Shown piece after piece: positions 1 to 51,826 of a stretch of DNA of 51,826 nucleotides. The notes below the pieces were generated by a model. That model worked only from the letters and a program-made list of their open reading frames with translations, was not told where the DNA came from and ran no database searches. The position numbers and the translations under genes are program-made. Every line of letters begins with the position of its first letter. Position 1 is the first letter of the stretch. Source of the stretch: a virus; IMG/VR virus record IMGVR_UViG_3300031902_000012, positions 1 to 51,826 of that record; one strand, written 5' to 3'.

Positions 1-53
1 TTGAACGTAACGCCGAACTCTACCTTGGTTTCGCCTGTGAATTCGTACTTCAT
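1..53 (-). CDS. N-terminal fragment of hexapeptide-repeat phage protein (runs off the left edge)
   Basis: The minus strand reads ATG at 53 with the upstream purine run GAGAGG seven bases away, and encodes MKYEFTGETKVEFGVTF before the edge. This is the usual opening of a widespread phage family whose body is an NARV/DAWV hexapeptide-repeat helix. The repeat body lies at the other end of the window (51346-51826) on the same strand. If the ends are joined directly, the reading frame stays open (last codon AA+G = Lys). The non-repeat segment normally found between this opening and the repeats is absent, so bases are probably missing at the junction. The function of the family is not known to me. 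Confidence 0.75.
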   Translation of the reverse strand, partial: MKYEFTGETKVEFGVTF

Positions 54-63
54 CTGTCATCCT

Positions 64-104
64 CTCATTCCGTACAAGTCCAATCACGAAATGTTTCAGT
101 AGAC
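64..104 (-). repeat. 41-bp repeat shared with 51314-51354
   Basis: This segment matches 51314-51354 at 40 of 41 positions. In both places it covers the last codons of a minus-strand gene (...VY, stop TGA) and the sequence just after it, which contains AACATTTCGTGA and then TTGTACGGAATGAG. A shorter version, AACATTTCGTGA, follows the stop codon of the gene at 48204. The element sits where a promoter for the next minus-strand gene would lie; here a weak -35 (TTGGAC, 78-83) is visible, with only a poor -10 (ATGACA, 55-60). Confidence 0.75.
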
Positions 105-476
105 GACGCGCTTGCCGGCCTCTGGCTTGTAGCTAGCGAGGGCGACCAGCGCTTTGCCCTCATCGCCCATCTTCTCGATCTGCGCAGGTGATTCGAGCTT
201 GAAAGCCTTGATGCCCAACTGCTTGAAGGCCAGCTCGGCCGCGATCTCGGCGTCATGCCACTTGCGATGCGTGATCGCGTCCTTGACCACGACACCCGGC
301 AGCGCCTTGCCTTCGATGACGGCGCGCTTCTGGATCTCGGCGTCGAGCGCAGCGGCGTACTTGCATATGTCCTTGGTAGCATTCGCCAGCAAGGCGAGGT
401 CGCCATCCGCAATCGCGGAGGTATCGGAAGCCTGCAGGGTCTTGATGATGTCGTTGAGGATGTTGACGATGGTCAT
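96..476 (-). CDS. Small protein resembling the C-terminal domain of DUF2800 nucleases
   Basis: A 126-residue protein. Its second half (KALPGVVVKDAITHRKW, then LESPAQIEKMG and a KPEAGKRVVY end) follows the same pattern as the C-terminal part of DUF2800 phage nucleases, including the one at 43557-44507 (ALKPGRSYRAW, VSPAAAEKLG, KPEAPLKVSY). No nuclease core is present, so it is a stand-alone tail domain or a remnant. The start at 476 follows the recurrent leader CAAACGCTGGAGCGCAC and a good promoter at 506-534. The stretch coding LALLANATKDICK is nearly identical in DNA to part of the plus-strand gene at 1871. Possible role in replication or recombination by analogy; this is inference. Confidence 0.7.
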   Translation of the reverse strand: MTIVNILNDIIKTLQASDTSAIADGDLALLANATKDICKYAAALDAEIQKRAVIEGKALPGVVVKDAITHRKWHDAEIAAELAFKQLGIKAFKLESPAQIEKMGDEGKALVALASYKPEAGKRVVY

Positions 477-505
477 TTGGTGCGCTCCAGCGTTTGTGTG
501 ATTTC

Positions 506-534
506 TTTGTACGGTGGTTTTCGTACAGCGTCAA
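506..534 (-). promoter_or_regulatory. Sigma70-like promoter for gene 96-476
   Basis: TTGACG (529-534), 17-bp spacer, TACAAA (506-511). The spacer begins CTGTACG, the motif that recurs in or beside the spacer of most promoters in this window. The leader downstream carries CAAACGCTGGAGCGCAC before the ATG. Confidence 0.65.
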
Positions 535-543
535 CACTTATTT

Positions 544-1065
544 TCAGGTCCAGGGCATTTTTTCTTTGGCAGCCGCGTTCAGGCGCGCAGTCGACTCGGC
601 CATCGTCAGTGGAGGTTCATAGGGCTTGATCGGCTTCGCGACCGCGGCGATTGCTGGCGCTAGTTCGTATTTTGCCAGCCGTTCTTTCAATGCTGCGTTC
701 TCGGCCCGGAGCGCGTCGAGCTGCTTGTAGACGCCGGTCAGCTCGGCCTCTAGGAACTCGGTGTCGGTCAACGCGTCAGATGCAGGTGCCTGACCCTCGA
801 CGGTCGGCCGGGAGGTGCCGCCACGCGAACCCAGTCCCCCTTTCGATTCGGCGCGGCACTTCGGGCATCGTGTCAGATGCAGCCCAGCATTCTTGGCCGT
901 GCCCATGATGGCTGCTTTGGTGACGTCGATGGTCATCTCTGCATTGCACTGTGCACAGTTCTTGCGCAGCCGGTACAGGTGCAGGTGGTTCCCTTTCCAC
1001 CATTTGGTCACTGATTCCCCGCCCGACCACCCGTGCGGAATCATGCCAGTTAGGTCCGTAGCCAT
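544..1065 (-). CDS. Zinc-ribbon and coiled-coil hypothetical protein
   Basis: A 173-residue protein. Residues about 37-70 hold a four-cysteine zinc-ribbon pattern (NCAQCNAEM ... TRCPKCRAE). Residues about 98-135 form a likely coiled coil (EFLEAELTGVYKQLDALRAE). The tail is rich in Pro, Ala and Lys. The start at 1065 has AGGAG eight bases upstream. It is the last gene before the AT-rich control region and points away from it. A DNA- or protein-binding early protein is likely; I do not recognise the family. Confidence 0.7.
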   Translation of the reverse strand: MATDLTGMIPHGWSGGESVTKWWKGNHLHLYRLRKNCAQCNAEMTIDVTKAAIMGTAKNAGLHLTRCPKCRAESKGGLGSRGGTSRPTVEGQAPASDALTDTEFLEAELTGVYKQLDALRAENAALKERLAKYELAPAIAAVAKPIKPYEPPLTMAESTARLNAAAKEKMPWT

Positions 1066-1103
1066 CGTTTACACTCCTATGTGAAGTCCTGTAAGAAACA
1101 GGA

Positions 1104-1175
1104 TGTTTACCACGAATTTCTCAAAACAATTTACCGTTTCTTACACATACACACTGTTTACCGTTTCTCAAAACA
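1104..1175. repeat. Iteron-like direct repeats
   Basis: TGTTTACC...TTTCTCAAAACA occurs at 1104-1128 and, five bases shorter in the middle, at 1155-1175. A third partial copy, ATTTACCGTTTCTTACACA, lies at about 1129-1147. The copies share the same orientation, with starts 25-26 bp apart. Confidence 0.6.
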
Positions 1176-1238
1176 CTTTTTGCCCCAATTCACAATGAAT
1201 TGTTGTAATTTACGCATTCACAGACATATTCAATTAGT

Positions 1239-1261
1239 GGCCCCATTTTAAAAATGGGGCC
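1239..1261. repeat. Perfect palindrome with 11-bp arms
   Basis: GGCCCCATTTT (1239-1249), one A, then the exact reverse complement AAAATGGGGCC (1251-1261). As RNA it would form a GC stem with an AU-rich loop. No T-run follows on either strand, so it may be a protein-binding site rather than a terminator. Confidence 0.7.
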
Positions 1262-1380
1262 TACTACGTACTAGAAATTAAAGGTTATTACGGCTATAGC
1301 TCGCTTAGGTGGGCGACTTTCGATTAGCCCACCGTCGCTCGCCCGCCGGGGAGGGACGCGAACCTTGAGAGGTAAAAACC

Positions 1381-1818
1381 ATGCTGCCGGCCGTTCGGCT
1401 ATCGCAATACGCAGTGGAGCAGGTAAGCCGGCATCGCGATCGGCTGCTGACGCATGTGCGGGTATGCAGTCCTGGATTGACCACGGCTTGCAGGCAGGCG
1501 GGTTTGCCGATCGAGTTGGCAGAGCTCTGTGGCGCCGTGCTGGCGAGCGTGGTCGACGACCTGGTCGCGGTCAGCCGGCTGCCCAAGACGGATTTCGAGC
1601 GCAGTAAGCGGATGGAACGGGTTTTGAGCGCCACTGAGGAGCCGGCCGTCTCAGCGCTGCGGTTGGCCATGGCTGCGTCGCCAACGAACGGACGGGCCTG
1701 CGCGCGGCATTGGGATGCGATCTGCGAGAAGCACGAGCTCGGCAAGCTGGCCTGGCTGATCGGGCTGCAGACGGAGACGGCTTACCGCTATTCGAAGAAA
1801 CTTGAAAAACGGGGTTGA
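1381..1818 (+). CDS. Hypothetical protein, first gene right of the control region
   Basis: A 145-residue protein starting at ATG 1381, with GAGAGG eight bases upstream. It is rich in Arg, Ala and Leu, with several cysteines (VCSPGLTTACRQAG, ELCGAV, ARHWDAICEKH), and looks largely helical. No membrane segment or known motif is visible. The promoter of the next gene overlaps its stop codon (TTGACA at 1815-1820). Its position beside the iteron region suggests an early or control role; that is inference from place only. Confidence 0.6.
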   Translation: MLPAVRLSQYAVEQVSRHRDRLLTHVRVCSPGLTTACRQAGLPIELAELCGAVLASVVDDLVAVSRLPKTDFERSKRMERVLSATEEPAVSALRLAMAASPTNGRACARHWDAICEKHELGKLAWLIGLQTETAYRYSKKLEKRG

Positions 1819-1870
1819 CAGCCCCCTAATTCTGTCATGCACCACGATCACACAAACGCTGGAGAGCACG
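1815..1870 (+). promoter_or_regulatory. Promoter candidate and recurrent leader for gene 1871-2056
   Basis: TTGACA at 1815-1820 is followed 17 bp later by a poor -10 (TGCACC). TGACA and TGTCA form a small dyad around the spacer. The leader at 1849-1869 carries the same CAAACGCTGGAGAGCAC element, with the ribosome-binding GGAGAG, found before the minus-strand genes at 476, 48138 and 51274. Confidence 0.5.
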
Positions 1871-2056
1871 ATGTTCAAAATCGTCGAAAAGAAAAACCAT
1901 AACGCCATCCACGGGCTGTTCGATACTTACAGGCGTGCAGAACAGTACCTCGCCTTGCTGGCGAATGCTACCAAGGGCATCTGCAAGCTGCGCGCTGAAG
2001 ATTTCGAGATCGTCGAGGTGCAGCGTCCTCGCGATCGCAGTGGGCAAAGTCAGTGA
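1871..2056 (+). CDS. Small hypothetical protein with a segment shared with gene 96-476
   Basis: A 61-residue protein (MFKIVEKKNHNAIHG...). The middle, LALLANATKGICK, is shared with the opposite-strand gene 96-476, and the DNA there (1947-1986) matches 361-400 at 38 of 40 bases in inverted orientation. Flanks differ, so the segment looks copied by recombination. Leader and ribosome site are the recurrent GCTGGAGAGCAC type. Function unknown. Confidence 0.65.
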   Translation: MFKIVEKKNHNAIHGLFDTYRRAEQYLALLANATKGICKLRAEDFEIVEVQRPRDRSGQSQ

Positions 2057-2151
2057 GAGGTAACAATCCAGGCGATCGGTGGTTCTTCGCGCTGTTCTTC
2101 ATCGGGGGTTTCGCGCTATACCTGTGGCTGCTGGTCAAGTTCGGGGGCTGA
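2053..2151 (+). CDS. 32-residue single-span membrane protein
   Basis: GTG start at 2053 overlaps the previous stop (GTGA). The product is MRGNNPGDRW followed by one hydrophobic span (FFALFFIGGFALYLWLLV) and a short KFGG end. It resembles the other tiny coupled membrane proteins in this window. Role unknown; no strong ribosome site, so translational coupling is assumed. Confidence 0.55.
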   Translation: MRGNNPGDRWFFALFFIGGFALYLWLLVKFGG

Positions 2152-2177
2152 TTTGCTGCCTTCCACGTGACATGCTA

Positions 2178-2198
2178 GGTTCCCCGCAAACGGGAACC
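2178..2198 (+). promoter_or_regulatory. Stem-loop just upstream of the ejection-protein start
   Basis: GGTTCCC, a seven-base loop, then GGGAACC, ending five bases before the ATG at 2204. No T-run follows. The 3' arm occupies the place where a ribosome site would be, so it could limit translation of the large ejection protein. Confidence 0.5.
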
Positions 2199-2203
2199 AA
2201 ACC

Positions 2204-5200
2204 ATGGCAGACGACGGCATTTTCGGCTCGGGGTTGAGTTTCGGCTCCAACGCGCCCGACGACCAGGCGCCAGCTCCTGAGCAGCAGGCCCCGGCACCTG
2301 CGCGCGGCCAAGGAGGGCTATTCGGCTCGGCGCTGCGCTTCGGCACCGGCTATACCGCCCCGCCGCCCCAAATGACCGATCCGCTCGACCAGGCCGGCAA
2401 CCTGATCGAGCAGCAGATCGCGCGCAAGACGCAGGTCGGCACCGATCCGCTGGCGCAGTTTTTACAGCCCGACGTGGCAGCCAAGGCGCGCGGGGAAGTC
2501 CCGGCGCTTACGCAACAGCTGCAGCAGATCCGGCAGCAGAAGGCCAAGCAGGCCGAGATCGCCAAGGTGGGCGCCAACTACGGCATCGACAACATTCCGC
2601 AGGGCGCCGACCGCGAGACCGCGGTTAACACCATGGTCGACGAGCTGCAGAAGAAATACATGTCCGGCGATCCGATGGCGGCGCACGGCCTGGTGCAACT
2701 CGGCCGCGCCGATCTCGTGCAAGGCGGCCAGGAGCAGGCGCTGTCAGCCGCCACGGTCACGAATCAGCGCTACCAGGCTGCCGTCGATCAGCTGTCGAAC
2801 GCGCGATCGCCAGGCGAATACGACATCGTGCGCCGGCAGCTCGCGCAGGAAACCAAGGACGGCAAGCACCAGGATCACGAGCTTGCGTCAGTTCCGCTGA
2901 CCTATGATGATTTCCAGAAACAGAAATCGGCGATCTCGAACGGCCTGGCCATGCAGCGCATGGCGATTGACGCGCGCAAGGCGCAAATGCAGCAGCTCGG
3001 CGGCGTGACGCCAATCCAGAAAACCGTCGACAAGGAAGGCAACGCGATCGGTCTGCACGCCACCGTGCAAAGCCAGATCCGCGACAACAATGGCGTGCCA
3101 CTCGGCGGTGTCGAGCCGGTGACGGTCGGTGGCATCTACAACGGCAACCGGCTGCCCACCGGCTCGGCGGATATCAACGCCGCAGGCGACAAATGGGGCC
3201 TGCTCGACAAAGCCGAAACGAAGGACATCCGTGAGCGTGTCGAGCCGCACAAGGCCACGGTCGAGCGCGCCGCCGGCATCAACAAACTGAACGATATCGC
3301 GCAGCAGCCGGACTTTGGCAGCCAACCTTGGCTGCTCGGGCACGCGGTGGACCAGTTTGTCGAGATCAGCCGCAACGGCGTCGGCGGTAAGGGCTCGGCC
3401 ACACCCGGCACGATCCACATCATGGAAAACCTGCGCGGCACGCTGCAGACCGCGAGCGACCGAGTGCAGAAGGAATGGGGCCGATTCGCCGAGTGGGCGG
3501 ATAGCGGCAAAAAGGGCACCATGCCTTACCTGTCGCCCGAGACGATTACGGCGTTGCAGGGCGCAATCAAAACGCTGAAAGCCGGCTCCGATGCCGAGAT
3601 CGCCGGCAGCGTTGGCGGCATCGCGCGCGACGTCGGGCGCCGCGGCGGCAGACTCGAGGACATGGGTTTCCAGCCCGGCGTTACCGACGCGATCAAGTCA
3701 TATTGGCAGTCAGGCAACCAGGATCTGAAACAGGATCTTGCGAAGCGGCCCTCGATCGTCATGCACGGTCAGCGCATCGTGTTCGATCCTGGCGGCCCGG
3801 CGCCCCCGAGCGCGCAGGCTCCGGGAGGGTTTGACAAACCGCAGCAAGCTGGTACGGTTGCCCCCGCGTCAGCGACTCCCGCTAACAGCTCCCCAGCACC
3901 CAAGGCCGCTGGCGCCGCTCCAACCCCACCGCCGAACCTGCAGCCAGGCTCCGGCGGTGGGGGCCAGCCTTTCCAGATCGCCGGCGCGACGGTCAACGTC
4001 GCACTGCCGCCGGGGGCTTCGCCGAACTTCGTGCCCAACCTGCAGCGGATCGAAAGCGGCAACGAGAAAGAACCGTGGCGCGCGGGCGCCGGCGGGCTGT
4101 CGAGCGCGGGCGGTGCGTTCCAGTTCATCAAAGGCACTTGGGACGCCAACAAGCCCGAGGGTGCGCCCGACAAGGCGGCCAACGCCACGCCGCAACAGCA
4201 GGCCGAAGCGCTGGCCAACCTGACGGCCAAGAACGCCACGGATCTGAAGCGCAACGGCGTTCCGGTCAACGACACGAACCTCTACGTCGCGCACAACCTC
4301 GGCGCCGGCGGCGCAACGGCGCTGCTGCATGCTGATCCTGCTGCGGACGCGCGTTCGATCGTTGGCGAAGCTGCGGCCAAGAACAACCCGCTGTTTTTCC
4401 GCGGTAAGCCTACGGTTGCGACCGCGCTGGCCCGATACGCCGCGAACATGAACGGCAGCCTGGCGCCGGTAGGGGTGTCGACCCCACCCTCGATACCCGC
4501 GTCGACAGATCCGCGCGATGCGTTCGCCACACGCGTCAACCCGCAACCCATGACGCCCTCAAGTCCCGGCGTTCCAGGATCGGCGGCCGCGCCCGGTGCA
4601 CCGACGCCGCCAATGTCGGAGGCGACGGCCAACCCGCAGGTGCCGCCCGTCAATCCTGGCTCGCAGGCATCCGAGCAGGCGCAGGCCGAGGGACTGAAGA
4701 ACGGTATCGAGTTGGCGCCCGCGCTGATCCCAGGCGGCGGGCTCGTGGCTGGCGCTGCGCGCGTGGTGGCCTCGGGCGGTGCGAGCGCGGTCACCAAAGC
4801 GATGGAAGGCGGCACCAACTCGGAGATCACGCTCGCGGCTGCCGGCGGCGCGGCGGGCGGTGCGCTCGGTGAGGGCATCGGGCGGTTGATCGGCCGGGCG
4901 TTGCGCGGCAGCGCGGCCCGAGAGGTCGGCGCGGCAGCCGAGATCCTGGCCGACCCACACGCGACCGCGGCAACGCGGCGCCAAGCCATGCAAGTTGCGA
5001 GCCACTACGACCTGACCGAGCAACAGCTGGTCGCCATGCGCGACGCAGTGCAGGCCGGCGCATCCAAGGCTGAAGCGGCCATGCCCGGCGGCGCGGTGTC
5101 GGAAGCCACGGCATCTGCGCGGATTGCGCCAGCCATCGCGCAGGACTACCAGGCGGCCACGCACGGCTATGATGACGTGATCGAGGACGCGCTCGCCGCG

Positions 5201-6220
5201 GCGCCGAACGCGGCAGGCGTCAGGACCAGGATGACGCAGGCCGCCACTGCGGGCGGTATGGACGCAGATCCGACCGTGATGACCGCAGCGCGCCGGATGG
5301 ACAGCATTACGGCGAACGCGAGCGGCCGCAATCCGATCCAGCAGTACGAGGCGATTCGCAACGTCACGTCGGACGTCAAGGCCGCCGCGCGCCGCGCCGA
5401 CGGCATCACGGCCCGCGTACTCGGCGAGATCGCGCAGGTCGGCGACCGCGTGAAGGAGATTCACATTGTCAGCGCGCTGGGCACGCCCGAGGGGCCGCGA
5501 ATGGTCAACTATGCGCGCGGCAGCGACGCCATGTGGCGCGACCTGAAAACCGTGGTGCAGGACAGCAACATGCTGCGCGCGGTCGGGCAAGGCAACGAGC
5601 GCACCAGTCTCGGGCGTGCGCTGCTGAACGTAGTCAAGATCGGCACGGCTGGCGAGGACGCGGCGCTTCAGGCCGTCACATCGCTGCGGCGAATCACGTC
5701 CAACGCTCCCGACCAGTTGCGCGCCGCGCAGGAACTCTACATGCGCGAGGCATTCGCAGGCGCGCGAGCCAAGAGCGATATCCAGGCCGCGGGGCGCGAG
5801 ATCCTGGACGGCGAGTCGTCGAGCGTCGCGCGCGCGCTGCTATCACCTGACCAGTTGGCCGCCGTTCGCCGCACCGTCGAGAACGCGGGCCAGTACGCCA
5901 CGCGCAGCAAGGGGGAAGTGGGTTTCGAAAGCGCGCTGATGGCCGGCGAAGCTGCGCACAGCGCGGGTCATATGGTCCCAGGTGCAGGCATGGTGTCGGC
6001 GGCCGTCAACCTGGTGCAGCTGCGCGACAACGTGAAGATGTTCTTGCGGTCGCTGCCGGCGAACTACAAAAGCCTGCTGCCGGTGCAGAACTTCACGGGC
6101 ACGCCAGCGCGTATCGGTGCCGCCGCGGGAAGCCAGATAGCTGGTGCGCGCAAGGCGCCGGACGGCAACTATTACGTTCCCGATCCGCAGCGGCCGGGCA
6201 AGTATCTTAGGGTGAAGTGA
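2204..6220 (+). CDS. Large ejection (internal virion) protein with lytic transglycosylase domain
   Basis: A 1338-residue protein, the largest here. The N-terminus is Pro/Gln-rich with helical stretches. Residues about 605-745 form a transglycosylase/muramidase-like domain: LQRIESGNE (candidate catalytic Glu about 616), AGGAFQFIKGTWD, and NLYVAHNLGAGGATALL. A Pro/Ala-rich linker, a Gly/Ala-rich hydrophobic segment (about 840-910) and a long helical C-terminal half follow. This is the architecture of podovirus internal proteins that are ejected with the DNA and cut peptidoglycan during entry. It overlaps the next gene (TGATG). The likely partners are 6220-6948 and the gp7-like protein at 36241. 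Confidence 0.85.
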   Translation: MADDGIFGSGLSFGSNAPDDQAPAPEQQAPAPARGQGGLFGSALRFGTGYTAPPPQMTDPLDQAGNLIEQQIARKTQVGTDPLAQFLQPDVAAKARGEVPALTQQLQQIRQQKAKQAEIAKVGANYGIDNIPQGADRETAVNTMVDELQKKYMSGDPMAAHGLVQLGRADLVQGGQEQALSAATVTNQRYQAAVDQLSNARSPGEYDIVRRQLAQETKDGKHQDHELASVPLTYDDFQKQKSAISNGLAMQRMAIDARKAQMQQLGGVTPIQKTVDKEGNAIGLHATVQSQIRDNNGVPLGGVEPVTVGGIYNGNRLPTGSADINAAGDKWGLLDKAETKDIRERVEPHKATVERAAGINKLNDIAQQPDFGSQPWLLGHAVDQFVEISRNGVGGKGSATPGTIHIMENLRGTLQTASDRVQKEWGRFAEWADSGKKGTMPYLSPETITALQGAIKTLKAGSDAEIAGSVGGIARDVGRRGGRLEDMGFQPGVTDAIKSYWQSGNQDLKQDLAKRPSIVMHGQRIVFDPGGPAPPSAQAPGGFDKPQQAGTVAPASATPANSSPAPKAAGAAPTPPPNLQPGSGGGGQPFQIAGATVNVALPPGASPNFVPNLQRIESGNEKEPWRAGAGGLSSAGGAFQFIKGTWDANKPEGAPDKAANATPQQQAEALANLTAKNATDLKRNGVPVNDTNLYVAHNLGAGGATALLHADPAADARSIVGEAAAKNNPLFFRGKPTVATALARYAANMNGSLAPVGVSTPPSIPASTDPRDAFATRVNPQPMTPSSPGVPGSAAAPGAPTPPMSEATANPQVPPVNPGSQASEQAQAEGLKNGIELAPALIPGGGLVAGAARVVASGGASAVTKAMEGGTNSEITLAAAGGAAGGALGEGIGRLIGRALRGSAAREVGAAAEILADPHATAATRRQAMQVASHYDLTEQQLVAMRDAVQAGASKAEAAMPGGAVSEATASARIAPAIAQDYQAATHGYDDVIEDALAAAPNAAGVRTRMTQAATAGGMDADPTVMTAARRMDSITANASGRNPIQQYEAIRNVTSDVKAAARRADGITARVLGEIAQVGDRVKEIHIVSALGTPEGPRMVNYARGSDAMWRDLKTVVQDSNMLRAVGQGNERTSLGRALLNVVKIGTAGEDAALQAVTSLRRITSNAPDQLRAAQELYMREAFAGARAKSDIQAAGREILDGESSSVARALLSPDQLAAVRRTVENAGQYATRSKGEVGFESALMAGEAAHSAGHMVPGAGMVSAAVNLVQLRDNVKMFLRSLPANYKSLLPVQNFTGTPARIGAAAGSQIAGARKAPDGNYYVPDPQRPGKYLRVK

Positions 6221-6948
6221 TGCCCGACTTCGAACCCGTCGACCACGACCCGTTCGCCGACGTTTCGGTGAACCCGGTTACGGGCGATCCATTCATTCCT
6301 GCCTTCGCGGCGCCGGTGCAAAATATCGTGTCCAGCGTAGCGCAGGGCGCGGTTCAGCAGAAGGCGACGCCCGGCGCTGTGATGCAACCGAATCCGTACC
6401 CGGAGGGGTCGGAAGAGGCATCGTGGTACAACGACCAGCGACAGAACGCCATCAACCAGTGGGGGCCGGGCCAGGCGTTCGGCATGATCGGCCAAGGCAT
6501 GCCGCTTGCGACGCGTGGCGCTGCTGGCGTCGCGGGCGGAAAATTGGGCATCAAGGCAGGCGAGGACCTGCCAGGCATCAATTGGGACCGCGGCACCGTC
6601 TCTCGCGGCGAGCTACCGATCTATGGCGACAAGCAAGTGATTGACGTGCCCGTTGATGCGCTCGATCGCGCGTTCAAGGCGACCGACCCGCGCATGTACG
6701 TCGACAGTCCAAAGCCCGAAGTTGCCGAGTACGCTGCGTCAGGCAAGCCGATGTCGGTGCCCGAGGTCGACGCGGACAGCGGCAGGCTTGGCTTCACCAA
6801 CGGCCGCAACCGATTCGCCGCGGCGCGCGACGCTGGAGAGGCTACTATCCCGGTAGCGACGGAGACGCCTGACGAACTGCGGGCGCTGCTGGCGAAACAT
6901 GGCGGGGTTACGCTCGAACCCGTCGACCACGACCCTTTCACCGAATGA
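6220..6948 (+). CDS. Virion-associated protein with ParB/sulfiredoxin-like segment
   Basis: A 242-residue protein; ATG 6220 overlaps the preceding stop and has AGGG seven bases upstream (a GTG at 6217 is the alternative). Residues about 135-225 resemble a ParB/sulfiredoxin-like fold: VIDVPVDALDRAF, a spacer, then GFTNGRNRFAAARDAG and TIPV, which echoes the (D)GRHR-AAA pattern. The motif EPVDHDPF appears at both ends (residues about 5 and 235). Coupling to the ejection protein on one side and a small gene on the other suggests a minor virion or injected protein. Exact activity unknown. Confidence 0.6.
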   Translation: MPDFEPVDHDPFADVSVNPVTGDPFIPAFAAPVQNIVSSVAQGAVQQKATPGAVMQPNPYPEGSEEASWYNDQRQNAINQWGPGQAFGMIGQGMPLATRGAAGVAGGKLGIKAGEDLPGINWDRGTVSRGELPIYGDKQVIDVPVDALDRAFKATDPRMYVDSPKPEVAEYAASGKPMSVPEVDADSGRLGFTNGRNRFAAARDAGEATIPVATETPDELRALLAKHGGVTLEPVDHDPFTE

Positions 6949-7247
6949 TGTCGCTCTGGCCGCCCAAGCAACCGAGAACGCCGCGCGACGTGATGCTGGA
7001 ACGGCTGCGCGACGGCGTGCCGCCTGAGCTCGCCACGCGCGCGGCTGGCGTCACCATGGATTCAATCAAGGACGACCCTGAATGCGACATGGCGCGCGCC
7101 GAGGGCGAAATCCGGCTGTTCGAAAGCGCGCGCGACCGCGGCGTGACCGGCGTTGTGCGCGCCGCGGCTAGGTACGAGACGGGCTCGTGGTCCCCCAAGG
7201 CGGAATCCAGTCAGGGGCCGACGCTGGAGGATCTGCTGCGGGATTGA
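6945..7247 (+). CDS. Small helical protein, possible terminase small subunit-like DNA binder
   Basis: A 100-residue protein coupled to the upstream gene (ATGA; second ATG at 6948). Residues about 17-40 (LERLRDGVPPELATRAAGVT) look like a helix-turn-helix, followed by a charged helix and a short tail ending in LEDLLRD. That pattern fits small terminase or phage HTH proteins, but the terminase large subunit is 17 kb away, so the assignment is tentative. Its 3' end overlaps the opposing gene 7168-7320 by 80 bases. Confidence 0.5.
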   Translation: MMSLWPPKQPRTPRDVMLERLRDGVPPELATRAAGVTMDSIKDDPECDMARAEGEIRLFESARDRGVTGVVRAAARYETGSWSPKAESSQGPTLEDLLRD

Positions 7248-7320
7248 CAGCAGGCGGTTTGTCCATCCACGGCGCGCGGTTGTTGGCATTTCGCTTCAGA
7301 AACTCGGGAATGTCGGTCAT
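7168..7320 (-). CDS. Small Pro-rich hypothetical protein
   Basis: A 50-residue protein (MTDIPEFLKRNANNRAPW...) with a Pro-rich second half. Its ATG overlaps the stop of the tiny membrane gene 7317-7400, so it is third in a coupled three-gene unit. The last 80 bases run antisense to the end of 6945-7247. Confidence 0.55.
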   Translation of the reverse strand: MTDIPEFLKRNANNRAPWMDKPPAVNPAADPPASAPDWIPPWGTTSPSRT

Positions 7321-7400
7321 GCCTGCAACGCCCACAAGATCACGCCCCACAGGGCGAAGTTGATAACCAACGCGACAGCGAAAGGCGAGATCCACTTCAT
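7317..7400 (-). CDS. 27-residue membrane peptide
   Basis: MKWISPF followed by one hydrophobic span (AVALVINFALWGVILWAL). The start overlaps the stop of 7397-7597 and its stop overlaps the next start (ATGA at both junctions), which argues for a real coupled gene. Function unknown. Confidence 0.55.
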   Translation of the reverse strand: MKWISPFAVALVINFALWGVILWALQA

Positions 7401-7597
7401 CGCGCCACCCTCGCTTGGTGCATCGCAGCGGCCCTTGCTGACGATTCGCTGATCCCCTGCGCCGAATGCACGACGACCAGCAGCACGACGGACGCGAACG
7501 CAGCCAGCGTTAGGCCAACGAACACGCGCGCTGCGTTCATGCCGAACGTGAAGCCTATGAGTGCGGCGATCAGCGCCGCGCCGACCAGAAAATGCAT
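7397..7597 (-). CDS. Small membrane protein with two predicted spans
   Basis: A 66-residue protein. MHFLVGAALIAALIGFTFGM and the stretch ARVFVGLTLAAFASVVLLVV are hydrophobic; the tail is polar. GGAGG precedes the ATG by eight bases. First gene of a three-gene minus-strand insert between ejection and fibre genes. Could be a superinfection-exclusion or membrane accessory protein; no motif supports this. Confidence 0.6.
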   Translation of the reverse strand: MHFLVGAALIAALIGFTFGMNAARVFVGLTLAAFASVVLLVVVHSAQGISESSARAAAMHQARVAR

Positions 7598-7611
7598 TGT
7601 TCAGTCCTCCA

Positions 7612-7639
7612 TTTGTACGCCTACAAACCGTACTGTTAG
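7612..7639 (-). promoter_or_regulatory. Promoter for the small membrane cassette
   Basis: CTAACA (7634-7639), 16-bp spacer beginning GTACGG, TACAAA (7612-7617). It matches the spacer motif and TACANN -10 of the other promoters, with a weaker -35. Confidence 0.5.
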
Positions 7640-7670
7640 ACATTTTCTGAGCCGAAATCAAACTCTATTG

Positions 7671-7681
7671 TGTCATACACT
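7671..7681 (+). promoter_or_regulatory. TGTCATACA element upstream of the fibre operon
   Basis: TGTCATACACT on the plus strand, 60 bases before the start of 7739. The same core occurs on the minus strand at 30171-30180, 36214-36223 and about 45115-45123. A TAC-type -10 preceded by TGTCA fits a shared promoter class; there is no convincing -35. Confidence 0.4.
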
Positions 7682-7738
7682 TTTAGTTGATAGCGTCACG
7701 CTCGAAACTGTGCACCACCGCCCATAGGAGGCTTTCCA

Positions 7739-8476
7739 GTGGTCAATATCGTCAACTACAGCACCACGAGCATTGGCGGGTTCCGGCACTATTCCGGCCT
7801 CCTGCCCGCGGTTCCGGGTGACGGCGCCTCACAGGCGCAAGCCTCCGTTCGCTATTTCCACGTTCCAGCCGCCAACGCCGTCGCGACCTACCGCGGCGAC
7901 ATCATGGTGGCCGCGCAGGCCGCGCCCAACGCGATCGGCACGCCAGGCGGCGCGGATCTGCCCTCGAACATCGCAGCGCCTGGTTCGCTCGTGATCGGCA
8001 ACGGCGGCGGCTCCGGGCTCGGCAACCAGTCGATCGCGCCGAACGCGATTCGGTTCGTGGTTGGCGACACCACCAGCATCATCCTGGGCGTCGTGGTCGG
8101 CTTCGGCTTCACGCTCTACACCGCCAAGAACGGCTTCCAATACTCGCCGGCGTCGACCGAACAGTGGGTGGCCGTCGAGACCGACCCGCAGATTGAGATG
8201 TATATCACGGTCCCGACCGTGCCGGGCACCGCGTTCAACCTCAACCTGATGGGCGGCGCCACCGTCCAGGAAAACGCCGGCCAGCAGATTTCGCGCTTCG
8301 GCGTTTCGGGCCTGTCGCTCAGCGCGACATTCGCGACCACGAGCACGCTGCCGCTTCGCGTCCTCGGCTCGGGCGAGCAGATCGGCGACGACCCGACCGC
8401 CGCCGGTTTCGTGGCGAAGGTCATGTTCAACCAGAATCGGCACTACAAAGGCGGCGGCGTCCTCGTTCTCGACTAA
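7739..8476 (+). CDS. Beta-rich structural protein without signal peptide, first of the fibre region
   Basis: A 245-residue protein; GTG start at 7739 with AGGAG eight bases upstream. No cysteine, no signal peptide, many Gly, Ser, Thr, Val residues, typical of decoration or fibre proteins. Motifs such as RYFHVPAANAVATYRGDIM and NQNRHYKGGGVLVLD do not point to a family I can name. It is followed 35 bases later by a signal-peptide gene, the first of several such pairings. Confidence 0.6.
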   Translation: MVNIVNYSTTSIGGFRHYSGLLPAVPGDGASQAQASVRYFHVPAANAVATYRGDIMVAAQAAPNAIGTPGGADLPSNIAAPGSLVIGNGGGSGLGNQSIAPNAIRFVVGDTTSIILGVVVGFGFTLYTAKNGFQYSPASTEQWVAVETDPQIEMYITVPTVPGTAFNLNLMGGATVQENAGQQISRFGVSGLSLSATFATTSTLPLRVLGSGEQIGDDPTAAGFVAKVMFNQNRHYKGGGVLVLD

Positions 8477-8511
8477 CCTGCCCAACCGACGAATCATCAG
8501 GAGCTACCTCT

Positions 8512-9114
8512 ATGAAGAACTCCCTCTTTCGCCTGGTTCTGGCGCTGCTGCTGATCTCGGCGGCCAGCACGGCAGACGCGCAAGTCGTCACCAAGCAGCC
8601 CTTCTTCGCCCCGACAAACACATGGGTCGATCTGGCCAACGGCCCGATCGAAGTCATGCCGATCGAGGGCAGCGCGATCGTTTACACCTCGAGCGGCGGT
8701 GCCGGCGTCACCGGAACGTCCGCCGGCACCACCGCACTGACCTTGAGCGCCACGCCCGCAGTCGCGCCCTGCGTCGGATGCGTCATCACTTGCGCACCGA
8801 CCAACACGGCAGCGTGCACCATCCCGGCCAACACGACCGTGACCGCGTTCAACGGCACCACCGGCGTGACGACATCGGCCAGCACGACCGTAACGGCCGC
8901 GTCGCTTACCTGGGGTGCTGCGTGCCCTGTCACCGGCACGTTCCCGCCCGCGCCAAGCGCCACCGGCAACACCTTGAGCGCTCCGCTCAACCTGCGCGCC
9001 GGCGTCGACCCGTTCGTCTCGGGCATTCCGCTTTACACGGCCGGGCGCGTCTGCCTTTACGGCGGCCAGCAGCAGGGCGGCACGGTCGTAACCTTCGCGA
9101 TCGGCGCGCATTGA
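8512..9114 (+). CDS. Secreted Cys-rich protein with Sec signal peptide (fibre region)
   Basis: A 200-residue protein; ATG 8512 has AGGAG eight bases upstream. Residues 1-24 are a Sec signal peptide (MKNSLFRLVLALLLISAAS, cleavage likely after ADA). The mature part is Thr/Ala/Gly-rich with clustered cysteines (PCVGCVITC, AACTIP, AACPVTG, RVCLYGG), consistent with folding in the oxidising periplasm. Repetitive TTVTA-type beta sequence resembles fibre domains. The next gene, 9116, begins one base after its stop. Confidence 0.65.
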   Translation: MKNSLFRLVLALLLISAASTADAQVVTKQPFFAPTNTWVDLANGPIEVMPIEGSAIVYTSSGGAGVTGTSAGTTALTLSATPAVAPCVGCVITCAPTNTAACTIPANTTVTAFNGTTGVTTSASTTVTAASLTWGAACPVTGTFPPAPSATGNTLSAPLNLRAGVDPFVSGIPLYTAGRVCLYGGQQQGGTVVTFAIGAH

Positions 9115-9115
9115 T

Positions 9116-9493
9116 ATGGCCGGCGTCGACTCAGCGAACCAGTTTCCGAACTCCGCGATGGCCCGTGCGATTCGCATGGGCCAGTCGCAGATGCGAACGG
9201 TAGATTCGCCAGGGCGCATCGTGCTGCCGGCGCAAGAAAACGTATCGATCGCGTCGGCAGTCGGGCTGACCATCCCTGCGCCGTCGCTGGCGAACAACTG
9301 GACGGTCGTAACCTATGCCGTCGTGACCGCCGTTGGCGGCCCGCTCTATGTCACCTACGACGGATCGACACCATCAATCACCAACTACGCGGTTACAGTC
9401 AGTTCCGGCCAGTCCCTGTCGATCCAAGGTTCGGCGGCTCTCGCTGCCGCGAAGTTGCAAGGCACCTCCATGTCGGTCAGCTACTGGAGCTAG
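9116..9493 (+). CDS. Small beta-rich virion-type protein, no signal peptide
   Basis: A 125-residue protein with no cysteine and no signal peptide. The start (MAGVDSANQF) is polar; the rest has alternating hydrophobic residues (WTVVTYAVVTAVGGPLYVTY). It lies one base after 8512-9114 and four bases before the signal-peptide gene 9498. Probably a structural partner; no family recognised. Confidence 0.55.
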   Translation: MAGVDSANQFPNSAMARAIRMGQSQMRTVDSPGRIVLPAQENVSIASAVGLTIPAPSLANNWTVVTYAVVTAVGGPLYVTYDGSTPSITNYAVTVSSGQSLSIQGSAALAAAKLQGTSMSVSYWS

Positions 9494-9497
9494 TCGA

Positions 9498-10991
9498 ATG
9501 AGAAAGTTTCTGGCGGCGGCCTTCACGCTATGCTTCGCGGGGGCCGCTTTCGCGCAAAACGGGCTGCCAGGCGGCACGGTCACCTCGATCGCATCGACCT
9601 GCGGCGTCTCCGGCGGCACGATTACCACGACGGGCACGCTTAAGGGCTCCGCGACGCCTAATGCTCAGGTTGGCACGTCCTACGCATTCCAAGATGGCGA
9701 TTGTGGCAAGGTCGTCACGTTTACGAACGCGGCGGCGATTGCTGCCACGATCGCGCAAGCCGGCGGTGGCGGCAACTTCGTCTCTGGTTGGTTCGCGACG
9801 CTGATTAATGAGGGCGCGGGAACGGTCACCTTGACGCCCGCGACCTCGACAGTTGACGGCGCGGCCAGCATCACATTGACGACCAACCAGAGCGTCGACC
9901 TGTTTTCGGACGGGACGAACTACTTCACGGCGCGCGGACGTGGTAGTTCGGTAACTCCGGGCGGAAGTTCCGGCAATCTCCAGACGAATAACGGTAGCGG
10001 CGGCTTCGCTGGCATGCCGTCGATGACTGGTGACGTCACGCTCAACACTGGCACGGGCGCCTCGACACTCAAAAATACAGGACCTGGGGCGACAGGGCCG
10101 ATTGGCTCGGCAACAGTAGTTCCGATTGTTACGATTGATGCCCAAGGCCGTATTACTGCGCTGACAAGCACCACCATCACGCAGCCCGCCGGTGCCAACC
10201 CAACGGCTACGGCAGGACCGACAGCAGTCAACGGCGTCGCAACGACATACATGCGATCAGATGCAGCGCCGGCCGTGCAGCAGGGATCAAGCTCGGTAAA
10301 AGGCGTCGTCCAGGTTGATAATACTTCTGTTACAGCATCTGCCGGCGTAATCGGAACGGCTGCGCATACTGGCGACTGCACAAGTTCGGCCGGCTCCCTC
10401 GCCCTTAAATGTCAGCCTCTGTACCCGCTCTATATCGCAAGCAATTGGTACAACGGCGGTGCTGACAGATTTACGTCGCAGGCTTCGTCATCGACAACCG
10501 GCGCAAATGTCGTCCGCTGCTATCCAGGGTATTTCTACGGCACTGCGACAGTGAGCACGCTTGGGGGGCGCGTCAATGCGACCTCTGGCAACGTGCAGCT
10601 TGCTGTCTACGCCAACGCGGCAGGGCGCCCAGATGGCGTTGCGTTAATGACAACTGGCAACATATCGGCGACGGTTGCCGGACCCGTCAGCGGCACCGTA
10701 AATAGCGCCACGCCAAAGCAGATCTCCGGCGTGCAGTTGGTATGGTGGTGCTCAAACGCTGACAATGCCACGGTTACTCTGTCAGGAGTCGGAGGCGGTA
10801 ACTTCGAAATGGGGGCGCTGATGGGAAGCGCCACGCAGGGTAATATCCTTGCCGGCGGTCCCGCGACGGTCATCGGTGTGACATTCACATCAACGTTCGG
10901 AACGTGGCCGAACGCGACTGGTAAGACGTTCACTGAGGCCGCGACGACGACGATGCCAATCGTGCAGTTTTTAGTTTCGAGCATCCCATGA
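9498..10991 (+). CDS. Signal-peptide-bearing tail-fibre-like protein
   Basis: A 497-residue protein. Residues 1-19 form a Sec signal peptide (MRKFLAAAFTLCFAGAAFA, then Q). Tail-fibre-type segments follow: an internal beta domain (FQDGDCGKVVTFTN ... VDLFSDGTNYFTARG), the common fibre motif NGVATTYMRSDAAPAV near residues 245-265, and a C-terminal beta domain (YPLYIASNWYNGG ... PIVQFLVSS). Several cysteines are spaced in pairs. Fibre sequence joined to an export signal is unusual. Its stop overlaps the start of 10988 (ATGA). Confidence 0.7.
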   Translation: MRKFLAAAFTLCFAGAAFAQNGLPGGTVTSIASTCGVSGGTITTTGTLKGSATPNAQVGTSYAFQDGDCGKVVTFTNAAAIAATIAQAGGGGNFVSGWFATLINEGAGTVTLTPATSTVDGAASITLTTNQSVDLFSDGTNYFTARGRGSSVTPGGSSGNLQTNNGSGGFAGMPSMTGDVTLNTGTGASTLKNTGPGATGPIGSATVVPIVTIDAQGRITALTSTTITQPAGANPTATAGPTAVNGVATTYMRSDAAPAVQQGSSSVKGVVQVDNTSVTASAGVIGTAAHTGDCTSSAGSLALKCQPLYPLYIASNWYNGGADRFTSQASSSTTGANVVRCYPGYFYGTATVSTLGGRVNATSGNVQLAVYANAAGRPDGVALMTTGNISATVAGPVSGTVNSATPKQISGVQLVWWCSNADNATVTLSGVGGGNFEMGALMGSATQGNILAGGPATVIGVTFTSTFGTWPNATGKTFTEAATTTMPIVQFLVSSIP

Positions 10992-13900
10992 TCAGAAGTG
11001 TTATCACCGCATTCATCATCGCTCTATTTGCGGCCGGCGGTGCTGAAGCTCGGCCAAGGGGCATTGTCGCGATCAACACGGGGTCATCGTTCAACGGTGG
11101 CGCGGTGCAAGTCAACTTTAACGATACTCAAGTTGACTTCGCTTGGCCGTTTACGAACTTCGTCAAGAATATGGCGACTTGGTCGCTCGTCAACAATCTT
11201 GGGTCGCCGTCGCCTGCGGACATTGATCTTTATGGATACCCTATTCCTGGGACCCCGACCATGGCGTCTTACGGGGGCGTCTACAACATTGTCCACATGC
11301 CAGCGGAGCTTTATGTAGTCGGCAACTGCATTCCAGCGCAGGCGTCGGGGTACTGCCTGTCGATGCGGGTTAACGGGAAAGGCACCGTACTCAACCCAGG
11401 CACGATAATCACGGGATCTGCGCCGGCCGCGAACATCACGACCGGATCGACGACTGTCCTAGGGTTCGCGGGGGTGGCGCAAGATTTCCGTGCTGGGATG
11501 GAAGTGCCGATTACGGGCGCGAGTGGCGTCGTCCAGGGCGCTAACGGCCCGCATCCTGGGAGCGGGTTATCTGCGGACGTGTTTACGGTTTGCACCGCCA
11601 ACCTGACTACGACACAGATACAACTGTGCTTGAATGATCAGGTAACACCGCTGCAAAGCACGGGGACCGCCAGCACGGCGGCTACCGTCTCGTATGGCCG
11701 TGCAGCGGTAGGGGTTGCTACAAAGGGTCGGTTCGTAACGGTCGTCAATGGGAGCCCGGAACAGTTCAGCGTAGGCATTACTGCAACGGACGCGACTTCG
11801 CCCATCACTTATGCCAACGACATCGACGCCGGGCTAGTGATGGTGTTGCAAGGTTCGGAGGAAACCAGATATCAAAGCGGTTGCACCGATTGCATATTTG
11901 GCTCGCAATTCTTGAGCCGGCTCAAGGGCTCGAATGTCGGGATCTTACGCGCTCTAAATTCCGTTGGCAGCAGTAACGCAACCAACTTCAGCCGCGAAGC
12001 TGTGTGGGCTGATCACAAGCCCGTCTCTTACGTAAATTGGGCATCTGACTACGTCACGGCGCAGACGGCAGTAAATTCAGGGACGAAGATATTTGCCGGA
12101 ACGACAACCAGCGTAGGGAACGATTATTCTGTTACGTTTGGTTCAGGTGCTCCCCCCGATAAGACGAGGTTGGTTGTCCAGTGGGATGCGCAAGCGGCTA
12201 GCACTAACAACTCAGGGAGTGGGGTCGCTGCTCAGGTTACGGCTACGTCTCATGGGCTAAGCGCAGGGGACCCGTTTAATTTTTTCTACACTTTTACCGG
12301 GGCCACAATCCCGACGTTCACCTCGACGTTTACCGGAACCGTGTCTGGCAACACTCTGACAGTTTCCGGTTCCAATGCCGCAATTCCATTTCCAGGTCGA
12401 GCCCAGTTTGGGTTTTCTGCTGGCGTCCAGGCAGGCACGACGACGGTAAGCGGTGCGTGCATCACGTCAGCTACGATAACCGCACAGCCGAGCGGGACAC
12501 CAAACGGCGATGGTAACTATACGATCAGCGGCGGTGCGCAGACTGCCGGTCCTTGCACCATGACGGCGACGGGTGCGATCCCGACGAGCGGTCAGAACCA
12601 ACCTGTCTATTTCGTCTCCAGTGTCATTGATGCTGATCATTTTACTTTCTCCCCAGCAAGCGGCGGCCCGACAGTTGCTACGACCAACAGCGGCGCAAAT
12701 CTGTTGGTGCACAAGGTTGTCGTCAATTCGTCGGTCACGTTCGCAGGCGGCAACACCGCAACTATCAATTGGGCGAACCACGGTCTTAATATAGGCGATT
12801 GGGTCGGCTTCTACGCAAATTCCGGTGGCCTTCCAACGGTACAGGCTACTGGGGCATTTATCCTAAACAACCTGCTCTATTGCGTCGTTTCCACCCCGAC
12901 GTCAGGAACAATCACTGTAGCATCAGCGTGCGGAGGAACCGCGCTGACGTTCTCGACCACAGGCGGCACGATCATCGCGTCTCGCGCTCCAACGCTCAAC
13001 TATAATGGCACGGGCGCTGTTCCCATCATGTCGGCACTGTCGCAGCCGATCGCAACTGGGCAGGCATCAGCGCCCTATGCTCGACTGTTTGGCAAAGCTC
13101 AGCAGTTCTCAGTTCTTGTTTATGACAAGCTGGTCAATGCTTGGCTCAAGGTCGGTTCGGACGGAAGCACGGGAACATCAGCCTATATGACTGGAGGGTG
13201 GCCTCCTGAAATATTTGTCAGGCTTTGCTATGTAATCGGGGCGCAGCCGTGGTTCGTATCACCACCATACACGCTTGACGGTTATACCGATCCGACAACG
13301 CACGTTGGCGGTATCACAGACTACATGCCAAGCTTGATGACCTACATCAGGGACAATTATCAAAACACGATCGCCCCGTGGATGGTCCCGTATATCGAAG
13401 TGCACAATGAGCTATGGAACAATCCGTTCCCTGGGACGCAGGTTTCTTACGCCCACTCTGGGGCGTACAGCGAATCGGGACGGCCTGTCTATGCCGGTTG
13501 GAACCCAACCGGCAGCAGCGTGAACGCATACGCAGGCAAGGTTGCATCTGTTCTTGGGCAGGCCGCACAGAACGTATACGGCGGAACGCTCGGGCAGAAG
13601 TATCATATGATACTTGGGTTTCAAACGGCCAGCATGGCAAATACGTCGGGTTCGGCGTCCCCGAACGGACCTGCGGCTAATGCTGAGCGTATGACTTCAT
13701 CCAACTATGTCGGCCAGACGGTTGCCGCGCAGTCTGGCTACGCTCTCGACCCCGCGAGTAAGTGGGTCTCCGATGTGGCGGGTACCGGATACGTTAACCC
13801 TGGGCAGTATACGACAGCAGACGAGACGGCAGAAGCCGCAACGTGGGCGGGCGGCGTTGTGGCCGGCTCTATCACGGCGGGGAATCCAGGAACCTTAAAT

Positions 13901-14788
13901 ATCACGACGTTCCGCATTGGAACAGTTGGCGTAGGCACGCAGATCAGCAGCGCAGGCGTTATTCCAGGCACCACGATCGCGGCTTGTCCTGGCGGCAATT
14001 GCTCAATAGCTGGAGCGTATACGCTTGACCGCGCCTACACGTCTCCGGTCGGGTCCAACGACTTCAGTACGTTTGCATCATCACCATCAGGCGCTCAAAA
14101 TATTGCATTGCAGACCTATATTGATTCCATGAACTACACTGCGCAGTTTACGGGCTCTGTGTCAGGCACCACTACTCTGACGGTATCAAGCGTCACGTCT
14201 GGGAAAATCTATCCGTCAACAGCGGGAGCCGGTGCCGTTATTCGGTCAAACGGTTTTCCAGATTTGTTGCTATGGGGTGCGGCGGCTCCTTCCTTGGTTG
14301 CGATTAAGCAGCAATTGACTGGGACGCCGAACGGCGTCGGTACGTATCTCCTTAGCTCGGCAGTGACGGCCTCCGGAACCATGTATTCAACTCACCAATT
14401 TGGGATCATGGGGCTTGACCAAGTATATGCTAACATTTCGATCTATGCGAATACGTATACGAACCGGGATAGTAAGCACCCTGGGATACTACAGTACGAG
14501 GGCAGCTACACTCCGGACTACGCCGTTCAAGGCGTGAACGGCGGGCGAAGCCAAGTGGATCAATTCAGGTGGGCAGGGAAAAATGTGGCCAGCACGCCTT
14601 TGATGGCAAACGGCATCCTCGGTTATATCCAGCTCAACAACACGACGTTTAAAAACCGTGGCGGCCTCTACCCGTCTTTGTTCCAGTTCTCTGGAAGAAA
14701 CCCAACCAATAACGACTGGTCGGCTCTCGAAGATATATACCAGCAGACGCAATCACCCATTTGGAACGGGTTTAATACATGGCATTGA
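10988..14788 (+). CDS. Secreted putative glycoside hydrolase / depolymerase, 1266 residues
   Basis: Residues 1-22 are a Sec signal peptide (MIRSVITAFIIALFAAGGAEA). The long body has repeated Gly/Thr-rich beta segments and cysteine pairs (GNCIPAQASGYC, CTDC, CPGGNC). Residues 802-811 read YIEVHNELWN, like the acid/base region (N-E-x-W) of clan GH-A glycosidases; nearby aromatic and Asp residues (PWFVSPPYTLDGYTDPTTH) also fit. I therefore infer a polysaccharide-degrading enzyme exported by the host or carried as a spike. The second catalytic Glu cannot be placed by eye. Coupled to 9498 upstream; overlaps 14779 by ten bases. Confidence 0.6.
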   Translation: MIRSVITAFIIALFAAGGAEARPRGIVAINTGSSFNGGAVQVNFNDTQVDFAWPFTNFVKNMATWSLVNNLGSPSPADIDLYGYPIPGTPTMASYGGVYNIVHMPAELYVVGNCIPAQASGYCLSMRVNGKGTVLNPGTIITGSAPAANITTGSTTVLGFAGVAQDFRAGMEVPITGASGVVQGANGPHPGSGLSADVFTVCTANLTTTQIQLCLNDQVTPLQSTGTASTAATVSYGRAAVGVATKGRFVTVVNGSPEQFSVGITATDATSPITYANDIDAGLVMVLQGSEETRYQSGCTDCIFGSQFLSRLKGSNVGILRALNSVGSSNATNFSREAVWADHKPVSYVNWASDYVTAQTAVNSGTKIFAGTTTSVGNDYSVTFGSGAPPDKTRLVVQWDAQAASTNNSGSGVAAQVTATSHGLSAGDPFNFFYTFTGATIPTFTSTFTGTVSGNTLTVSGSNAAIPFPGRAQFGFSAGVQAGTTTVSGACITSATITAQPSGTPNGDGNYTISGGAQTAGPCTMTATGAIPTSGQNQPVYFVSSVIDADHFTFSPASGGPTVATTNSGANLLVHKVVVNSSVTFAGGNTATINWANHGLNIGDWVGFYANSGGLPTVQATGAFILNNLLYCVVSTPTSGTITVASACGGTALTFSTTGGTIIASRAPTLNYNGTGAVPIMSALSQPIATGQASAPYARLFGKAQQFSVLVYDKLVNAWLKVGSDGSTGTSAYMTGGWPPEIFVRLCYVIGAQPWFVSPPYTLDGYTDPTTHVGGITDYMPSLMTYIRDNYQNTIAPWMVPYIEVHNELWNNPFPGTQVSYAHSGAYSESGRPVYAGWNPTGSSVNAYAGKVASVLGQAAQNVYGGTLGQKYHMILGFQTASMANTSGSASPNGPAANAERMTSSNYVGQTVAAQSGYALDPASKWVSDVAGTGYVNPGQYTTADETAEAATWAGGVVAGSITAGNPGTLNITTFRIGTVGVGTQISSAGVIPGTTIAACPGGNCSIAGAYTLDRAYTSPVGSNDFSTFASSPSGAQNIALQTYIDSMNYTAQFTGSVSGTTTLTVSSVTSGKIYPSTAGAGAVIRSNGFPDLLLWGAAAPSLVAIKQQLTGTPNGVGTYLLSSAVTASGTMYSTHQFGIMGLDQVYANISIYANTYTNRDSKHPGILQYEGSYTPDYAVQGVNGGRSQVDQFRWAGKNVASTPLMANGILGYIQLNNTTFKNRGGLYPSLFQFSGRNPTNNDWSALEDIYQQTQSPIWNGFNTWH

Positions 14789-15099
14789 TCTCTGACCCGA
14801 AGACCAAATGCCCGGCGACCGGTTTCAAAAGCAAGTGCTCGACACTGGCCGCGTGCTGCCCGAAGTTCGTGACGATTCGGGGTCGAGATCCGCAAACCGG
14901 GGTTGAGACTGACCGATCGGGCTGTGTCGACAGCTTCCTGCCCATGCTGCTGATCGAGAATGCTCAGGTGTCGCGCCAGACAGGCGCGGCGGTCGAAACG
15001 CTTCGGAACGAAGTTGCAAAAGACCGCGTTGCATCCGAAGATGCTAGGCAACAGGCGTTGCATGCCTTAGGTGGTACGCAGCGCCGAATTTCAGGGTAA
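14779..15099 (+). CDS. Cys-rich conserved phage hypothetical protein
   Basis: A 106-residue protein. The N-terminal third has CPATGFKSKC and LAACCPKFVTIRGRDPQTG, with CVDSFLPMLLIENAQ next, which I recall as a conserved small protein in phage tail regions. The rest is a helical, charged tail. No signal peptide is present. It overlaps the end of the glycosidase-like gene by ten bases. It may bind metal; function unknown. Confidence 0.6.
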   Translation: MALISDPKTKCPATGFKSKCSTLAACCPKFVTIRGRDPQTGVETDRSGCVDSFLPMLLIENAQVSRQTGAAVETLRNEVAKDRVASEDARQQALHALGGTQRRISG

Positions 15100-15115
15100 C
15101 CTCGGATGGTTTACG

Positions 15116-15325
15116 ATGACGCTAGAAACGCTCTACGGCTTCGTGAATGGACACGGGGTCGAAGGGGTCCTGCTCGTCTGGCTGTGGCTGGAGCGGGACG
15201 AGAGAGTTTCCTCACAGAGGGAACTGTCGAAAATATCGCAAGACACCGTGATGGCCCTGAACGGAATGCGGGGGCTGCTGGACCAAGCAGTGAGCCTTCT
15301 GCATGGTCATGGAAAACGACAATGA
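15116..15325 (+). CDS. Small hypothetical protein
   Basis: A 69-residue protein (MTLETLYGFVNGHGVEGVLL...) with a short hydrophobic patch and a charged helical end. Its stop overlaps the next start (ATGA at 15322). The ribosome site is weak. A competing ORF in another frame (from 15106) lacks such coupling. Confidence 0.45.
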   Translation: MTLETLYGFVNGHGVEGVLLVWLWLERDERVSSQRELSKISQDTVMALNGMRGLLDQAVSLLHGHGKRQ

Positions 15326-15501
15326 GCCCTTGGGTGCGGCTGCTCGAAAAGTTGGCCCGCGTCCCGCACCGCTGCGCGGACTCTGATCGCGTCCACGAAG
15401 CTGCAATCGAAATGGGGCACGCTGCAACCCGGCTCCGCGCCTGCCTGGAGCTTCAAGACCCGGTCGCGGCAACCGCGGTGTTCTTTCTCTCCGAAAAATA
15501 G
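15322..15501 (+). CDS. Small hypothetical protein
   Basis: A 59-residue protein (MSPWVRLLEKLARVPHRC...) coupled to the upstream gene by an ATGA overlap. Helical and basic with two cysteines. No family recognised. Confidence 0.45.
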   Translation: MSPWVRLLEKLARVPHRCADSDRVHEAAIEMGHAATRLRACLELQDPVAATAVFFLSEK

Positions 15502-15509
15502 GTGGCTTC

Positions 15510-15977
15510 GTGCAGAAAGTGCTCAACTATATCGCGGAGATCGCCAACGCAGATTCCGCGATCGTGGCGAACGTGTTCTGGTTGGTGCTGTTCGCCCACG
15601 TCGGCAGCGTCTACCGGCGCCTGCAGCAGTCGGACCCGGCCAACCCGGAGACGGTCAGCGTTGCTTACGCTGACGTGCTCCGCACCATGTTGCTCAACGG
15701 AATTGCGATGTGGGTTGAATGGTTCGGCGTGGTCATCACTCGCGACACAGTTTTTTACTGGCGGCGCTTCGGCGGGGTGTCCGGTGGTGCCGGCCCGATG
15801 ACGCCGGCGCAAACCGGTGCGATGGTCGTCGGCGCGACCCTGATGATTATTGGGACAGTGTTCATGACCTATGTCTTGAGCCGTCGCACCCTCGGGCATT
15901 CGCCATGGGTGGCCTCGGTCGTGGCGGTCACCGTCACAACGTTCGTCTATCTGGCCTTCTTCCCTTGGACCGGGTGA
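15510..15977 (+). CDS. Multi-span membrane protein
   Basis: A 155-residue protein from GTG 15510 (GGTGG upstream). Hydrophobic segments near residues 17-32, 60-80, 100-125 and 132-152 suggest three or four membrane spans. The position inside the fibre region, away from the lysis genes, makes a holin role uncertain; a membrane accessory or exclusion protein is equally possible. Confidence 0.55.
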   Translation: MQKVLNYIAEIANADSAIVANVFWLVLFAHVGSVYRRLQQSDPANPETVSVAYADVLRTMLLNGIAMWVEWFGVVITRDTVFYWRRFGGVSGGAGPMTPAQTGAMVVGATLMIIGTVFMTYVLSRRTLGHSPWVASVVAVTVTTFVYLAFFPWTG

Positions 15978-16028
15978 TGTGTTAGACCTGGAACTGCATC
16001 ACGTCCGGGGCAGCTGGGAGACACGCAC

Positions 16029-16316
16029 ATGACCGTCAAGTCCGACCTGCAGGGCATTGTCGACAGCCTTGAGGCCCTTATGGTCAGGGCCGACGCGCTA
16101 GAGAACAAGCACCTGCGCGATATGCTGGATCTCGGCCGGGGCCGTCTGATCGACGCCGCCAAGCATCCCGACATCGAGCTGATCGAGAAGGACGCGCCGC
16201 CCGAGCCGGGCAAGAATCCCGGCTTCGCGCACCCTGACGACGTTAGCCTCAATCCGGACGGCACGCTGCAGCAGGCGCCAAACGTCGTTGGCCGCGCGGA
16301 CGTGCGTAAGGAGTAG
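16029..16316 (+). CDS. Helical hypothetical protein
   Basis: A 95-residue protein with GGGAG nine bases before ATG 16029. The first half is an amphipathic helix (LQGIVDSLEALMVRADALEN); the second half is Pro/Asp-rich. No family recognised. First of four closely packed small genes. Confidence 0.55.
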   Translation: MTVKSDLQGIVDSLEALMVRADALENKHLRDMLDLGRGRLIDAAKHPDIELIEKDAPPEPGKNPGFAHPDDVSLNPDGTLQQAPNVVGRADVRKE

Positions 16317-16322
16317 CCCTGC

Positions 16323-16505
16323 GTGAGCAAAGGCCTGCCCAGCAAAGCGAAGGTTGGCGTACCGGGCCGGTACGTCAATATCAGCCCTGACACCTATTTC
16401 ATCGCCAAGCGGATGGAAATGGTGGGCAGGCTTCGCCCTGGGCAGGCCTTGATGCTTGCGGCCACGTTGCCGAACAAGGCGCCGAAGAAAGGTAAGAAGG
16501 CATGA
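16323..16505 (+). CDS. Small basic hypothetical protein
   Basis: A 60-residue protein from GTG 16323, with AGGAG nine bases upstream. It ends in a Lys-rich tail (KAPKKGKKA) and overlaps the next start by four bases. Could bind nucleic acid; not recognised. Confidence 0.5.
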   Translation: MSKGLPSKAKVGVPGRYVNISPDTYFIAKRMEMVGRLRPGQALMLAATLPNKAPKKGKKA

Positions 16506-16708
16506 CCAGTTTCAAGGGCCGTACCGCGTTCATGAAGGACGGCAAGGGTAAGGACACCAAGTACGGCGGTCGGTCCGCGTTGGGCAAGAAGATGGGCAAC
16601 GTCGACAAGGCGGCCGACATCGACGACAGCAACCGCCGCGTCGCCAAGTCCCGCGTAGGCGATGGCGGGGGTTGCTCGACTGTGTTCCACTCGCGGTTTG
16701 GAAAGTAG
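16502..16708 (+). CDS. Small Lys/Gly-rich hypothetical protein
   Basis: A 68-residue basic protein (MTSFKGRTAFMKDGKGK...) coupled to its upstream neighbour (ATGA) and directly abutting the next gene. No domain seen. Confidence 0.5.
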   Translation: MTSFKGRTAFMKDGKGKDTKYGGRSALGKKMGNVDKAADIDDSNRRVAKSRVGDGGGCSTVFHSRFGK

Positions 16709-17125
16709 ATGTTCTACCGGCCGGGCGGCAGCGCAGGGCGGATCAACGCGCAGTACGATCAGGTCTACACGGACCAGATCGGCGGTGCGACCGCGTGGCT
16801 GCCGATCAACGAGGGCTTCAAGATCGCGGTCAATATTGCTCGCGCCTCGATCGTGTTCGGCAACTCGGCGGCCAGCGCCGTGACGCCATCGCCGATCGCG
16901 CCCGAGGTCCAGGTGTTGATGGAGCGCAAGATGTTCGGCGGCGACCCGGATGCCGCTGCGATCGCGGTCAACCAGTGGCAGAACGAGGTCATCGCGACGA
17001 CAGTCAAGGCGCAGGCCATGGGCTGGGTGCGGCTCCGCGTTGTGAACATCAACAACAGCGACGGGACCGGCGTGCTGCTGGCGCTGCAGATCAGCAAGAA
17101 CGGCGACGCCAATGTCGGGGTTTGA
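16709..17125 (+). CDS. Hypothetical structural protein
   Basis: A 138-residue protein starting one base after the previous stop. Mixed alpha/beta sequence with no cysteine, no signal peptide and a C-terminal beta pattern (WVRLRVVNINNSDGTGVLL). It overlaps the fibre-base gene 17112 by 14 bases. Possibly a minor tail component, judged by neighbours only. Confidence 0.5.
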   Translation: MFYRPGGSAGRINAQYDQVYTDQIGGATAWLPINEGFKIAVNIARASIVFGNSAASAVTPSPIAPEVQVLMERKMFGGDPDAAAIAVNQWQNEVIATTVKAQAMGWVRLRVVNINNSDGTGVLLALQISKNGDANVGV

Positions 17126-18059
17126 GACCGGGGCGCGCGTCAAGCAGTTCGGCTCAATCTTGCGCGGCTTCGGGCCGCCGGTGCCGCAGGCCGGCGTTGT
17201 CGGGGACCTCTACGTCGACACGCAGACCTGGCAGCTTTTCAATAAGCGATTCGCCGAAGCGGGCGTCGACCCGTGGGGGCACTACCTGTTCATCGTCCCG
17301 CCGACCTACCGCACGACCCTGAAATGGTTCAGCGCCTACCCGCCCGGTGACGACATTGGCGTGAACGGCGATTATTGCCTGGCGTGGGCAGGCTGGGCCA
17401 ATTACGGCCTGCAGCCCTCAATTTACGGCCCGAAGGCGCTCGGCACCTGGCCCGAAAACGGCAACGGCCCCAACACCACGATCGCGGCGCTCGGTGCCGG
17501 CACGGTGTTGCCGGTCGGCCTGCTGGACGAAGGCAGCGCCATTACCTACTCGACGTCGTCGCAGTTGATCGTCGTTGGCCTGCTCGACGAATATATTCTG
17601 GCTGTCCCGGCGACCGCGAACGCTGGCGACCCGGTGTCGCAGCTCGGCTTGCAGTCGGGGCCGGCGCTCGTGCCCGTCACCCTCAACCCGCTTTACACCG
17701 CAACGGACGAGATAATCCTCAGCGGCAGCGCCGGTACAGCTCGGCTTCCAGCCGCCGCCGCGACGGTCGTCATCGCGGTGTCGGATCTTGAGGTCGGCAT
17801 CGATTCGGCGTCGGCGCCAACCTCGGTCACGCTGCCGAGCGTCGCTGCGTGGGCCGCGGCCAACCCGAGCAGCCTGGAATTGACCGTGTTCGATTACACC
17901 GGCCACGCGCTCGCGAACAACATCACGCCGACGCTGAACGGGACCGACGTGTTCACGCAGGGCGTCGTGCCCGTGATCTTGAACAACTACGGCGAGTTCA
18001 AGCTGCGTCCGATCATCACCGGCGGCGTCAACCAGTGGTTTGTGAGGGCCGTCGGATGA
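17112..18059 (+). CDS. Fibre-base-like protein (paralogue of 18820-19230)
   Basis: A 315-residue protein. The N-terminal 115 residues (RVKQFGSILRGFGPPVPQAG ... NYGLQPSIYGPKALGTWP) are closely repeated in 18820-19230. A Val/Leu/Thr-rich beta region follows, with VTLNPLYT near residue 194, and a C-terminal beta domain ending WFVRAVG. No signal peptide and a single cysteine. Its stop overlaps the start of the signal-peptide gene 18056 (ATGA). Probably an adaptor or base of a tail fibre. Confidence 0.6.
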   Translation: MSGFETGARVKQFGSILRGFGPPVPQAGVVGDLYVDTQTWQLFNKRFAEAGVDPWGHYLFIVPPTYRTTLKWFSAYPPGDDIGVNGDYCLAWAGWANYGLQPSIYGPKALGTWPENGNGPNTTIAALGAGTVLPVGLLDEGSAITYSTSSQLIVVGLLDEYILAVPATANAGDPVSQLGLQSGPALVPVTLNPLYTATDEIILSGSAGTARLPAAAATVVIAVSDLEVGIDSASAPTSVTLPSVAAWAAANPSSLELTVFDYTGHALANNITPTLNGTDVFTQGVVPVILNNYGEFKLRPIITGGVNQWFVRAVG

Positions 18060-18823
18060 GACTGATTGCGGCAGTACTGCTGACCTTTTTCTCGAACGTG
18101 GCGTTCGCGCAGTCGGGCCTCATTCCGCAGAACTCGGTCGTGGCGGGGCCGACGGCCGGCGGCCAGGGCTTTCCGCGCGCCAGGTCGCTCACGGCCGCGG
18201 ATCTGCCGTTTCTCGGCACTGGTGTGGGGGCCGCACTCGGCACAGCCGTAGGCTCGGCGGGGTCGGTCGTCCTCAATGGCGGCGCGCTCGGTACGCCTTC
18301 GTCAGGCGTCGGAACGAACCTCACCGCGCTAAATGCATCCAACCTCGCGAGCGGCACCGTGCCAACTGCGCAGCTGCCCGCCGGCCAGTACCCGGGTACG
18401 GCGACGAACGACAACGCCTGCACGACATGTGCCGGGGCATTCCTTTCGTCGAACGTCATCGTCGCTTCGGCGGTGTCGCTCACGACCGCGACGCCCAAGG
18501 ACATCACCACGCTGACCTTGACCGCGGGCGATTGGGACGTGTCGGGCATGTGCGAGACGCAGCCGACCGGCGGCGCCGTCGTGACCGGGTTCATATGCGC
18601 GATCGGGCCGACGCTGAACACGCTCAACACGACGGTGTCGGACAGCAGCGCTTTCAGCCTGGACAGCTCGACGCAGGCCGCGAGTGCGAACCTGTCGCTC
18701 ACGACGGACACGGCCCGCATTTCCTTGGCCGGATCTGCGACGTACCACCTCGTGGCGCAGGCGACGTTTGCGAGCGGCACGGTGGGCGGGTTTGGCAAGA
18801 TCAGAGCGCGGCGGATGCGATGA
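18056..18823 (+). CDS. Signal-peptide-bearing tail-fibre-like protein
   Basis: A 255-residue protein. Residues 1-18 form a Sec signal peptide (MRLIAAVLLTFFSNVAFA, then Q). The mature protein contains the tail-fibre motif LNASNLASGTVPTAQLP (about residues 92-108) and a beta-rich C-terminal domain with cysteine pairs (DNACTTC, SGMCETQ...GFIC). It is translationally coupled to 17112 before it and 18820 after it, both of which lack signal peptides. Confidence 0.7.
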   Translation: MRLIAAVLLTFFSNVAFAQSGLIPQNSVVAGPTAGGQGFPRARSLTAADLPFLGTGVGAALGTAVGSAGSVVLNGGALGTPSSGVGTNLTALNASNLASGTVPTAQLPAGQYPGTATNDNACTTCAGAFLSSNVIVASAVSLTTATPKDITTLTLTAGDWDVSGMCETQPTGGAVVTGFICAIGPTLNTLNTTVSDSSAFSLDSSTQAASANLSLTTDTARISLAGSATYHLVAQATFASGTVGGFGKIRARRMR

Positions 18824-19230
18824 GCGGCTTCGGTTCCATCGCGCGCGTCAAGCAGTTCGGCGCAATCCTGCGCGGGCTTGGCCCCCCTGTGCCGCAAGCT
18901 GGCGTGGTCGGGGATCTGTATATTGATGGGCAGACGTTCCAGCTTTTCAACAAGCGATTCGGAGCCGCCGGGCCGGACCCCTGGGGCCGCTATCTGTTCG
19001 TGGTGCCGCCCACCTACCAGATAGCTTTGAAGTGGTTCACGGCATCCGCACCGGCGAAGGATCTCGGCGTGAACGGCGATTACTGCCTGCTGTGGGGCGG
19101 CTACCCAAACTACGGCCTGCAGCCCTCAATCTTCGGGCCTAAAGCCGCCGGCGCGTGGCCGGGGTCTGCAACGCCGGTCGCCGTGACGCTGAATCCTCTC
19201 TACACCGGAGAGGACGTGCATGGCATATAG
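18820..19230 (+). CDS. Short fibre-base-like paralogue of 17112
   Basis: A 136-residue protein that repeats the N-terminal domain of 17112-18059 (RVKQFGAILRGLGPPVPQAG ... LQPSIFGPKAAGAWP) and then jumps to a VAVTLNPLYTGEDV end matching residues about 190-200 of the longer copy. It looks like the longer gene with its middle and C-terminal domain lost. Coupled to 18056 (ATGA) and overlapping 19220 by 11 bases. Confidence 0.6.
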   Translation: MSGFGSIARVKQFGAILRGLGPPVPQAGVVGDLYIDGQTFQLFNKRFGAAGPDPWGRYLFVVPPTYQIALKWFTASAPAKDLGVNGDYCLLWGGYPNYGLQPSIFGPKAAGAWPGSATPVAVTLNPLYTGEDVHGI

Positions 19231-20380
19231 CCCGACTACAGACTTCGTCGGACTTTGGCGCGCGAGCGGCGGTAACGTTTCGAAGCTCGAAATGCCGGGC
19301 CTGGATTTCGTCGTCGCGGCTCTCGGCCGCGCGGGGCTGATCACGGTCACCGCATCGGCGACCGCGCCAGTCGCCAACCAGGCGACCACAGCGTGGCTGC
19401 ACACGGCGTCGCCGAGTTCGAGCGCCGAAGGTGCGCTGAACCTCTGGAACGCGTCCGCGAGCGCCTACGCGCCCGCCACACCCCCACTGTTCCTGGCCTT
19501 CCTGGACGCGTGCACGGGCGCCAACGGGGTGTCGTGGTGGACGTCCACCGGCGGTCCGCCGTTGAACACCGTGGGCCTGAATGGAGACTTCGCCGTCCGG
19601 CTCGACCAACCAGGCGGCATCTACGGGCCGAAGGTCGCGGGCGCGTGGCCCGCAACGCCGCTGCCCGGCACAACGACGGCCTTCATCAGTGCGGATCTCG
19701 ACGCAGCATTCGGCGCGGCTACCGGCGAAATGCTGTTCCGCGGCATCTCGCTATGGCAGGGGCTCCCGATCGGCGCTGCGGACACGATCCTGTCGCCGGT
19801 GTCTGGCGTTCCCGCCTGGCGAACGCTGAACGTGCTGCTTGACGAGATCTTTGGGACGACACGCGGCTCTATTCTGTCGCGTGGTGCGTCCGCGTGGGCC
19901 GGCATCCCGCCAGGGGCAGCGGGCACCGTGATCAAGTCCAACGGCCCTGGCGCCGACCCATCCTATGCGGTGCCTGAGTTTGCCAGCGGCACTTCGATGC
20001 TGTTCTATCAGGCGACAGCCCCGACCGGATGGACCAAGCGAACGGACACCAACGACATCGGCCTGCGCCTGACAGGCGGCGGAACCGGCGGCACGATCAG
20101 CGGCAGTGTGGCCTTTTCGACGGTGTTCGGGCAGACAGCTACGGGCGGCACCGCGATTAGCGTTGCGCAGATGCCGGCGCATCACCACACGACAACAGCG
20201 GATGGGCTGCCGGTCGAATACGCCGGCGCCGGCAGTTCAGGCGTCACTTCCGCGGGCGTAGCGCAGCCGACGCAAACATCGGTTTTCAGCATGGCCGACA
20301 ACGGCGGCGGATTGCCGCACACGCACTCCATCAACATGCAGCTCACGTATGCGGACGTGATTGTTTGCGTGAAGAACTGA
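19220..20380 (+). CDS. Tail fibre protein with tail-collar domain
   Basis: A 386-residue protein. The first 105 residues (MAYSPTTDFVGLW ... LEMPGLDFVVAALGRAGL) are shared with 20388-21005. The C-terminal part (about residues 260-386) is a phage tail-collar domain: QATAPTGW, QMPAHHHTT, LPHTHSINM and YADVIVCVKN, where the histidines would bind metal ions in a trimer. No signal peptide. Likely a host-binding fibre with the shared N-terminal domain serving as the attachment part. Confidence 0.7.
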   Translation: MAYSPTTDFVGLWRASGGNVSKLEMPGLDFVVAALGRAGLITVTASATAPVANQATTAWLHTASPSSSAEGALNLWNASASAYAPATPPLFLAFLDACTGANGVSWWTSTGGPPLNTVGLNGDFAVRLDQPGGIYGPKVAGAWPATPLPGTTTAFISADLDAAFGAATGEMLFRGISLWQGLPIGAADTILSPVSGVPAWRTLNVLLDEIFGTTRGSILSRGASAWAGIPPGAAGTVIKSNGPGADPSYAVPEFASGTSMLFYQATAPTGWTKRTDTNDIGLRLTGGGTGGTISGSVAFSTVFGQTATGGTAISVAQMPAHHHTTTADGLPVEYAGAGSSGVTSAGVAQPTQTSVFSMADNGGGLPHTHSINMQLTYADVIVCVKN

Positions 20381-20387
20381 GGATGCA

Positions 20388-21005
20388 ATGAGCTACGCAC
20401 CCACGACCGATTTTATTGCGCTGTTGCGACTCACGGCCAACGGCGTCCGGAACGAACGCATGCCGGGGCTCGACTACGTCGTCTCTGCGCTCGCGCGGGC
20501 CGGGCTGCTCAACATTTCGGTCAGCCAGACTGCGCCCGTTACGAACCAAGCGGCGACCGCATGGTTTCGTCCTGCGGTACCAACGTGGACCGCGGAGGGT
20601 ATACTCTACCTCTGGAACGCCACGACGTCAGCTTACGAGGTTGCCACGCCCGCGTTGTGGACCGCATTTCTGGTGGGCGCGTCGTCGGGCTATCTGTTTC
20701 AATCGGTGGCGTCTGGCTCTGCCACGATTAACCCCGGCGTATCGTTGCTGGCTATCCAACGCGTCAGCCCGACTGCAACGGCGTTGCTGCTGCCCAACCT
20801 CGGCGCGCAGTGGAATTCGGGCCGCGAGCTCCGGATCGTCGATTTCTCGACGGCCCTCACCGTGCACACCACCACGCTGACGACTCCTGATGGTTCCACC
20901 ATCATGCAAAAAACATCATGGAGTCTGCGATCAACTCCCGACAGCCTTGCAGGCGTCATGTTGACGCCGTCCCCAAATCTCAACTCGTGGGTCATCACGC
21001 CATGA
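20388..21005 (+). CDS. Fibre protein sharing the N-terminal domain of 19220
   Basis: A 205-residue protein. Residues 1-100 (MSYAPTTDFIALLRL ... MPGLDYVVSALARAGLL) closely follow 19220; the C-terminal half differs (beta-rich, ending LNSWVITP). No signal peptide and no cysteine. Its stop overlaps the ATG of the signal-peptide gene 21002, repeating the non-secreted/secreted pairing. Confidence 0.6.
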   Translation: MSYAPTTDFIALLRLTANGVRNERMPGLDYVVSALARAGLLNISVSQTAPVTNQAATAWFRPAVPTWTAEGILYLWNATTSAYEVATPALWTAFLVGASSGYLFQSVASGSATINPGVSLLAIQRVSPTATALLLPNLGAQWNSGRELRIVDFSTALTVHTTTLTTPDGSTIMQKTSWSLRSTPDSLAGVMLTPSPNLNSWVITP

Positions 21006-22411
21006 AGAAGCTGCTTGTTGCTTTTGCCGCGCTGCTGCTCGCGGCGCCCGCTGCTGCTCAGTGGCAGACGCCGAATCACTCTATCCCGATCGGCCAAGGC
21101 GGCGGCGTTACGGGTTTCAACAGCGTAGGCCCCGCGGCGGCAGACCTGCCGCTTGTCGGCAACGGCGCGAGCGCAGACCCGTCGTTTCGTGTGCTACCCA
21201 ACGCAGGGCTCGCAAACCCGACTGTTTCGGTGAACGGCGTAACGTGCGTGTTGGGTTCGTCGTGCATCCCTGGTTTCATGAATTCGTTCACCGTCAGCCA
21301 CGCAATCGCGCCTGCGGATTGCGGCGGCATCGTCCAGATGGGGTCGGGCGCGCAAACGGGATTGACACTGACGCTGCCGGCCAGCCCCCTGAGCAACGGC
21401 TTTACGGGTCCGTGCCCGGTGACGATAATTGGGCAGGCGTCCCGCGCAATCATACTCTCTGGCTTCTCCGGGTTGGCGCTTACATCCCCGAACATGCTGT
21501 GGCCAACGAAGTCGTTTTCAGTGGCGATCAACAGTGCGGGCGCATGGGCACTGACCGCTCCGGACGGCCGCTACCGCCCACTCGGGACGTTGACGCTTAC
21601 GGTCGACACCAGCGGCAGTGACGCCGCGGGAGACGGTCTCGGGGTTGGCGGCGCAACGTCGTTCCGCAATATCCAGACCTGCATGAACGCGATTTCGAAT
21701 TTTTTCGATTTCACGGCCACCGGCAGTCAGCCGACGTGCGGGCCGACAGTGGGGCAGACGTTTACGGAAGCGTTGACGTGGGCGTGGCCCCCGGTAGGGA
21801 CCAACACGCTGAACCTCGCGGGGCAAGGCGGCGCATTCATCCTGCGATCGCCGAGCGCGGCGCCGGCGCTGTTCGCCGGTAACGGCGCCAACATTCAGCT
21901 TACCAACATCACGATCACAGGAACGGGGGCTGGTTGCGGCACTGGGTGTATTCACGTCAGCATGCACAACGCCAGCGTCGTAGAGCCACTGGCGGGCGTG
22001 ACTTGCGACAACACAGGCGCCGGCGGTGCTTGTTTCAAGACCGACATCAACACCGCGGGCGGCGCCCGCCTGAACATCGACAACGGGCTCACCGTGTCGG
22101 GCACTGTCGGTACCATCGTGGATCTCAACGGCGGATCCTCGATGATATGGAATTCGACGCTTGTCGCTTCGGGCCTGACGCTGGCCCAAGTGTTCGCCGG
22201 TCGAGGCGCGGGTACGAATCTGGTGCTCCAGGGCAACTTCGGCGTCTCCGGTAGCTTCGGCACCGCGAGGCAGTGGGCGATCCTGAATAACGCCACGCTG
22301 TGCAACGTCAGCGGCGTGGCCGTCCCCGGCAGCACCGCAGGAATCGCTTCCGGTGCCGGCTTTGCGGCGGGTGTGATCGTCAACAGCGGGACGTCCGCCA
22401 GCGCCTGCTGA
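21002..22411 (+). CDS. Signal-peptide-bearing Cys-rich fibre/spike-like protein
   Basis: A 469-residue protein. Residues 1-19 are a Sec signal peptide (MKKLLVAFAALLLAAPAAA, then Q). A fibre-like N-terminal part (GFNSVGPAAADLPLVGNG) is followed by a Gly/Thr-rich body with a beta-helix look (IQLTNITITGTGAGCGTGC, VSMHNASVV, LNIDNGLTVSG). At least a dozen cysteines occur, many as close pairs. Parallel beta-helix folds are common in phage spikes and polysaccharide lyases; no catalytic motif is clear. Coupled to 20388. Last gene before the lysis cluster. Confidence 0.65.
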   Translation: MKKLLVAFAALLLAAPAAAQWQTPNHSIPIGQGGGVTGFNSVGPAAADLPLVGNGASADPSFRVLPNAGLANPTVSVNGVTCVLGSSCIPGFMNSFTVSHAIAPADCGGIVQMGSGAQTGLTLTLPASPLSNGFTGPCPVTIIGQASRAIILSGFSGLALTSPNMLWPTKSFSVAINSAGAWALTAPDGRYRPLGTLTLTVDTSGSDAAGDGLGVGGATSFRNIQTCMNAISNFFDFTATGSQPTCGPTVGQTFTEALTWAWPPVGTNTLNLAGQGGAFILRSPSAAPALFAGNGANIQLTNITITGTGAGCGTGCIHVSMHNASVVEPLAGVTCDNTGAGGACFKTDINTAGGARLNIDNGLTVSGTVGTIVDLNGGSSMIWNSTLVASGLTLAQVFAGRGAGTNLVLQGNFGVSGSFGTARQWAILNNATLCNVSGVAVPGSTAGIASGAGFAAGVIVNSGTSASAC

Positions 22412-22428
22412 AGGCTTGCCCTCGGCCC

Positions 22429-22456
22429 CCGTGTCAGGTATGACAGTCTGACACGG
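22429..22456 (+). promoter_or_regulatory. Perfect dyad between fibre and lysis genes
   Basis: CCGTGTCAG, a ten-base loop, CTGACACGG. It lies after the stop of 21002-22411 and ends eleven bases before the endolysin ATG (22467); the second arm runs into CGGAGG, the ribosome site. No T-run, so either a weak terminator or a hairpin limiting lysin translation. Confidence 0.55.
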
Positions 22457-22466
22457 AGGCTGCCTC

Positions 22467-23237
22467 ATGGAACCGGCATCGATTCGCTTCAAGAACCCCG
22501 GCGCGATGTGGGGCAACGCGCTGGCCCGGAAATGGGGCGCGGAAGCGAAGGCCGTTGTTCTGCATGACGGACTCGGACAGGGCAACAATATTGCCGTGTT
22601 CCCGACCTACGTCGCCGGGATCTGCGCGCAGCTAGATCTCTGGCGCACCTCCAAGAACTATCACAACAAGCGGTTTGAAGACGCGATTCGGATCTGGTCG
22701 GGCGGCAACTATGCCAGCTCCTATGTCCAGTTCGTCACCTCGCGCGTGCCCGGCATGACCGCAGATACGGTCATGAATGACGCGTTTCTCGGCGGCCCGT
22801 CCAGTATCGAGTTCCTGAAAGCGCAGGCGTGGCGCGAAGCCGGCAAGAAGTACCCCGCACCCGATTCGGACTTCCAGGAGGCGCATCGCCGCGTGTTCGA
22901 CCGCGCCGCCGTCGCGCAGCCGATGCCCGTTCCAGAGCCCGCCCTGCCCGCGCGCGACACCGCGTGGCTGCAGCGCAGCTTGAACACGTTGGGTGCCGCA
23001 CCGCCGCTCGTGGTTGACGGGATCGTGGGGCCGAAGCTCCGCGGCGCAATTCAAGGCTATCAACAGCAGCACGGCCTTGACGTCGACGGTCTCATCGGCC
23101 CGGCGACGCTGCGACAGATCGACATCGATCTGGCCGCGCTCAAGCCAACGCCCGCGCCACCGATCGCCAAGGTTGCGGCGCCCGGCCCCGACTTCTTCGA
23201 ATATCTCAAAGGTTTCTTCTTCAAGACGAAAGGGTAA
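22467..23237 (+). CDS. Endolysin: peptidoglycan hydrolase with C-terminal PG-binding domain
   Basis: A 256-residue protein. The N-terminal domain (RFKNPGAMWGN ... NNIAVFPTYVAGICAQLDLW ... AIRIWSGGNY) resembles the NNPGN-type phage cell-wall hydrolases. Residues about 165-215 form a PG_binding_1 domain (VDGIVGPKLRGAIQGYQQQH, DVDGLIGPATLRQI). No signal peptide, so export needs the holin. CGGAGG lies just before the ATG. First gene of a tight lysis block leading into the terminase. Confidence 0.8.
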   Translation: MEPASIRFKNPGAMWGNALARKWGAEAKAVVLHDGLGQGNNIAVFPTYVAGICAQLDLWRTSKNYHNKRFEDAIRIWSGGNYASSYVQFVTSRVPGMTADTVMNDAFLGGPSSIEFLKAQAWREAGKKYPAPDSDFQEAHRRVFDRAAVAQPMPVPEPALPARDTAWLQRSLNTLGAAPPLVVDGIVGPKLRGAIQGYQQQHGLDVDGLIGPATLRQIDIDLAALKPTPAPPIAKVAAPGPDFFEYLKGFFFKTKG

Positions 23238-23243
23238 GCACCC

Positions 23244-23408
23244 ATGACCAATCTGACCGTTCTTGGTGACATCTGCCTCGGGCTCGGCTCCTACGCTCTC
23301 GGTGCGTGGACGTGGCCCTACATCCACAAGGCGGCTCTTGGCGCCGAGGCTTACGCCGCCAAGCTGCGCGCGAAGGCCGCCGCGATCACGACGGCGGCGA
23401 GGAGCTGA
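23244..23408 (+). CDS. Small hypothetical protein in the lysis cluster
   Basis: A 54-residue protein (MTNLTVLGDICLGLGSYALG...) with a short hydrophobic N-terminal half containing WTWPY and an Ala/Lys-rich helix at the end. It lies six bases after the endolysin and one base before the holin-like gene. Possibly a spanin or holin modulator; unproven. Confidence 0.5.
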   Translation: MTNLTVLGDICLGLGSYALGAWTWPYIHKAALGAEAYAAKLRAKAAAITTAARS

Positions 23409-23409
23409 C

Positions 23410-23985
23410 ATGGACTGGTCGGCGGTAGGCAAGCTTGTCGGGCCGATGGCCCCCACGATCGGCGGATTGCTGGGCGGTCTTATCCCGTTCCCCGGCGGCG
23501 CCGTGCTGGGTAAGGTCGCGGGCAGCGTGATTGCCGAGGCGCTGGGCGTCGCGCCGACGCCGGAAGCGGTCAGCAACGCCGTCACGACCGGCGACCCGAC
23601 CGCGGTCCAGGCCAAGCTAACCGAGGCTGAAGCCAGGATGCAGGCCGAGGTCGAGAACTTCAAGACGCAACTCGCTGACGTCCAAGATGCGCGCGCAACG
23701 ACCGTCAAATACGTTCAGGCCGGTTCGAACCTGTCGCTTGGCGCGGTCGTCGTCTCGATTGCGGTCTTGGTGGGGTTCATAGGGCTGTCGTTTTTGGCGA
23801 TGAAGCCCGACACGGCCGGCGTCGACAAAAGCGTGACGCTGTACCTGCTCGGCGCATGGCAGAGTCTGGCCACGGCAGCCATCACTTTCTGGATCGGTAG
23901 TTCGTCGGGTTCGGCGGCGAAGTCGGACCAGATCGCTGCGCTTACGCAGGCAGCTGCGATGCCGGCGCGGCCGGTGAAAAAATGA
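23410..23985 (+). CDS. Holin-like protein, three membrane segments
   Basis: A 191-residue protein. A Gly/Ala-rich hydrophobic segment at residues 10-45, a central charged helix (TEAEARMQAEVENFKTQLAD), then two spans at about 112-130 and 146-165, resemble the 3TM holin family known from gene-transfer agents and many phages. It would pore the inner membrane for release of the endolysin encoded just upstream. Its stop overlaps the next start (ATGA). Confidence 0.7.
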   Translation: MDWSAVGKLVGPMAPTIGGLLGGLIPFPGGAVLGKVAGSVIAEALGVAPTPEAVSNAVTTGDPTAVQAKLTEAEARMQAEVENFKTQLADVQDARATTVKYVQAGSNLSLGAVVVSIAVLVGFIGLSFLAMKPDTAGVDKSVTLYLLGAWQSLATAAITFWIGSSSGSAAKSDQIAALTQAAAMPARPVKK

Positions 23986-24101
23986 AGGTGCTCGCGATAT
24001 GCGGCGCAATTTTGGTCTTACCCCTCTGCGCACTGTTCGGCCTGTGGGTGTGGGTGGGGCACCTGCTCGACAAACGAGGCCAAAGGGCTACCAGACGATG
24101 A
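23982..24101 (+). CDS. 39-residue membrane peptide in lysis cluster
   Basis: MKVLAICGAILVLPLCALFG plus WVWVG forms one hydrophobic span; the tail is basic. Both ends overlap neighbours by four bases (ATGA). A spanin-type or anti-holin role is possible by position. Confidence 0.5.
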   Translation: MKVLAICGAILVLPLCALFGLWVWVGHLLDKRGQRATRR

Positions 24102-24265
24102 AAACGCTGCTCATTGTTATGACCACGGTCGCCGTTGTGTGGTCGTTGCTGGTTCTCGCCTTCAACGCTTTGCGTGCCGGCACCACTGATTTCGTAGGCG
24201 GCTGGACCATCGGGCTCGTGTGGGCGGTCGTCGGCGCCGTGGACGTGGCGTTGTATTTTGGATGA
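24098..24265 (+). CDS. 55-residue membrane protein in lysis cluster
   Basis: Two hydrophobic stretches (LLIVMTTVAVVWSLLVLAF and TIGLVWAVVGAVDVALYF) separated by a short polar loop. Coupled to 23982 before it and to the terminase after it by ATGA overlaps. Probably an accessory lysis or membrane protein. Confidence 0.55.
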   Translation: MKTLLIVMTTVAVVWSLLVLAFNALRAGTTDFVGGWTIGLVWAVVGAVDVALYFG

Positions 24266-25806
24266 CAATGCCGTGGGACGCCCCCGCGAAGCCTTCGCGG
24301 GATGAACTGCGCAACATGCTGCGGGACTTCGATACCTACCGCAGCAAGTTCCTGCGCATCCGGCCGCGCGCCGGCGGCGAGCGCATTCCGTTCGTGCTCA
24401 ACCACGCACAGCAGCGGCTCCACGCGTCGCTGGAGGAGGAGCGCAAGACCTTCGGCCGGGTTCGCGCGCTGATCCCCAAGGCCCGCCGGATGGGCGTCAG
24501 CACCTACGTAGGCGGCCGGTTCTTCCACCGTGTCGGAACCGAGTTCGGGCGCCGCGCGCAGGTCGTGGCGCACCGCGGCGACTCGGCGGCCAACCTGCAC
24601 CGGGAGATCAAGGAATTCGCCACGTCGCTGCCGCAGGCTGTGCGGCCGTCGATCGGTGCCACGAACAGTTATGAGCTGATCTTCGATAAGCTGAAGTCGC
24701 TTTATAAGGTCGCGTCGGCCGAGGGCGGCGACATCGGCCGATCGGACGACTTCCACCTTCTGCACCTCTCCGAAGCGGCGTTTTTCGACAACACCGAGGA
24801 TCTATCGTCCGGCCTGCTGCAGACTGTTCAGGACGAGCCGGGCACCGAAATCATTGAGGAGAGCACCGGCAACGGCCAGTCGGGTATGTTCTTCAGCCAG
24901 TGCGAGCAGGCCTACCGCGAGCACAACAAGGGGCCGTGGCGGCTGCACTTTCTGCCCTGGACCTTCATGCCCGAGTACCGGAGCGAATGCCCGGCAGGGT
25001 GGAAAGCCCCGCAGGAGTTCGAGGAATACGGCCGCCTGCACAGTCTCGACCGCGAGCAGCTGCGTTTTTTCTGGACCAAAAATTACACTATCGCGGTCAT
25101 GAACGGCGGGCAGCCCGAGAAGATTCACCATCTCGCGCGCCAGGAATACCCGGCCATGTATAGCGAATGCTTCATGGCCGATTCGACGCTCGACTTCTTC
25201 CTGCCGTCTTTGGTCACAGCCGCGATGACCAAGCAGCCGGCGCCGTCAGCCGGCGCGCTGAAGCTGCTTTGCGTCGATCCGGCCGGCGACGGCCAGGACA
25301 AGCCGTTCGTTTGCGACCGGCAGGGCTCGGCGATCGGCGCCCGGGTGTGGGGCGAGCTGGCGTCTCGAGACGCGAACGTGGCGTCCGACTGGCTGGTCGC
25401 CACGTTCCGGCGCTTCGATATGGACGCGATCCTGATGGACAACACCGGCGGTTTCGGGCGCGACCTGGTCGCGGGCTGCCGGCTGCGCATGCGATCGTTG
25501 GGACCTGAGAAGGTCGTTCCGGTCGTCTTCAGCTCCGGAGCGCGCAACCAGATCCAGTACGGCAACCGGCGCGCGGAGCTCCACGACAAGCTGCAGCAGT
25601 GGCTCCAGGGCGACGTCAGCATCCCGAACGACAAGATGCTGCAAGAGGAGATGGCGGCCTACAAGTGGGGTGCAGGCGGCTGCCACCGCGACGAAAAAGG
25701 CCGCCTATTCATGACGCCCAAGGAGAAGATCCGCGCCACATTCAGCCCTGCTCGGTCTCCGGACCGGCTGGACGTGGCGGCGATATCGATGGCTGTTGAG
25801 GCGTAG
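24262..25806 (+). CDS. terL: Terminase large subunit
   Basis: A 514-residue DNA-packaging motor. The ATPase part has a Walker A-like motif KARRMGVST (residues 73-81) and a Walker B/catalytic segment LLHLSEAA (about 166-173, Glu171). The nuclease part has VDPAGDGQ (Asp340), ILMDNTGGFGRD (about 391-402) and a final DRLDVAAI near 500. The start overlaps the previous stop (ATGA); an in-frame ATG two codons on is the alternative. Placing terL behind the lysis genes and 4 kb from the portal, on the opposite strand, is unusual. The small subunit is not certain. Confidence 0.9.
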   Translation: MTMPWDAPAKPSRDELRNMLRDFDTYRSKFLRIRPRAGGERIPFVLNHAQQRLHASLEEERKTFGRVRALIPKARRMGVSTYVGGRFFHRVGTEFGRRAQVVAHRGDSAANLHREIKEFATSLPQAVRPSIGATNSYELIFDKLKSLYKVASAEGGDIGRSDDFHLLHLSEAAFFDNTEDLSSGLLQTVQDEPGTEIIEESTGNGQSGMFFSQCEQAYREHNKGPWRLHFLPWTFMPEYRSECPAGWKAPQEFEEYGRLHSLDREQLRFFWTKNYTIAVMNGGQPEKIHHLARQEYPAMYSECFMADSTLDFFLPSLVTAAMTKQPAPSAGALKLLCVDPAGDGQDKPFVCDRQGSAIGARVWGELASRDANVASDWLVATFRRFDMDAILMDNTGGFGRDLVAGCRLRMRSLGPEKVVPVVFSSGARNQIQYGNRRAELHDKLQQWLQGDVSIPNDKMLQEEMAAYKWGAGGCHRDEKGRLFMTPKEKIRATFSPARSPDRLDVAAISMAVEA

Positions 25807-25945
25807 AGACGCGGATTATGTTGTCGTCGTCTATCTTGCACCAGCACCCGCTACGCAGGAGGTCCATCGCGGCCCAGCGATCGCCGTCCTCTATCGGGTC
25901 TTCTGAGGTAAGGTAAACCTCGCCGATCCTGACCGAGTATCTCAT
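25742..25945 (-). CDS. Small hypothetical protein overlapping the terL 3' end
   Basis: A 67-residue protein (MRYSVRIGEVYLTSEDPIED...) with GGAGG eight bases before its ATG. It runs antisense into the last 65 bases of terL and sits back to back with the promoter of 26018. Beta-rich start, Pro-rich end. The good ribosome site supports it; no family recognised. Confidence 0.5.
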   Translation of the reverse strand: MRYSVRIGEVYLTSEDPIEDGDRWAAMDLLRSGCWCKIDDDNIIRVSTPQQPSISPPRPAGPETEQG

Positions 25946-25960
25946 CTTTCAGCCCTCCAG

Positions 25961-25989
25961 TTGACATGTACGGCCTCGATCAGTACAGT
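25961..25989 (+). promoter_or_regulatory. Sigma70-like promoter for the tandem RHH gene
   Basis: TTGACA (25961-25966), 17-bp spacer starting TGTACGG, TACAGT (25984-25989). This is the best match to the promoter class repeated across the window. TGTACGG would be a natural operator for a repressor such as the RHH protein encoded downstream; that link is inference. Confidence 0.7.
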
Positions 25990-26017
25990 ACGGCGCATGA
26001 CAACGCAAGAGGACGGC

Positions 26018-26311
26018 ATGACCGAACTGCGCACAGAACGAATCGACGTGCGGGGCCTCACCCCGAGCGAAAAGATGAAGCTGCTGAAGGAGGCGAAGAA
26101 GTCGGGCGCGTCGGTGTCAGCTATCGTGCTTGCGCTGGTCGCGAAGACGAAGTTCCCCAACCCGCATCCGAAGCCGCGCGCCGAGGGGCCGCGCACGGAG
26201 CGCGTCGACATCCGGCTGACGAAAGCCGAGAAAGATCGACTGACGAAGACCGCCAGAGAGCTGCGGCGGTCCGCGTCCAGCCTGGCGCAGGAGGCGATCG
26301 AGAGCCTTTAG
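26018..26311 (+). CDS. Tandem ribbon-helix-helix DNA-binding protein
   Basis: A 97-residue protein made of two similar halves: RTERIDVRGLTPSEKMKLLK...SVSAIVLALV and RTERVDIRLTKAEKDRL...SSLAQEAIESL. Each looks like an Arc/CopG-type strand plus two helices, so one chain may form the usual dimer. The start is set at ATG 26018, which has AAGAGG five bases upstream; the ATG at 25997 sits where transcription would begin and lacks a site. A repressor of phage promoters, perhaps its own, is likely. The 3' end overlaps 26308-26847 by four bases. Confidence 0.7.
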   Translation: MTELRTERIDVRGLTPSEKMKLLKEAKKSGASVSAIVLALVAKTKFPNPHPKPRAEGPRTERVDIRLTKAEKDRLTKTARELRRSASSLAQEAIESL

Positions 26312-26847
26312 ACCCGAATGCGGAAGCCGGCGCCGCTGAAGTCCCCCTTGGTGCCGTCCTTCGCGTCGACGTTCGACGTGTAGCGGCCCTGGAGTTCCTT
26401 ATTCGCCGGGTCCATACCCGCGTAGGTGCTTTGCAGTTGCTTGCGGTACTCCTTCGCGATGTGGGCCGTGACGGCCTTCGGGCGGGACATCAGGATCGGC
26501 CGGTACGCCTTGCCGACCTTGTCGGTCCCGGCCACGAGGTCATTGAATAGCATAGTCAGGTTCGCGTCCGTGACTTCGCGCCACCCCTTGTTGTGGGCGT
26601 CGGCCATCTCCTGCGGGATCGAATTGATAATCCGGAAATCCCATTCCGGATAGTCCTCGCGCTTCGGTACGAACAGCTTCAGCGGTCGATCGAGCGTCAG
26701 CCCTGCGATGATGCTGTAGATGTCCTGCGCTTCCGAGAACGGCGACCCCGACGCCTTCATGGCGTCGCCAGGGCCGGGCGCTTCGGGAATCTCGCCGGGC
26801 GGGTTCGGAATCAGGTTCGGCGTCAGGCCGGGGAAAAGATTCGACAT
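26308..26847 (-). CDS. Hypothetical protein, last gene of the portal operon
   Basis: A 179-residue protein with a Pro-rich N-terminus (LFPGLTPNLIPNPPGEIPEA) and a mixed helical body (EDYPEWDFRIINSIPQEMAD). ATG 26847 overlaps the upstream stop (TGATG). No motif known to me. As it is co-transcribed with portal and putative scaffold, a head-related or host-interaction role is possible. Confidence 0.6.
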   Translation of the reverse strand: MSNLFPGLTPNLIPNPPGEIPEAPGPGDAMKASGSPFSEAQDIYSIIAGLTLDRPLKLFVPKREDYPEWDFRIINSIPQEMADAHNKGWREVTDANLTMLFNDLVAGTDKVGKAYRPILMSRPKAVTAHIAKEYRKQLQSTYAGMDPANKELQGRYTSNVDAKDGTKGDFSGAGFRIRV

Positions 26848-27044
26848 CACTCGGGTTCCTTGAATAGCACCGCGCGAACAGCGGCGTCTTTCGCTTCAAG
26901 AAGCTTGCGCAACGCGACAGTGCGCTCGGGGTTACGCGGTAGCGTGTCGACGATGGTCTGCGCCATAACGCCGAAAGGCTGGCTTACCTGCTGCAAGAAC
27001 GGCGGCAGGTGGCTGTAGGCGAAAAATTGAAGAATAGGTTCCAT
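26847..27044 (-). CDS. Acb2/Tad1 hairpin-like small protein, candidate anti-CBASS nucleotide sponge
   Basis: A 65-residue protein: FAYSHLPPFLQQVSQPF, a helix, then PRNPERTVALRKLLEAKDAA. This pattern (aromatic plus HLPP, then P-x-NPER-x-x-ALRKLLEAKD) is the hallmark of a large family of small phage proteins that I associate with the Acb2/Tad1 hairpin domain. Characterised Acb2 proteins form hexamers that trap cyclic nucleotide signals of the CBASS defence. Binding here is inferred from the pattern only. TGATG overlaps at both ends tie it to the portal operon. Confidence 0.65.
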   Translation of the reverse strand: MEPILQFFAYSHLPPFLQQVSQPFGVMAQTIVDTLPRNPERTVALRKLLEAKDAAVRAVLFKEPE

Positions 27045-27670
27045 CACTTCTTTCCTTTCGCGCGCAGGTGCGCCGCATAGTGGCTTTCAAGGGCGCGCTT
27101 CTCAAAGTCGGCGCGGCCCTTCTCGGTCTTTGGCGCGAACTTGTCGGCCGAACGCTTGATCTCCGCGCGCACGTCGTTTGGCGCATCGGAAAGCTTCGTC
27201 CAGGGGCCCGAGCGCGCGGCGCGCGGCGGCCCGAGGTCATCAGCCGGCGCGTCGGTCTTGCGCGGCTTTTTCACCGGCGGCGGTGCATCATCGTCCTCGT
27301 TTTCTTCCTCACCCTCCGGATCGGGGTCTTTCGGCGGGGGGAACTCGGCGTCTACGGCCTTGATGATGGCTTCGGCGAACGCCTCCGCAGTGGCAAACTT
27401 CTTCGGGTTCATGGTCTTGCCGAAGTCGACGACCGCCTTCGATTTCTTCGGATCGACGCCGTACCAGTCGGCTTTAGCCTCGACTGCCGCGGTGATGTCG
27501 TCGTTGGTGAACGCGGGCGCCTTGGGTGCCGTCTGCACGGCGAATTGTGCAATCTTGCCGGTTACTTCGCGCACGGCCGCGATATCGCCGGCTGTCGTCG
27601 CGGCGTCGAGCTGGGCATTCAGTCCGGCCAGCGCCTGTTCGCGGATCATGACGTTCAAATCAGCGGCCAT
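27044..27670 (-). CDS. Putative scaffolding protein
   Basis: A 208-residue protein. The N-terminal 80 residues are helical, a highly acidic and Pro-rich middle follows (DPDPEGEEENEDDDAPPP), and the end is a basic helical tail (FEKRALESHYAAHLRAKGKK). Acidic/Pro-rich centre and basic C-terminal helix match capsid scaffolds, whose tail binds the coat protein. It lies in the portal operon, close to the divergent capsid gene. A nucleic-acid-binding role is the alternative. Confidence 0.5.
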   Translation of the reverse strand: MAADLNVMIREQALAGLNAQLDAATTAGDIAAVREVTGKIAQFAVQTAPKAPAFTNDDITAAVEAKADWYGVDPKKSKAVVDFGKTMNPKKFATAEAFAEAIIKAVDAEFPPPKDPDPEGEEENEDDDAPPPVKKPRKTDAPADDLGPPRAARSGPWTKLSDAPNDVRAEIKRSADKFAPKTEKGRADFEKRALESHYAAHLRAKGKK

Positions 27671-27673
27671 GGC

Positions 27674-28144
27674 TCAGACTACTTTCCTGTTGGTGAAGTT
27701 GAAATCGACCTTGGGCCTCGCCGGTTCGGGCGTTGTGCCGTCGTCGGCCTCCCACAGCAGCGTCGCCGGGTCCGGCATCTTGTCGGACGGCAGTACGGCG
27801 ATGATGTCCTGGAAGCTGGACATATAGCGCCAACCGCTCGTCACCGCGATCTGACCGGCCTGCACCATCGTGCCGGCGTAGGGGCGGAACTCCACCCAAT
27901 CGCCGATTTTGACGTCCTGCTTCTGCAAGCCGTCTGCATCTTTGTAAGTAAATGCGAGCGGCCCCATGGCAACGACGCGCCCGGCCATAACGTTGTGCAC
28001 CATCAAGTCGCGCGTCATGTCCGGCGTCAGGATGCCGCCGGCGCTCTGTTTCGGCGGGAACGGAATGCGGATCAACACCATGTCTCGCGTGGGCTGCGCG
28101 AACTCGTGCGGGATATCGAAGCCGTAAAGACCGACGCTGCTCAA
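27674..28144 (-). CDS. GroES-like co-chaperonin domain protein
   Basis: A 156-residue protein. The core follows the GroES barrel: DMVLIRIPFPPKQSAGGIL (with the mobile-loop-like SAGGI), GRVVAMGPLAF, VKIGDWVEFRPYAGT and FQDIIAVL. A C-terminal extension (about 135-156) is extra. It starts at TTG 28144, supported by AAGGAG eight bases upstream and a TTGA overlap with 28141-28374. Phage GroES-like proteins (T4 gp31 is the classic) help fold capsid protein with host GroEL, which fits its place in the head operon. Confidence 0.75.
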   Translation of the reverse strand: MSSVGLYGFDIPHEFAQPTRDMVLIRIPFPPKQSAGGILTPDMTRDLMVHNVMAGRVVAMGPLAFTYKDADGLQKQDVKIGDWVEFRPYAGTMVQAGQIAVTSGWRYMSSFQDIIAVLPSDKMPDPATLLWEADDGTTPEPARPKVDFNFTNRKVV

Positions 28145-28374
28145 GGTTTGCTCTCCTTCAAGACGTTTTCCAAAACTTCGCGAAGCTTGTCGACCGGCCC
28201 TGTCAGCAGCGCGTCGAGCTCATGAAATGCCGCCGCCTTGGCCTGCGTCAGGGAGTCCACCGGGTGCCCCGCCAGGAAGGCCCGGACTGCCGCCGCCCGG
28301 CGGTTGCGAAGGTGGCCCACCAAGAGCCGGGTTTCCGGACTGTTGACCCATTCCGTCAGCGCCGCTTCCTGCAT
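28141..28374 (-). CDS. Small head-operon protein overlapping the portal C-terminus
   Basis: A 77-residue helical protein (MQEAALTEWVNSPETRLLVG...) of a type I often see directly after phage portal genes. It begins inside the portal gene in another frame, overlapping it by 155 bases (28220-28374), with GGAA sequences before the ATG as ribosome site. It may be a capsid accessory or regulator; function unknown. Confidence 0.65.
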   Translation of the reverse strand: MQEAALTEWVNSPETRLLVGHLRNRRAAAVRAFLAGHPVDSLTQAKAAAFHELDALLTGPVDKLREVLENVLKESKP

Positions 28375-30163
28375 TTCCTGATTCCTGCATCAACTGCTGA
28401 ACGGTCTGCTCCAACTGCGCCATGGTCAGCAGCGCCATTTGATTGTTCTGCATGCCGCCGGCCGCCTCGACCATATTCTTAAGCGCCTGCGTAAGCTGCA
28501 CGGCGACGGCGCCCGTGACCTTAATTTTCTCGTTCTGCTGTTTCTGCAGCCCAATGTAACCCTGCATCTTCTCCCACGGAGTCGCCTGTGGCGGCTGCGG
28601 CGGGGCGACCAGCTTTTCGGGGTTCGGCAGCCGCAGCGTTTGGCACAGCCGCAGCCGAACTTCCTGGGGGTTCATACCCGGATCCTTGGCCAGCTCCATA
28701 TAGACGCCGGCGAGCGCTGATCGGTGCATTTCGGTCGCGAGCTGCGGATCTGCCGTGACCGCGACGCCTTCGGCGTCGTTCGCTGACAGCCCTTGCGGCA
28801 GCATGCCATAGGCGTCGGCCATCATCGCGAACATGCGGAATTCCTGCGTCATCGACGCGACGAGCCGGCGGTGAACGGCGCTTTGCACCTGCGTGCCGTT
28901 GTCGATCAGGCCTTTGGCCAGCGTGGCTGTCATCGACGCCGGCGCGTTCTCCAGCAGGTTCAGCGACCCGCTTAGCCGATCGGCCAGCGTGATAAGCTTG
29001 TCGAGAACTGACACAGATCCGGCCGACACTGTTTTGGCCGGGAACATCGACAGCTGATCTGTGATCTTGCCGCCATCCATCGGGATGACAGTGATTCGGT
29101 TCTCCTGAAGTTCGATCTTGTCCGGCATCCCGACGCCGCCACCGCCGTAGACGCCGCCGTTTGCGGCCTCGTTTTTGGCCGTGTTGATGATGGCCGCAAG
29201 CATCTGGTCGGCCGAGTTTTCAGCACGCGATAGCAGCCTACCGAAACCCATTGGAAAGAAGCCGCCCTTCGGGTCCGGCAAAAATCGGTATGGGTAGAAG
29301 CGGCGAATCGGATTGAAAAATAACGCCTCGGCCGTATCGGTGATTGTCTTTTTGGACCACCGCGGCACGATCTTGACGATGTCCATCTGATCGTCGCGCG
29401 AGATGACCAGCGTCCAGGGTTCTTCGGCTTCGTCGCCGTCGAGGTCCAGCCACATGTCGACTTCGAAGAAGCGTTTTGGTGCCTGCGTATCCGGTCCGTC
29501 GAATCTCGGGTCGTAGTCTATCCAATGGCCGCGCTTGATCGAGCGCATGATCTCATAGGGGTAGCGTTCAAACTCGTGCGTGACGCGCGGCGCGCGCTCG
29601 ATTGAGCTGATGTTGTCGTTGACGATGACGCGGTTGCGGCCGACCGACGGCACGAAGTGCGTGTGAAACAGCTTGTCCACGTCGTCAAAGGTGCGCTTGC
29701 GCCAGCCCAGGCCGGTGACGGACATGTGAACGATGAGCGGGTCGGTGTCGAGCGTCCAGTTTGGATCTTTGGTGCGCAGCTGCGCGGAAATCCATTCCGC
29801 CAGTGCTTCGCCGCCCGGTTCACTTGCCCGCGCCAGGTCGGGCTCGCCCAGCAGCGCATCGGTCGCACGGGCTGAGAACTGCACCACGGCGGATAGCGTT
29901 AGCTCAGTTGACGGTGGCGCATCTTCGCCGGACCCGGCGGCTTCGCTGCTGCCGACGTGCTGCGCGGCGCGCTCGGCCTCCAGCGCGTCGAGGTAGCCCT
30001 GAGCTTTTCCAGCCCACGGCTTCATGCTGATGTCGTCAATCTGGACCAGCTCGCAAATGTCGCTGGCCAGCCCGCGGCGCACGTCTTCGTCGAGCTTTTT
30101 GGCGAGGTTGCCAAATTTCTCGGGGTTCTTGAGATCGAGTTTCAGCTCGGGAAGGTCGCGCAT
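28220..30163 (-). CDS. Portal protein
   Basis: A 647-residue protein of the size and make-up of podovirus portals: an N-terminal alpha/beta region, a central helical wing (SAGSVSVLDKLITLADRLSG, SLNLLENAPASM), a long helical stem and a Gly/Pro/Gln-rich C-terminal tail (about 600-647). It forms the dodecameric vertex through which DNA is packaged. ATG 30163 is chosen for its AGAGG; a TTG at 30181 would add six residues. The tail is encoded in DNA that also encodes 28141-28374. Divergent from the capsid gene. Confidence 0.8.
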   Translation of the reverse strand: MRDLPELKLDLKNPEKFGNLAKKLDEDVRRGLASDICELVQIDDISMKPWAGKAQGYLDALEAERAAQHVGSSEAAGSGEDAPPSTELTLSAVVQFSARATDALLGEPDLARASEPGGEALAEWISAQLRTKDPNWTLDTDPLIVHMSVTGLGWRKRTFDDVDKLFHTHFVPSVGRNRVIVNDNISSIERAPRVTHEFERYPYEIMRSIKRGHWIDYDPRFDGPDTQAPKRFFEVDMWLDLDGDEAEEPWTLVISRDDQMDIVKIVPRWSKKTITDTAEALFFNPIRRFYPYRFLPDPKGGFFPMGFGRLLSRAENSADQMLAAIINTAKNEAANGGVYGGGGVGMPDKIELQENRITVIPMDGGKITDQLSMFPAKTVSAGSVSVLDKLITLADRLSGSLNLLENAPASMTATLAKGLIDNGTQVQSAVHRRLVASMTQEFRMFAMMADAYGMLPQGLSANDAEGVAVTADPQLATEMHRSALAGVYMELAKDPGMNPQEVRLRLCQTLRLPNPEKLVAPPQPPQATPWEKMQGYIGLQKQQNEKIKVTGAVAVQLTQALKNMVEAAGGMQNNQMALLTMAQLEQTVQQLMQESGNAGSGADGMGQQSGNPALGGPPSQPPGGGSPGLPGGAPGGLPDAGQGGGIS

Positions 30164-30169
30164 GCAGCC

Positions 30170-30198
30170 TCTGTATGACAAGAATGTAAGACAGTCAA
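30170..30198 (-). promoter_or_regulatory. Promoter for the portal operon
   Basis: TTGACT (30193-30198), 17 bp, TACAGA (30170-30175), with TGTCA just before the -10. Transcription would begin near 30163, the A of the portal ATG, so the message would be almost leaderless unless a second promoter exists upstream. Confidence 0.55.
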
Positions 30199-30218
30199 GA
30201 GCTTAAGACTACCACAAT

Positions 30219-30248
30219 TTGACGGGAACCGCACGTTTGTGCTAATCC
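30219..30248 (+). promoter_or_regulatory. Promoter for the major capsid gene
   Basis: TTGACG (30219-30224), 18 bp, TAATCC (30243-30248), then a leader with GGAG seven bases before the TTG start. The divergent portal promoter is 20 bp away, so one 80-bp patch controls both head units. Confidence 0.55.
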
Positions 30249-30290
30249 GTAAGACAGCCTGACGCAAACCCCGGCCATAGGAGACTTAGA

Positions 30291-31220
30291 TTGCAGGTCA
30301 TCGATAGATCGCTCCAGAGTTCCCAATACTGGCCTGGATTGTTTGCCCTTTTCGGCATGGACTATGAACGCCTTCCGAAAGTCTACACGCAGTTTTTCGA
30401 CACGAAATCGTCGGAAAAGGCTTTCGAAGAGTTCATGACCGAGCGCGCGGGCCTTGGCCTTTCCGTCATGCAGCCCGAGTTGACGCCGGTGCAATTCGAC
30501 GCCCCGAACGAGGGCTATCGCACGCAGGTGACGCATGCATCCTACGGCCTCGCCGTGGCGATCTCGCGCGAAGCCAAGGACGACAATCTCTACGAGGACG
30601 TCGCCTCGCGGATGATGAAGGAAATGGCGTTCAGCGCCAACCAAACGCAGGAATATATCGCTCACGCGCCGCTGAACGTCGCCGGCGATGCAGTCAACGG
30701 GTTGCGCGCCGATGGCGTGCCGCTGATCTCTCCGTCACACGCCACCGCGTCAGGGTTGCAGTCCAACCAGCTCGTGTCGGCCAACGTTTCGGAACTCGCG
30801 TTCGAGAACGCCGTGATTCAGATCAGCTACGCGCGCAACGGCCGCGGTTTCATCATTAACCTGCAGCCCAAGCGTGTCATTCTCTCCCCGGAGAGCGGCC
30901 CCGAGACCCGACGAATCCTCGGTTCGCCGTTGCAGTGGAACGCGTCCACCAACAACATCAACGTACTGCGCTCCACCGGCGCGATTCCGGAAGTGATCGA
31001 GACGCCGTACCTGGTCGACAAGGACAACTATTTCATCCAGACGTCCGAGCAGGACAAGGACAACGGCCAGGGCATGACGTTTTGGGAGCGCTCGCCGCTT
31101 GAAGTGCGCGAAGATTCGAACTGGTCGAATCAGGCGTCGCTGGTCGCGCAGTGGTTCCGGTGCGCCGCTTCCATCATTGACTTCCGTACGGTTTACGGTA
31201 GTTTGGGCGCGTCCGGCTAG
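30291..31220 (+). CDS. Major capsid protein
   Basis: A 309-residue protein with the HK97-fold coat pattern: an N-terminal helix (QVIDRSLQSSQYWPGLFALF), APNEGYRTQVTHASYGLAVA, a P-domain helix, DGVPLISPSH, ILSPESGPETRRIL, NNINVLRSTG and a C-terminal WFRCAASIIDFRTVYGS. Its position next to portal and before tail-completion genes agrees. Start is TTG 30291, with GGAG seven bases upstream; no ATG or GTG fits better. A strong terminator follows at 31252. Confidence 0.85.
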   Translation: MQVIDRSLQSSQYWPGLFALFGMDYERLPKVYTQFFDTKSSEKAFEEFMTERAGLGLSVMQPELTPVQFDAPNEGYRTQVTHASYGLAVAISREAKDDNLYEDVASRMMKEMAFSANQTQEYIAHAPLNVAGDAVNGLRADGVPLISPSHATASGLQSNQLVSANVSELAFENAVIQISYARNGRGFIINLQPKRVILSPESGPETRRILGSPLQWNASTNNINVLRSTGAIPEVIETPYLVDKDNYFIQTSEQDKDNGQGMTFWERSPLEVREDSNWSNQASLVAQWFRCAASIIDFRTVYGSLGASG

Positions 31221-31251
31221 TCCGGAGCGTTTTCCTCCCTTTGACTCTCCG

Positions 31252-31285
31252 CCCGAGGCGCCGCAAATGGGCCTCGGGTTTTCTT
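31252..31285 (+). terminator. Rho-independent terminator after the capsid gene
   Basis: CCCGAGGC (31252-31259), an 11-base loop, GCCTCGGG (31271-31278), then TTTTCTT. It would raise capsid message relative to the tail genes downstream, which have no separate obvious promoter. Confidence 0.85.
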
Positions 31286-31298
31286 TAGGTGGCAGACC

Positions 31299-31904
31299 AT
31301 GGTCGCGCCGAAGCCCAAATTCGGTCCCGCCGCTTTGTGGGGTGCCTGCTCGCGGTGCAACGCTCGCGTGCTGGCGTCGACGCTGCGGCGCGAGCGCTTG
31401 ACCGGCCTACTCGTCTGCACGAAGGCGTCCGGCCGCGGCACCACGGCATGCTGGGACCCCTGGCCCGAAGTGCTCGACTTCCAGGTCAAGCCCGACAAGT
31501 CGATCGAGCCGCCGTCCGAGCCGCTGCCGCTCCGTTACAATCTCGATGCGATATGGGGCAGCGGTCCCGAAAGCGGCACCACGAAGATCTTCGCCAACGC
31601 GCCGGCGGCCGCGCCCGACGACGCCACGCGGCTGCAAAGCCTGCTCTCGACGGTGCCCTACTACGCCAATATCGGCAAGTCGGCGGCGTTCATGGGGCCG
31701 ATGGCGCGGCTCGGGGACGAAGTGTTCAACCTGACCACGATCGTACCGGCCGACTGGGACGGCACGTTCTTGCCCTCGTCGTCGATTCGTACCGTCACGC
31801 CGCCGGACGAAGCGGCCGAGCTTGCGGCCGTCACGCGAACTGATAAGGATGTCCCGGCGGACCCGATATGGACGCCGCCCTGGGCTCAGGTAAAGCAGGT
31901 CTGA
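31299..31904 (+). CDS. Hypothetical protein with N-terminal zinc ribbon
   Basis: A 201-residue protein. Residues about 16-52 have CSRCNARV ... LVCTKASGRGTTACWDPW, a zinc-ribbon-like set common in phage head-neighbour genes. The rest is mixed, with Pro-rich segments. Its stop overlaps the start of the gp4-like gene (TGATG). Probably a head or head-tail accessory protein; not named. Confidence 0.6.
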   Translation: MVAPKPKFGPAALWGACSRCNARVLASTLRRERLTGLLVCTKASGRGTTACWDPWPEVLDFQVKPDKSIEPPSEPLPLRYNLDAIWGSGPESGTTKIFANAPAAAPDDATRLQSLLSTVPYYANIGKSAAFMGPMARLGDEVFNLTTIVPADWDGTFLPSSSIRTVTPPDEAAELAAVTRTDKDVPADPIWTPPWAQVKQV

Positions 31905-32587
31905 TGGACACCGCCGCAACGATCATCGACAAGGCCATGAGGCTCTACGGGATCGTTGACGAGACCGAAGGCGCAACGCCGACTGACATCGCGAACAACG
32001 TCGCCGTGCTGAACGACCTGCTGCGCCAAGAGATGGCGGACGGCGCAGTGCAGTTCCTGATGAAAACCGAAAGCGTGATGCTGCCCGCCGGCGTAAGCGG
32101 CCAGATCTATAGGTTTTCGATCGGTACTGCGGACCCGGGCTATCTGTTCCAGCGTGACGCAGTGGCCGTCAAAGCCATATGGCTGAACGACATCGGCCTG
32201 ACCATCAATCGCGAGACCCGCATGGCGCCGAAAGCCGACGTCGTCCGGACGACCTTTCCCGGCATCATCACCAAATGGCACCAAGAGCGCCAGTCTGACG
32301 GCTCGGTCCTGGTGACGGCCTGGCAGCCGCCGCGCGCCGCTGTGACGGCCCTGATCGAATACGGCGGGCGCCTGGCCCCGATCACGGAGGCCGATGGCAG
32401 CGACGTCGTAGGGCTGCCGCCGGAGGGCGTTCACGACGCAGCGCTGCTGCTCGGCCGGCGCATCTGCACCGCCTACGGAAAAAACCCGGCCAATGTCGCT
32501 CTCGTGGCGCAGGACGCCGAGCGCGTGAACGCGCGCTGGCGTGAGTGGGCGCGCGGCCAACAGTGGATTCGAATGGTCAGGAGTTGA
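31904..32587 (+). CDS. P22 gp4-like tail accessory (head-to-tail adaptor) protein
   Basis: A 227-residue protein with the typical start of this family: DTAATIIDKAMRLYGIVD, DIANNVAVLNDLLRQEM, and a C-terminal set LLLGRRICTAYGKNPA ... RWREWARGQQWIR. P22 gp4 binds the portal and is the first protein added to close the head. Neighbours fit: capsid before it, gp10-like after it. Confidence 0.75.
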   Translation: MDTAATIIDKAMRLYGIVDETEGATPTDIANNVAVLNDLLRQEMADGAVQFLMKTESVMLPAGVSGQIYRFSIGTADPGYLFQRDAVAVKAIWLNDIGLTINRETRMAPKADVVRTTFPGIITKWHQERQSDGSVLVTAWQPPRAAVTALIEYGGRLAPITEADGSDVVGLPPEGVHDAALLLGRRICTAYGKNPANVALVAQDAERVNARWREWARGQQWIRMVRS

Positions 32588-32591
32588 GAAG

Positions 32592-32906
32592 ATGGCAGGC
32601 GCCAACGTACAGTTTTACACGCTCGACCACGAACCCGCGAGCCCCGGGGAGGAGCAGTTGTTTTCATTTCGGTGCCCTACACGCGGCACCGAATGTTTTG
32701 GGCTCCATATCGCTAACCGCACAGGCATAAAACGCGACCCGCAGGGGCAAAATGGCGGTGTTGCGCATTGGGAGTGGAACGGCAGTCGGGACTCGCCTAC
32801 GTTTTCGCCATCGGTAAACTGTCAGCGTTGCTGGCATGGCTACATTCGTGGGGGGCGCACGGTCAGCTGTGCGGGTACCGACGAACCGGAGCCAGACAAA
32901 GCATGA
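32592..32906 (+). CDS. DUF6527-like zinc-binding small protein
   Basis: A 104-residue protein. FSFRCPTRGTECFGLHI, AHWEWNGSRDSPTFSPSV and CQRCWHGYIRGGRTVSC follow the DUF6527 pattern of conserved Cys/His and WxW...PT-SPS residues. It sits between the gp4-like and gp10-like genes, and its stop overlaps the latter's ATG. Role unknown; metal binding likely. Confidence 0.65.
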   Translation: MAGANVQFYTLDHEPASPGEEQLFSFRCPTRGTECFGLHIANRTGIKRDPQGQNGGVAHWEWNGSRDSPTFSPSVNCQRCWHGYIRGGRTVSCAGTDEPEPDKA

Positions 32907-34366
32907 GCCAGCGTCCGCCGCTCGACATTCTTGGCACGTTTCAGGACCCGCTCGGGCTCGACCAGGGCGCCAGCAAGCTGACCAACGTCCGCGTCGTGCC
33001 GCGCGAGGCTGCCGAGGTGGCGAGCTCGCCGGGCGCGCCGGCGGGCAAGGCGGCGCGCGTGCGCTTCGTTGGCGCCCCAGGCCTGACGCCCCGCTGCCAC
33101 CCGACGACGTCACCCTGCCTCGTGCTGGCCGCCGCACTCGGCACCCTGTGGTCCGGTCACGCCGACGGCACGATCTGGTACGGCGTCGAAACCGCCACGC
33201 CCGTGTTATCGGGCACCGTGGCAGTCGACCCGACGCAACCCATTATCCGATTCGCTGAAGACCGCACCGCGCTGGCGATCGCCACGAACCGCAATGTGCT
33301 CGGAGGGACGCGCGCCGGTACCGGCTACGTCGCCACGCAGGGCGGCGGCGTTGTCAACTGTGGATTCGATACTTCGATCAATTTCGATCCGTCTGCTGTC
33401 GCCGAACTCGACAACATGACGCTCTGGAGCGGCGCGTCGAATTTTTACGCCAGCCAAGACGCCAAGGTCTACCGATCGCAGCCGCTGGCACCCGCAAACG
33501 TGCTGCCGAACAGCTGGGGCACCAAGGAAGCGCGGCCCGACAGGGTCGTGGACCTCGCGGTGTCTGGCCGGGTGCTGTGGCCGCTCGGCGCCCGCTCGCT
33601 CGAACAGTGGTACGATAGCGGCGCCAACACTGATATGCCGTTCGTCCCCTACCCGAACAGCTTGGTCTCGGTCGGCATCGCGGCGCGGCTGTCACGCGCA
33701 GTGCTGCGGGACCTGATTGTTTTCGTGGCGACTGACCTACGCGTGTGGGTCTGTACCGGCCAGTCCGGCAAACCAGTGTCGCCGCCCTGGGTCGATCTGC
33801 TGTTGCAGGAACTTACGCTGGCGCAGCTGCAACAGCTGACCGCCTACGCCTACGGCCAAGGCGGTTCTGACTTTTACGTCTTGACGCTGCCGGGCCAGTG
33901 GACGATCGAGATGTCGGCGGCGGGGCTATGGTCTTACCGGCAGTCGCCGGGCCGTCTCGATCACGCCGGCCGTTGCGCCAAGGAGTACGACGGCGGCACG
34001 ACCTTTGTAGGCCTCGATACTGGCGAGATCTGCGCGCTCGATCTCAACAGCGCTTCGGAGCCGGCTGGCGTGATAGAGCGCGAAATCATCACGCCCTGGG
34101 TGACGGCTGACGACCAATTCTCAACGGTCAATTCGCTCAGCATCACGTCATCAATGGGGCCTTCAGCCGGGCAGTTCCAGCTCGATTGGGCCGACAACCG
34201 CGCGGTGACGTGGCGCGGCTTGCGCAATATCACGTTCCCGCTGCCCGGCACCCGCCGCGCGATCGCCCGCAATTTCGGGTCGTCGCGGCGGCAGCAGTTC
34301 CGATTTCGCTACTCGGGCACGCAGGCGCCGTTCACGATTGACGAATGGTTTGCGGATATCGACTAG
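32903..34366 (+). CDS. P22 gp10-like tail hub / DNA stabilisation protein
   Basis: A 487-residue beta-rich protein: ASKLTNVRVVPREAAEVASS at the start, repeated propeller-like strands (LWSGHADGTIWYGVETATPV, NMTLWSGASNFYASQDAKVY), YNSL-like middle and IDEWFADID end. The pattern and place match the P22 gp10 family, which binds below gp4 and holds the packaged DNA. Start ATG 32903 overlaps the preceding stop. The stop shares a CTAG with the stop of the opposing gene 34363-34578. Confidence 0.75.
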   Translation: MSQRPPLDILGTFQDPLGLDQGASKLTNVRVVPREAAEVASSPGAPAGKAARVRFVGAPGLTPRCHPTTSPCLVLAAALGTLWSGHADGTIWYGVETATPVLSGTVAVDPTQPIIRFAEDRTALAIATNRNVLGGTRAGTGYVATQGGGVVNCGFDTSINFDPSAVAELDNMTLWSGASNFYASQDAKVYRSQPLAPANVLPNSWGTKEARPDRVVDLAVSGRVLWPLGARSLEQWYDSGANTDMPFVPYPNSLVSVGIAARLSRAVLRDLIVFVATDLRVWVCTGQSGKPVSPPWVDLLLQELTLAQLQQLTAYAYGQGGSDFYVLTLPGQWTIEMSAAGLWSYRQSPGRLDHAGRCAKEYDGGTTFVGLDTGEICALDLNSASEPAGVIEREIITPWVTADDQFSTVNSLSITSSMGPSAGQFQLDWADNRAVTWRGLRNITFPLPGTRRAIARNFGSSRRQQFRFRYSGTQAPFTIDEWFADID

Positions 34367-34578
34367 GTCGTCGCGAACGCGCGAGCCGACGCCGTCATGG
34401 TCCCCGGCCACTTGGCCAGCTCGGCGCGGATCGACTTCGTAACCGGGCTGGCGTTTTCGTAGACGGCCAAAATAGGGTGTTCGAAAGTCGACAGATACCA
34501 GACCATTTTGGTGCGGTTGGCGTCGACTTCTTGCATCTGGCTCTGGCCTGCGACATCTTGGTATTGTAACGTATACAT
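34363..34578 (-). CDS. Small hypothetical protein
   Basis: A 71-residue protein (MYTLQYQDVAGQSQMQEVDA...) with its own promoter (34606-34634) and ribosome site (AAAGAGGAAA). It converges with the gp10-like gene; the two stops share the palindrome CTAG. Function unknown. Confidence 0.6.
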   Translation of the reverse strand: MYTLQYQDVAGQSQMQEVDANRTKMVWYLSTFEHPILAVYENASPVTKSIRAELAKWPGTMTASARAFATT

Positions 34579-34605
34579 CTTCGTTTCCTCTTTCCTGACC
34601 CGCGC

Positions 34606-34634
34606 ACCCTAACCGCAAAGAACCGTACAGTCAA
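34606..34634 (-). promoter_or_regulatory. Promoter for gene 34363-34578
   Basis: TTGACT (34629-34634), 17-bp spacer starting GTACGG, TAGGGT (34606-34611). The -35 overlaps the ATG of the divergent gene 34634. Confidence 0.55.
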
Positions 34635-35074
34635 TGGCCAAAGTGCCCCCACCGCCCCCGATTGCGGCCCAGGACCCTACGTTCAATCGGTACCTGATTG
34701 AACTCACGGCGTTTTTGACTGCAAGCGGCGAGATTGACCCGACCAGTGTTGCTGGGCTCGTCGCGCTGTCGAATCAGGTGGCGACCGACACGGCCAACGT
34801 CGCGTCGCTGCAGACCACCGTCAGCAGCCAGAGCGCCAGCATCTCGACATTGCAGGGCCAGGTCACGACATTGCAGGGTCAGGTCACGACATTGCAGGGT
34901 CAGGTTTCGGCGCTCCAGGCACGCAGCCAAGTGTTCAGCGGTAATGTCGGAGCTGTCGGGCCGCCATCCGCGGGCCTCGGCAGCGTCGGCGATTGGTTCC
35001 TGAACACGGGAGGCACGGCCGGCAACAAACTATGGTTGAAGACAGCCGTAGCCACCTGGACGAACTATCTTTAA
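34634..35074 (+). CDS. Trimeric coiled-coil protein, tail-needle candidate
   Basis: A 146-residue protein. A Pro-rich start (VPPPPPIAAQDPTFNRYLI) is followed by a coiled coil over about residues 50-100 with three exact-type heptads (TLQGQVT), and a C-terminal knob-like domain (VGAVGPPSAGLGSVGDWFLN ... WTNYL). Short N-terminal binding part, coiled-coil stalk and small tip match P22 gp26-type tail needles or small fibre tips. The place after gp10-like agrees. Sequence identity to gp26 cannot be judged by eye. Confidence 0.55.
   Translation: MAKVPPPPPIAAQDPTFNRYLIELTAFLTASGEIDPTSVAGLVALSNQVATDTANVASLQTTVSSQSASISTLQGQVTTLQGQVTTLQGQVSALQARSQVFSGNVGAVGPPSAGLGSVGDWFLNTGGTAGNKLWLKTAVATWTNYL
34845..34907 (+). 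repeat. Three 21-bp repeats encoding coiled-coil heptads
   Basis: Units at 34845, 34866 and 34887 (CGACATTGCAGGGTCAGGTC type) are almost identical and each encodes one heptad. Copy-number change would lengthen or shorten the stalk in steps of one heptad. Confidence 0.8.
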
Positions 35075-35136
35075 CCCTGCCGCGCCCACGAGGGGCCGAA
35101 ACCGCGTCGGAGACGCCGCCGTCCAGGCGGCATACT

Positions 35137-35535
35137 TCATCCGAAAAATATCCTCCGCAGGTCTGCCAACGCCTCGGATGCCATCTCGCCGAGCGCGCTG
35201 TCGAACGATGCCGGCCGCGCGAACCGCGCCCGGTAGCCCTTCTCGTGGTCCCATATCGTGCCCCACATCTCGACCGTGCCGAATACGACACCATCGCAGC
35301 CGGTTACTTGACTGCGGATGACGAGATGTTCGGGCCTGTTCTTGTAGGACTCCGTCATGTCTTCGAGCGTCTTGAAACCGTGGATGCCCTGCTCGCCGAT
35401 GTCGGGGTTGGTACCCTCGGTAATGAGCTCCCGGTACCACCGCCTGTCGGAAGTCCACGACAGCAGCCGCGAGTTGCCCGGCACGTAGACATAGCGCCAG
35501 AATCGATAGGCAGTTTGAGTGCCGATCTCAATCAT
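35137..35535 (-). CDS. Conserved phage hypothetical protein
   Basis: A 132-residue protein. AYRFWRYVYVPG, GIHGFKTLEDM and VVFGTVEMWGTIWDHEKGYR are residues I recognise as a conserved phage/prophage pattern (GxVxxWGxVxxHExGYRA) without a known role. The start overlaps the stop of the tiny gene 35532-35636 by four bases. Distal gene of the VRR-NUC unit. Confidence 0.6.
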   Translation of the reverse strand: MIEIGTQTAYRFWRYVYVPGNSRLLSWTSDRRWYRELITEGTNPDIGEQGIHGFKTLEDMTESYKNRPEHLVIRSQVTGCDGVVFGTVEMWGTIWDHEKGYRARFARPASFDSALGEMASEALADLRRIFFG

Positions 35536-35636
35536 GGCGTCGGCTCCTTCTGCGGCACCTTGACCGGCTCCTGCGGAGCTGGCGCTTCTTGCGGCACCAG
35601 CACGCGGCGGCGTTCGGGCTGTCCAATCTCTGCCAT
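35532..35636 (-). CDS. 34-residue Pro-rich peptide
   Basis: MAEIGQPERRRVLVPQEAPA and a Pro/Lys tail. GGAGG lies eight bases before the ATG and the stop overlaps the next start (ATGA). A real small gene by these signs; no function suggested. Confidence 0.5.
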   Translation of the reverse strand: MAEIGQPERRRVLVPQEAPAPQEPVKVPQKEPTP

Positions 35637-35637
35637 G

Positions 35638-36018
35638 TCACGTTCCTCCCGCGATCGCGTTGATGTGTAACTGAAATTCTTCAACCGTGCGGACGACGAG
35701 GTAAACGCCACCGGCTGCCGCCCACTGGCGTTCAAATTTCTCCTGGCCGAGCTTCTGATCGCCCTTATCGTCTTTGAGCTCGATCGCCGTTGGCCGCAGT
35801 CCGATCGGGAAGGCCAGATAGTCGGCCACGCCTTTGCGAACGCCCATGCGTTTGAAATGCATATGCGTGCCGATGCCGCCACGCCGCTCGTTCGCGACAT
35901 GGAAAATTAGCAACCGATCCCAAATGCCGGATTTGACGAGCCACTGCTGACAATGCATCTGCAGGCATGTTTCGTCGTTCGCGGCGGTCTTAACGACCTT
36001 TTTTCGGGAGGATGCCAA
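35638..36018 (-). CDS. VRR-NUC domain nuclease
   Basis: A 126-residue protein with the VRR-NUC core: FHVANERRGG, FKRMGVRKGVADYLAFP, AIELKDDKGDQKLGQEKFER and GGVYLVVRTVEEF. The motif E...ELK (D/E-x-K) is the PD-(D/E)XK active site. Such stand-alone nucleases in phages are thought to resolve branched DNA. The 5' end overlaps the RHH-like gene 35990 by 29 bases. Confidence 0.8.
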   Translation of the reverse strand: MASSRKKVVKTAANDETCLQMHCQQWLVKSGIWDRLLIFHVANERRGGIGTHMHFKRMGVRKGVADYLAFPIGLRPTAIELKDDKGDQKLGQEKFERQWAAAGGVYLVVRTVEEFQLHINAIAGGT

Positions 36019-36190
36019 GTTCCACTAGCCTCTGTTCTTGGGTCGGAAGCCACGCTTCGATCGCCGCCTGCACGGCGAGTGATCGGTTCGACACGTCGCT
36101 GTCGATGTTGCGCACGACGAAGTCCACCCGCGCCACCAGGACGTCGGTAAGACGGGCCGAGACCATCGTGGTTTTGCGTTCGTCTGCCAT
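35990..36190 (-). CDS. Ribbon-helix-helix-like DNA-binding protein
   Basis: A 66-residue protein (KTTMVSARLTDVLVARVDFV ... AVQAAIEAWLPTQ). A strand followed by two helices fits the RHH fold. It heads the minus-strand unit with the nuclease. A minus-strand TGTCATACAG element lies at 36214-36223, 24 bases upstream. Probable regulator. Confidence 0.6.
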   Translation of the reverse strand: MADERKTTMVSARLTDVLVARVDFVVRNIDSDVSNRSLAVQAAIEAWLPTQEQRLVELGILPKKGR

Positions 36191-36240
36191 CGGTGGTAAG
36201 GTCTAGCTCAAATCTGTATGACAATCAAGAGGCTGTTTTC

Positions 36241-36861
36241 ATGAGCTTCGGCGACGGGCTTGGTGCCATCATCGGTGCGCAGGAAGGTAAGCAGGATCTG
36301 CAGGCCGGGCAGGACGCCGTCAACGGCGTCTCCAGCAGCTTCGGGTCGTCCGTGGCGCCCTACAACTCGTTCGGACAGTCTTTCATGCCGGCGGCCTCGA
36401 CAGCGGCCGACAAGGTCACCGGGGCCGCCGGAAACGTGCAGTCCTACGACGACTTCATGAAAAACTACCAGGCTTCGCCGGGTGCGCAGTACGATATCCA
36501 GCAGGGTCAGGAGGCGCAGGACAACAGCGCGGCGGCGCGCGGGCAGCTGCTCTCCGGAACGAACCAGCGGGCGCAATCTGACATCACGCAATCGATCTCC
36601 AACAAATACGCGAATCAGGCCTACGGCTCGTACCTGCAGGGCAACCAGCAATCATTCGGTCAGCTGACCAGCGCGCTTGGTTCGCTGTTCCAGGGCATCG
36701 GTGTAGGCACCACCGCGACCGGCCAGCAAGCGGGTGTCGATTCCGCGCAGATAGGCGCCACGTCCAGCCTGGCGCAGGCGCAGGCCAAGAATGATCAGTC
36801 CAAGGGCTCGGGTTTCGGCTCGCTGTTCTCGTCACTGCCGATACCGGGATTCGGGTCGTGA
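36241..36861 (+). CDS. P22 gp7-like DNA ejection protein
   Basis: A 206-residue, Gln/Ser/Gly/Ala-rich protein with SPGAQYDIQQGQEAQDNSAA and ARGQLLSGTNQRA, the signature of podovirus DNA-transfer proteins. These are packed in the head and pass into the cell with the DNA. GAGG lies eight bases before ATG 36241. Partner candidates are the proteins at 2204-6948, 30 kb away, so the ejection genes are split. Confidence 0.75.
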   Translation: MSFGDGLGAIIGAQEGKQDLQAGQDAVNGVSSSFGSSVAPYNSFGQSFMPAASTAADKVTGAAGNVQSYDDFMKNYQASPGAQYDIQQGQEAQDNSAAARGQLLSGTNQRAQSDITQSISNKYANQAYGSYLQGNQQSFGQLTSALGSLFQGIGVGTTATGQQAGVDSAQIGATSSLAQAQAKNDQSKGSGFGSLFSSLPIPGFGS

Positions 36862-37118
36862 CCGATACACCTTGGATCACGGCCTTAATCCAGCTGGTCA
36901 CGATTGCGGGCACTGTGATCAACTCAGGACTTGCGGTCCTGGCCTACGTGCAGGCCCGCAGAAACATGACCAAGATTCACGAGGTGCGGGTGTCGATCGA
37001 CGGCCGCATGGATCAGCTCCTTGCAGCCCGCAGCACTGAAGCGCACGACGCCGGGGTGCGCGAGGGTAAGGCGTCCGGCAACGGCGACAGCTACATCACC
37101 GGGCTGTTGAAGAAATAG
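36858..37118 (+). CDS. Membrane-anchored small protein
   Basis: An 86-residue protein from GTG 36858, coupled to the ejection protein (GTGA). One hydrophobic span (ITALIQLVTIAGTVINSGLA) is followed by a basic helical part (QARRNMTKIHEVRVSIDGRM). Could be an ejection or membrane-association factor. It converges with 37119 with no gap. Confidence 0.55.
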   Translation: MTDTPWITALIQLVTIAGTVINSGLAVLAYVQARRNMTKIHEVRVSIDGRMDQLLAARSTEAHDAGVREGKASGNGDSYITGLLKK

Positions 37119-37385
37119 CTATTGTTTACGTCTCACGCGGTAGCCCCACCCCGACGCGCCTTCGATGCTAATGCCAGTTCCGTCGAAGGCGCGGTTGATT
37201 TGTTGAATGTGCACGCGAATATTGTGATCGCTGCGGCCGAGCGCGCCACCTAACTCTTTGGCACTAAGGCCCGGATCTCTACTAACCAAGTCGAAAATTT
37301 GCGCTCTGTTCACTGTCAACGCCACGCCGTGACGTGTCGAGTGCGGCATCGGGCGGTGGCAGCACGGGCAAAATTCAGTAGCCAT
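37119..37385 (-). CDS. Winged-helix DNA-binding protein
   Basis: An 88-residue protein. CPCCHRPMPHSTRH may bind metal. VNRAQIFDLVSRDPGLSAKE, LGRSDHNIRVHIQQINRAF and GWGYRVRRKQ form a helix-turn-helix with a C-terminal wing, as in OmpR-type or MarR-type wHTH domains. ATG 37385 has GAGGGGG upstream; a longer reading from 37445 is possible. Likely a transcription regulator at the end of the early arm. Confidence 0.65.
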   Translation of the reverse strand: MATEFCPCCHRPMPHSTRHGVALTVNRAQIFDLVSRDPGLSAKELGGALGRSDHNIRVHIQQINRAFDGTGISIEGASGWGYRVRRKQ

Positions 37386-37475
37386 CAGTAGCAGCCCCCT
37401 CGCCGCGTTCTTTCCCACCAGATATAGCGACATACGACGTTGCACCCCCGGAAAATTGCACCGAAGTGTGATACT

Positions 37476-37988
37476 TCATTTCAGATCGTCCCTTGTGATG
37501 CTGTAGACAAATACGTCCTGCGGCTCGTCGCTGATGTTTGGGAACATCTCGAATCGCCGCAGCCGGCCCTCTTTCGTCGCGCCAAGGCGTTCGGTCGTGC
37601 GCTGCCCCATGATGTTGTCAACGTGCACGTAGGACCACACTCGCCAGATTTGCGGGTGCGAAAAGATCCAGGCGACGAACGGCGCCGAGAATTCGCGGCC
37701 GAAGCCCCGCCGCTTGCCGTTCGACACCAGCGTGACCGTAGCAGAATGGCTGTGGATCTCCAGCCCGACGAGCCCAAGAAACGCGGGGCTCTCCTCGATC
37801 GCTAGCCATTTGGTGGGGCCGCCCGCCTGGTAGCGCTTAATCAGCGCTGCGGCATCGTCAAGGCTCACGAGCGGTCGCAGCCCGAGATACCGCACCGTCT
37901 CGGGATTGCCGAGCATCGTGAGCAAGCCCCAAGCGTCGCCGTTGCCGACATCGCAGATGGTGAAGCGGCCGAGCTGCGCGGGGTTCAT
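37476..37988 (-). CDS. GNAT N-acetyltransferase (RimJ/RimL type)
   Basis: A 170-residue protein. KRRGFGREFSAPFVAWIF (acetyl-CoA site, R-x-x-G-x-G type), HPQIWRVWSYVHVDN and TTERLGATKEGRLRRF are the usual RimJ/RimL-family elements. ATG 37988 overlaps the methyltransferase stop (ATGA); an upstream frame is not used for this reason. Coupling to a DNA methyltransferase and a helicase raises the chance that it modifies DNA or a host protein against defence. The substrate is unknown. Confidence 0.75.
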   Translation of the reverse strand: MNPAQLGRFTICDVGNGDAWGLLTMLGNPETVRYLGLRPLVSLDDAAALIKRYQAGGPTKWLAIEESPAFLGLVGLEIHSHSATVTLVSNGKRRGFGREFSAPFVAWIFSHPQIWRVWSYVHVDNIMGQRTTERLGATKEGRLRRFEMFPNISDEPQDVFVYSITRDDLK

Positions 37989-38992
37989 TCTGCGGCCCTC
38001 GGCAAGTCCCAAGGCATGGCGTGAGGCGTGGGCGCGACTTGAGCACGTTTGCAATTCTCGACAGCTTGACGCCAGTACGATGGTTTGAGTTCAGCGCCGA
38101 CCGCGCGTCGGCCCATCTGCAACGACACATAAAGTTCAGATCCGATGCCGGCAAACGGCGATAGCACCGTGTCTCCTGGGTTGCTCCACAAATCCACACA
38201 TCGACGGATTGGAGTCAGCTGCAGCGGCGATATGTGCGCTTCGTCCGCCTCTTCGCGAGCTTCTTTGCGCGACAACACGTCACCTTGCGCAATGTCAGAC
38301 CATACGGGCTCAGCGTACCGCTGCCAGACTGCAATGCTGTACTGCCGCGAGCCTGACGTTGCAATGCACGGCACCATTTTTTCACTTTCTTCATCCCACT
38401 CGCGACTCGGTAACGTACCGTCTGGCGTGGTTTCGGACCCATAATACGCATCAAACTGCCCCGCCACTGGTTCGGGGTTAACGCCGGGCTTGCGCATCGT
38501 CACTATGTAGTCGGGTATCGCCATACGCGAAAGACTGGAATCCTTGCAAATTTGTTTGTGCAGCAATCCGATGGCCTTCGTGCGCTGCATCGCCGAAACT
38601 GGATCTTTCCTGATCACAACTTCGGAGTGATAGTAAAACCCAGCGTCTTGATGAGCTTTAATGATGTCGCCACGAAAATCCCGCAACCCAATAAACCCAT
38701 CACGCATCTTAGATGTTGGCAAATTCATGCAATGGATCGACACCAGCCGCCCAGGCTTCGTCACTCGGAACACTTGGTCGATAAGAAAACGGTAATGCGT
38801 CCAAAAATCCGAGTCTGCACGGCAGTTGCTCATGTCACGCGGATCGTCGCTAAACGTATATAGCGATATGAACGGCGGACTGTATATCGTATAGTGCACG
38901 GACTCATCCGGCAAAGCACGAACCACGTCAACGCAATCGCCGTTCCACAGATGCCAGTCTGTTCCGCTCGCCTGATCGATTACCGCAGCCAT
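37985..38992 (-). CDS. DNA methyltransferase (N4-cytosine/N6-adenine type)
   Basis: A 335-residue protein. Motif IV is YSPPF (residues 37-41) near the N-terminus; motif I-like SPFAGIGSEL lies near residue 290, so it has the circularly ordered beta-class layout. The start is ATG 38992 with GGAG upstream, 13 bases inside the helicase gene. Such enzymes protect phage DNA from restriction. Operon partners are a SNF2-type helicase upstream and a GNAT downstream. The target sequence is not readable from DNA. Confidence 0.8.
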   Translation of the reverse strand: MAAVIDQASGTDWHLWNGDCVDVVRALPDESVHYTIYSPPFISLYTFSDDPRDMSNCRADSDFWTHYRFLIDQVFRVTKPGRLVSIHCMNLPTSKMRDGFIGLRDFRGDIIKAHQDAGFYYHSEVVIRKDPVSAMQRTKAIGLLHKQICKDSSLSRMAIPDYIVTMRKPGVNPEPVAGQFDAYYGSETTPDGTLPSREWDEESEKMVPCIATSGSRQYSIAVWQRYAEPVWSDIAQGDVLSRKEAREEADEAHISPLQLTPIRRCVDLWSNPGDTVLSPFAGIGSELYVSLQMGRRAVGAELKPSYWRQAVENCKRAQVAPTPHAMPWDLPRAAE

Positions 38993-40380
38993 GTCGGGAT
39001 CTCCATTTTGTTTTTGTGGCGCTCTACTTCGCGAATGCCGTGTAGCGTCCTGGTCATCAGCGTTCGCGTGTGTTTCGACATTTCTTCGGCCATGCGGTCT
39101 GCCGCCGCTTCTTTTGCCGCGAGATTGTCTACAACTGCGCCTTCGGCAGTGGATGCGATAAAGTACGCACGCACCGGCTGCATCTGGCCAAAACGCCAAC
39201 ACCTGCGGATTGCCTGAAACAACTGCTCAAACGAGTCGTTTAACCCAACAAAGACCATGTCGGCACAGCGTTGAAAATTCATGCCCCATCCGGCAATGCT
39301 CGGTTTTGACACGAGCACGCGAATGGAGCCGTTTGCGAACCCCATCAGTCGCTCGGATTTTAAATCTGCGTGGTGGCTTCCGCGCACCTCGACGGCACCA
39401 AAAATCGCGGCCGTGAGCATTTCCGACTCGGTATTGGAGTTGCACCACACTAACCAAGGGCGATCCGGGTTTGCATTGACCAGTTCGGCAGCCGCGCGCA
39501 CTCGATCCGAGGTGCTGTCCCGCCGCGCTCGGAGCCGTTCAGATAGCGTGTGCGCAACCGGGAGATCGGATGGAACAGTAATAAATTCTTTGTGCAGCGG
39601 CGGTAAATCGTAACCCGGCTCATCATATCCGAGTTCGCGCGGGTGGCGCAACATGACGGACCAAGATGATAACCACGCCCAAAATTCTTGCTCGGCATGC
39701 CCTTTCAGACGCCACTCCGCGGATGGTTTTGATTTGCCGGCTTGGCGATCTTTGGCGCCGATTGCCTTCATGCCACCTTCATGGACAAACCACGTAGCAA
39801 GCATCTCTTTGGCGCTGCACACACCCAAAAATTCAGCGTGATTGCCCAGTTCGACATAGTCGTTTGGTGCTGGCGTCGCGGTGCACGGCAACCGAAACGG
39901 AATATCTTTGGTAAACTCTACCAGCTTCGCGCGTGTTTTGCTGTCGTGCGCCTTGATAATACTAGACTCATCCAAAACGATGCCAGCAAAAGCAGCAGGA
40001 TCGAAATTATCAATACGATCGTAGTTCGTGACGACAATCCTGGAACGCATGTCATCACGATGCGCGGCGTACTCTACCGAATCAATGTTGAACTTTTTCG
40101 CTTCCTGAACGGTCTGCTGAGCTACAGCCAGCGGCGCCAAGACCAACACCCTACGCCACATTGCGTCTTGCTGTACTGCTTGTGCCCAACTTAGCTGCTG
40201 AAATGTCTTTCCCAAGCCAGTGCCTGCGAACACCGCCGCGCGCCCGCGTTGCAACCCCCACGTTACGATGTCACGTTGAAACGGCCGCAATGCATCCGGC
40301 AGTTTACGAACCTCTAAACCTGCATGCACAGGAACGGCAGATTTTCGAGCTATGAAATCTTCGTACGGATTGGACATCAT
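38980..40380 (-). CDS. SNF2-type SF2 helicase
   Basis: A 466-residue protein. Walker A AGTGLGKT (residues 52-59), DEAH-box variant DESS (137-140), TATP (167-170) and a C-terminal motif VI QAIRRCWRFGQ are clear. Shorter than cellular SNF2 proteins but typical of phage versions found next to methyltransferases. It may remodel or translocate on DNA to assist modification or replication. The promoter at 40401-40428 and an AGAGG site precede ATG ATG. Confidence 0.8.
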   Translation of the reverse strand: MMSNPYEDFIARKSAVPVHAGLEVRKLPDALRPFQRDIVTWGLQRGRAAVFAGTGLGKTFQQLSWAQAVQQDAMWRRVLVLAPLAVAQQTVQEAKKFNIDSVEYAAHRDDMRSRIVVTNYDRIDNFDPAAFAGIVLDESSIIKAHDSKTRAKLVEFTKDIPFRLPCTATPAPNDYVELGNHAEFLGVCSAKEMLATWFVHEGGMKAIGAKDRQAGKSKPSAEWRLKGHAEQEFWAWLSSWSVMLRHPRELGYDEPGYDLPPLHKEFITVPSDLPVAHTLSERLRARRDSTSDRVRAAAELVNANPDRPWLVWCNSNTESEMLTAAIFGAVEVRGSHHADLKSERLMGFANGSIRVLVSKPSIAGWGMNFQRCADMVFVGLNDSFEQLFQAIRRCWRFGQMQPVRAYFIASTAEGAVVDNLAAKEAAADRMAEEMSKHTRTLMTRTLHGIREVERHKNKMEIPTWLR

Positions 40381-40400
40381 TTAAATAACCTCTAGGGATC

Positions 40401-40428
40401 AGAGTACGTTTTTAAGCGTACATGTCAA
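40401..40428 (-). promoter_or_regulatory. Promoter for the helicase-methyltransferase-GNAT operon
   Basis: TTGACA (40423-40428), 16-bp spacer starting TGTACG, TACTCT (40401-40406). It begins just beyond the DNA polymerase stop codon. Confidence 0.65.
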
Positions 40429-40431
40429 TAG

Positions 40432-42339
40432 CTACTTCGCCATCCTTTTTGCTTCGTGGCCCTCGCAATCGAGCGGCAAACCTGCTGTCCAGTGCCGCGG
40501 CCGTTTCATTATCTCGCGCATTGCGGCCGATCGCTCTTTCGCAACGGCTTCAGGTGCCAACGCCAAAATAGAATCGTAAACGTCGAGCAGCAAGTGCACG
40601 TCCGGCAGCTCGCGCTCGATGTCGGCTTCAGCAGCTGTGATAATGGACCGTGTCATGCTCTGCGCCGCAATTTCGAGCAGCGAACCGCCGAACGCTTTTT
40701 GTCGCAGCATCGCGCCGAACTTGCCGCGAAAAAACAGCGTTTCGCCCTCGTGACTGATATGCGCGGAGTAGTGCGGCACGCGACGCCCGCAGGGTAGCAG
40801 CATCCACACTGTCGCGTGCGCATCCTTCTCGAATGCGACTTTGCCGGCCGGGAACACGCGGCCCGGCTGCTCGTAAATCGCGGCCTTGAAGGCGTCGGAT
40901 AGCGCGTACCAGAGCTTTACCAGCAGCGGGTTCGCTTTCCGATAGCCGTCGATGTCAGATCGCGCCTTGATCTCGTCCATGTTGTTGCCGGCGCGGCGCT
41001 GGTACGCCATGTATGTTCGGTGCCCGAGCTGGTAGTTGCCGCCGAGGGTCACGGATTTGTAGCTCTGTCGCTCATGCGGGTGTGTCTTCTTCGTCGATCC
41101 CGGCGGGACGCGGCCCATCGCAATGGCGTTGTAGATGTAGGGATCACCGCCGCTCGCCAGCAGTTCAAGACGCTCAGTGTCGCCGGCCATCCACAGCGCA
41201 ATTCGGTACTCCGCGTTCGACAGGTCGTTGTCGGCAATCATCCATCCGTCGGGTGCGACAATGCAGCCGCGTAGACAGTCGGAAAGCGCCGTGTTGCCGT
41301 AGCGGTGGCCTTCCTTGAGGCCCGCGATCACCTGGTCAACATCGTACCTCCCCGATGGGCGAGCAATGTTGAACATGTTCGCGCCTTCGGAGGTTCCGCG
41401 CCCCGATCGCGCGCCAAAGTAGCGCGTCGCGTCTTTGTACCAACCGCCAACGTGACGATCGAGCAGGGCTTGAGCTTTAAGCGGCGCGCTTCCCCCTTCT
41501 GCCTGAAGAAGTTCAAGCACTTCGCGAACGTCCGGGTGGAGATCGTCATCGGCCAGTTTCTCCGCTACAATGTGTTTCTGTGTGCTTTCCAGTCCTGCAG
41601 CATGGCTGTTGCACCACGCGACGATTCGCTGGCGCTGCGACAGCTTCGTCACGGCGTTCTGCGTCAGCGCCACGAGCCGCTGCGTGCTCTCCTGTTCGAT
41701 CTCCTGCCGGCGCAGCGCAATCGCCGTTGCAAGATGCAGATCAATCGGGAGCCCCAATTCGTTTTTGCGCCAGGTGCGCTCGAATACCAGCCTCTCGTCG
41801 GGCGAGAGCGGCGGCAGTCTAGCGTCGACGTCGAGCAGGCAGCGCAGATCCTGGTCGGCGTATTTGCAAAGCGTGGCGTAGAGGCTGACGCTCTCGTCGA
41901 AGGTGCCATCACGCCGCGGCCTGCAAGTCGCCATGACCGCGGCGTGGCCCTGCTTGTCCTTGCCGGCGACGCCCAGCGTTGTGCATACCTGGTCCAGCCC
42001 GCCCGGCAGCGCCATAGCCTGCGCGCGGCCCATCGTGCAATCAACTTTTGTTACGGGCAACTCAAAGAACGGGTTTTGTCCCTTGAGAACGTTGACGTCG
42101 AAGTTGGCGTGGTGCGCCACGAACCGGCGGCATTGCGCAGCGTCGGCGTAGAGCTCCGCGAGACTGTGCGTGCCGAGGTGCGGGTGCACGGTGCAGGCGC
42201 GCTTGCTGGCGCCCCGGAAGCGCCAGACCGCGACCGTGATCTGCGTCGAGCGATCGGCGGCGTAGCGGCGCGCGCCCGCGGCTTTCAGATCGATCCTGGA
42301 GCGCGTCTCCAGGTCGCACCAGAGGTCGTCGGGGTGCAT
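40432..42339 (-). CDS. polA: Family A DNA polymerase with 3'-5' exonuclease
   Basis: A 635-residue replicative polymerase. Exonuclease motifs: DLE (9-11), FVAHHANFD (73-81), YADQD (160-164). Polymerase motif A DLSNAEYR (372-379), motif B with R424, K428 and Y436, motif C VYDS (587-590). Motif C is usually VHDE; here the second acidic residue is replaced by Ser, while the essential Asp remains. No 5'-3' exonuclease domain, as in other phage enzymes. Downstream of the DUF2815 gene in the same unit. Confidence 0.85.
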   Translation of the reverse strand: MHPDDLWCDLETRSRIDLKAAGARRYAADRSTQITVAVWRFRGASKRACTVHPHLGTHSLAELYADAAQCRRFVAHHANFDVNVLKGQNPFFELPVTKVDCTMGRAQAMALPGGLDQVCTTLGVAGKDKQGHAAVMATCRPRRDGTFDESVSLYATLCKYADQDLRCLLDVDARLPPLSPDERLVFERTWRKNELGLPIDLHLATAIALRRQEIEQESTQRLVALTQNAVTKLSQRQRIVAWCNSHAAGLESTQKHIVAEKLADDDLHPDVREVLELLQAEGGSAPLKAQALLDRHVGGWYKDATRYFGARSGRGTSEGANMFNIARPSGRYDVDQVIAGLKEGHRYGNTALSDCLRGCIVAPDGWMIADNDLSNAEYRIALWMAGDTERLELLASGGDPYIYNAIAMGRVPPGSTKKTHPHERQSYKSVTLGGNYQLGHRTYMAYQRRAGNNMDEIKARSDIDGYRKANPLLVKLWYALSDAFKAAIYEQPGRVFPAGKVAFEKDAHATVWMLLPCGRRVPHYSAHISHEGETLFFRGKFGAMLRQKAFGGSLLEIAAQSMTRSIITAAEADIERELPDVHLLLDVYDSILALAPEAVAKERSAAMREIMKRPRHWTAGLPLDCEGHEAKRMAK

Positions 42340-42434
42340 TGTTCAGCCTTGTCGGAAAGAGGGGCCGAGAGCCCATTTGCGGCGCTCCCGGCAGTTTAGC
42401 GGCTAGGGGGCAAAGCCCGCCGCAGGTTCTCGCG

Positions 42435-43106
42435 TCAGCGCGGCGCGAAGGGATTCGCGGGCGGCCCTGCGCTAAAAGGGCTTGCCGTCGTCGGGGCAGA
42501 TCCGGTCTGAGGGGCAGGCTGAAAACCCGCAACCTGGAGCCCCTGCGCCTGCGCGGCGGCCATCAACTCGGCACCTGAGACGCTATTCGCGAATACGATC
42601 TCCTCGCCGGGCGCGGTGAACACGACGGCATTGAGGAACAGCTTGACGCCGCGCGGATCGTTCTGCTTGACGGCCGCGGTGACGCCAGCCATGACGTAGT
42701 CGCCGGACTTCACGCCAGCCTTGCCGGGCAGTTTGACGAGCGCGCCGCCGGCCTGCACCAGCTCGACGTTCGGGGCGCCGTTGGTGTTGCCCGAGAACAT
42801 CCAATGACCCTTGGCGTAATCGGTTAGCTTGCCGGTCTTGACGTTCGGCAGGTCGCCGTCGAGTACGGGCCATGCGATGATGTGCGGGTTAGCCGCGAAC
42901 AACTTGCCACAGGCTGCTGCGATCCCGGCCAACGCCGGTTCCTGGTGCCATGCCGCCTGCGTCTTTGGCACGATGAACGAGGCGAAATAGCTGGGCTTGT
43001 CCTGCGGCTTGCCCTCAAACTCCCGGCTCGGCTCCCAAAGATGCCGCATATCGACGATGCGCGCGTTGAACACGGTTGCGGATTCGTATTGCTTTTGTGC
43101 TGCCAT
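42435..43106 (-). CDS. DUF2815 ssDNA-binding-like protein
   Basis: A 223-residue protein. FNARIVDMRHLWEPSREFEG, PSYFASFIVPK, VKSGDYVMAGVTAAV and GVKLFLNAVVF follow the DUF2815 pattern, an OB-fold family found beside phage polymerases, with a Pro/Ala-rich flexible C-terminal tail typical of SSBs. It is read from a promoter at 43143-43172 and precedes the polymerase. Confidence 0.75.
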   Translation of the reverse strand: MAAQKQYESATVFNARIVDMRHLWEPSREFEGKPQDKPSYFASFIVPKTQAAWHQEPALAGIAAACGKLFAANPHIIAWPVLDGDLPNVKTGKLTDYAKGHWMFSGNTNGAPNVELVQAGGALVKLPGKAGVKSGDYVMAGVTAAVKQNDPRGVKLFLNAVVFTAPGEEIVFANSVSGAELMAAAQAQGLQVAGFQPAPQTGSAPTTASPFSAGPPANPFAPR

Positions 43107-43142
43107 TTTTCGATTTCCTTTTGCTAAGTTCCTAACGCTTGC

Positions 43143-43172
43143 ACTGTACGGACATCAACGGATGTTTGTCAA
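43143..43172 (-). promoter_or_regulatory. Promoter for the DUF2815-polymerase unit
   Basis: TTGACA (43167-43172), 18-bp spacer, TACAGT (43143-43148), preceded by CCG to give CCGTACAG. The -35 overlaps the stop of the gene 43169-43555. Confidence 0.65.
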
Positions 43173-43555
43173 GTATCTTCGAGGTCGGCCGCCACCAGCC
43201 ACAAAAGCGCGTGGTCAATCGTGTCGACGCGCACCACGGTTGGTAGGTTGTGAAAGATATTTTCGGCATCTGGACCGACCACGATCAGGATCTTGTTGCG
43301 CGCGACGGCGTAGCCAAACTCGACGTGACGTCCGCCGCTCGTGAACATCGCACCGGCGGGCAGAATCTTGGAAATCACGGCGTCGACCGCGTCGATGTCG
43401 TCCAAATCCCTCTGTGCCGCAGCAGCAAGCGTCATACCCTCCTCGTTGCCGTCGATCCATCTTGCGGTGCAGGTGTGGCCGGCGATTTCAAGTTTGCGGC
43501 GCCATTCCTGCATCTGGTTCATGCTGCTGTAGGGTGCGGCGAGGTAGATTTTCAT
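43169..43555 (-). CDS. Nucleoside 2-deoxyribosyltransferase-like (DUF4406-like) protein
   Basis: A 128-residue protein with KIYLAAPYSSM at the start, RDLDDIDAVDAVI in the middle and GGRHVEFGYAVARNK with NIFHNLP toward the end, the usual layout of this Rossmann-like family. Family members cleave or transfer deoxyribose in nucleotides or bind nucleotide-like ligands. The substrate is unknown. Directly downstream of the DUF2800 nuclease. Confidence 0.75.
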   Translation of the reverse strand: MKIYLAAPYSSMNQMQEWRRKLEIAGHTCTARWIDGNEEGMTLAAAAQRDLDDIDAVDAVISKILPAGAMFTSGGRHVEFGYAVARNKILIVVGPDAENIFHNLPTVVRVDTIDHALLWLVAADLEDT

Positions 43556-43556
43556 G

Positions 43557-44507
43557 CTAATAGCTCACTTTCAACGGTGCTTCGGGCTTATGCGCGCCGA
43601 TGACAGCATATTGCTTACCGGCGGGGCCGAGCTTTTCGGCTGCGGCTGGCGAGACGGGTTTGACGCCTTTCGGGCCGAAGCTCTGCATCAGGAACGCCGC
43701 GGCCTGCTGCTCGTCGTTCCAGGCCCTATAGCTTCTGCCCGGCTTCAACGCGGCTCCGTCGACCTGCGCACCGAGCTTCAGCTTCGTTTCCAGTGCCTCT
43801 TCGTAGACCGCCTTGACGTCGCCAAGGGCGCGAATCATGCGGAGCATACGCACGATATCCTTCGGCTCCAGATCCTCGATCCGGCGACTCATGGCGCCCA
43901 TGAGGAACCCGGCGTCCGTCGCCATGGCGGGGCACGCCTGGAACGCGCGGCACCAACGACAGTGCGGCCCCGGCTTCGGCGCGCTGCGATCGGCGATCGC
44001 GGCCAGCACGCGCGCCTTGTGCGCCTCCACCTCGGCGCGGCTCGCTACCCACTGTTTCCACGGGTCGTCATCAAGCCCGTTCGGCTGGTAAATCACGAGA
44101 CGCCACCATGGCGAATCCATATGCGGCAGCAGCGCGGCGGCGTAGGTCAGGAGCTGCTTATTGTGGAAAGCGGGAACGTCCCACTTGCCAAATTTGGCGT
44201 CCAAGACGGTGCTGACCTGCCTTGACGGGTTAAAAATATCGACCGTCCCGCCGCACTCGTCTGTGATCTTTACGCGCAGCTCACGCTCCACGATCGGATA
44301 CCCGTCGTCGTACTCAAGCTGCGCCAGAAACGCCTCGACGTCGGGCAGCAGGCCAGCTTCCATGTCGGCGTGTGCTGCGGTGCCAGCGGCCGCTGCCGCG
44401 GTCGTAGTGGCGGGCTTCAACGGCTCTGGCACGGCGTATCGCGCCGACCATGAGCAGTTGAGCCACGTCTTGGCATCGGATGGCGGGTAGATCGCGTGAC
44501 TGGTCAT
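43557..44507 (-). CDS. DUF2800 / Cas4-like PD-(D/E)XK nuclease
   Basis: A 316-residue protein. SDAKTWLNCSWS, GTAAHADMEAGL, GTVDIFN and VLDAKFGK (D-x-K active site) with HNKQLLTYAAALL form the nuclease core. CRWCRAFQACP may hold a metal or Fe-S cluster together with the first Cys. The C-terminal 65 residues resemble the stand-alone gene 96-476. A recombination or DNA-end-processing role in replication is likely. GAGAGGAA precedes the ATG. Confidence 0.75.
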   Translation of the reverse strand: MTSHAIYPPSDAKTWLNCSWSARYAVPEPLKPATTTAAAAAGTAAHADMEAGLLPDVEAFLAQLEYDDGYPIVERELRVKITDECGGTVDIFNPSRQVSTVLDAKFGKWDVPAFHNKQLLTYAAALLPHMDSPWWRLVIYQPNGLDDDPWKQWVASRAEVEAHKARVLAAIADRSAPKPGPHCRWCRAFQACPAMATDAGFLMGAMSRRIEDLEPKDIVRMLRMIRALGDVKAVYEEALETKLKLGAQVDGAALKPGRSYRAWNDEQQAAAFLMQSFGPKGVKPVSPAAAEKLGPAGKQYAVIGAHKPEAPLKVSY

Positions 44508-44587
44508 GGTTTCCTCTCAAAAAGTGCGGGGTGGCCATTTGCTGTAGCTCGTTTAAGCGCCGCAACCACGCGACGGCCCCCTGCTTT

Positions 44588-45082
44588 TTACGCCGTGATG
44601 CCCATCCACTTCGCGAGCTGCGCGAGCCGGTCGGGCGGCATCTTCGGCAGGAACACTTGGTCGATTTGCGCCATGGTGGCCTGCGCAGCCTCGGGACCAC
44701 ACTGCTCGCGGAACCAGCCCAACGCACCGTCGGCCGAGCTGGCGCCGCTTGAAAATGCAAAATCACGCTTGGCCGTGATTTTGCCGACCAGCGCGGCCAC
44801 CGCCGGGTCGACCGCGGGGGCGGCAGCGGCTGCAGGGAACGCCGACGCCAGAGCGGCAAAGGGCGCCGGGGGCGCAAGACCCGGTGGATTGAAAGCGGGG
44901 GCCTCGGCTGGCGGCTGCAAAGGGGCGGGCACGTTCAGCGCACCCGTAGCGACCTGGTTGAACGCGGGCGTCACGACCGGGGCCTCGTCGGCTGCTTCCT
45001 CCTTCTTCGTGCGCTTCGCCCTGCCCGAGACACGGAAGGCCTCGAAATCGTCCATCGAGTCAAATTCAACGGTAATTTTCAT
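44588..45082 (-). CDS. Hypothetical early protein with Pro/Ala-rich linker
   Basis: A 164-residue protein. The start KITVEFDSMDDFEAF is a short beta/helix element; a long Pro/Ala-rich linker follows; the C-terminal 50 residues are helical (QATMAQIDQVFLPKMPPDRL). AGGAG lies before ATG. It heads the unit with the DUF2800 nuclease. Function unknown. Confidence 0.6.
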   Translation of the reverse strand: MKITVEFDSMDDFEAFRVSGRAKRTKKEEAADEAPVVTPAFNQVATGALNVPAPLQPPAEAPAFNPPGLAPPAPFAALASAFPAAAAAPAVDPAVAALVGKITAKRDFAFSSGASSADGALGWFREQCGPEAAQATMAQIDQVFLPKMPPDRLAQLAKWMGITA

Positions 45083-45112
45083 CGTGTTCTGCTCCTGGTT
45101 TACGTTCGTGTG

Positions 45113-45143
45113 AATGTATGACAGTACGGAATTGTGCTGTCAA
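45113..45143 (-). promoter_or_regulatory. Promoter candidate before gene 44588-45082
   Basis: TTGACA (45138-45143) with -10 choices CATACA (17-bp spacer) or TACATT (19 bp). CCGTACTGTCATACATT contains both recurring motifs, GTAC and TGTCATACA. Confidence 0.5.
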
Positions 45144-45430
45144 GTGGTGGGCGTTAAGTTTTGTAGCCGGTCCATGCGCTCAATCTCAGCGACGATCAGC
45201 GCGCCAGCCTTCACCAGTTCACGGCGTCGATCGCCTTCTTTCCACCAAACCGGGTCAAAAGGCCAGAGCCACTCCAGCAGCTGCGGACTTCGGCTGCGCG
45301 CAGGCGTAGCGTAGCAGGCCGCAGCTGCTGCAAGTTCCCCGCAGGTGTGTCGGTCGTCGTGACTTGGGGTCCAAGTCTCGACTTCGACTTGCCGACGACG
45401 TTCGGCTACTACATCTTCGATCGCTGTCAT
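45140..45430 (-). CDS. Conserved phage hypothetical protein
   Basis: A 96-residue protein: AIEDVVAERRRQVEVETWTP, SHDDRHTCGELAAAAACYA and GDRRRELVKAGALIVAEIER. I recognise this as a widely spread phage/prophage protein (HDD-H-GEL ... RR-LVKAGALI-AEIER) with no settled role. ATGA overlap with the helicase upstream. Confidence 0.65.
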   Translation of the reverse strand: MTAIEDVVAERRRQVEVETWTPSHDDRHTCGELAAAAACYATPARSRSPQLLEWLWPFDPVWWKEGDRRRELVKAGALIVAEIERMDRLQNLTPTT

Positions 45431-47046
45431 CTCTGCAACGCCTGTCCTGTGTTGACGTCGCGCACCGCAGCCGCGACGTATCGTCCGTTGGGCGATCTCT
45501 TCAAAAAGACGTAATCGATTTCGGGAAGCGATTCATAGGGCCACACCGCGGTCGTGAACTTTGTCGTGAGCAGCCAGCCGCCGTGGTCCTGCTTGACCGG
45601 CGGGCTCACGATCGTTTGCCACGGCTCGGCCTCTAGGATCTTGCGAATGCTGACAGCCTCGGCGGCGCCCCCACGCGTTTTCAGATCCTTGCCGTGCTCG
45701 ACCAGGGTCGTGTTGTCGTAGCCGCAAAATGGACAGATCGGGTGCAGGAACGCGGCGTAGGTCTCCTCGCACGCGGCGCATTTCTTGATGTCGGCCTGCT
45801 GCGCGCCGCAATGCGGGCAGCGCATGCCATGAAAGTGCGGGTCGAATCGCTCGTCACACGCCTTGCAGCGTGGCGCCGAGCGGTGCAGCGCGTGGCAGGC
45901 CGGGCACGTCTTGCCGTGCTCCCACGTCTCCCACTCCTCCAGGCATGCCAGGTCGTCGCAGGTCAGCATCTTGCCGGGCGAGGCCATGACAGCGTCGAGC
46001 GCGCCGTGGCGCTGAATGTTGCCGCCAAAATCCGACACGAGGCAGTTGGTTACGCGCGGGTGCGCTCGGGCGCCGCGGCCGAGACCCTGCAAATAGAACC
46101 CTGCGGACTTCGTTGCGCGCCAAAACGCGATGTAGTCGATGTCCTGGACGTCGAAACCCGTGTTGAACATGTTGCACGACACCAGGATGCCGCCGGCTGG
46201 GTCGCTGCGGAACGCGTCCACTGACTTGTCGCGCTTACCTTCAACAGATCGTGAATGCACGCCGTAGACGTGCGTGTTCGTCAGTTTCTTGAGCTCGGCT
46301 TCCGCTTTGTCGACATGCGCGACGTTGCAGCAAAACACCAGCACACGCTTGCGGTCAAATTTGCGCATGACGTCGACGACGGTCTTGGCGTGGCTCGGCA
46401 CCAGCTTGATTGCGCGCGGCGCCATCTCGTCCAGGTCGTAGTCGCCGGCAACCGTTGCCAGGCCCTCGGTGTCGATCGTCTCGTCTTCGCCTGCGTCGAC
46501 AGGCACCAGCGGCTTGACATAGCCATCGCGCAGTGCGTCCAGGAAGGTGTAGCGGTACACGATCGGGCCAAACGTCTTTGTCAGGTCGCCGGTGCCGTCG
46601 TCGCGGAACGGCTGCCCCGTCAGACCGTGCACCTTCGCGTGCGGAATCTTCCCGAAAAGCTTGCGGTATTGCGATGACTTAGCGGGCGGGACGCGGTGCA
46701 CCTCGTCGACCAGGATCGCGACGACGTCGCGGAACATGCGGACCCGATTGATGATGGTGCCGATTGTGCCTACCGTCACCCGCGCAAAGGCGTTCGTTGC
46801 GATCGAAGATGAGCATATGCCAGGTGACAACCCGATGGTCTTGCACGCCGCGGCGTTGTGTTTCACCAGTTCCTTGTTGTGCGCCACGACTATGACGCGT
46901 CCAAACTGACTATAGTGGTGCGCCAGCATGGCGAGCATGAGACTTTTCCCGCCGGCAACCGACACCTCAGCGACCGAAAACCGGTCGTCGTAAGCGACGA
47001 GCGCCGAGGTGCCTTTGATTTGGTGGTCGCGGGGCTGGAATGTCAT
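45427..47046 (-). CDS. SF2 DEAD/DEAH-type helicase with zinc ribbons
   Basis: A 539-residue protein. Walker A-like SVAGGKSLM (29-37), DEVH box (114-117), motif III GLTGQPFR (141-148), and a C-terminal RecA domain with ILVSCNMFNTGFD and YLQGLGRGARAHP. Residues about 385-470 contain at least three CxxC pairs (CPACH, CKACD, CPHCG, CAACE, CPFCG), a string of zinc ribbons. Similar to phage UvsW/RepA-type helicases that act at forks. Coupled on both sides by ATGA. Confidence 0.8.
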   Translation of the reverse strand: MTFQPRDHQIKGTSALVAYDDRFSVAEVSVAGGKSLMLAMLAHHYSQFGRVIVVAHNKELVKHNAAACKTIGLSPGICSSSIATNAFARVTVGTIGTIINRVRMFRDVVAILVDEVHRVPPAKSSQYRKLFGKIPHAKVHGLTGQPFRDDGTGDLTKTFGPIVYRYTFLDALRDGYVKPLVPVDAGEDETIDTEGLATVAGDYDLDEMAPRAIKLVPSHAKTVVDVMRKFDRKRVLVFCCNVAHVDKAEAELKKLTNTHVYGVHSRSVEGKRDKSVDAFRSDPAGGILVSCNMFNTGFDVQDIDYIAFWRATKSAGFYLQGLGRGARAHPRVTNCLVSDFGGNIQRHGALDAVMASPGKMLTCDDLACLEEWETWEHGKTCPACHALHRSAPRCKACDERFDPHFHGMRCPHCGAQQADIKKCAACEETYAAFLHPICPFCGYDNTTLVEHGKDLKTRGGAAEAVSIRKILEAEPWQTIVSPPVKQDHGGWLLTTKFTTAVWPYESLPEIDYVFLKRSPNGRYVAAAVRDVNTGQALQR

Positions 47047-47339
47047 AGGTCGTCCAGAACCTTCTGGGCAGCGTCCGCCGCTTTGACGACGTTTTCCGGC
47101 ACGTCGTCTGCGCTGATTTCTTCAAGCAAATCTTCCAACGCGGTCATAAGCATGTCGCGTTCTTCGGCGACCTCGTCGTTTTCTGCTGCCGAATCTTCCA
47201 AGTCTAGCAGTTTGTCGATCGCGTCGATGAATTGCGGCGGTGCGCCGAACTCGATCGCGTGCGCGCGCAGCCAGTCGACCAGCTCTCGCGTCGTCATGCT
47301 GCTGCGCGCCGGCAGTGCCGCCCAGGGAAGCCACGCCAT
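47043..47339 (-). CDS. Acidic helical hypothetical protein
   Basis: A 98-residue protein (MAWLPWAALPARSSMTTREL...) with a very acidic helical second half (AAENDEVAEERDMLMTALED). ATG 47339 overlaps the previous stop (TGATG); an internal ATG at 47297 is a weaker choice. Function unknown. Confidence 0.55.
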   Translation of the reverse strand: MAWLPWAALPARSSMTTRELVDWLRAHAIEFGAPPQFIDAIDKLLDLEDSAAENDEVAEERDMLMTALEDLLEEISADDVPENVVKAADAAQKVLDDL

Positions 47340-47611
47340 CACAGCCCCGCGAGGTGTTGTAGATCGCGGTCAAACGCTTCGCGCAGCTTTGCAACCGTAG
47401 CGTTGAACACGTCGTCGCGGCTGCCGTGGCCGCCAACGACAGCCAACGCCATCACGCCAGCCAAGCCGTCGACGTAGCTCGCGACAACGGCTTGGCTCAC
47501 GCGCTGGTGCTTGCGGATCACGAACGAGAAGTTATGCAGGTGTTGCGTGAACATGTCGCGCGCCAGGACGGCGGCAGCGGGTTCGATCTTCAGTCCGTCG
47601 TTCATGTTCAT
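47339..47611 (-). CDS. Hypothetical early protein
   Basis: A 90-residue helical protein (MNMNDGLKIEPAAAVLARDM...). ATG 47611 is fixed by a four-base overlap with the stop of 47608-47745. No motif recognised. Confidence 0.6.
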   Translation of the reverse strand: MNMNDGLKIEPAAAVLARDMFTQHLHNFSFVIRKHQRVSQAVVASYVDGLAGVMALAVVGGHGSRDDVFNATVAKLREAFDRDLQHLAGL

Positions 47612-47745
47612 TTCTTCTGCCCCAAAATTCCGTTGATACCTGTATATAGCATCCCGACTGCGAAGACGCCTGCGGCCCACGGTTCGTGCATGCACAACGT
47701 AACTTGTGCAAAGAAACCAAGTATCGCCACTAAAATTTTTGTCAT
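47608..47745 (-). CDS. 45-residue membrane protein
   Basis: MTKILVAILGFFAQVTLCM and WAAGVFAVGMLYTGINGIL give two short hydrophobic stretches. Linked by ATGA overlaps to the genes on both sides. Function unknown. Confidence 0.55.
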   Translation of the reverse strand: MTKILVAILGFFAQVTLCMHEPWAAGVFAVGMLYTGINGILGQKK

Positions 47746-47828
47746 GGCAAAGCGCTCCATACTGCGATCCAGAGGGCGACGAGGCTCAAGAGCCCCGCCA
47801 GTTCGATGACCACGTCTGCGCGAGTCAC
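47742..47828 (-). CDS. 28-residue membrane peptide
   Basis: GTG start at 47828 with AAGGAG upstream and a GTGA overlap with the preceding stop. MTRADVVIELAGLLSLVALW and IAVWSAL form one span. One of several tiny coupled membrane peptides. Confidence 0.55.
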   Translation of the reverse strand: MTRADVVIELAGLLSLVALWIAVWSALP

Positions 47829-47926
47829 TTGTTCTGCTCCTTCAAGAAAGCCTCGACTCGGCGCTTCCACTCCAGGCGCTGCATCGGGGTCATGTTCTTG
47901 AGACCTTCGCGCAAAAGCTGTTCCAT
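47825..47926 (-). CDS. 33-residue charged peptide
   Basis: MEQLLREGLKNMTPMQRLEW and a basic/acidic helix. GGAGG lies before the ATG. Heads the coupled chain 47926 to 45140. Function unknown. Confidence 0.55.
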   Translation of the reverse strand: MEQLLREGLKNMTPMQRLEWKRRVEAFLKEQNK

Positions 47927-47937
47927 GATGTCCTCCC

Positions 47938-48138
47938 TTACTCGGCGCAATTGAAGTGCATGGCGTTCTGAAACCGGGTTTCAACAGCCGGCCGCGCCAG
48001 GATCGCGATGCCGCGCAGGCAGTCCGCGAAAATGGCGCGGTAGGAGCGATGCGAAGACGGGTGCTTAATAGCGATCTGCTCGGCGACGACTTTGCGGGCT
48101 GCAGCGTGGGCGGCTTTGAAGGTTTCGGACTTGGTCAT
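47938..48138 (-). CDS. Small basic hypothetical protein
   Basis: A 66-residue protein (MTKSETFKAAHAAARKVVAE...) that is helical and basic. The leader ends CCGCTGGAGAGCACC directly before the ATG, the recurrent ribosome-site element, and a promoter lies at 48164-48192. Function unknown. Confidence 0.6.
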   Translation of the reverse strand: MTKSETFKAAHAAARKVVAEQIAIKHPSSHRSYRAIFADCLRGIAILARPAVETRFQNAMHFNCAE

Positions 48139-48163
48139 GGTGCTCTCCAGCGGTTGATGACCT

Positions 48164-48192
48164 TATGTACGCGCGCTCGCGTACTGTAGCAA
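48164..48192 (-). promoter_or_regulatory. Promoter for gene 47938-48138
   Basis: TTGCTA (48187-48192), 17-bp spacer containing CAGTACGCG, TACATA (48164-48169). AACATTTCGTGA lies just upstream (48194-48205), as at the window ends. Confidence 0.55.
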
Positions 48193-48203
48193 GTCACGAA
48201 ATG

Positions 48204-48521
48204 TTACAGCGACAGCCCCAAATTTGCAGCGACGTCCCAAGTACGCGCCACAAGCTCGCCAACCGTCATCACCTCGGCGCCCGGCTGCGGCATGCCCAGG
48301 TCCTGGTACTCGATTTCGGTGCCGTCGGCGAACCTGCAGACGCCTGCCGGGATGATCTGGCCCCGCGGCGTGTTGACCACGACGCGCAGCTCCGGCCGAT
48401 CGCAGCGCACGAGCACGGCGGTGTGCGAGACCATGAATCGAACATCTGCCTGGATCAGCGCGACCGTCTCGGCGACGGGTACTGGGTCCCACGGCATACG
48501 CGGTATGAGGTCGTCAGCCAT
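48204..48521 (-). CDS. Hypothetical early protein
   Basis: A 105-residue beta-rich protein (MADDLIPRMPWDPVPVAETV ... LRVVVNTPRGQIIPAG ... ELVARTWDVAANLG). The start overlaps the upstream gene by eight bases. No family recognised. Confidence 0.55.
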   Translation of the reverse strand: MADDLIPRMPWDPVPVAETVALIQADVRFMVSHTAVLVRCDRPELRVVVNTPRGQIIPAGVCRFADGTEIEYQDLGMPQPGAEVMTVGELVARTWDVAANLGLSL

Positions 48522-48708
48522 GTTCGACGGTCGCTCGGAGCCCGTAATAGCCCGACACCGGGTCCGTCCACGTTTCGATCCGAGAGGTTTCCGGGTCAAA
48601 ACTTTCGAGCATGCCGCGGTCTATCATTACGCGACCGCCTACAGATTGCAGCACAGCCCAAAGCGTGCGCCGCCACTGTTCTTCCGTCATCGGCATGAGC
48701 GGGTTCAT
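48514..48708 (-). CDS. Small hypothetical protein
   Basis: A 64-residue protein (MNPLMPMTEEQWRRTLWAVL...) whose ATG overlaps the stop of 48705-48803 (ATGA). Helical first half, Ser/Thr/Trp-containing second half. Function unknown. Confidence 0.55.
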   Translation of the reverse strand: MNPLMPMTEEQWRRTLWAVLQSVGGRVMIDRGMLESFDPETSRIETWTDPVSGYYGLRATVEHG

Positions 48709-48803
48709 CGCAGCGCCACCACGACAAAATTGACGAACGCAGCGGCCGACAGCGCTATCATGACGCCAATTGCGATCCAGTCTCGGGTGTCTTCGTATCC
48801 CAC
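48705..48803 (-). CDS. 32-residue membrane peptide
   Basis: GTG start at 48803 with GGAA upstream; MGYEDTRDW then one span (IAIGVMIALSAAAFVNFVVV). It overlaps the 3' part of 48758-48916 in another frame and is coupled to 48514-48708. Confidence 0.5.
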   Translation of the reverse strand: MGYEDTRDWIAIGVMIALSAAAFVNFVVVALR

Positions 48804-48916
48804 GGCATTTGTTCCTTTTTCGGTTGTTCCCAGGGCATCGCTTGCGGCTGGTGCGTCGCGCCTAGGCGGCAGCGGCCGAGCCCGTCATCTTCAGGTCGGC
48901 CGCAGTCGCAGGTCAT
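48758..48916 (-). CDS. Small Cys-containing hypothetical protein
   Basis: A 52-residue ORF beginning MTCDCGRPEDDGLGRCRLG, with two similar MPWE/MPWD segments in the second half. It fills the gap between the primase and the next gene and ends inside 48705-48803. No clear ribosome site, so confidence is moderate. Confidence 0.4.
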   Translation of the reverse strand: MTCDCGRPEDDGLGRCRLGATHQPQAMPWEQPKKEQMPWDTKTPETGSQLAS

Positions 48917-48978
48917 AGTTCGCGGACCTGATCAAAGATGGCAGCCGGATGTAGATCCATGTACGCGTCGTGCTCTCG

Positions 48979-51027
48979 TCATTGCCATGGCATCTTCCCC
49001 TCGTTCATGTTCCAAGGTGCTGTCACGACCAGCGCGATTGCGCCAGTCGGCGCGTATACTGCCAAAAACGGGCACGACGCCATTGTACGGAAGTGCCCGC
49101 TATTTAGCAAGGTCTGAACCTGATCTTTGGTGAACATTTTTGCAGCACCGGCGCGACTGACGACAAATGCGGGCGCCTCGCCGCGGATCTGGTGGCCGAG
49201 CTCGCTGGCGACCGTCTCGAATTTGACCATGTAGCCTGCGCGAATCGCATCCATGCCTTCCGCGACGGCGCCCGGCAGCAGTGCGGCCAGCTTCATTGCG
49301 GCGCTTTGCTCCTCTTCGGCTTCGCTGACAAATGCCTCGCGCTTGAACACGTTGACGGTCGTGATGCGGCCCTTGCTATCCTGGCCGTAGTTTTCGCTGA
49401 CAACCTTGCCAACAACGCTCTTGGCTTTCGGGGCGCCGCGCGCTTTGCCACAGTCTATCGAGACCTGGTCTCGGGCGCCAGCGGTGACGCGGTACATGAA
49501 TCCTGCGTTGCCGGACTTCGCGCCGTTGCCTTTCTGCCAGGCGTCCTCGTTGCCGAGCGGCAGATGATCTGTGACGATCAACGCAGCTGCGGTGCGGCGT
49601 GCGACATTTTTGAGGATGAACATGGCCTTGAGCACAGCCTCGGTGTCATTGTCGGCGAAGCACAGCCCTGAAGCGCCCCATGTGTCGAGCACGATGATAT
49701 CGACGCGCTTGCCCATCGCGGCCATGGCCTGGACTTGGCCGCAGCATTGCAGATCGAACGCAGCGGGGTCCATCACGCCGCGGATCAGGTGGAACCGGTT
49801 GGCGAGATCCTGGCCGTTTGGCTCCTGTCGAAGCAGGTGCCTTACGCGTCGTTCTGTGCCGTAATCATCCTCGGCGGCCACCCATAGGACATGACCGTCG
49901 GGACGTTCAATATCGGCATCAAGCCAGTTTCGCCCAGTGAGGAAACTGATTGCTGCGTCCGTCGCAACAGTTGATTTACCTGCGCCACTGTGTCCTGTGA
50001 GGAAGTGCACCTCGCTCGCAAGAAATCGCTGATGAATGATCCATGGTAGCTCGGCATTGTCATCCTCCAATGAGATTTCAAAACCGGAACGCTGCACCTT
50101 GACGGGCAGATTGCGCGCGTCCTCTATGCCTTGCAGCATCTGGCGCCGACTGACGATCGCTTGCATGATCAGGTTGCCGCGCAAGACTGGCAAGTGATTG
50201 TGGCGTTCGATCTCCTCGCGCAGCGTGCGGCCGCCCAGGCCCTCGTCGAGATGGTGGCCCGCGTCCTCGATCGCTTTCTCGATCTCCCCGCGCGTCACGA
50301 TGCCGTTGAGCTCGGCGAACTTCAGGACGCCTACCAGGCTGAAGATGGTCGAGCCGCGGCCCTCGGTCTTGCCGCGCAGCTCGTTGGTCAGCGTGCCCAG
50401 GTATTTTAGCGACGCGTCTCGTCCGGCTTGCCATTCGTCCTGGGTTCTTGGAGCCGCTTCTTCAAGCTCTCCCACGCTTGCTGTTTCGTGGTCGGCGGAG
50501 AAACGAAGACTGGTCCCCGCCCGTGCAGGTACCTCCGCCAAAACAGATTGAAGTTGAGCGGTCGTAAGACGTGGCCACTCTGCATCCCAGTTCTCCCATT
50601 CGTACGGCTGGTTGGTGTCCTTATGCGGACCGAAGGCGACGAACTGGCCGCCCATCAATTGGAGTTTGTCGCCGTTCGGGAACGAGTAGGTGCGGCCTTT
50701 TACCGGCTCGTCGACGAGGAAGAACGGAACCAAGAAACGAGGTTTCCGCCCCCATCGTACGGGGATACGATCGCCCATGACCGATTTAAACGCAGCGAGT
50801 AGACGCCCGGCCGTATCAGGGTCTCCAACGTCACAGTCAAATCCACTGAGACCTCCATCCCCGCAGCGAAGCCCGATGGCATTGCTGTTCGGGTAGCGTA
50901 TGGGGCTTGTCCAAGCATTCCAGCCACTCCCTATGGGGCTCTTGGAGCCCCGAGAAATCGACAGCGGAAACATCCCGCGCGCCAGGACTTGCGACCAGAA
51001 CTCGTCAGTGCTATTTGGGAAGGGCAT
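48979..51027 (-). CDS. Bifunctional primase-polymerase / RepA-like helicase
   Basis: A 682-residue protein. The N-terminal prim-pol (AEP) domain has FDCDVGDP (Asp64, Asp66), PVRWGRKPRFLVPF and LQLMGGQFVAFGPH. The C-terminal RecA-like ATPase has Walker A TGHSGAGKST (344-353), a Walker B-like VDIIVLDTWG and LIVTDHLPLG. Both activities in one chain start and drive phage replication, so this is probably the initiator. It is second in the leftward early unit. A candidate antisense RNA overlaps its start. Confidence 0.85.
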   Translation of the reverse strand: MPFPNSTDEFWSQVLARGMFPLSISRGSKSPIGSGWNAWTSPIRYPNSNAIGLRCGDGGLSGFDCDVGDPDTAGRLLAAFKSVMGDRIPVRWGRKPRFLVPFFLVDEPVKGRTYSFPNGDKLQLMGGQFVAFGPHKDTNQPYEWENWDAEWPRLTTAQLQSVLAEVPARAGTSLRFSADHETASVGELEEAAPRTQDEWQAGRDASLKYLGTLTNELRGKTEGRGSTIFSLVGVLKFAELNGIVTRGEIEKAIEDAGHHLDEGLGGRTLREEIERHNHLPVLRGNLIMQAIVSRRQMLQGIEDARNLPVKVQRSGFEISLEDDNAELPWIIHQRFLASEVHFLTGHSGAGKSTVATDAAISFLTGRNWLDADIERPDGHVLWVAAEDDYGTERRVRHLLRQEPNGQDLANRFHLIRGVMDPAAFDLQCCGQVQAMAAMGKRVDIIVLDTWGASGLCFADNDTEAVLKAMFILKNVARRTAAALIVTDHLPLGNEDAWQKGNGAKSGNAGFMYRVTAGARDQVSIDCGKARGAPKAKSVVGKVVSENYGQDSKGRITTVNVFKREAFVSEAEEEQSAAMKLAALLPGAVAEGMDAIRAGYMVKFETVASELGHQIRGEAPAFVVSRAGAAKMFTKDQVQTLLNSGHFRTMASCPFLAVYAPTGAIALVVTAPWNMNEGKMPWQ
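50989..51017 (+). promoter_or_regulatory. Plus-strand promoter antisense to the primase start
   Basis: TTGCGA (50989-50994), 17 bp, TATTTG (51012-51017). It points toward the orphan terminator at 51067. The -10 is unlike the TACANN type of the other promoters. Confidence 0.4.
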
Positions 51028-51106
51028 TCACGACCTGACCGTGTGTGCGAGTGTGACCGGCGCGGACCCCGATGCAGTTTCAGCCCTGCATCGGGGTTTC
51101 GTTTTT
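51024..51106 (+). ncRNA. Candidate antisense RNA covering the primase start
   Basis: Between a possible promoter (50989-51017) and a strong terminator (51067-51106) lies about 80 bases with no plus-strand gene. The RNA would pair with the ribosome site and first codon of the primase message. Evidence is the orphan terminator plus a matching promoter; expression is not shown. Confidence 0.4.
51067..51106 (+). terminator. Rho-independent terminator reading rightward
   Basis: CCCCGATGCAG (51067-51077), eight-base loop, CTGCATCGGGG (51086-51096), then TTTCGTTTTT. An 11-bp perfect stem. It faces against the local minus-strand genes, so it does not end any protein-coding transcript seen here. Confidence 0.8.
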
Positions 51107-51166
51107 AGCGCCTCGACGCGTCAGCGTGCAATAGCTAGGGCTTGTGTTGCGGATCGGTACAAAATA

Positions 51167-51274
51167 CTAAAGTGCCTTGCGGAAGTACCGCAGCAGCTGT
51201 GTGCGCACCGGCACGACGTAGAACTGCTCGGCGTAGGGGTTGAGACGGGCGAGGATCCTGCTTGCTTCGGTCAT
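51167..51274 (-). CDS. 35-residue hypothetical peptide
   Basis: MTEASRILARLNPYAEQFYV followed by a basic end. The leader has the recurrent CAAACGCTGGAGAGCAC element three bases before the ATG and a promoter at 51304-51333. First gene of the primase transcript. Function unknown. Confidence 0.55.
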   Translation of the reverse strand: MTEASRILARLNPYAEQFYVVPVRTQLLRYFRKAL

Positions 51275-51303
51275 TTGGTGCTCTCCAGCGTTTGTGTGAT
51301 TTC

Positions 51304-51333
51304 CTTGTACGTACTCATTCCGTACAAATCCAA
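51304..51333 (-). promoter_or_regulatory. Promoter for the peptide-primase unit
   Basis: TTGGAT (51328-51333), 18-bp spacer starting TTGTACGG, TACAAG (51304-51309). AACATTTCGTGA lies directly upstream. Confidence 0.5.
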
Positions 51334-51354
51334 TCACGAAATGTTTCAGTAGAC
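51314..51354 (-). repeat. 41-bp repeat shared with 64-104
   Basis: Second copy of the element described at 64-104 (40 of 41 identical). It carries the final VY-stop of the repeat protein and the upstream half of the 51304-51333 promoter. Confidence 0.75.
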
Positions 51355-51826
51355 CCACGTATTGCCGTACACCCACGCATCGCCGGACACCCACGCATTG
51401 CCGGACACCCGCGCATTGTCGGACACCCACGCACTGCCGGACACCTGCGCATTGCCGGACACCCGCGCATCGCCGTACACCCACGCATCGCCGTACACCC
51501 GCGCATTGTCGGACACCCACGCACTGCCGGACACCTGCGCATTGCCGGACACCCGCGCATCGCCGTACACCCACGCATCGCCGTACACCCGCGCATTGTC
51601 GGACACCCACGCACTGCCGGACACCTGCGCATTGCCGGACACCCGCGCATCGCCGTACACCCACGCATCGCCGTACACCTGCGCATCGCCGTACATCTGC
51701 GCATTGCCGGACACCTGCGCATTGTCGGACACCCACGCATTGTCGGACACCTGCGCACTGTCGGACACCCACGCATTGCCGTACACCCACGCATCGCCGT
51801 ACACCCGCGCATTGTCGGACACCCGC
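51346..51826 (-). CDS. Hexapeptide-repeat (left-handed beta-helix) protein, C-terminal part (runs off the right edge)
   Basis: About 160 residues of near-perfect hexapeptides of type V-(S/Y)-(D/G)-(D/N)-A-(R/W/Q), ending GNTWVY. Regular Val and Ala six residues apart fit a left-handed beta-helix. The N-terminal part is expected at 1-53 across the window junction. Repeat units are 18 bp, so all three minus-strand frames stay open; the MKYEFTGETK start and the valine spacing show which frame is real. Role unknown, possibly a structural or binding protein of early phage genes. Confidence 0.75.
   Translation of the reverse strand, partial: RVSDNARVYGDAWVYGNAWVSDSAQVSDNAWVSDNAQVSGNAQMYGDAQVYGDAWVYGDARVSGNAQVSGSAWVSDNARVYGDAWVYGDARVSGNAQVSGSAWVSDNARVYGDAWVYGDARVSGNAQVSGSAWVSDNARVSGNAWVSGDAWVYGNTWVY
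51421..51690. repeat. Three tandem 90-bp repeats inside the hexapeptide gene
   Basis: 51421-51510, 51511-51600 and 51601-51690 are the same 90-bp block, the third differing only in its last 20 or so bases. Each block is five 18-bp units. The near-identity indicates recent expansion and makes copy number and assembly here unreliable. Confidence 0.85.

Follow-up and report, generated by a model that had tools for sequence, protein, structure and literature searches.

Putative Sec-exported fibre and depolymerase proteins in a clade of uncultivated, podovirus-like soil viruses

Results

Gene content of the window and its clade

The window, that is, the whole stretch of DNA analysed here, comprises the 51,826 bases of an IMG/VR virus record and has a podovirus-like gene set, in which the following genes were recognised:

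2204-6220, virion transglycosylase, 1338 aa
22467-23237, endolysin
24268-25806, terminase large subunit
30291-31220, head protease/capsid-type match
32903-34366, head-closure Hc3 match
36241-36861, DNA-ejection match

It belongs to a clade of uncultivated soil viruses of about 52 kb (IMG/VR), with a terminase identity of 69-79%, in which the secreted-fibre pattern is conserved. Fifteen relatives, all of them public metagenome-derived viral contigs, were read whole or over most of their length, and the repeated ends found in several of them indicate circular maps of about 52 kb. Near the terminase, relatives also encode further signal-bearing envelope-type proteins with an ADxPVKAP-like mature N-terminus; an envelope-protein query against plasmids gave no match. 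The closest isolate terminases are only about 28-31% identical to that of the window. The fibre genes had no tblastn match among 50,697 phage records and no isolate phage carries them, and two scans of bacterial genome contigs revealed no relative of the terminase or of the adaptor described below. None of the window fibre proteins matched a Pfam or NCBIfam family, and PHROGs gave a single weak match (17112), to a family of unknown function.

The genes of interest, named here by their start positions, are:

7739..8476, + strand, non-secreted partner 7739, 245 aa, no Cys, immediately preceding the 8512-family gene in every case
8512..9114, + strand, secreted protein 8512, 200 aa, beta-rich domain, three Cys pairs (6 mature Cys), universal in the clade
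9116..9493, + strand, small non-secreted protein 9116, 125 aa, no Cys
9498..10991, + strand, secreted fibre-like protein 9498, 497 aa, 6 mature Cys
10988..14788, + strand, secreted large protein 10988, 1266 aa, 13 mature Cys
17112..18059, + strand, non-secreted fibre-base protein 17112 (GVVGDLYVDTQTW type), 315 aa, 1 Cys
18056..18823, + strand, secreted fibre-like protein 18056, 255 aa, 4 mature Cys, tail-fibre motif NSVVAGPTAGG..LTAADLP
18820..19230, + strand, non-secreted fibre-base protein 18820, the second of the 17112 type, 136 aa, 1 Cys
19220..20380, + strand, non-secreted adaptor 19220, 386 aa, 2 Cys, 20388-type N-terminal domain (alignment), collar-like His-rich C-terminus
20388..21005, + strand, putative non-secreted tailspike adaptor 20388, 205 aa, no Cys
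21002..22411, + strand, secreted candidate branch fibre 21002, 469 aa, 12 mature Cys

Signal peptides and their conservation

A preliminary description of this DNA had assigned Sec signal peptides to five of these genes and none to the six interleaved ones. Signals were called with a rule-based test made for this analysis, which looks for a basic n-region, a hydrophobic core and small residues at -3/-1, and to which, taken alone, an N-terminal membrane anchor and a signal peptide look the same. Among window genes of at least 100 aa, it scores exactly 8512, 9498, 10988, 18056 and 21002, hence 5/5 of those named, and it scores none of the interleaved genes 7739, 9116, 17112, 18820, 19220 and 20388, so that both assignments stand. 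A sixth scoring ORF of the window, at 24098, is membrane-like and only 55 aa long. The predicted signal peptides, all of the Sec/signal-peptidase-I type, are:

8512..8580, + strand, signal peptide of 8512 (residues 1-23), MKNSLFRLVLALLLISAASTADA, then Q (rule-based test, aligned in family)
9498..9554, + strand, signal peptide of 9498, MRKFLAAAFTLCFAGAAFA, then Q (rule-based test)
10988..11050, + strand, signal peptide of 10988, MIRSVITAFIIALFAAGGAEA, then R (rule-based test)
18056..18109, + strand, signal peptide of 18056, MRLIAAVLLTFFSNVAFA, then Q (rule-based test)
21002..21058, + strand, signal peptide of 21002, MKKLLVAFAALLLAAPAAA, then Q (rule-based test, aligned in family)

When calibrated on a 39-gene stretch of E. 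coli, the test recovered 6/6 exported proteins, and its false calls were three membrane proteins only. In five control phages, 3/127 proteins of at least 140 aa score, T7 gene 18.5 among them. The null rate in the clade genomes is 3.5% (47/1333 unrelated-frame ORFs), and shuffling these proteins over residues 2-30 leaves 12-27% scoring. Across 14 near-complete clade genomes, 56/220 genes of at least 100 aa score in the fibre region, from transglycosylase to terminase, versus 20/467 elsewhere.

A signal-like N-terminus was found in 55/55 members of the 8512 family: 46 pass the strict test, 5 have it when another start is used, and in 4 it was recognised by eye (MLDYAKSWARRLAINTLATLALAAAFSDAHA followed by Q and similar). 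It was also found in all 21002-family members that include their start. The family counts given here and below contain repeats, since a number of contigs entered the set repeatedly. The 51 matches to the latter family include two adaptor proteins picked up through a shared shaft motif; of the others, 42 pass the strict test, 3 show a signal once the start is corrected, and in 4 it can be read by eye (MKFGKLEVVLFVLFNMLVASPAIG followed by Q). By the strict test, signals are absent from the adaptors (0/82), the 7739 family (0/45) and the 17112 family (0/108). Among homologues of the secreted proteins that seemed to lack a signal, most proved to be start-codon miscalls or contig edges rather than cytoplasmic forms. 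In the two aligned secreted families, cleavage sites of the type A-x-A followed by Q are present in 24/24 and 19/19 members, and in both of them column identity is 34% in the signal, 75-78% at the cleavage site (-3 to +2) and 46-63% in the mature N-terminus. Judged by sequence, a signal that drifts while its cleavage site and the mature start are kept is the behaviour of a working signal peptide.

Cysteine parity

The interleaved non-secreted genes were described as having few or no Cys, which agrees with their counts of 0-2. Among signal-bearing proteins of at least 140 aa with at least two Cys, the number of mature Cys is even in 62/66, versus 110/179 (61%) of the remaining proteins in these genomes (Fisher p 1e-7). 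In the control phages, the number is even in 44/80 proteins. Even parity spans many unrelated single-member groups, and also the 21002 family despite its changing C-terminus, so more than one inherited count is involved. In the 8512 family, the Cys occupy three column pairs which are gained or lost strictly pairwise, with a half-pair in 0/19 sequences; as these are related to one another, the binomial p-value overstates independence, and no counter-pattern was seen. The exception in the window is 10988, whose odd count (13) speaks against the explanation put forward below. The simplest reading of these patterns is that the signal-bearing proteins would be oxidised outside the cytoplasm.

Domains of the secreted proteins and fold of the adaptor

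The AF2 model of 8512 (pLDDT 73.8) had no significant PDB fold match, and its partner 7739 had no Pfam or PHROG match. In some relatives the 8512-type domain is fused to a glycosidase-like domain, which in G008 is arabinofuranosidase-like. A glycosidase-like motif had been described among the five secreted proteins: in 10988 the motif EVHNELWN is indeed visible, but no Pfam or PDB sequence match backs it. The 21002 family combines a conserved mature N-terminus, QWQTPNHSIPIGQGGGVTGF, with a variable C-terminus (alignment), and in most relatives matches to 21002 stop near residue 60-90. One signal-bearing family member of 1270 aa (L036:9992-13801) ends in a Peptidase_S74 domain (40.3 bits, Pfam cut-off 22 bits); this domain was found in that single member of the family, and the window 21002 protein itself has no domain match. 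A secreted 448-aa protein and a non-secreted 808-aa tailspike with the adaptor domain have a 99-residue stretch in common (41%), and other secreted members gave weak matches to alpha-L-arabinofuranosidase, BNR/Asp-box, beta-helix and LamG. The Peptidase_S74 domain, the stretch shared with the tailspike and the weak glycan-related matches in relatives indicate that the secreted set consists of fibre and depolymerase proteins. Together with the signals, the cleavage sites and the paired Cys, they make the proposal of an exported fibre or depolymerase system a well supported prediction.

The N-terminal domain of 20388 was found by alignment in 19220 as well, and it also heads the 808-aa non-secreted tailspike of contig L037, which points to a tail adaptor domain. 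The AF2 model of 20388 (pLDDT 76.2) showed a modest match to the N-terminal part of CBA120 TSP4 (TSP4-N, 7rfo; E 1.2e-3, probability 1.00, TM 0.35 by query length and 0.23). Klebsiella phage KP1 baseplate (9f4b) and Pa223 capsid spike (9ny6) were the only other plausible PDB folds for it. In CBA120, other tailspikes dock on the XD domains of TSP4 (PMC8825819).

Gene order and overlaps

Gene overlaps in this region had been characterised as mostly ATGA. Such 4-nt overlaps are present at the starts of 10988 (with 9498), 18056 (with 17112), 18820 and 21002 (with 20388), and at no other starts: 8512/9116 and 9116/9498 do not overlap, and 7739 and 8512 are 35 nt apart in the window and 9-136 nt apart in relatives (43 pairs). 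The recurring pairs of a non-secreted and a secreted gene, which were sought in metagenomic relatives, proved to be conserved for 20388 followed by 21002 and for 7739 followed by 8512, and did not extend to a general alternation; strict alternation as a rule was discarded, since G006 has six secreted genes consecutively. In 43/44 relatives, 20388 and 21002 overlap, either by 4 nt or, where 21002 begins at an upstream start, by 19 nt; in the latter case an internal Met lies near the 4-nt position. The number of secreted fibre/enzyme genes varies between genomes.

Discussion

The usual view is that tailed-phage fibres are folded and put together within the reducing cytoplasm. Sec export of the fibre/depolymerase set is strongly supported by the predicted signals, and a search of an open-access library turned up no account of tailed phages with Sec-exported fibre sets. 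The explanation that we consider best, while stopping short of calling it probable, is that cytoplasmic adaptors are joined at lysis by branch fibres folded in the periplasm. The adaptors 17112, 18820, 19220 and 20388 would be synthesised in the cytoplasm and attached to the virion. The proteins 8512, 9498, 10988, 18056 and 21002 would be exported by Sec, signal peptidase I would cut them behind A-x-A, and these branch fibres/depolymerases would fold with disulphide bonds in the periplasm. Lysis would then free exported proteins and virions together, and at least the 21002-type fibres would dock through their conserved mature N-terminus, with QWQTPNHSVPIGRG as docking tag, on the 20388 adaptor, while their variable C-terminus would bind or cleave host surface glycans. 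Sequence supports this picture through the signals, the cleavage sites, the Cys pairing, the fibre domains, the separation of exported from non-exported families and the adaptor-like predicted fold; the export itself, docking after lysis and glycans as targets are inferred.

Several known systems come close to parts of this arrangement. In CBA120 TSP1-4 (Ackermannviridae) and in podovirus G7C gp66/gp63.1, a virion-attached XD-type adaptor receives further tailspikes, and the fold predicted for 20388 resembles that of TSP4-N. The window differs in that its adaptor is a protein of its own, of 205 aa, and in that Sec signals and paired Cys are present on the candidate branch fibres; to our knowledge, the CBA120 spikes are cytoplasmic products that lack a Sec signal. 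Tail fibres with a Peptidase_S74 chaperone have the same C-terminal domain as one 21002-family member, which differs from them by the addition of a signal peptide and the family Cys pattern. Phage envelope proteins with signals are also known: lambda Lom and Bor and the T5 lipoprotein Llp are small, Sec-exported and host-modifying. Sec-type signals occur in both cases, but the clade proteins have fibre/depolymerase architectures tied to tail adaptors. In filamentous phages, the coat proteins pIII and pVIII have cleavable signal peptides, pIII contains disulphides, and assembly takes place at the membrane, whereas the window has the terminase and connector genes of a tailed phage.

The preliminary description had left several roles open for the exported proteins. 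Sequence does not discriminate between coating of the cell, a block of superinfection and the joining of virions once lysis has occurred. Addition to virions is favoured among these options by the adaptor fold, the gene coupling and the conserved mature N-terminus. Against docking, several secreted proteins, such as the stand-alone arabinofuranosidase-like and BNR-repeat ones, look like free enzymes and have no docking N-terminus, and proteins that leave the cytoplasm ahead of lysis would need an efficient way of reaching virions. A serious rival, possible although we incline to doubt it, is therefore that the secreted proteins are depolymerases or adhesins that never join virions, stay in the periplasm until lysis and then remove or cover exopolysaccharide and receptors on debris, which would aid the spread of progeny in the soil matrix. 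In its favour are the signals and the disulphide-type Cys pairing, several secreted genes that have a sugar-enzyme-like domain and lack any virion docking motif, and the varying number of such genes per genome. However, it leaves unexplained why the mature N-terminus is conserved while C-termini are exchanged, why a Peptidase_S74 domain is present and why the coupling with a tailspike adaptor gene is so strict. It accounts equally well for the enzyme-like members, and a mixture of free enzymes and docking fibres is possible.

We consider it improbable that the exported proteins serve to convert the cell surface, occupying or degrading the infected cell's own receptors and so blocking superinfection or phage loss. 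The envelope-type proteins with signals near the terminase of relatives would fit such a role, but no lipobox was seen by eye in the listed signal peptides of the fibre-like proteins, and candidate exported proteins take up 15.6% of the window as coding sequence, a high cost for exclusion alone. Moreover, the phages appear virulent, as they had no match in genome contigs, and long-term conversion would be of little value to them. That the hydrophobic N-terminus is an uncleaved helix by which fibres are anchored, be it in the virion or in the host membrane, without export, is very unlikely. The rule-based test would not distinguish such an anchor, but the cleavage site is kept in all aligned members of both families while the helix drifts, and the even, pairwise-varying Cys imply an oxidising compartment. 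Chance mimicry of signal peptides by alanine-rich, high-GC coding sequence, despite the null and shuffling rates given above, has a negligible probability and is refuted by a signal kept in every member of two families and absent from all neighbouring ones, as well as by the Cys parity and the kept cleavage sites.

Conclusions

Returning to cytoplasmic adaptors and periplasm-folded branch fibres, we put forward with some reserve that these tailed-phage virions are completed outside the cytoplasm, by Sec export, Dsb-type oxidation and the fitting of fibres onto XD-type adaptors at lysis. If this is true, Sec routing in a conserved clade would break the rule that fibres are cytoplasmic and would add a post-lysis step to assembly, and disulphide-stabilised, enzyme-rich fibres would become open to phages. 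SignalP hits in phage tail regions, which are usually ignored, would then inform on virion building or on the control of the host surface.

Further proteins in the relatives

In several relatives, the 8512 family of secreted beta-rich proteins is immediately followed by a conserved protein of about 360 aa with the hydrophobic N-terminus MFWLGAIVSLCYVPG, which, unlike in these relatives, is absent from the window. Another protein, which bears a signal and whose mature part starts with AADMPVKAP or a similar sequence, adjoins the terminase gene in relatives and was not found in the window. The viral contigs carrying these proteins include:

G007, 9686-10759 (rotated coordinates): protein of about 360 aa
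G012, 7675-8748 (rotated coordinates): protein of about 360 aa
L032, 4797-5885: protein of about 360 aa
L004, 12697-13500: AADMPVKAP-like protein
L021, 9277-9978: AADMPVKAP-like protein
L030, 11359-12084: AADMPVKAP-like protein (equivalents in other relatives)

We take the AADMPVKAP-like protein to resemble alphaproteobacterial outer-membrane beta-barrel proteins; at best, one weak match to OMP_b-brl (E 0.009) was obtained. Outside the fibre region, contig L066 (6709-7215) encodes a signal-bearing protein of 169 aa. The set contains one match to RlpA/DPBB lytic transglycosylase, which probably belongs to this protein, a possible lysis factor.

Two contigs, G003 (IMGVR_UViG_3300001167_000001) and G001 (98,428 bases), exceed the length of a single genome. 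Since the start of G003 recurs after 52,677 bases, a circular genome appears to have been assembled past its own starting point in this contig.

In Vibrio phage 219E41.2 (L122), whose terminase is 28% identical to that of the window, a pair of adjacent signal-bearing genes (13225-14231), assigned to no Pfam family, lies immediately 3' of a gene coding for 1067 aa. The occurrence of exported proteins next to large late genes may extend beyond the window's clade.
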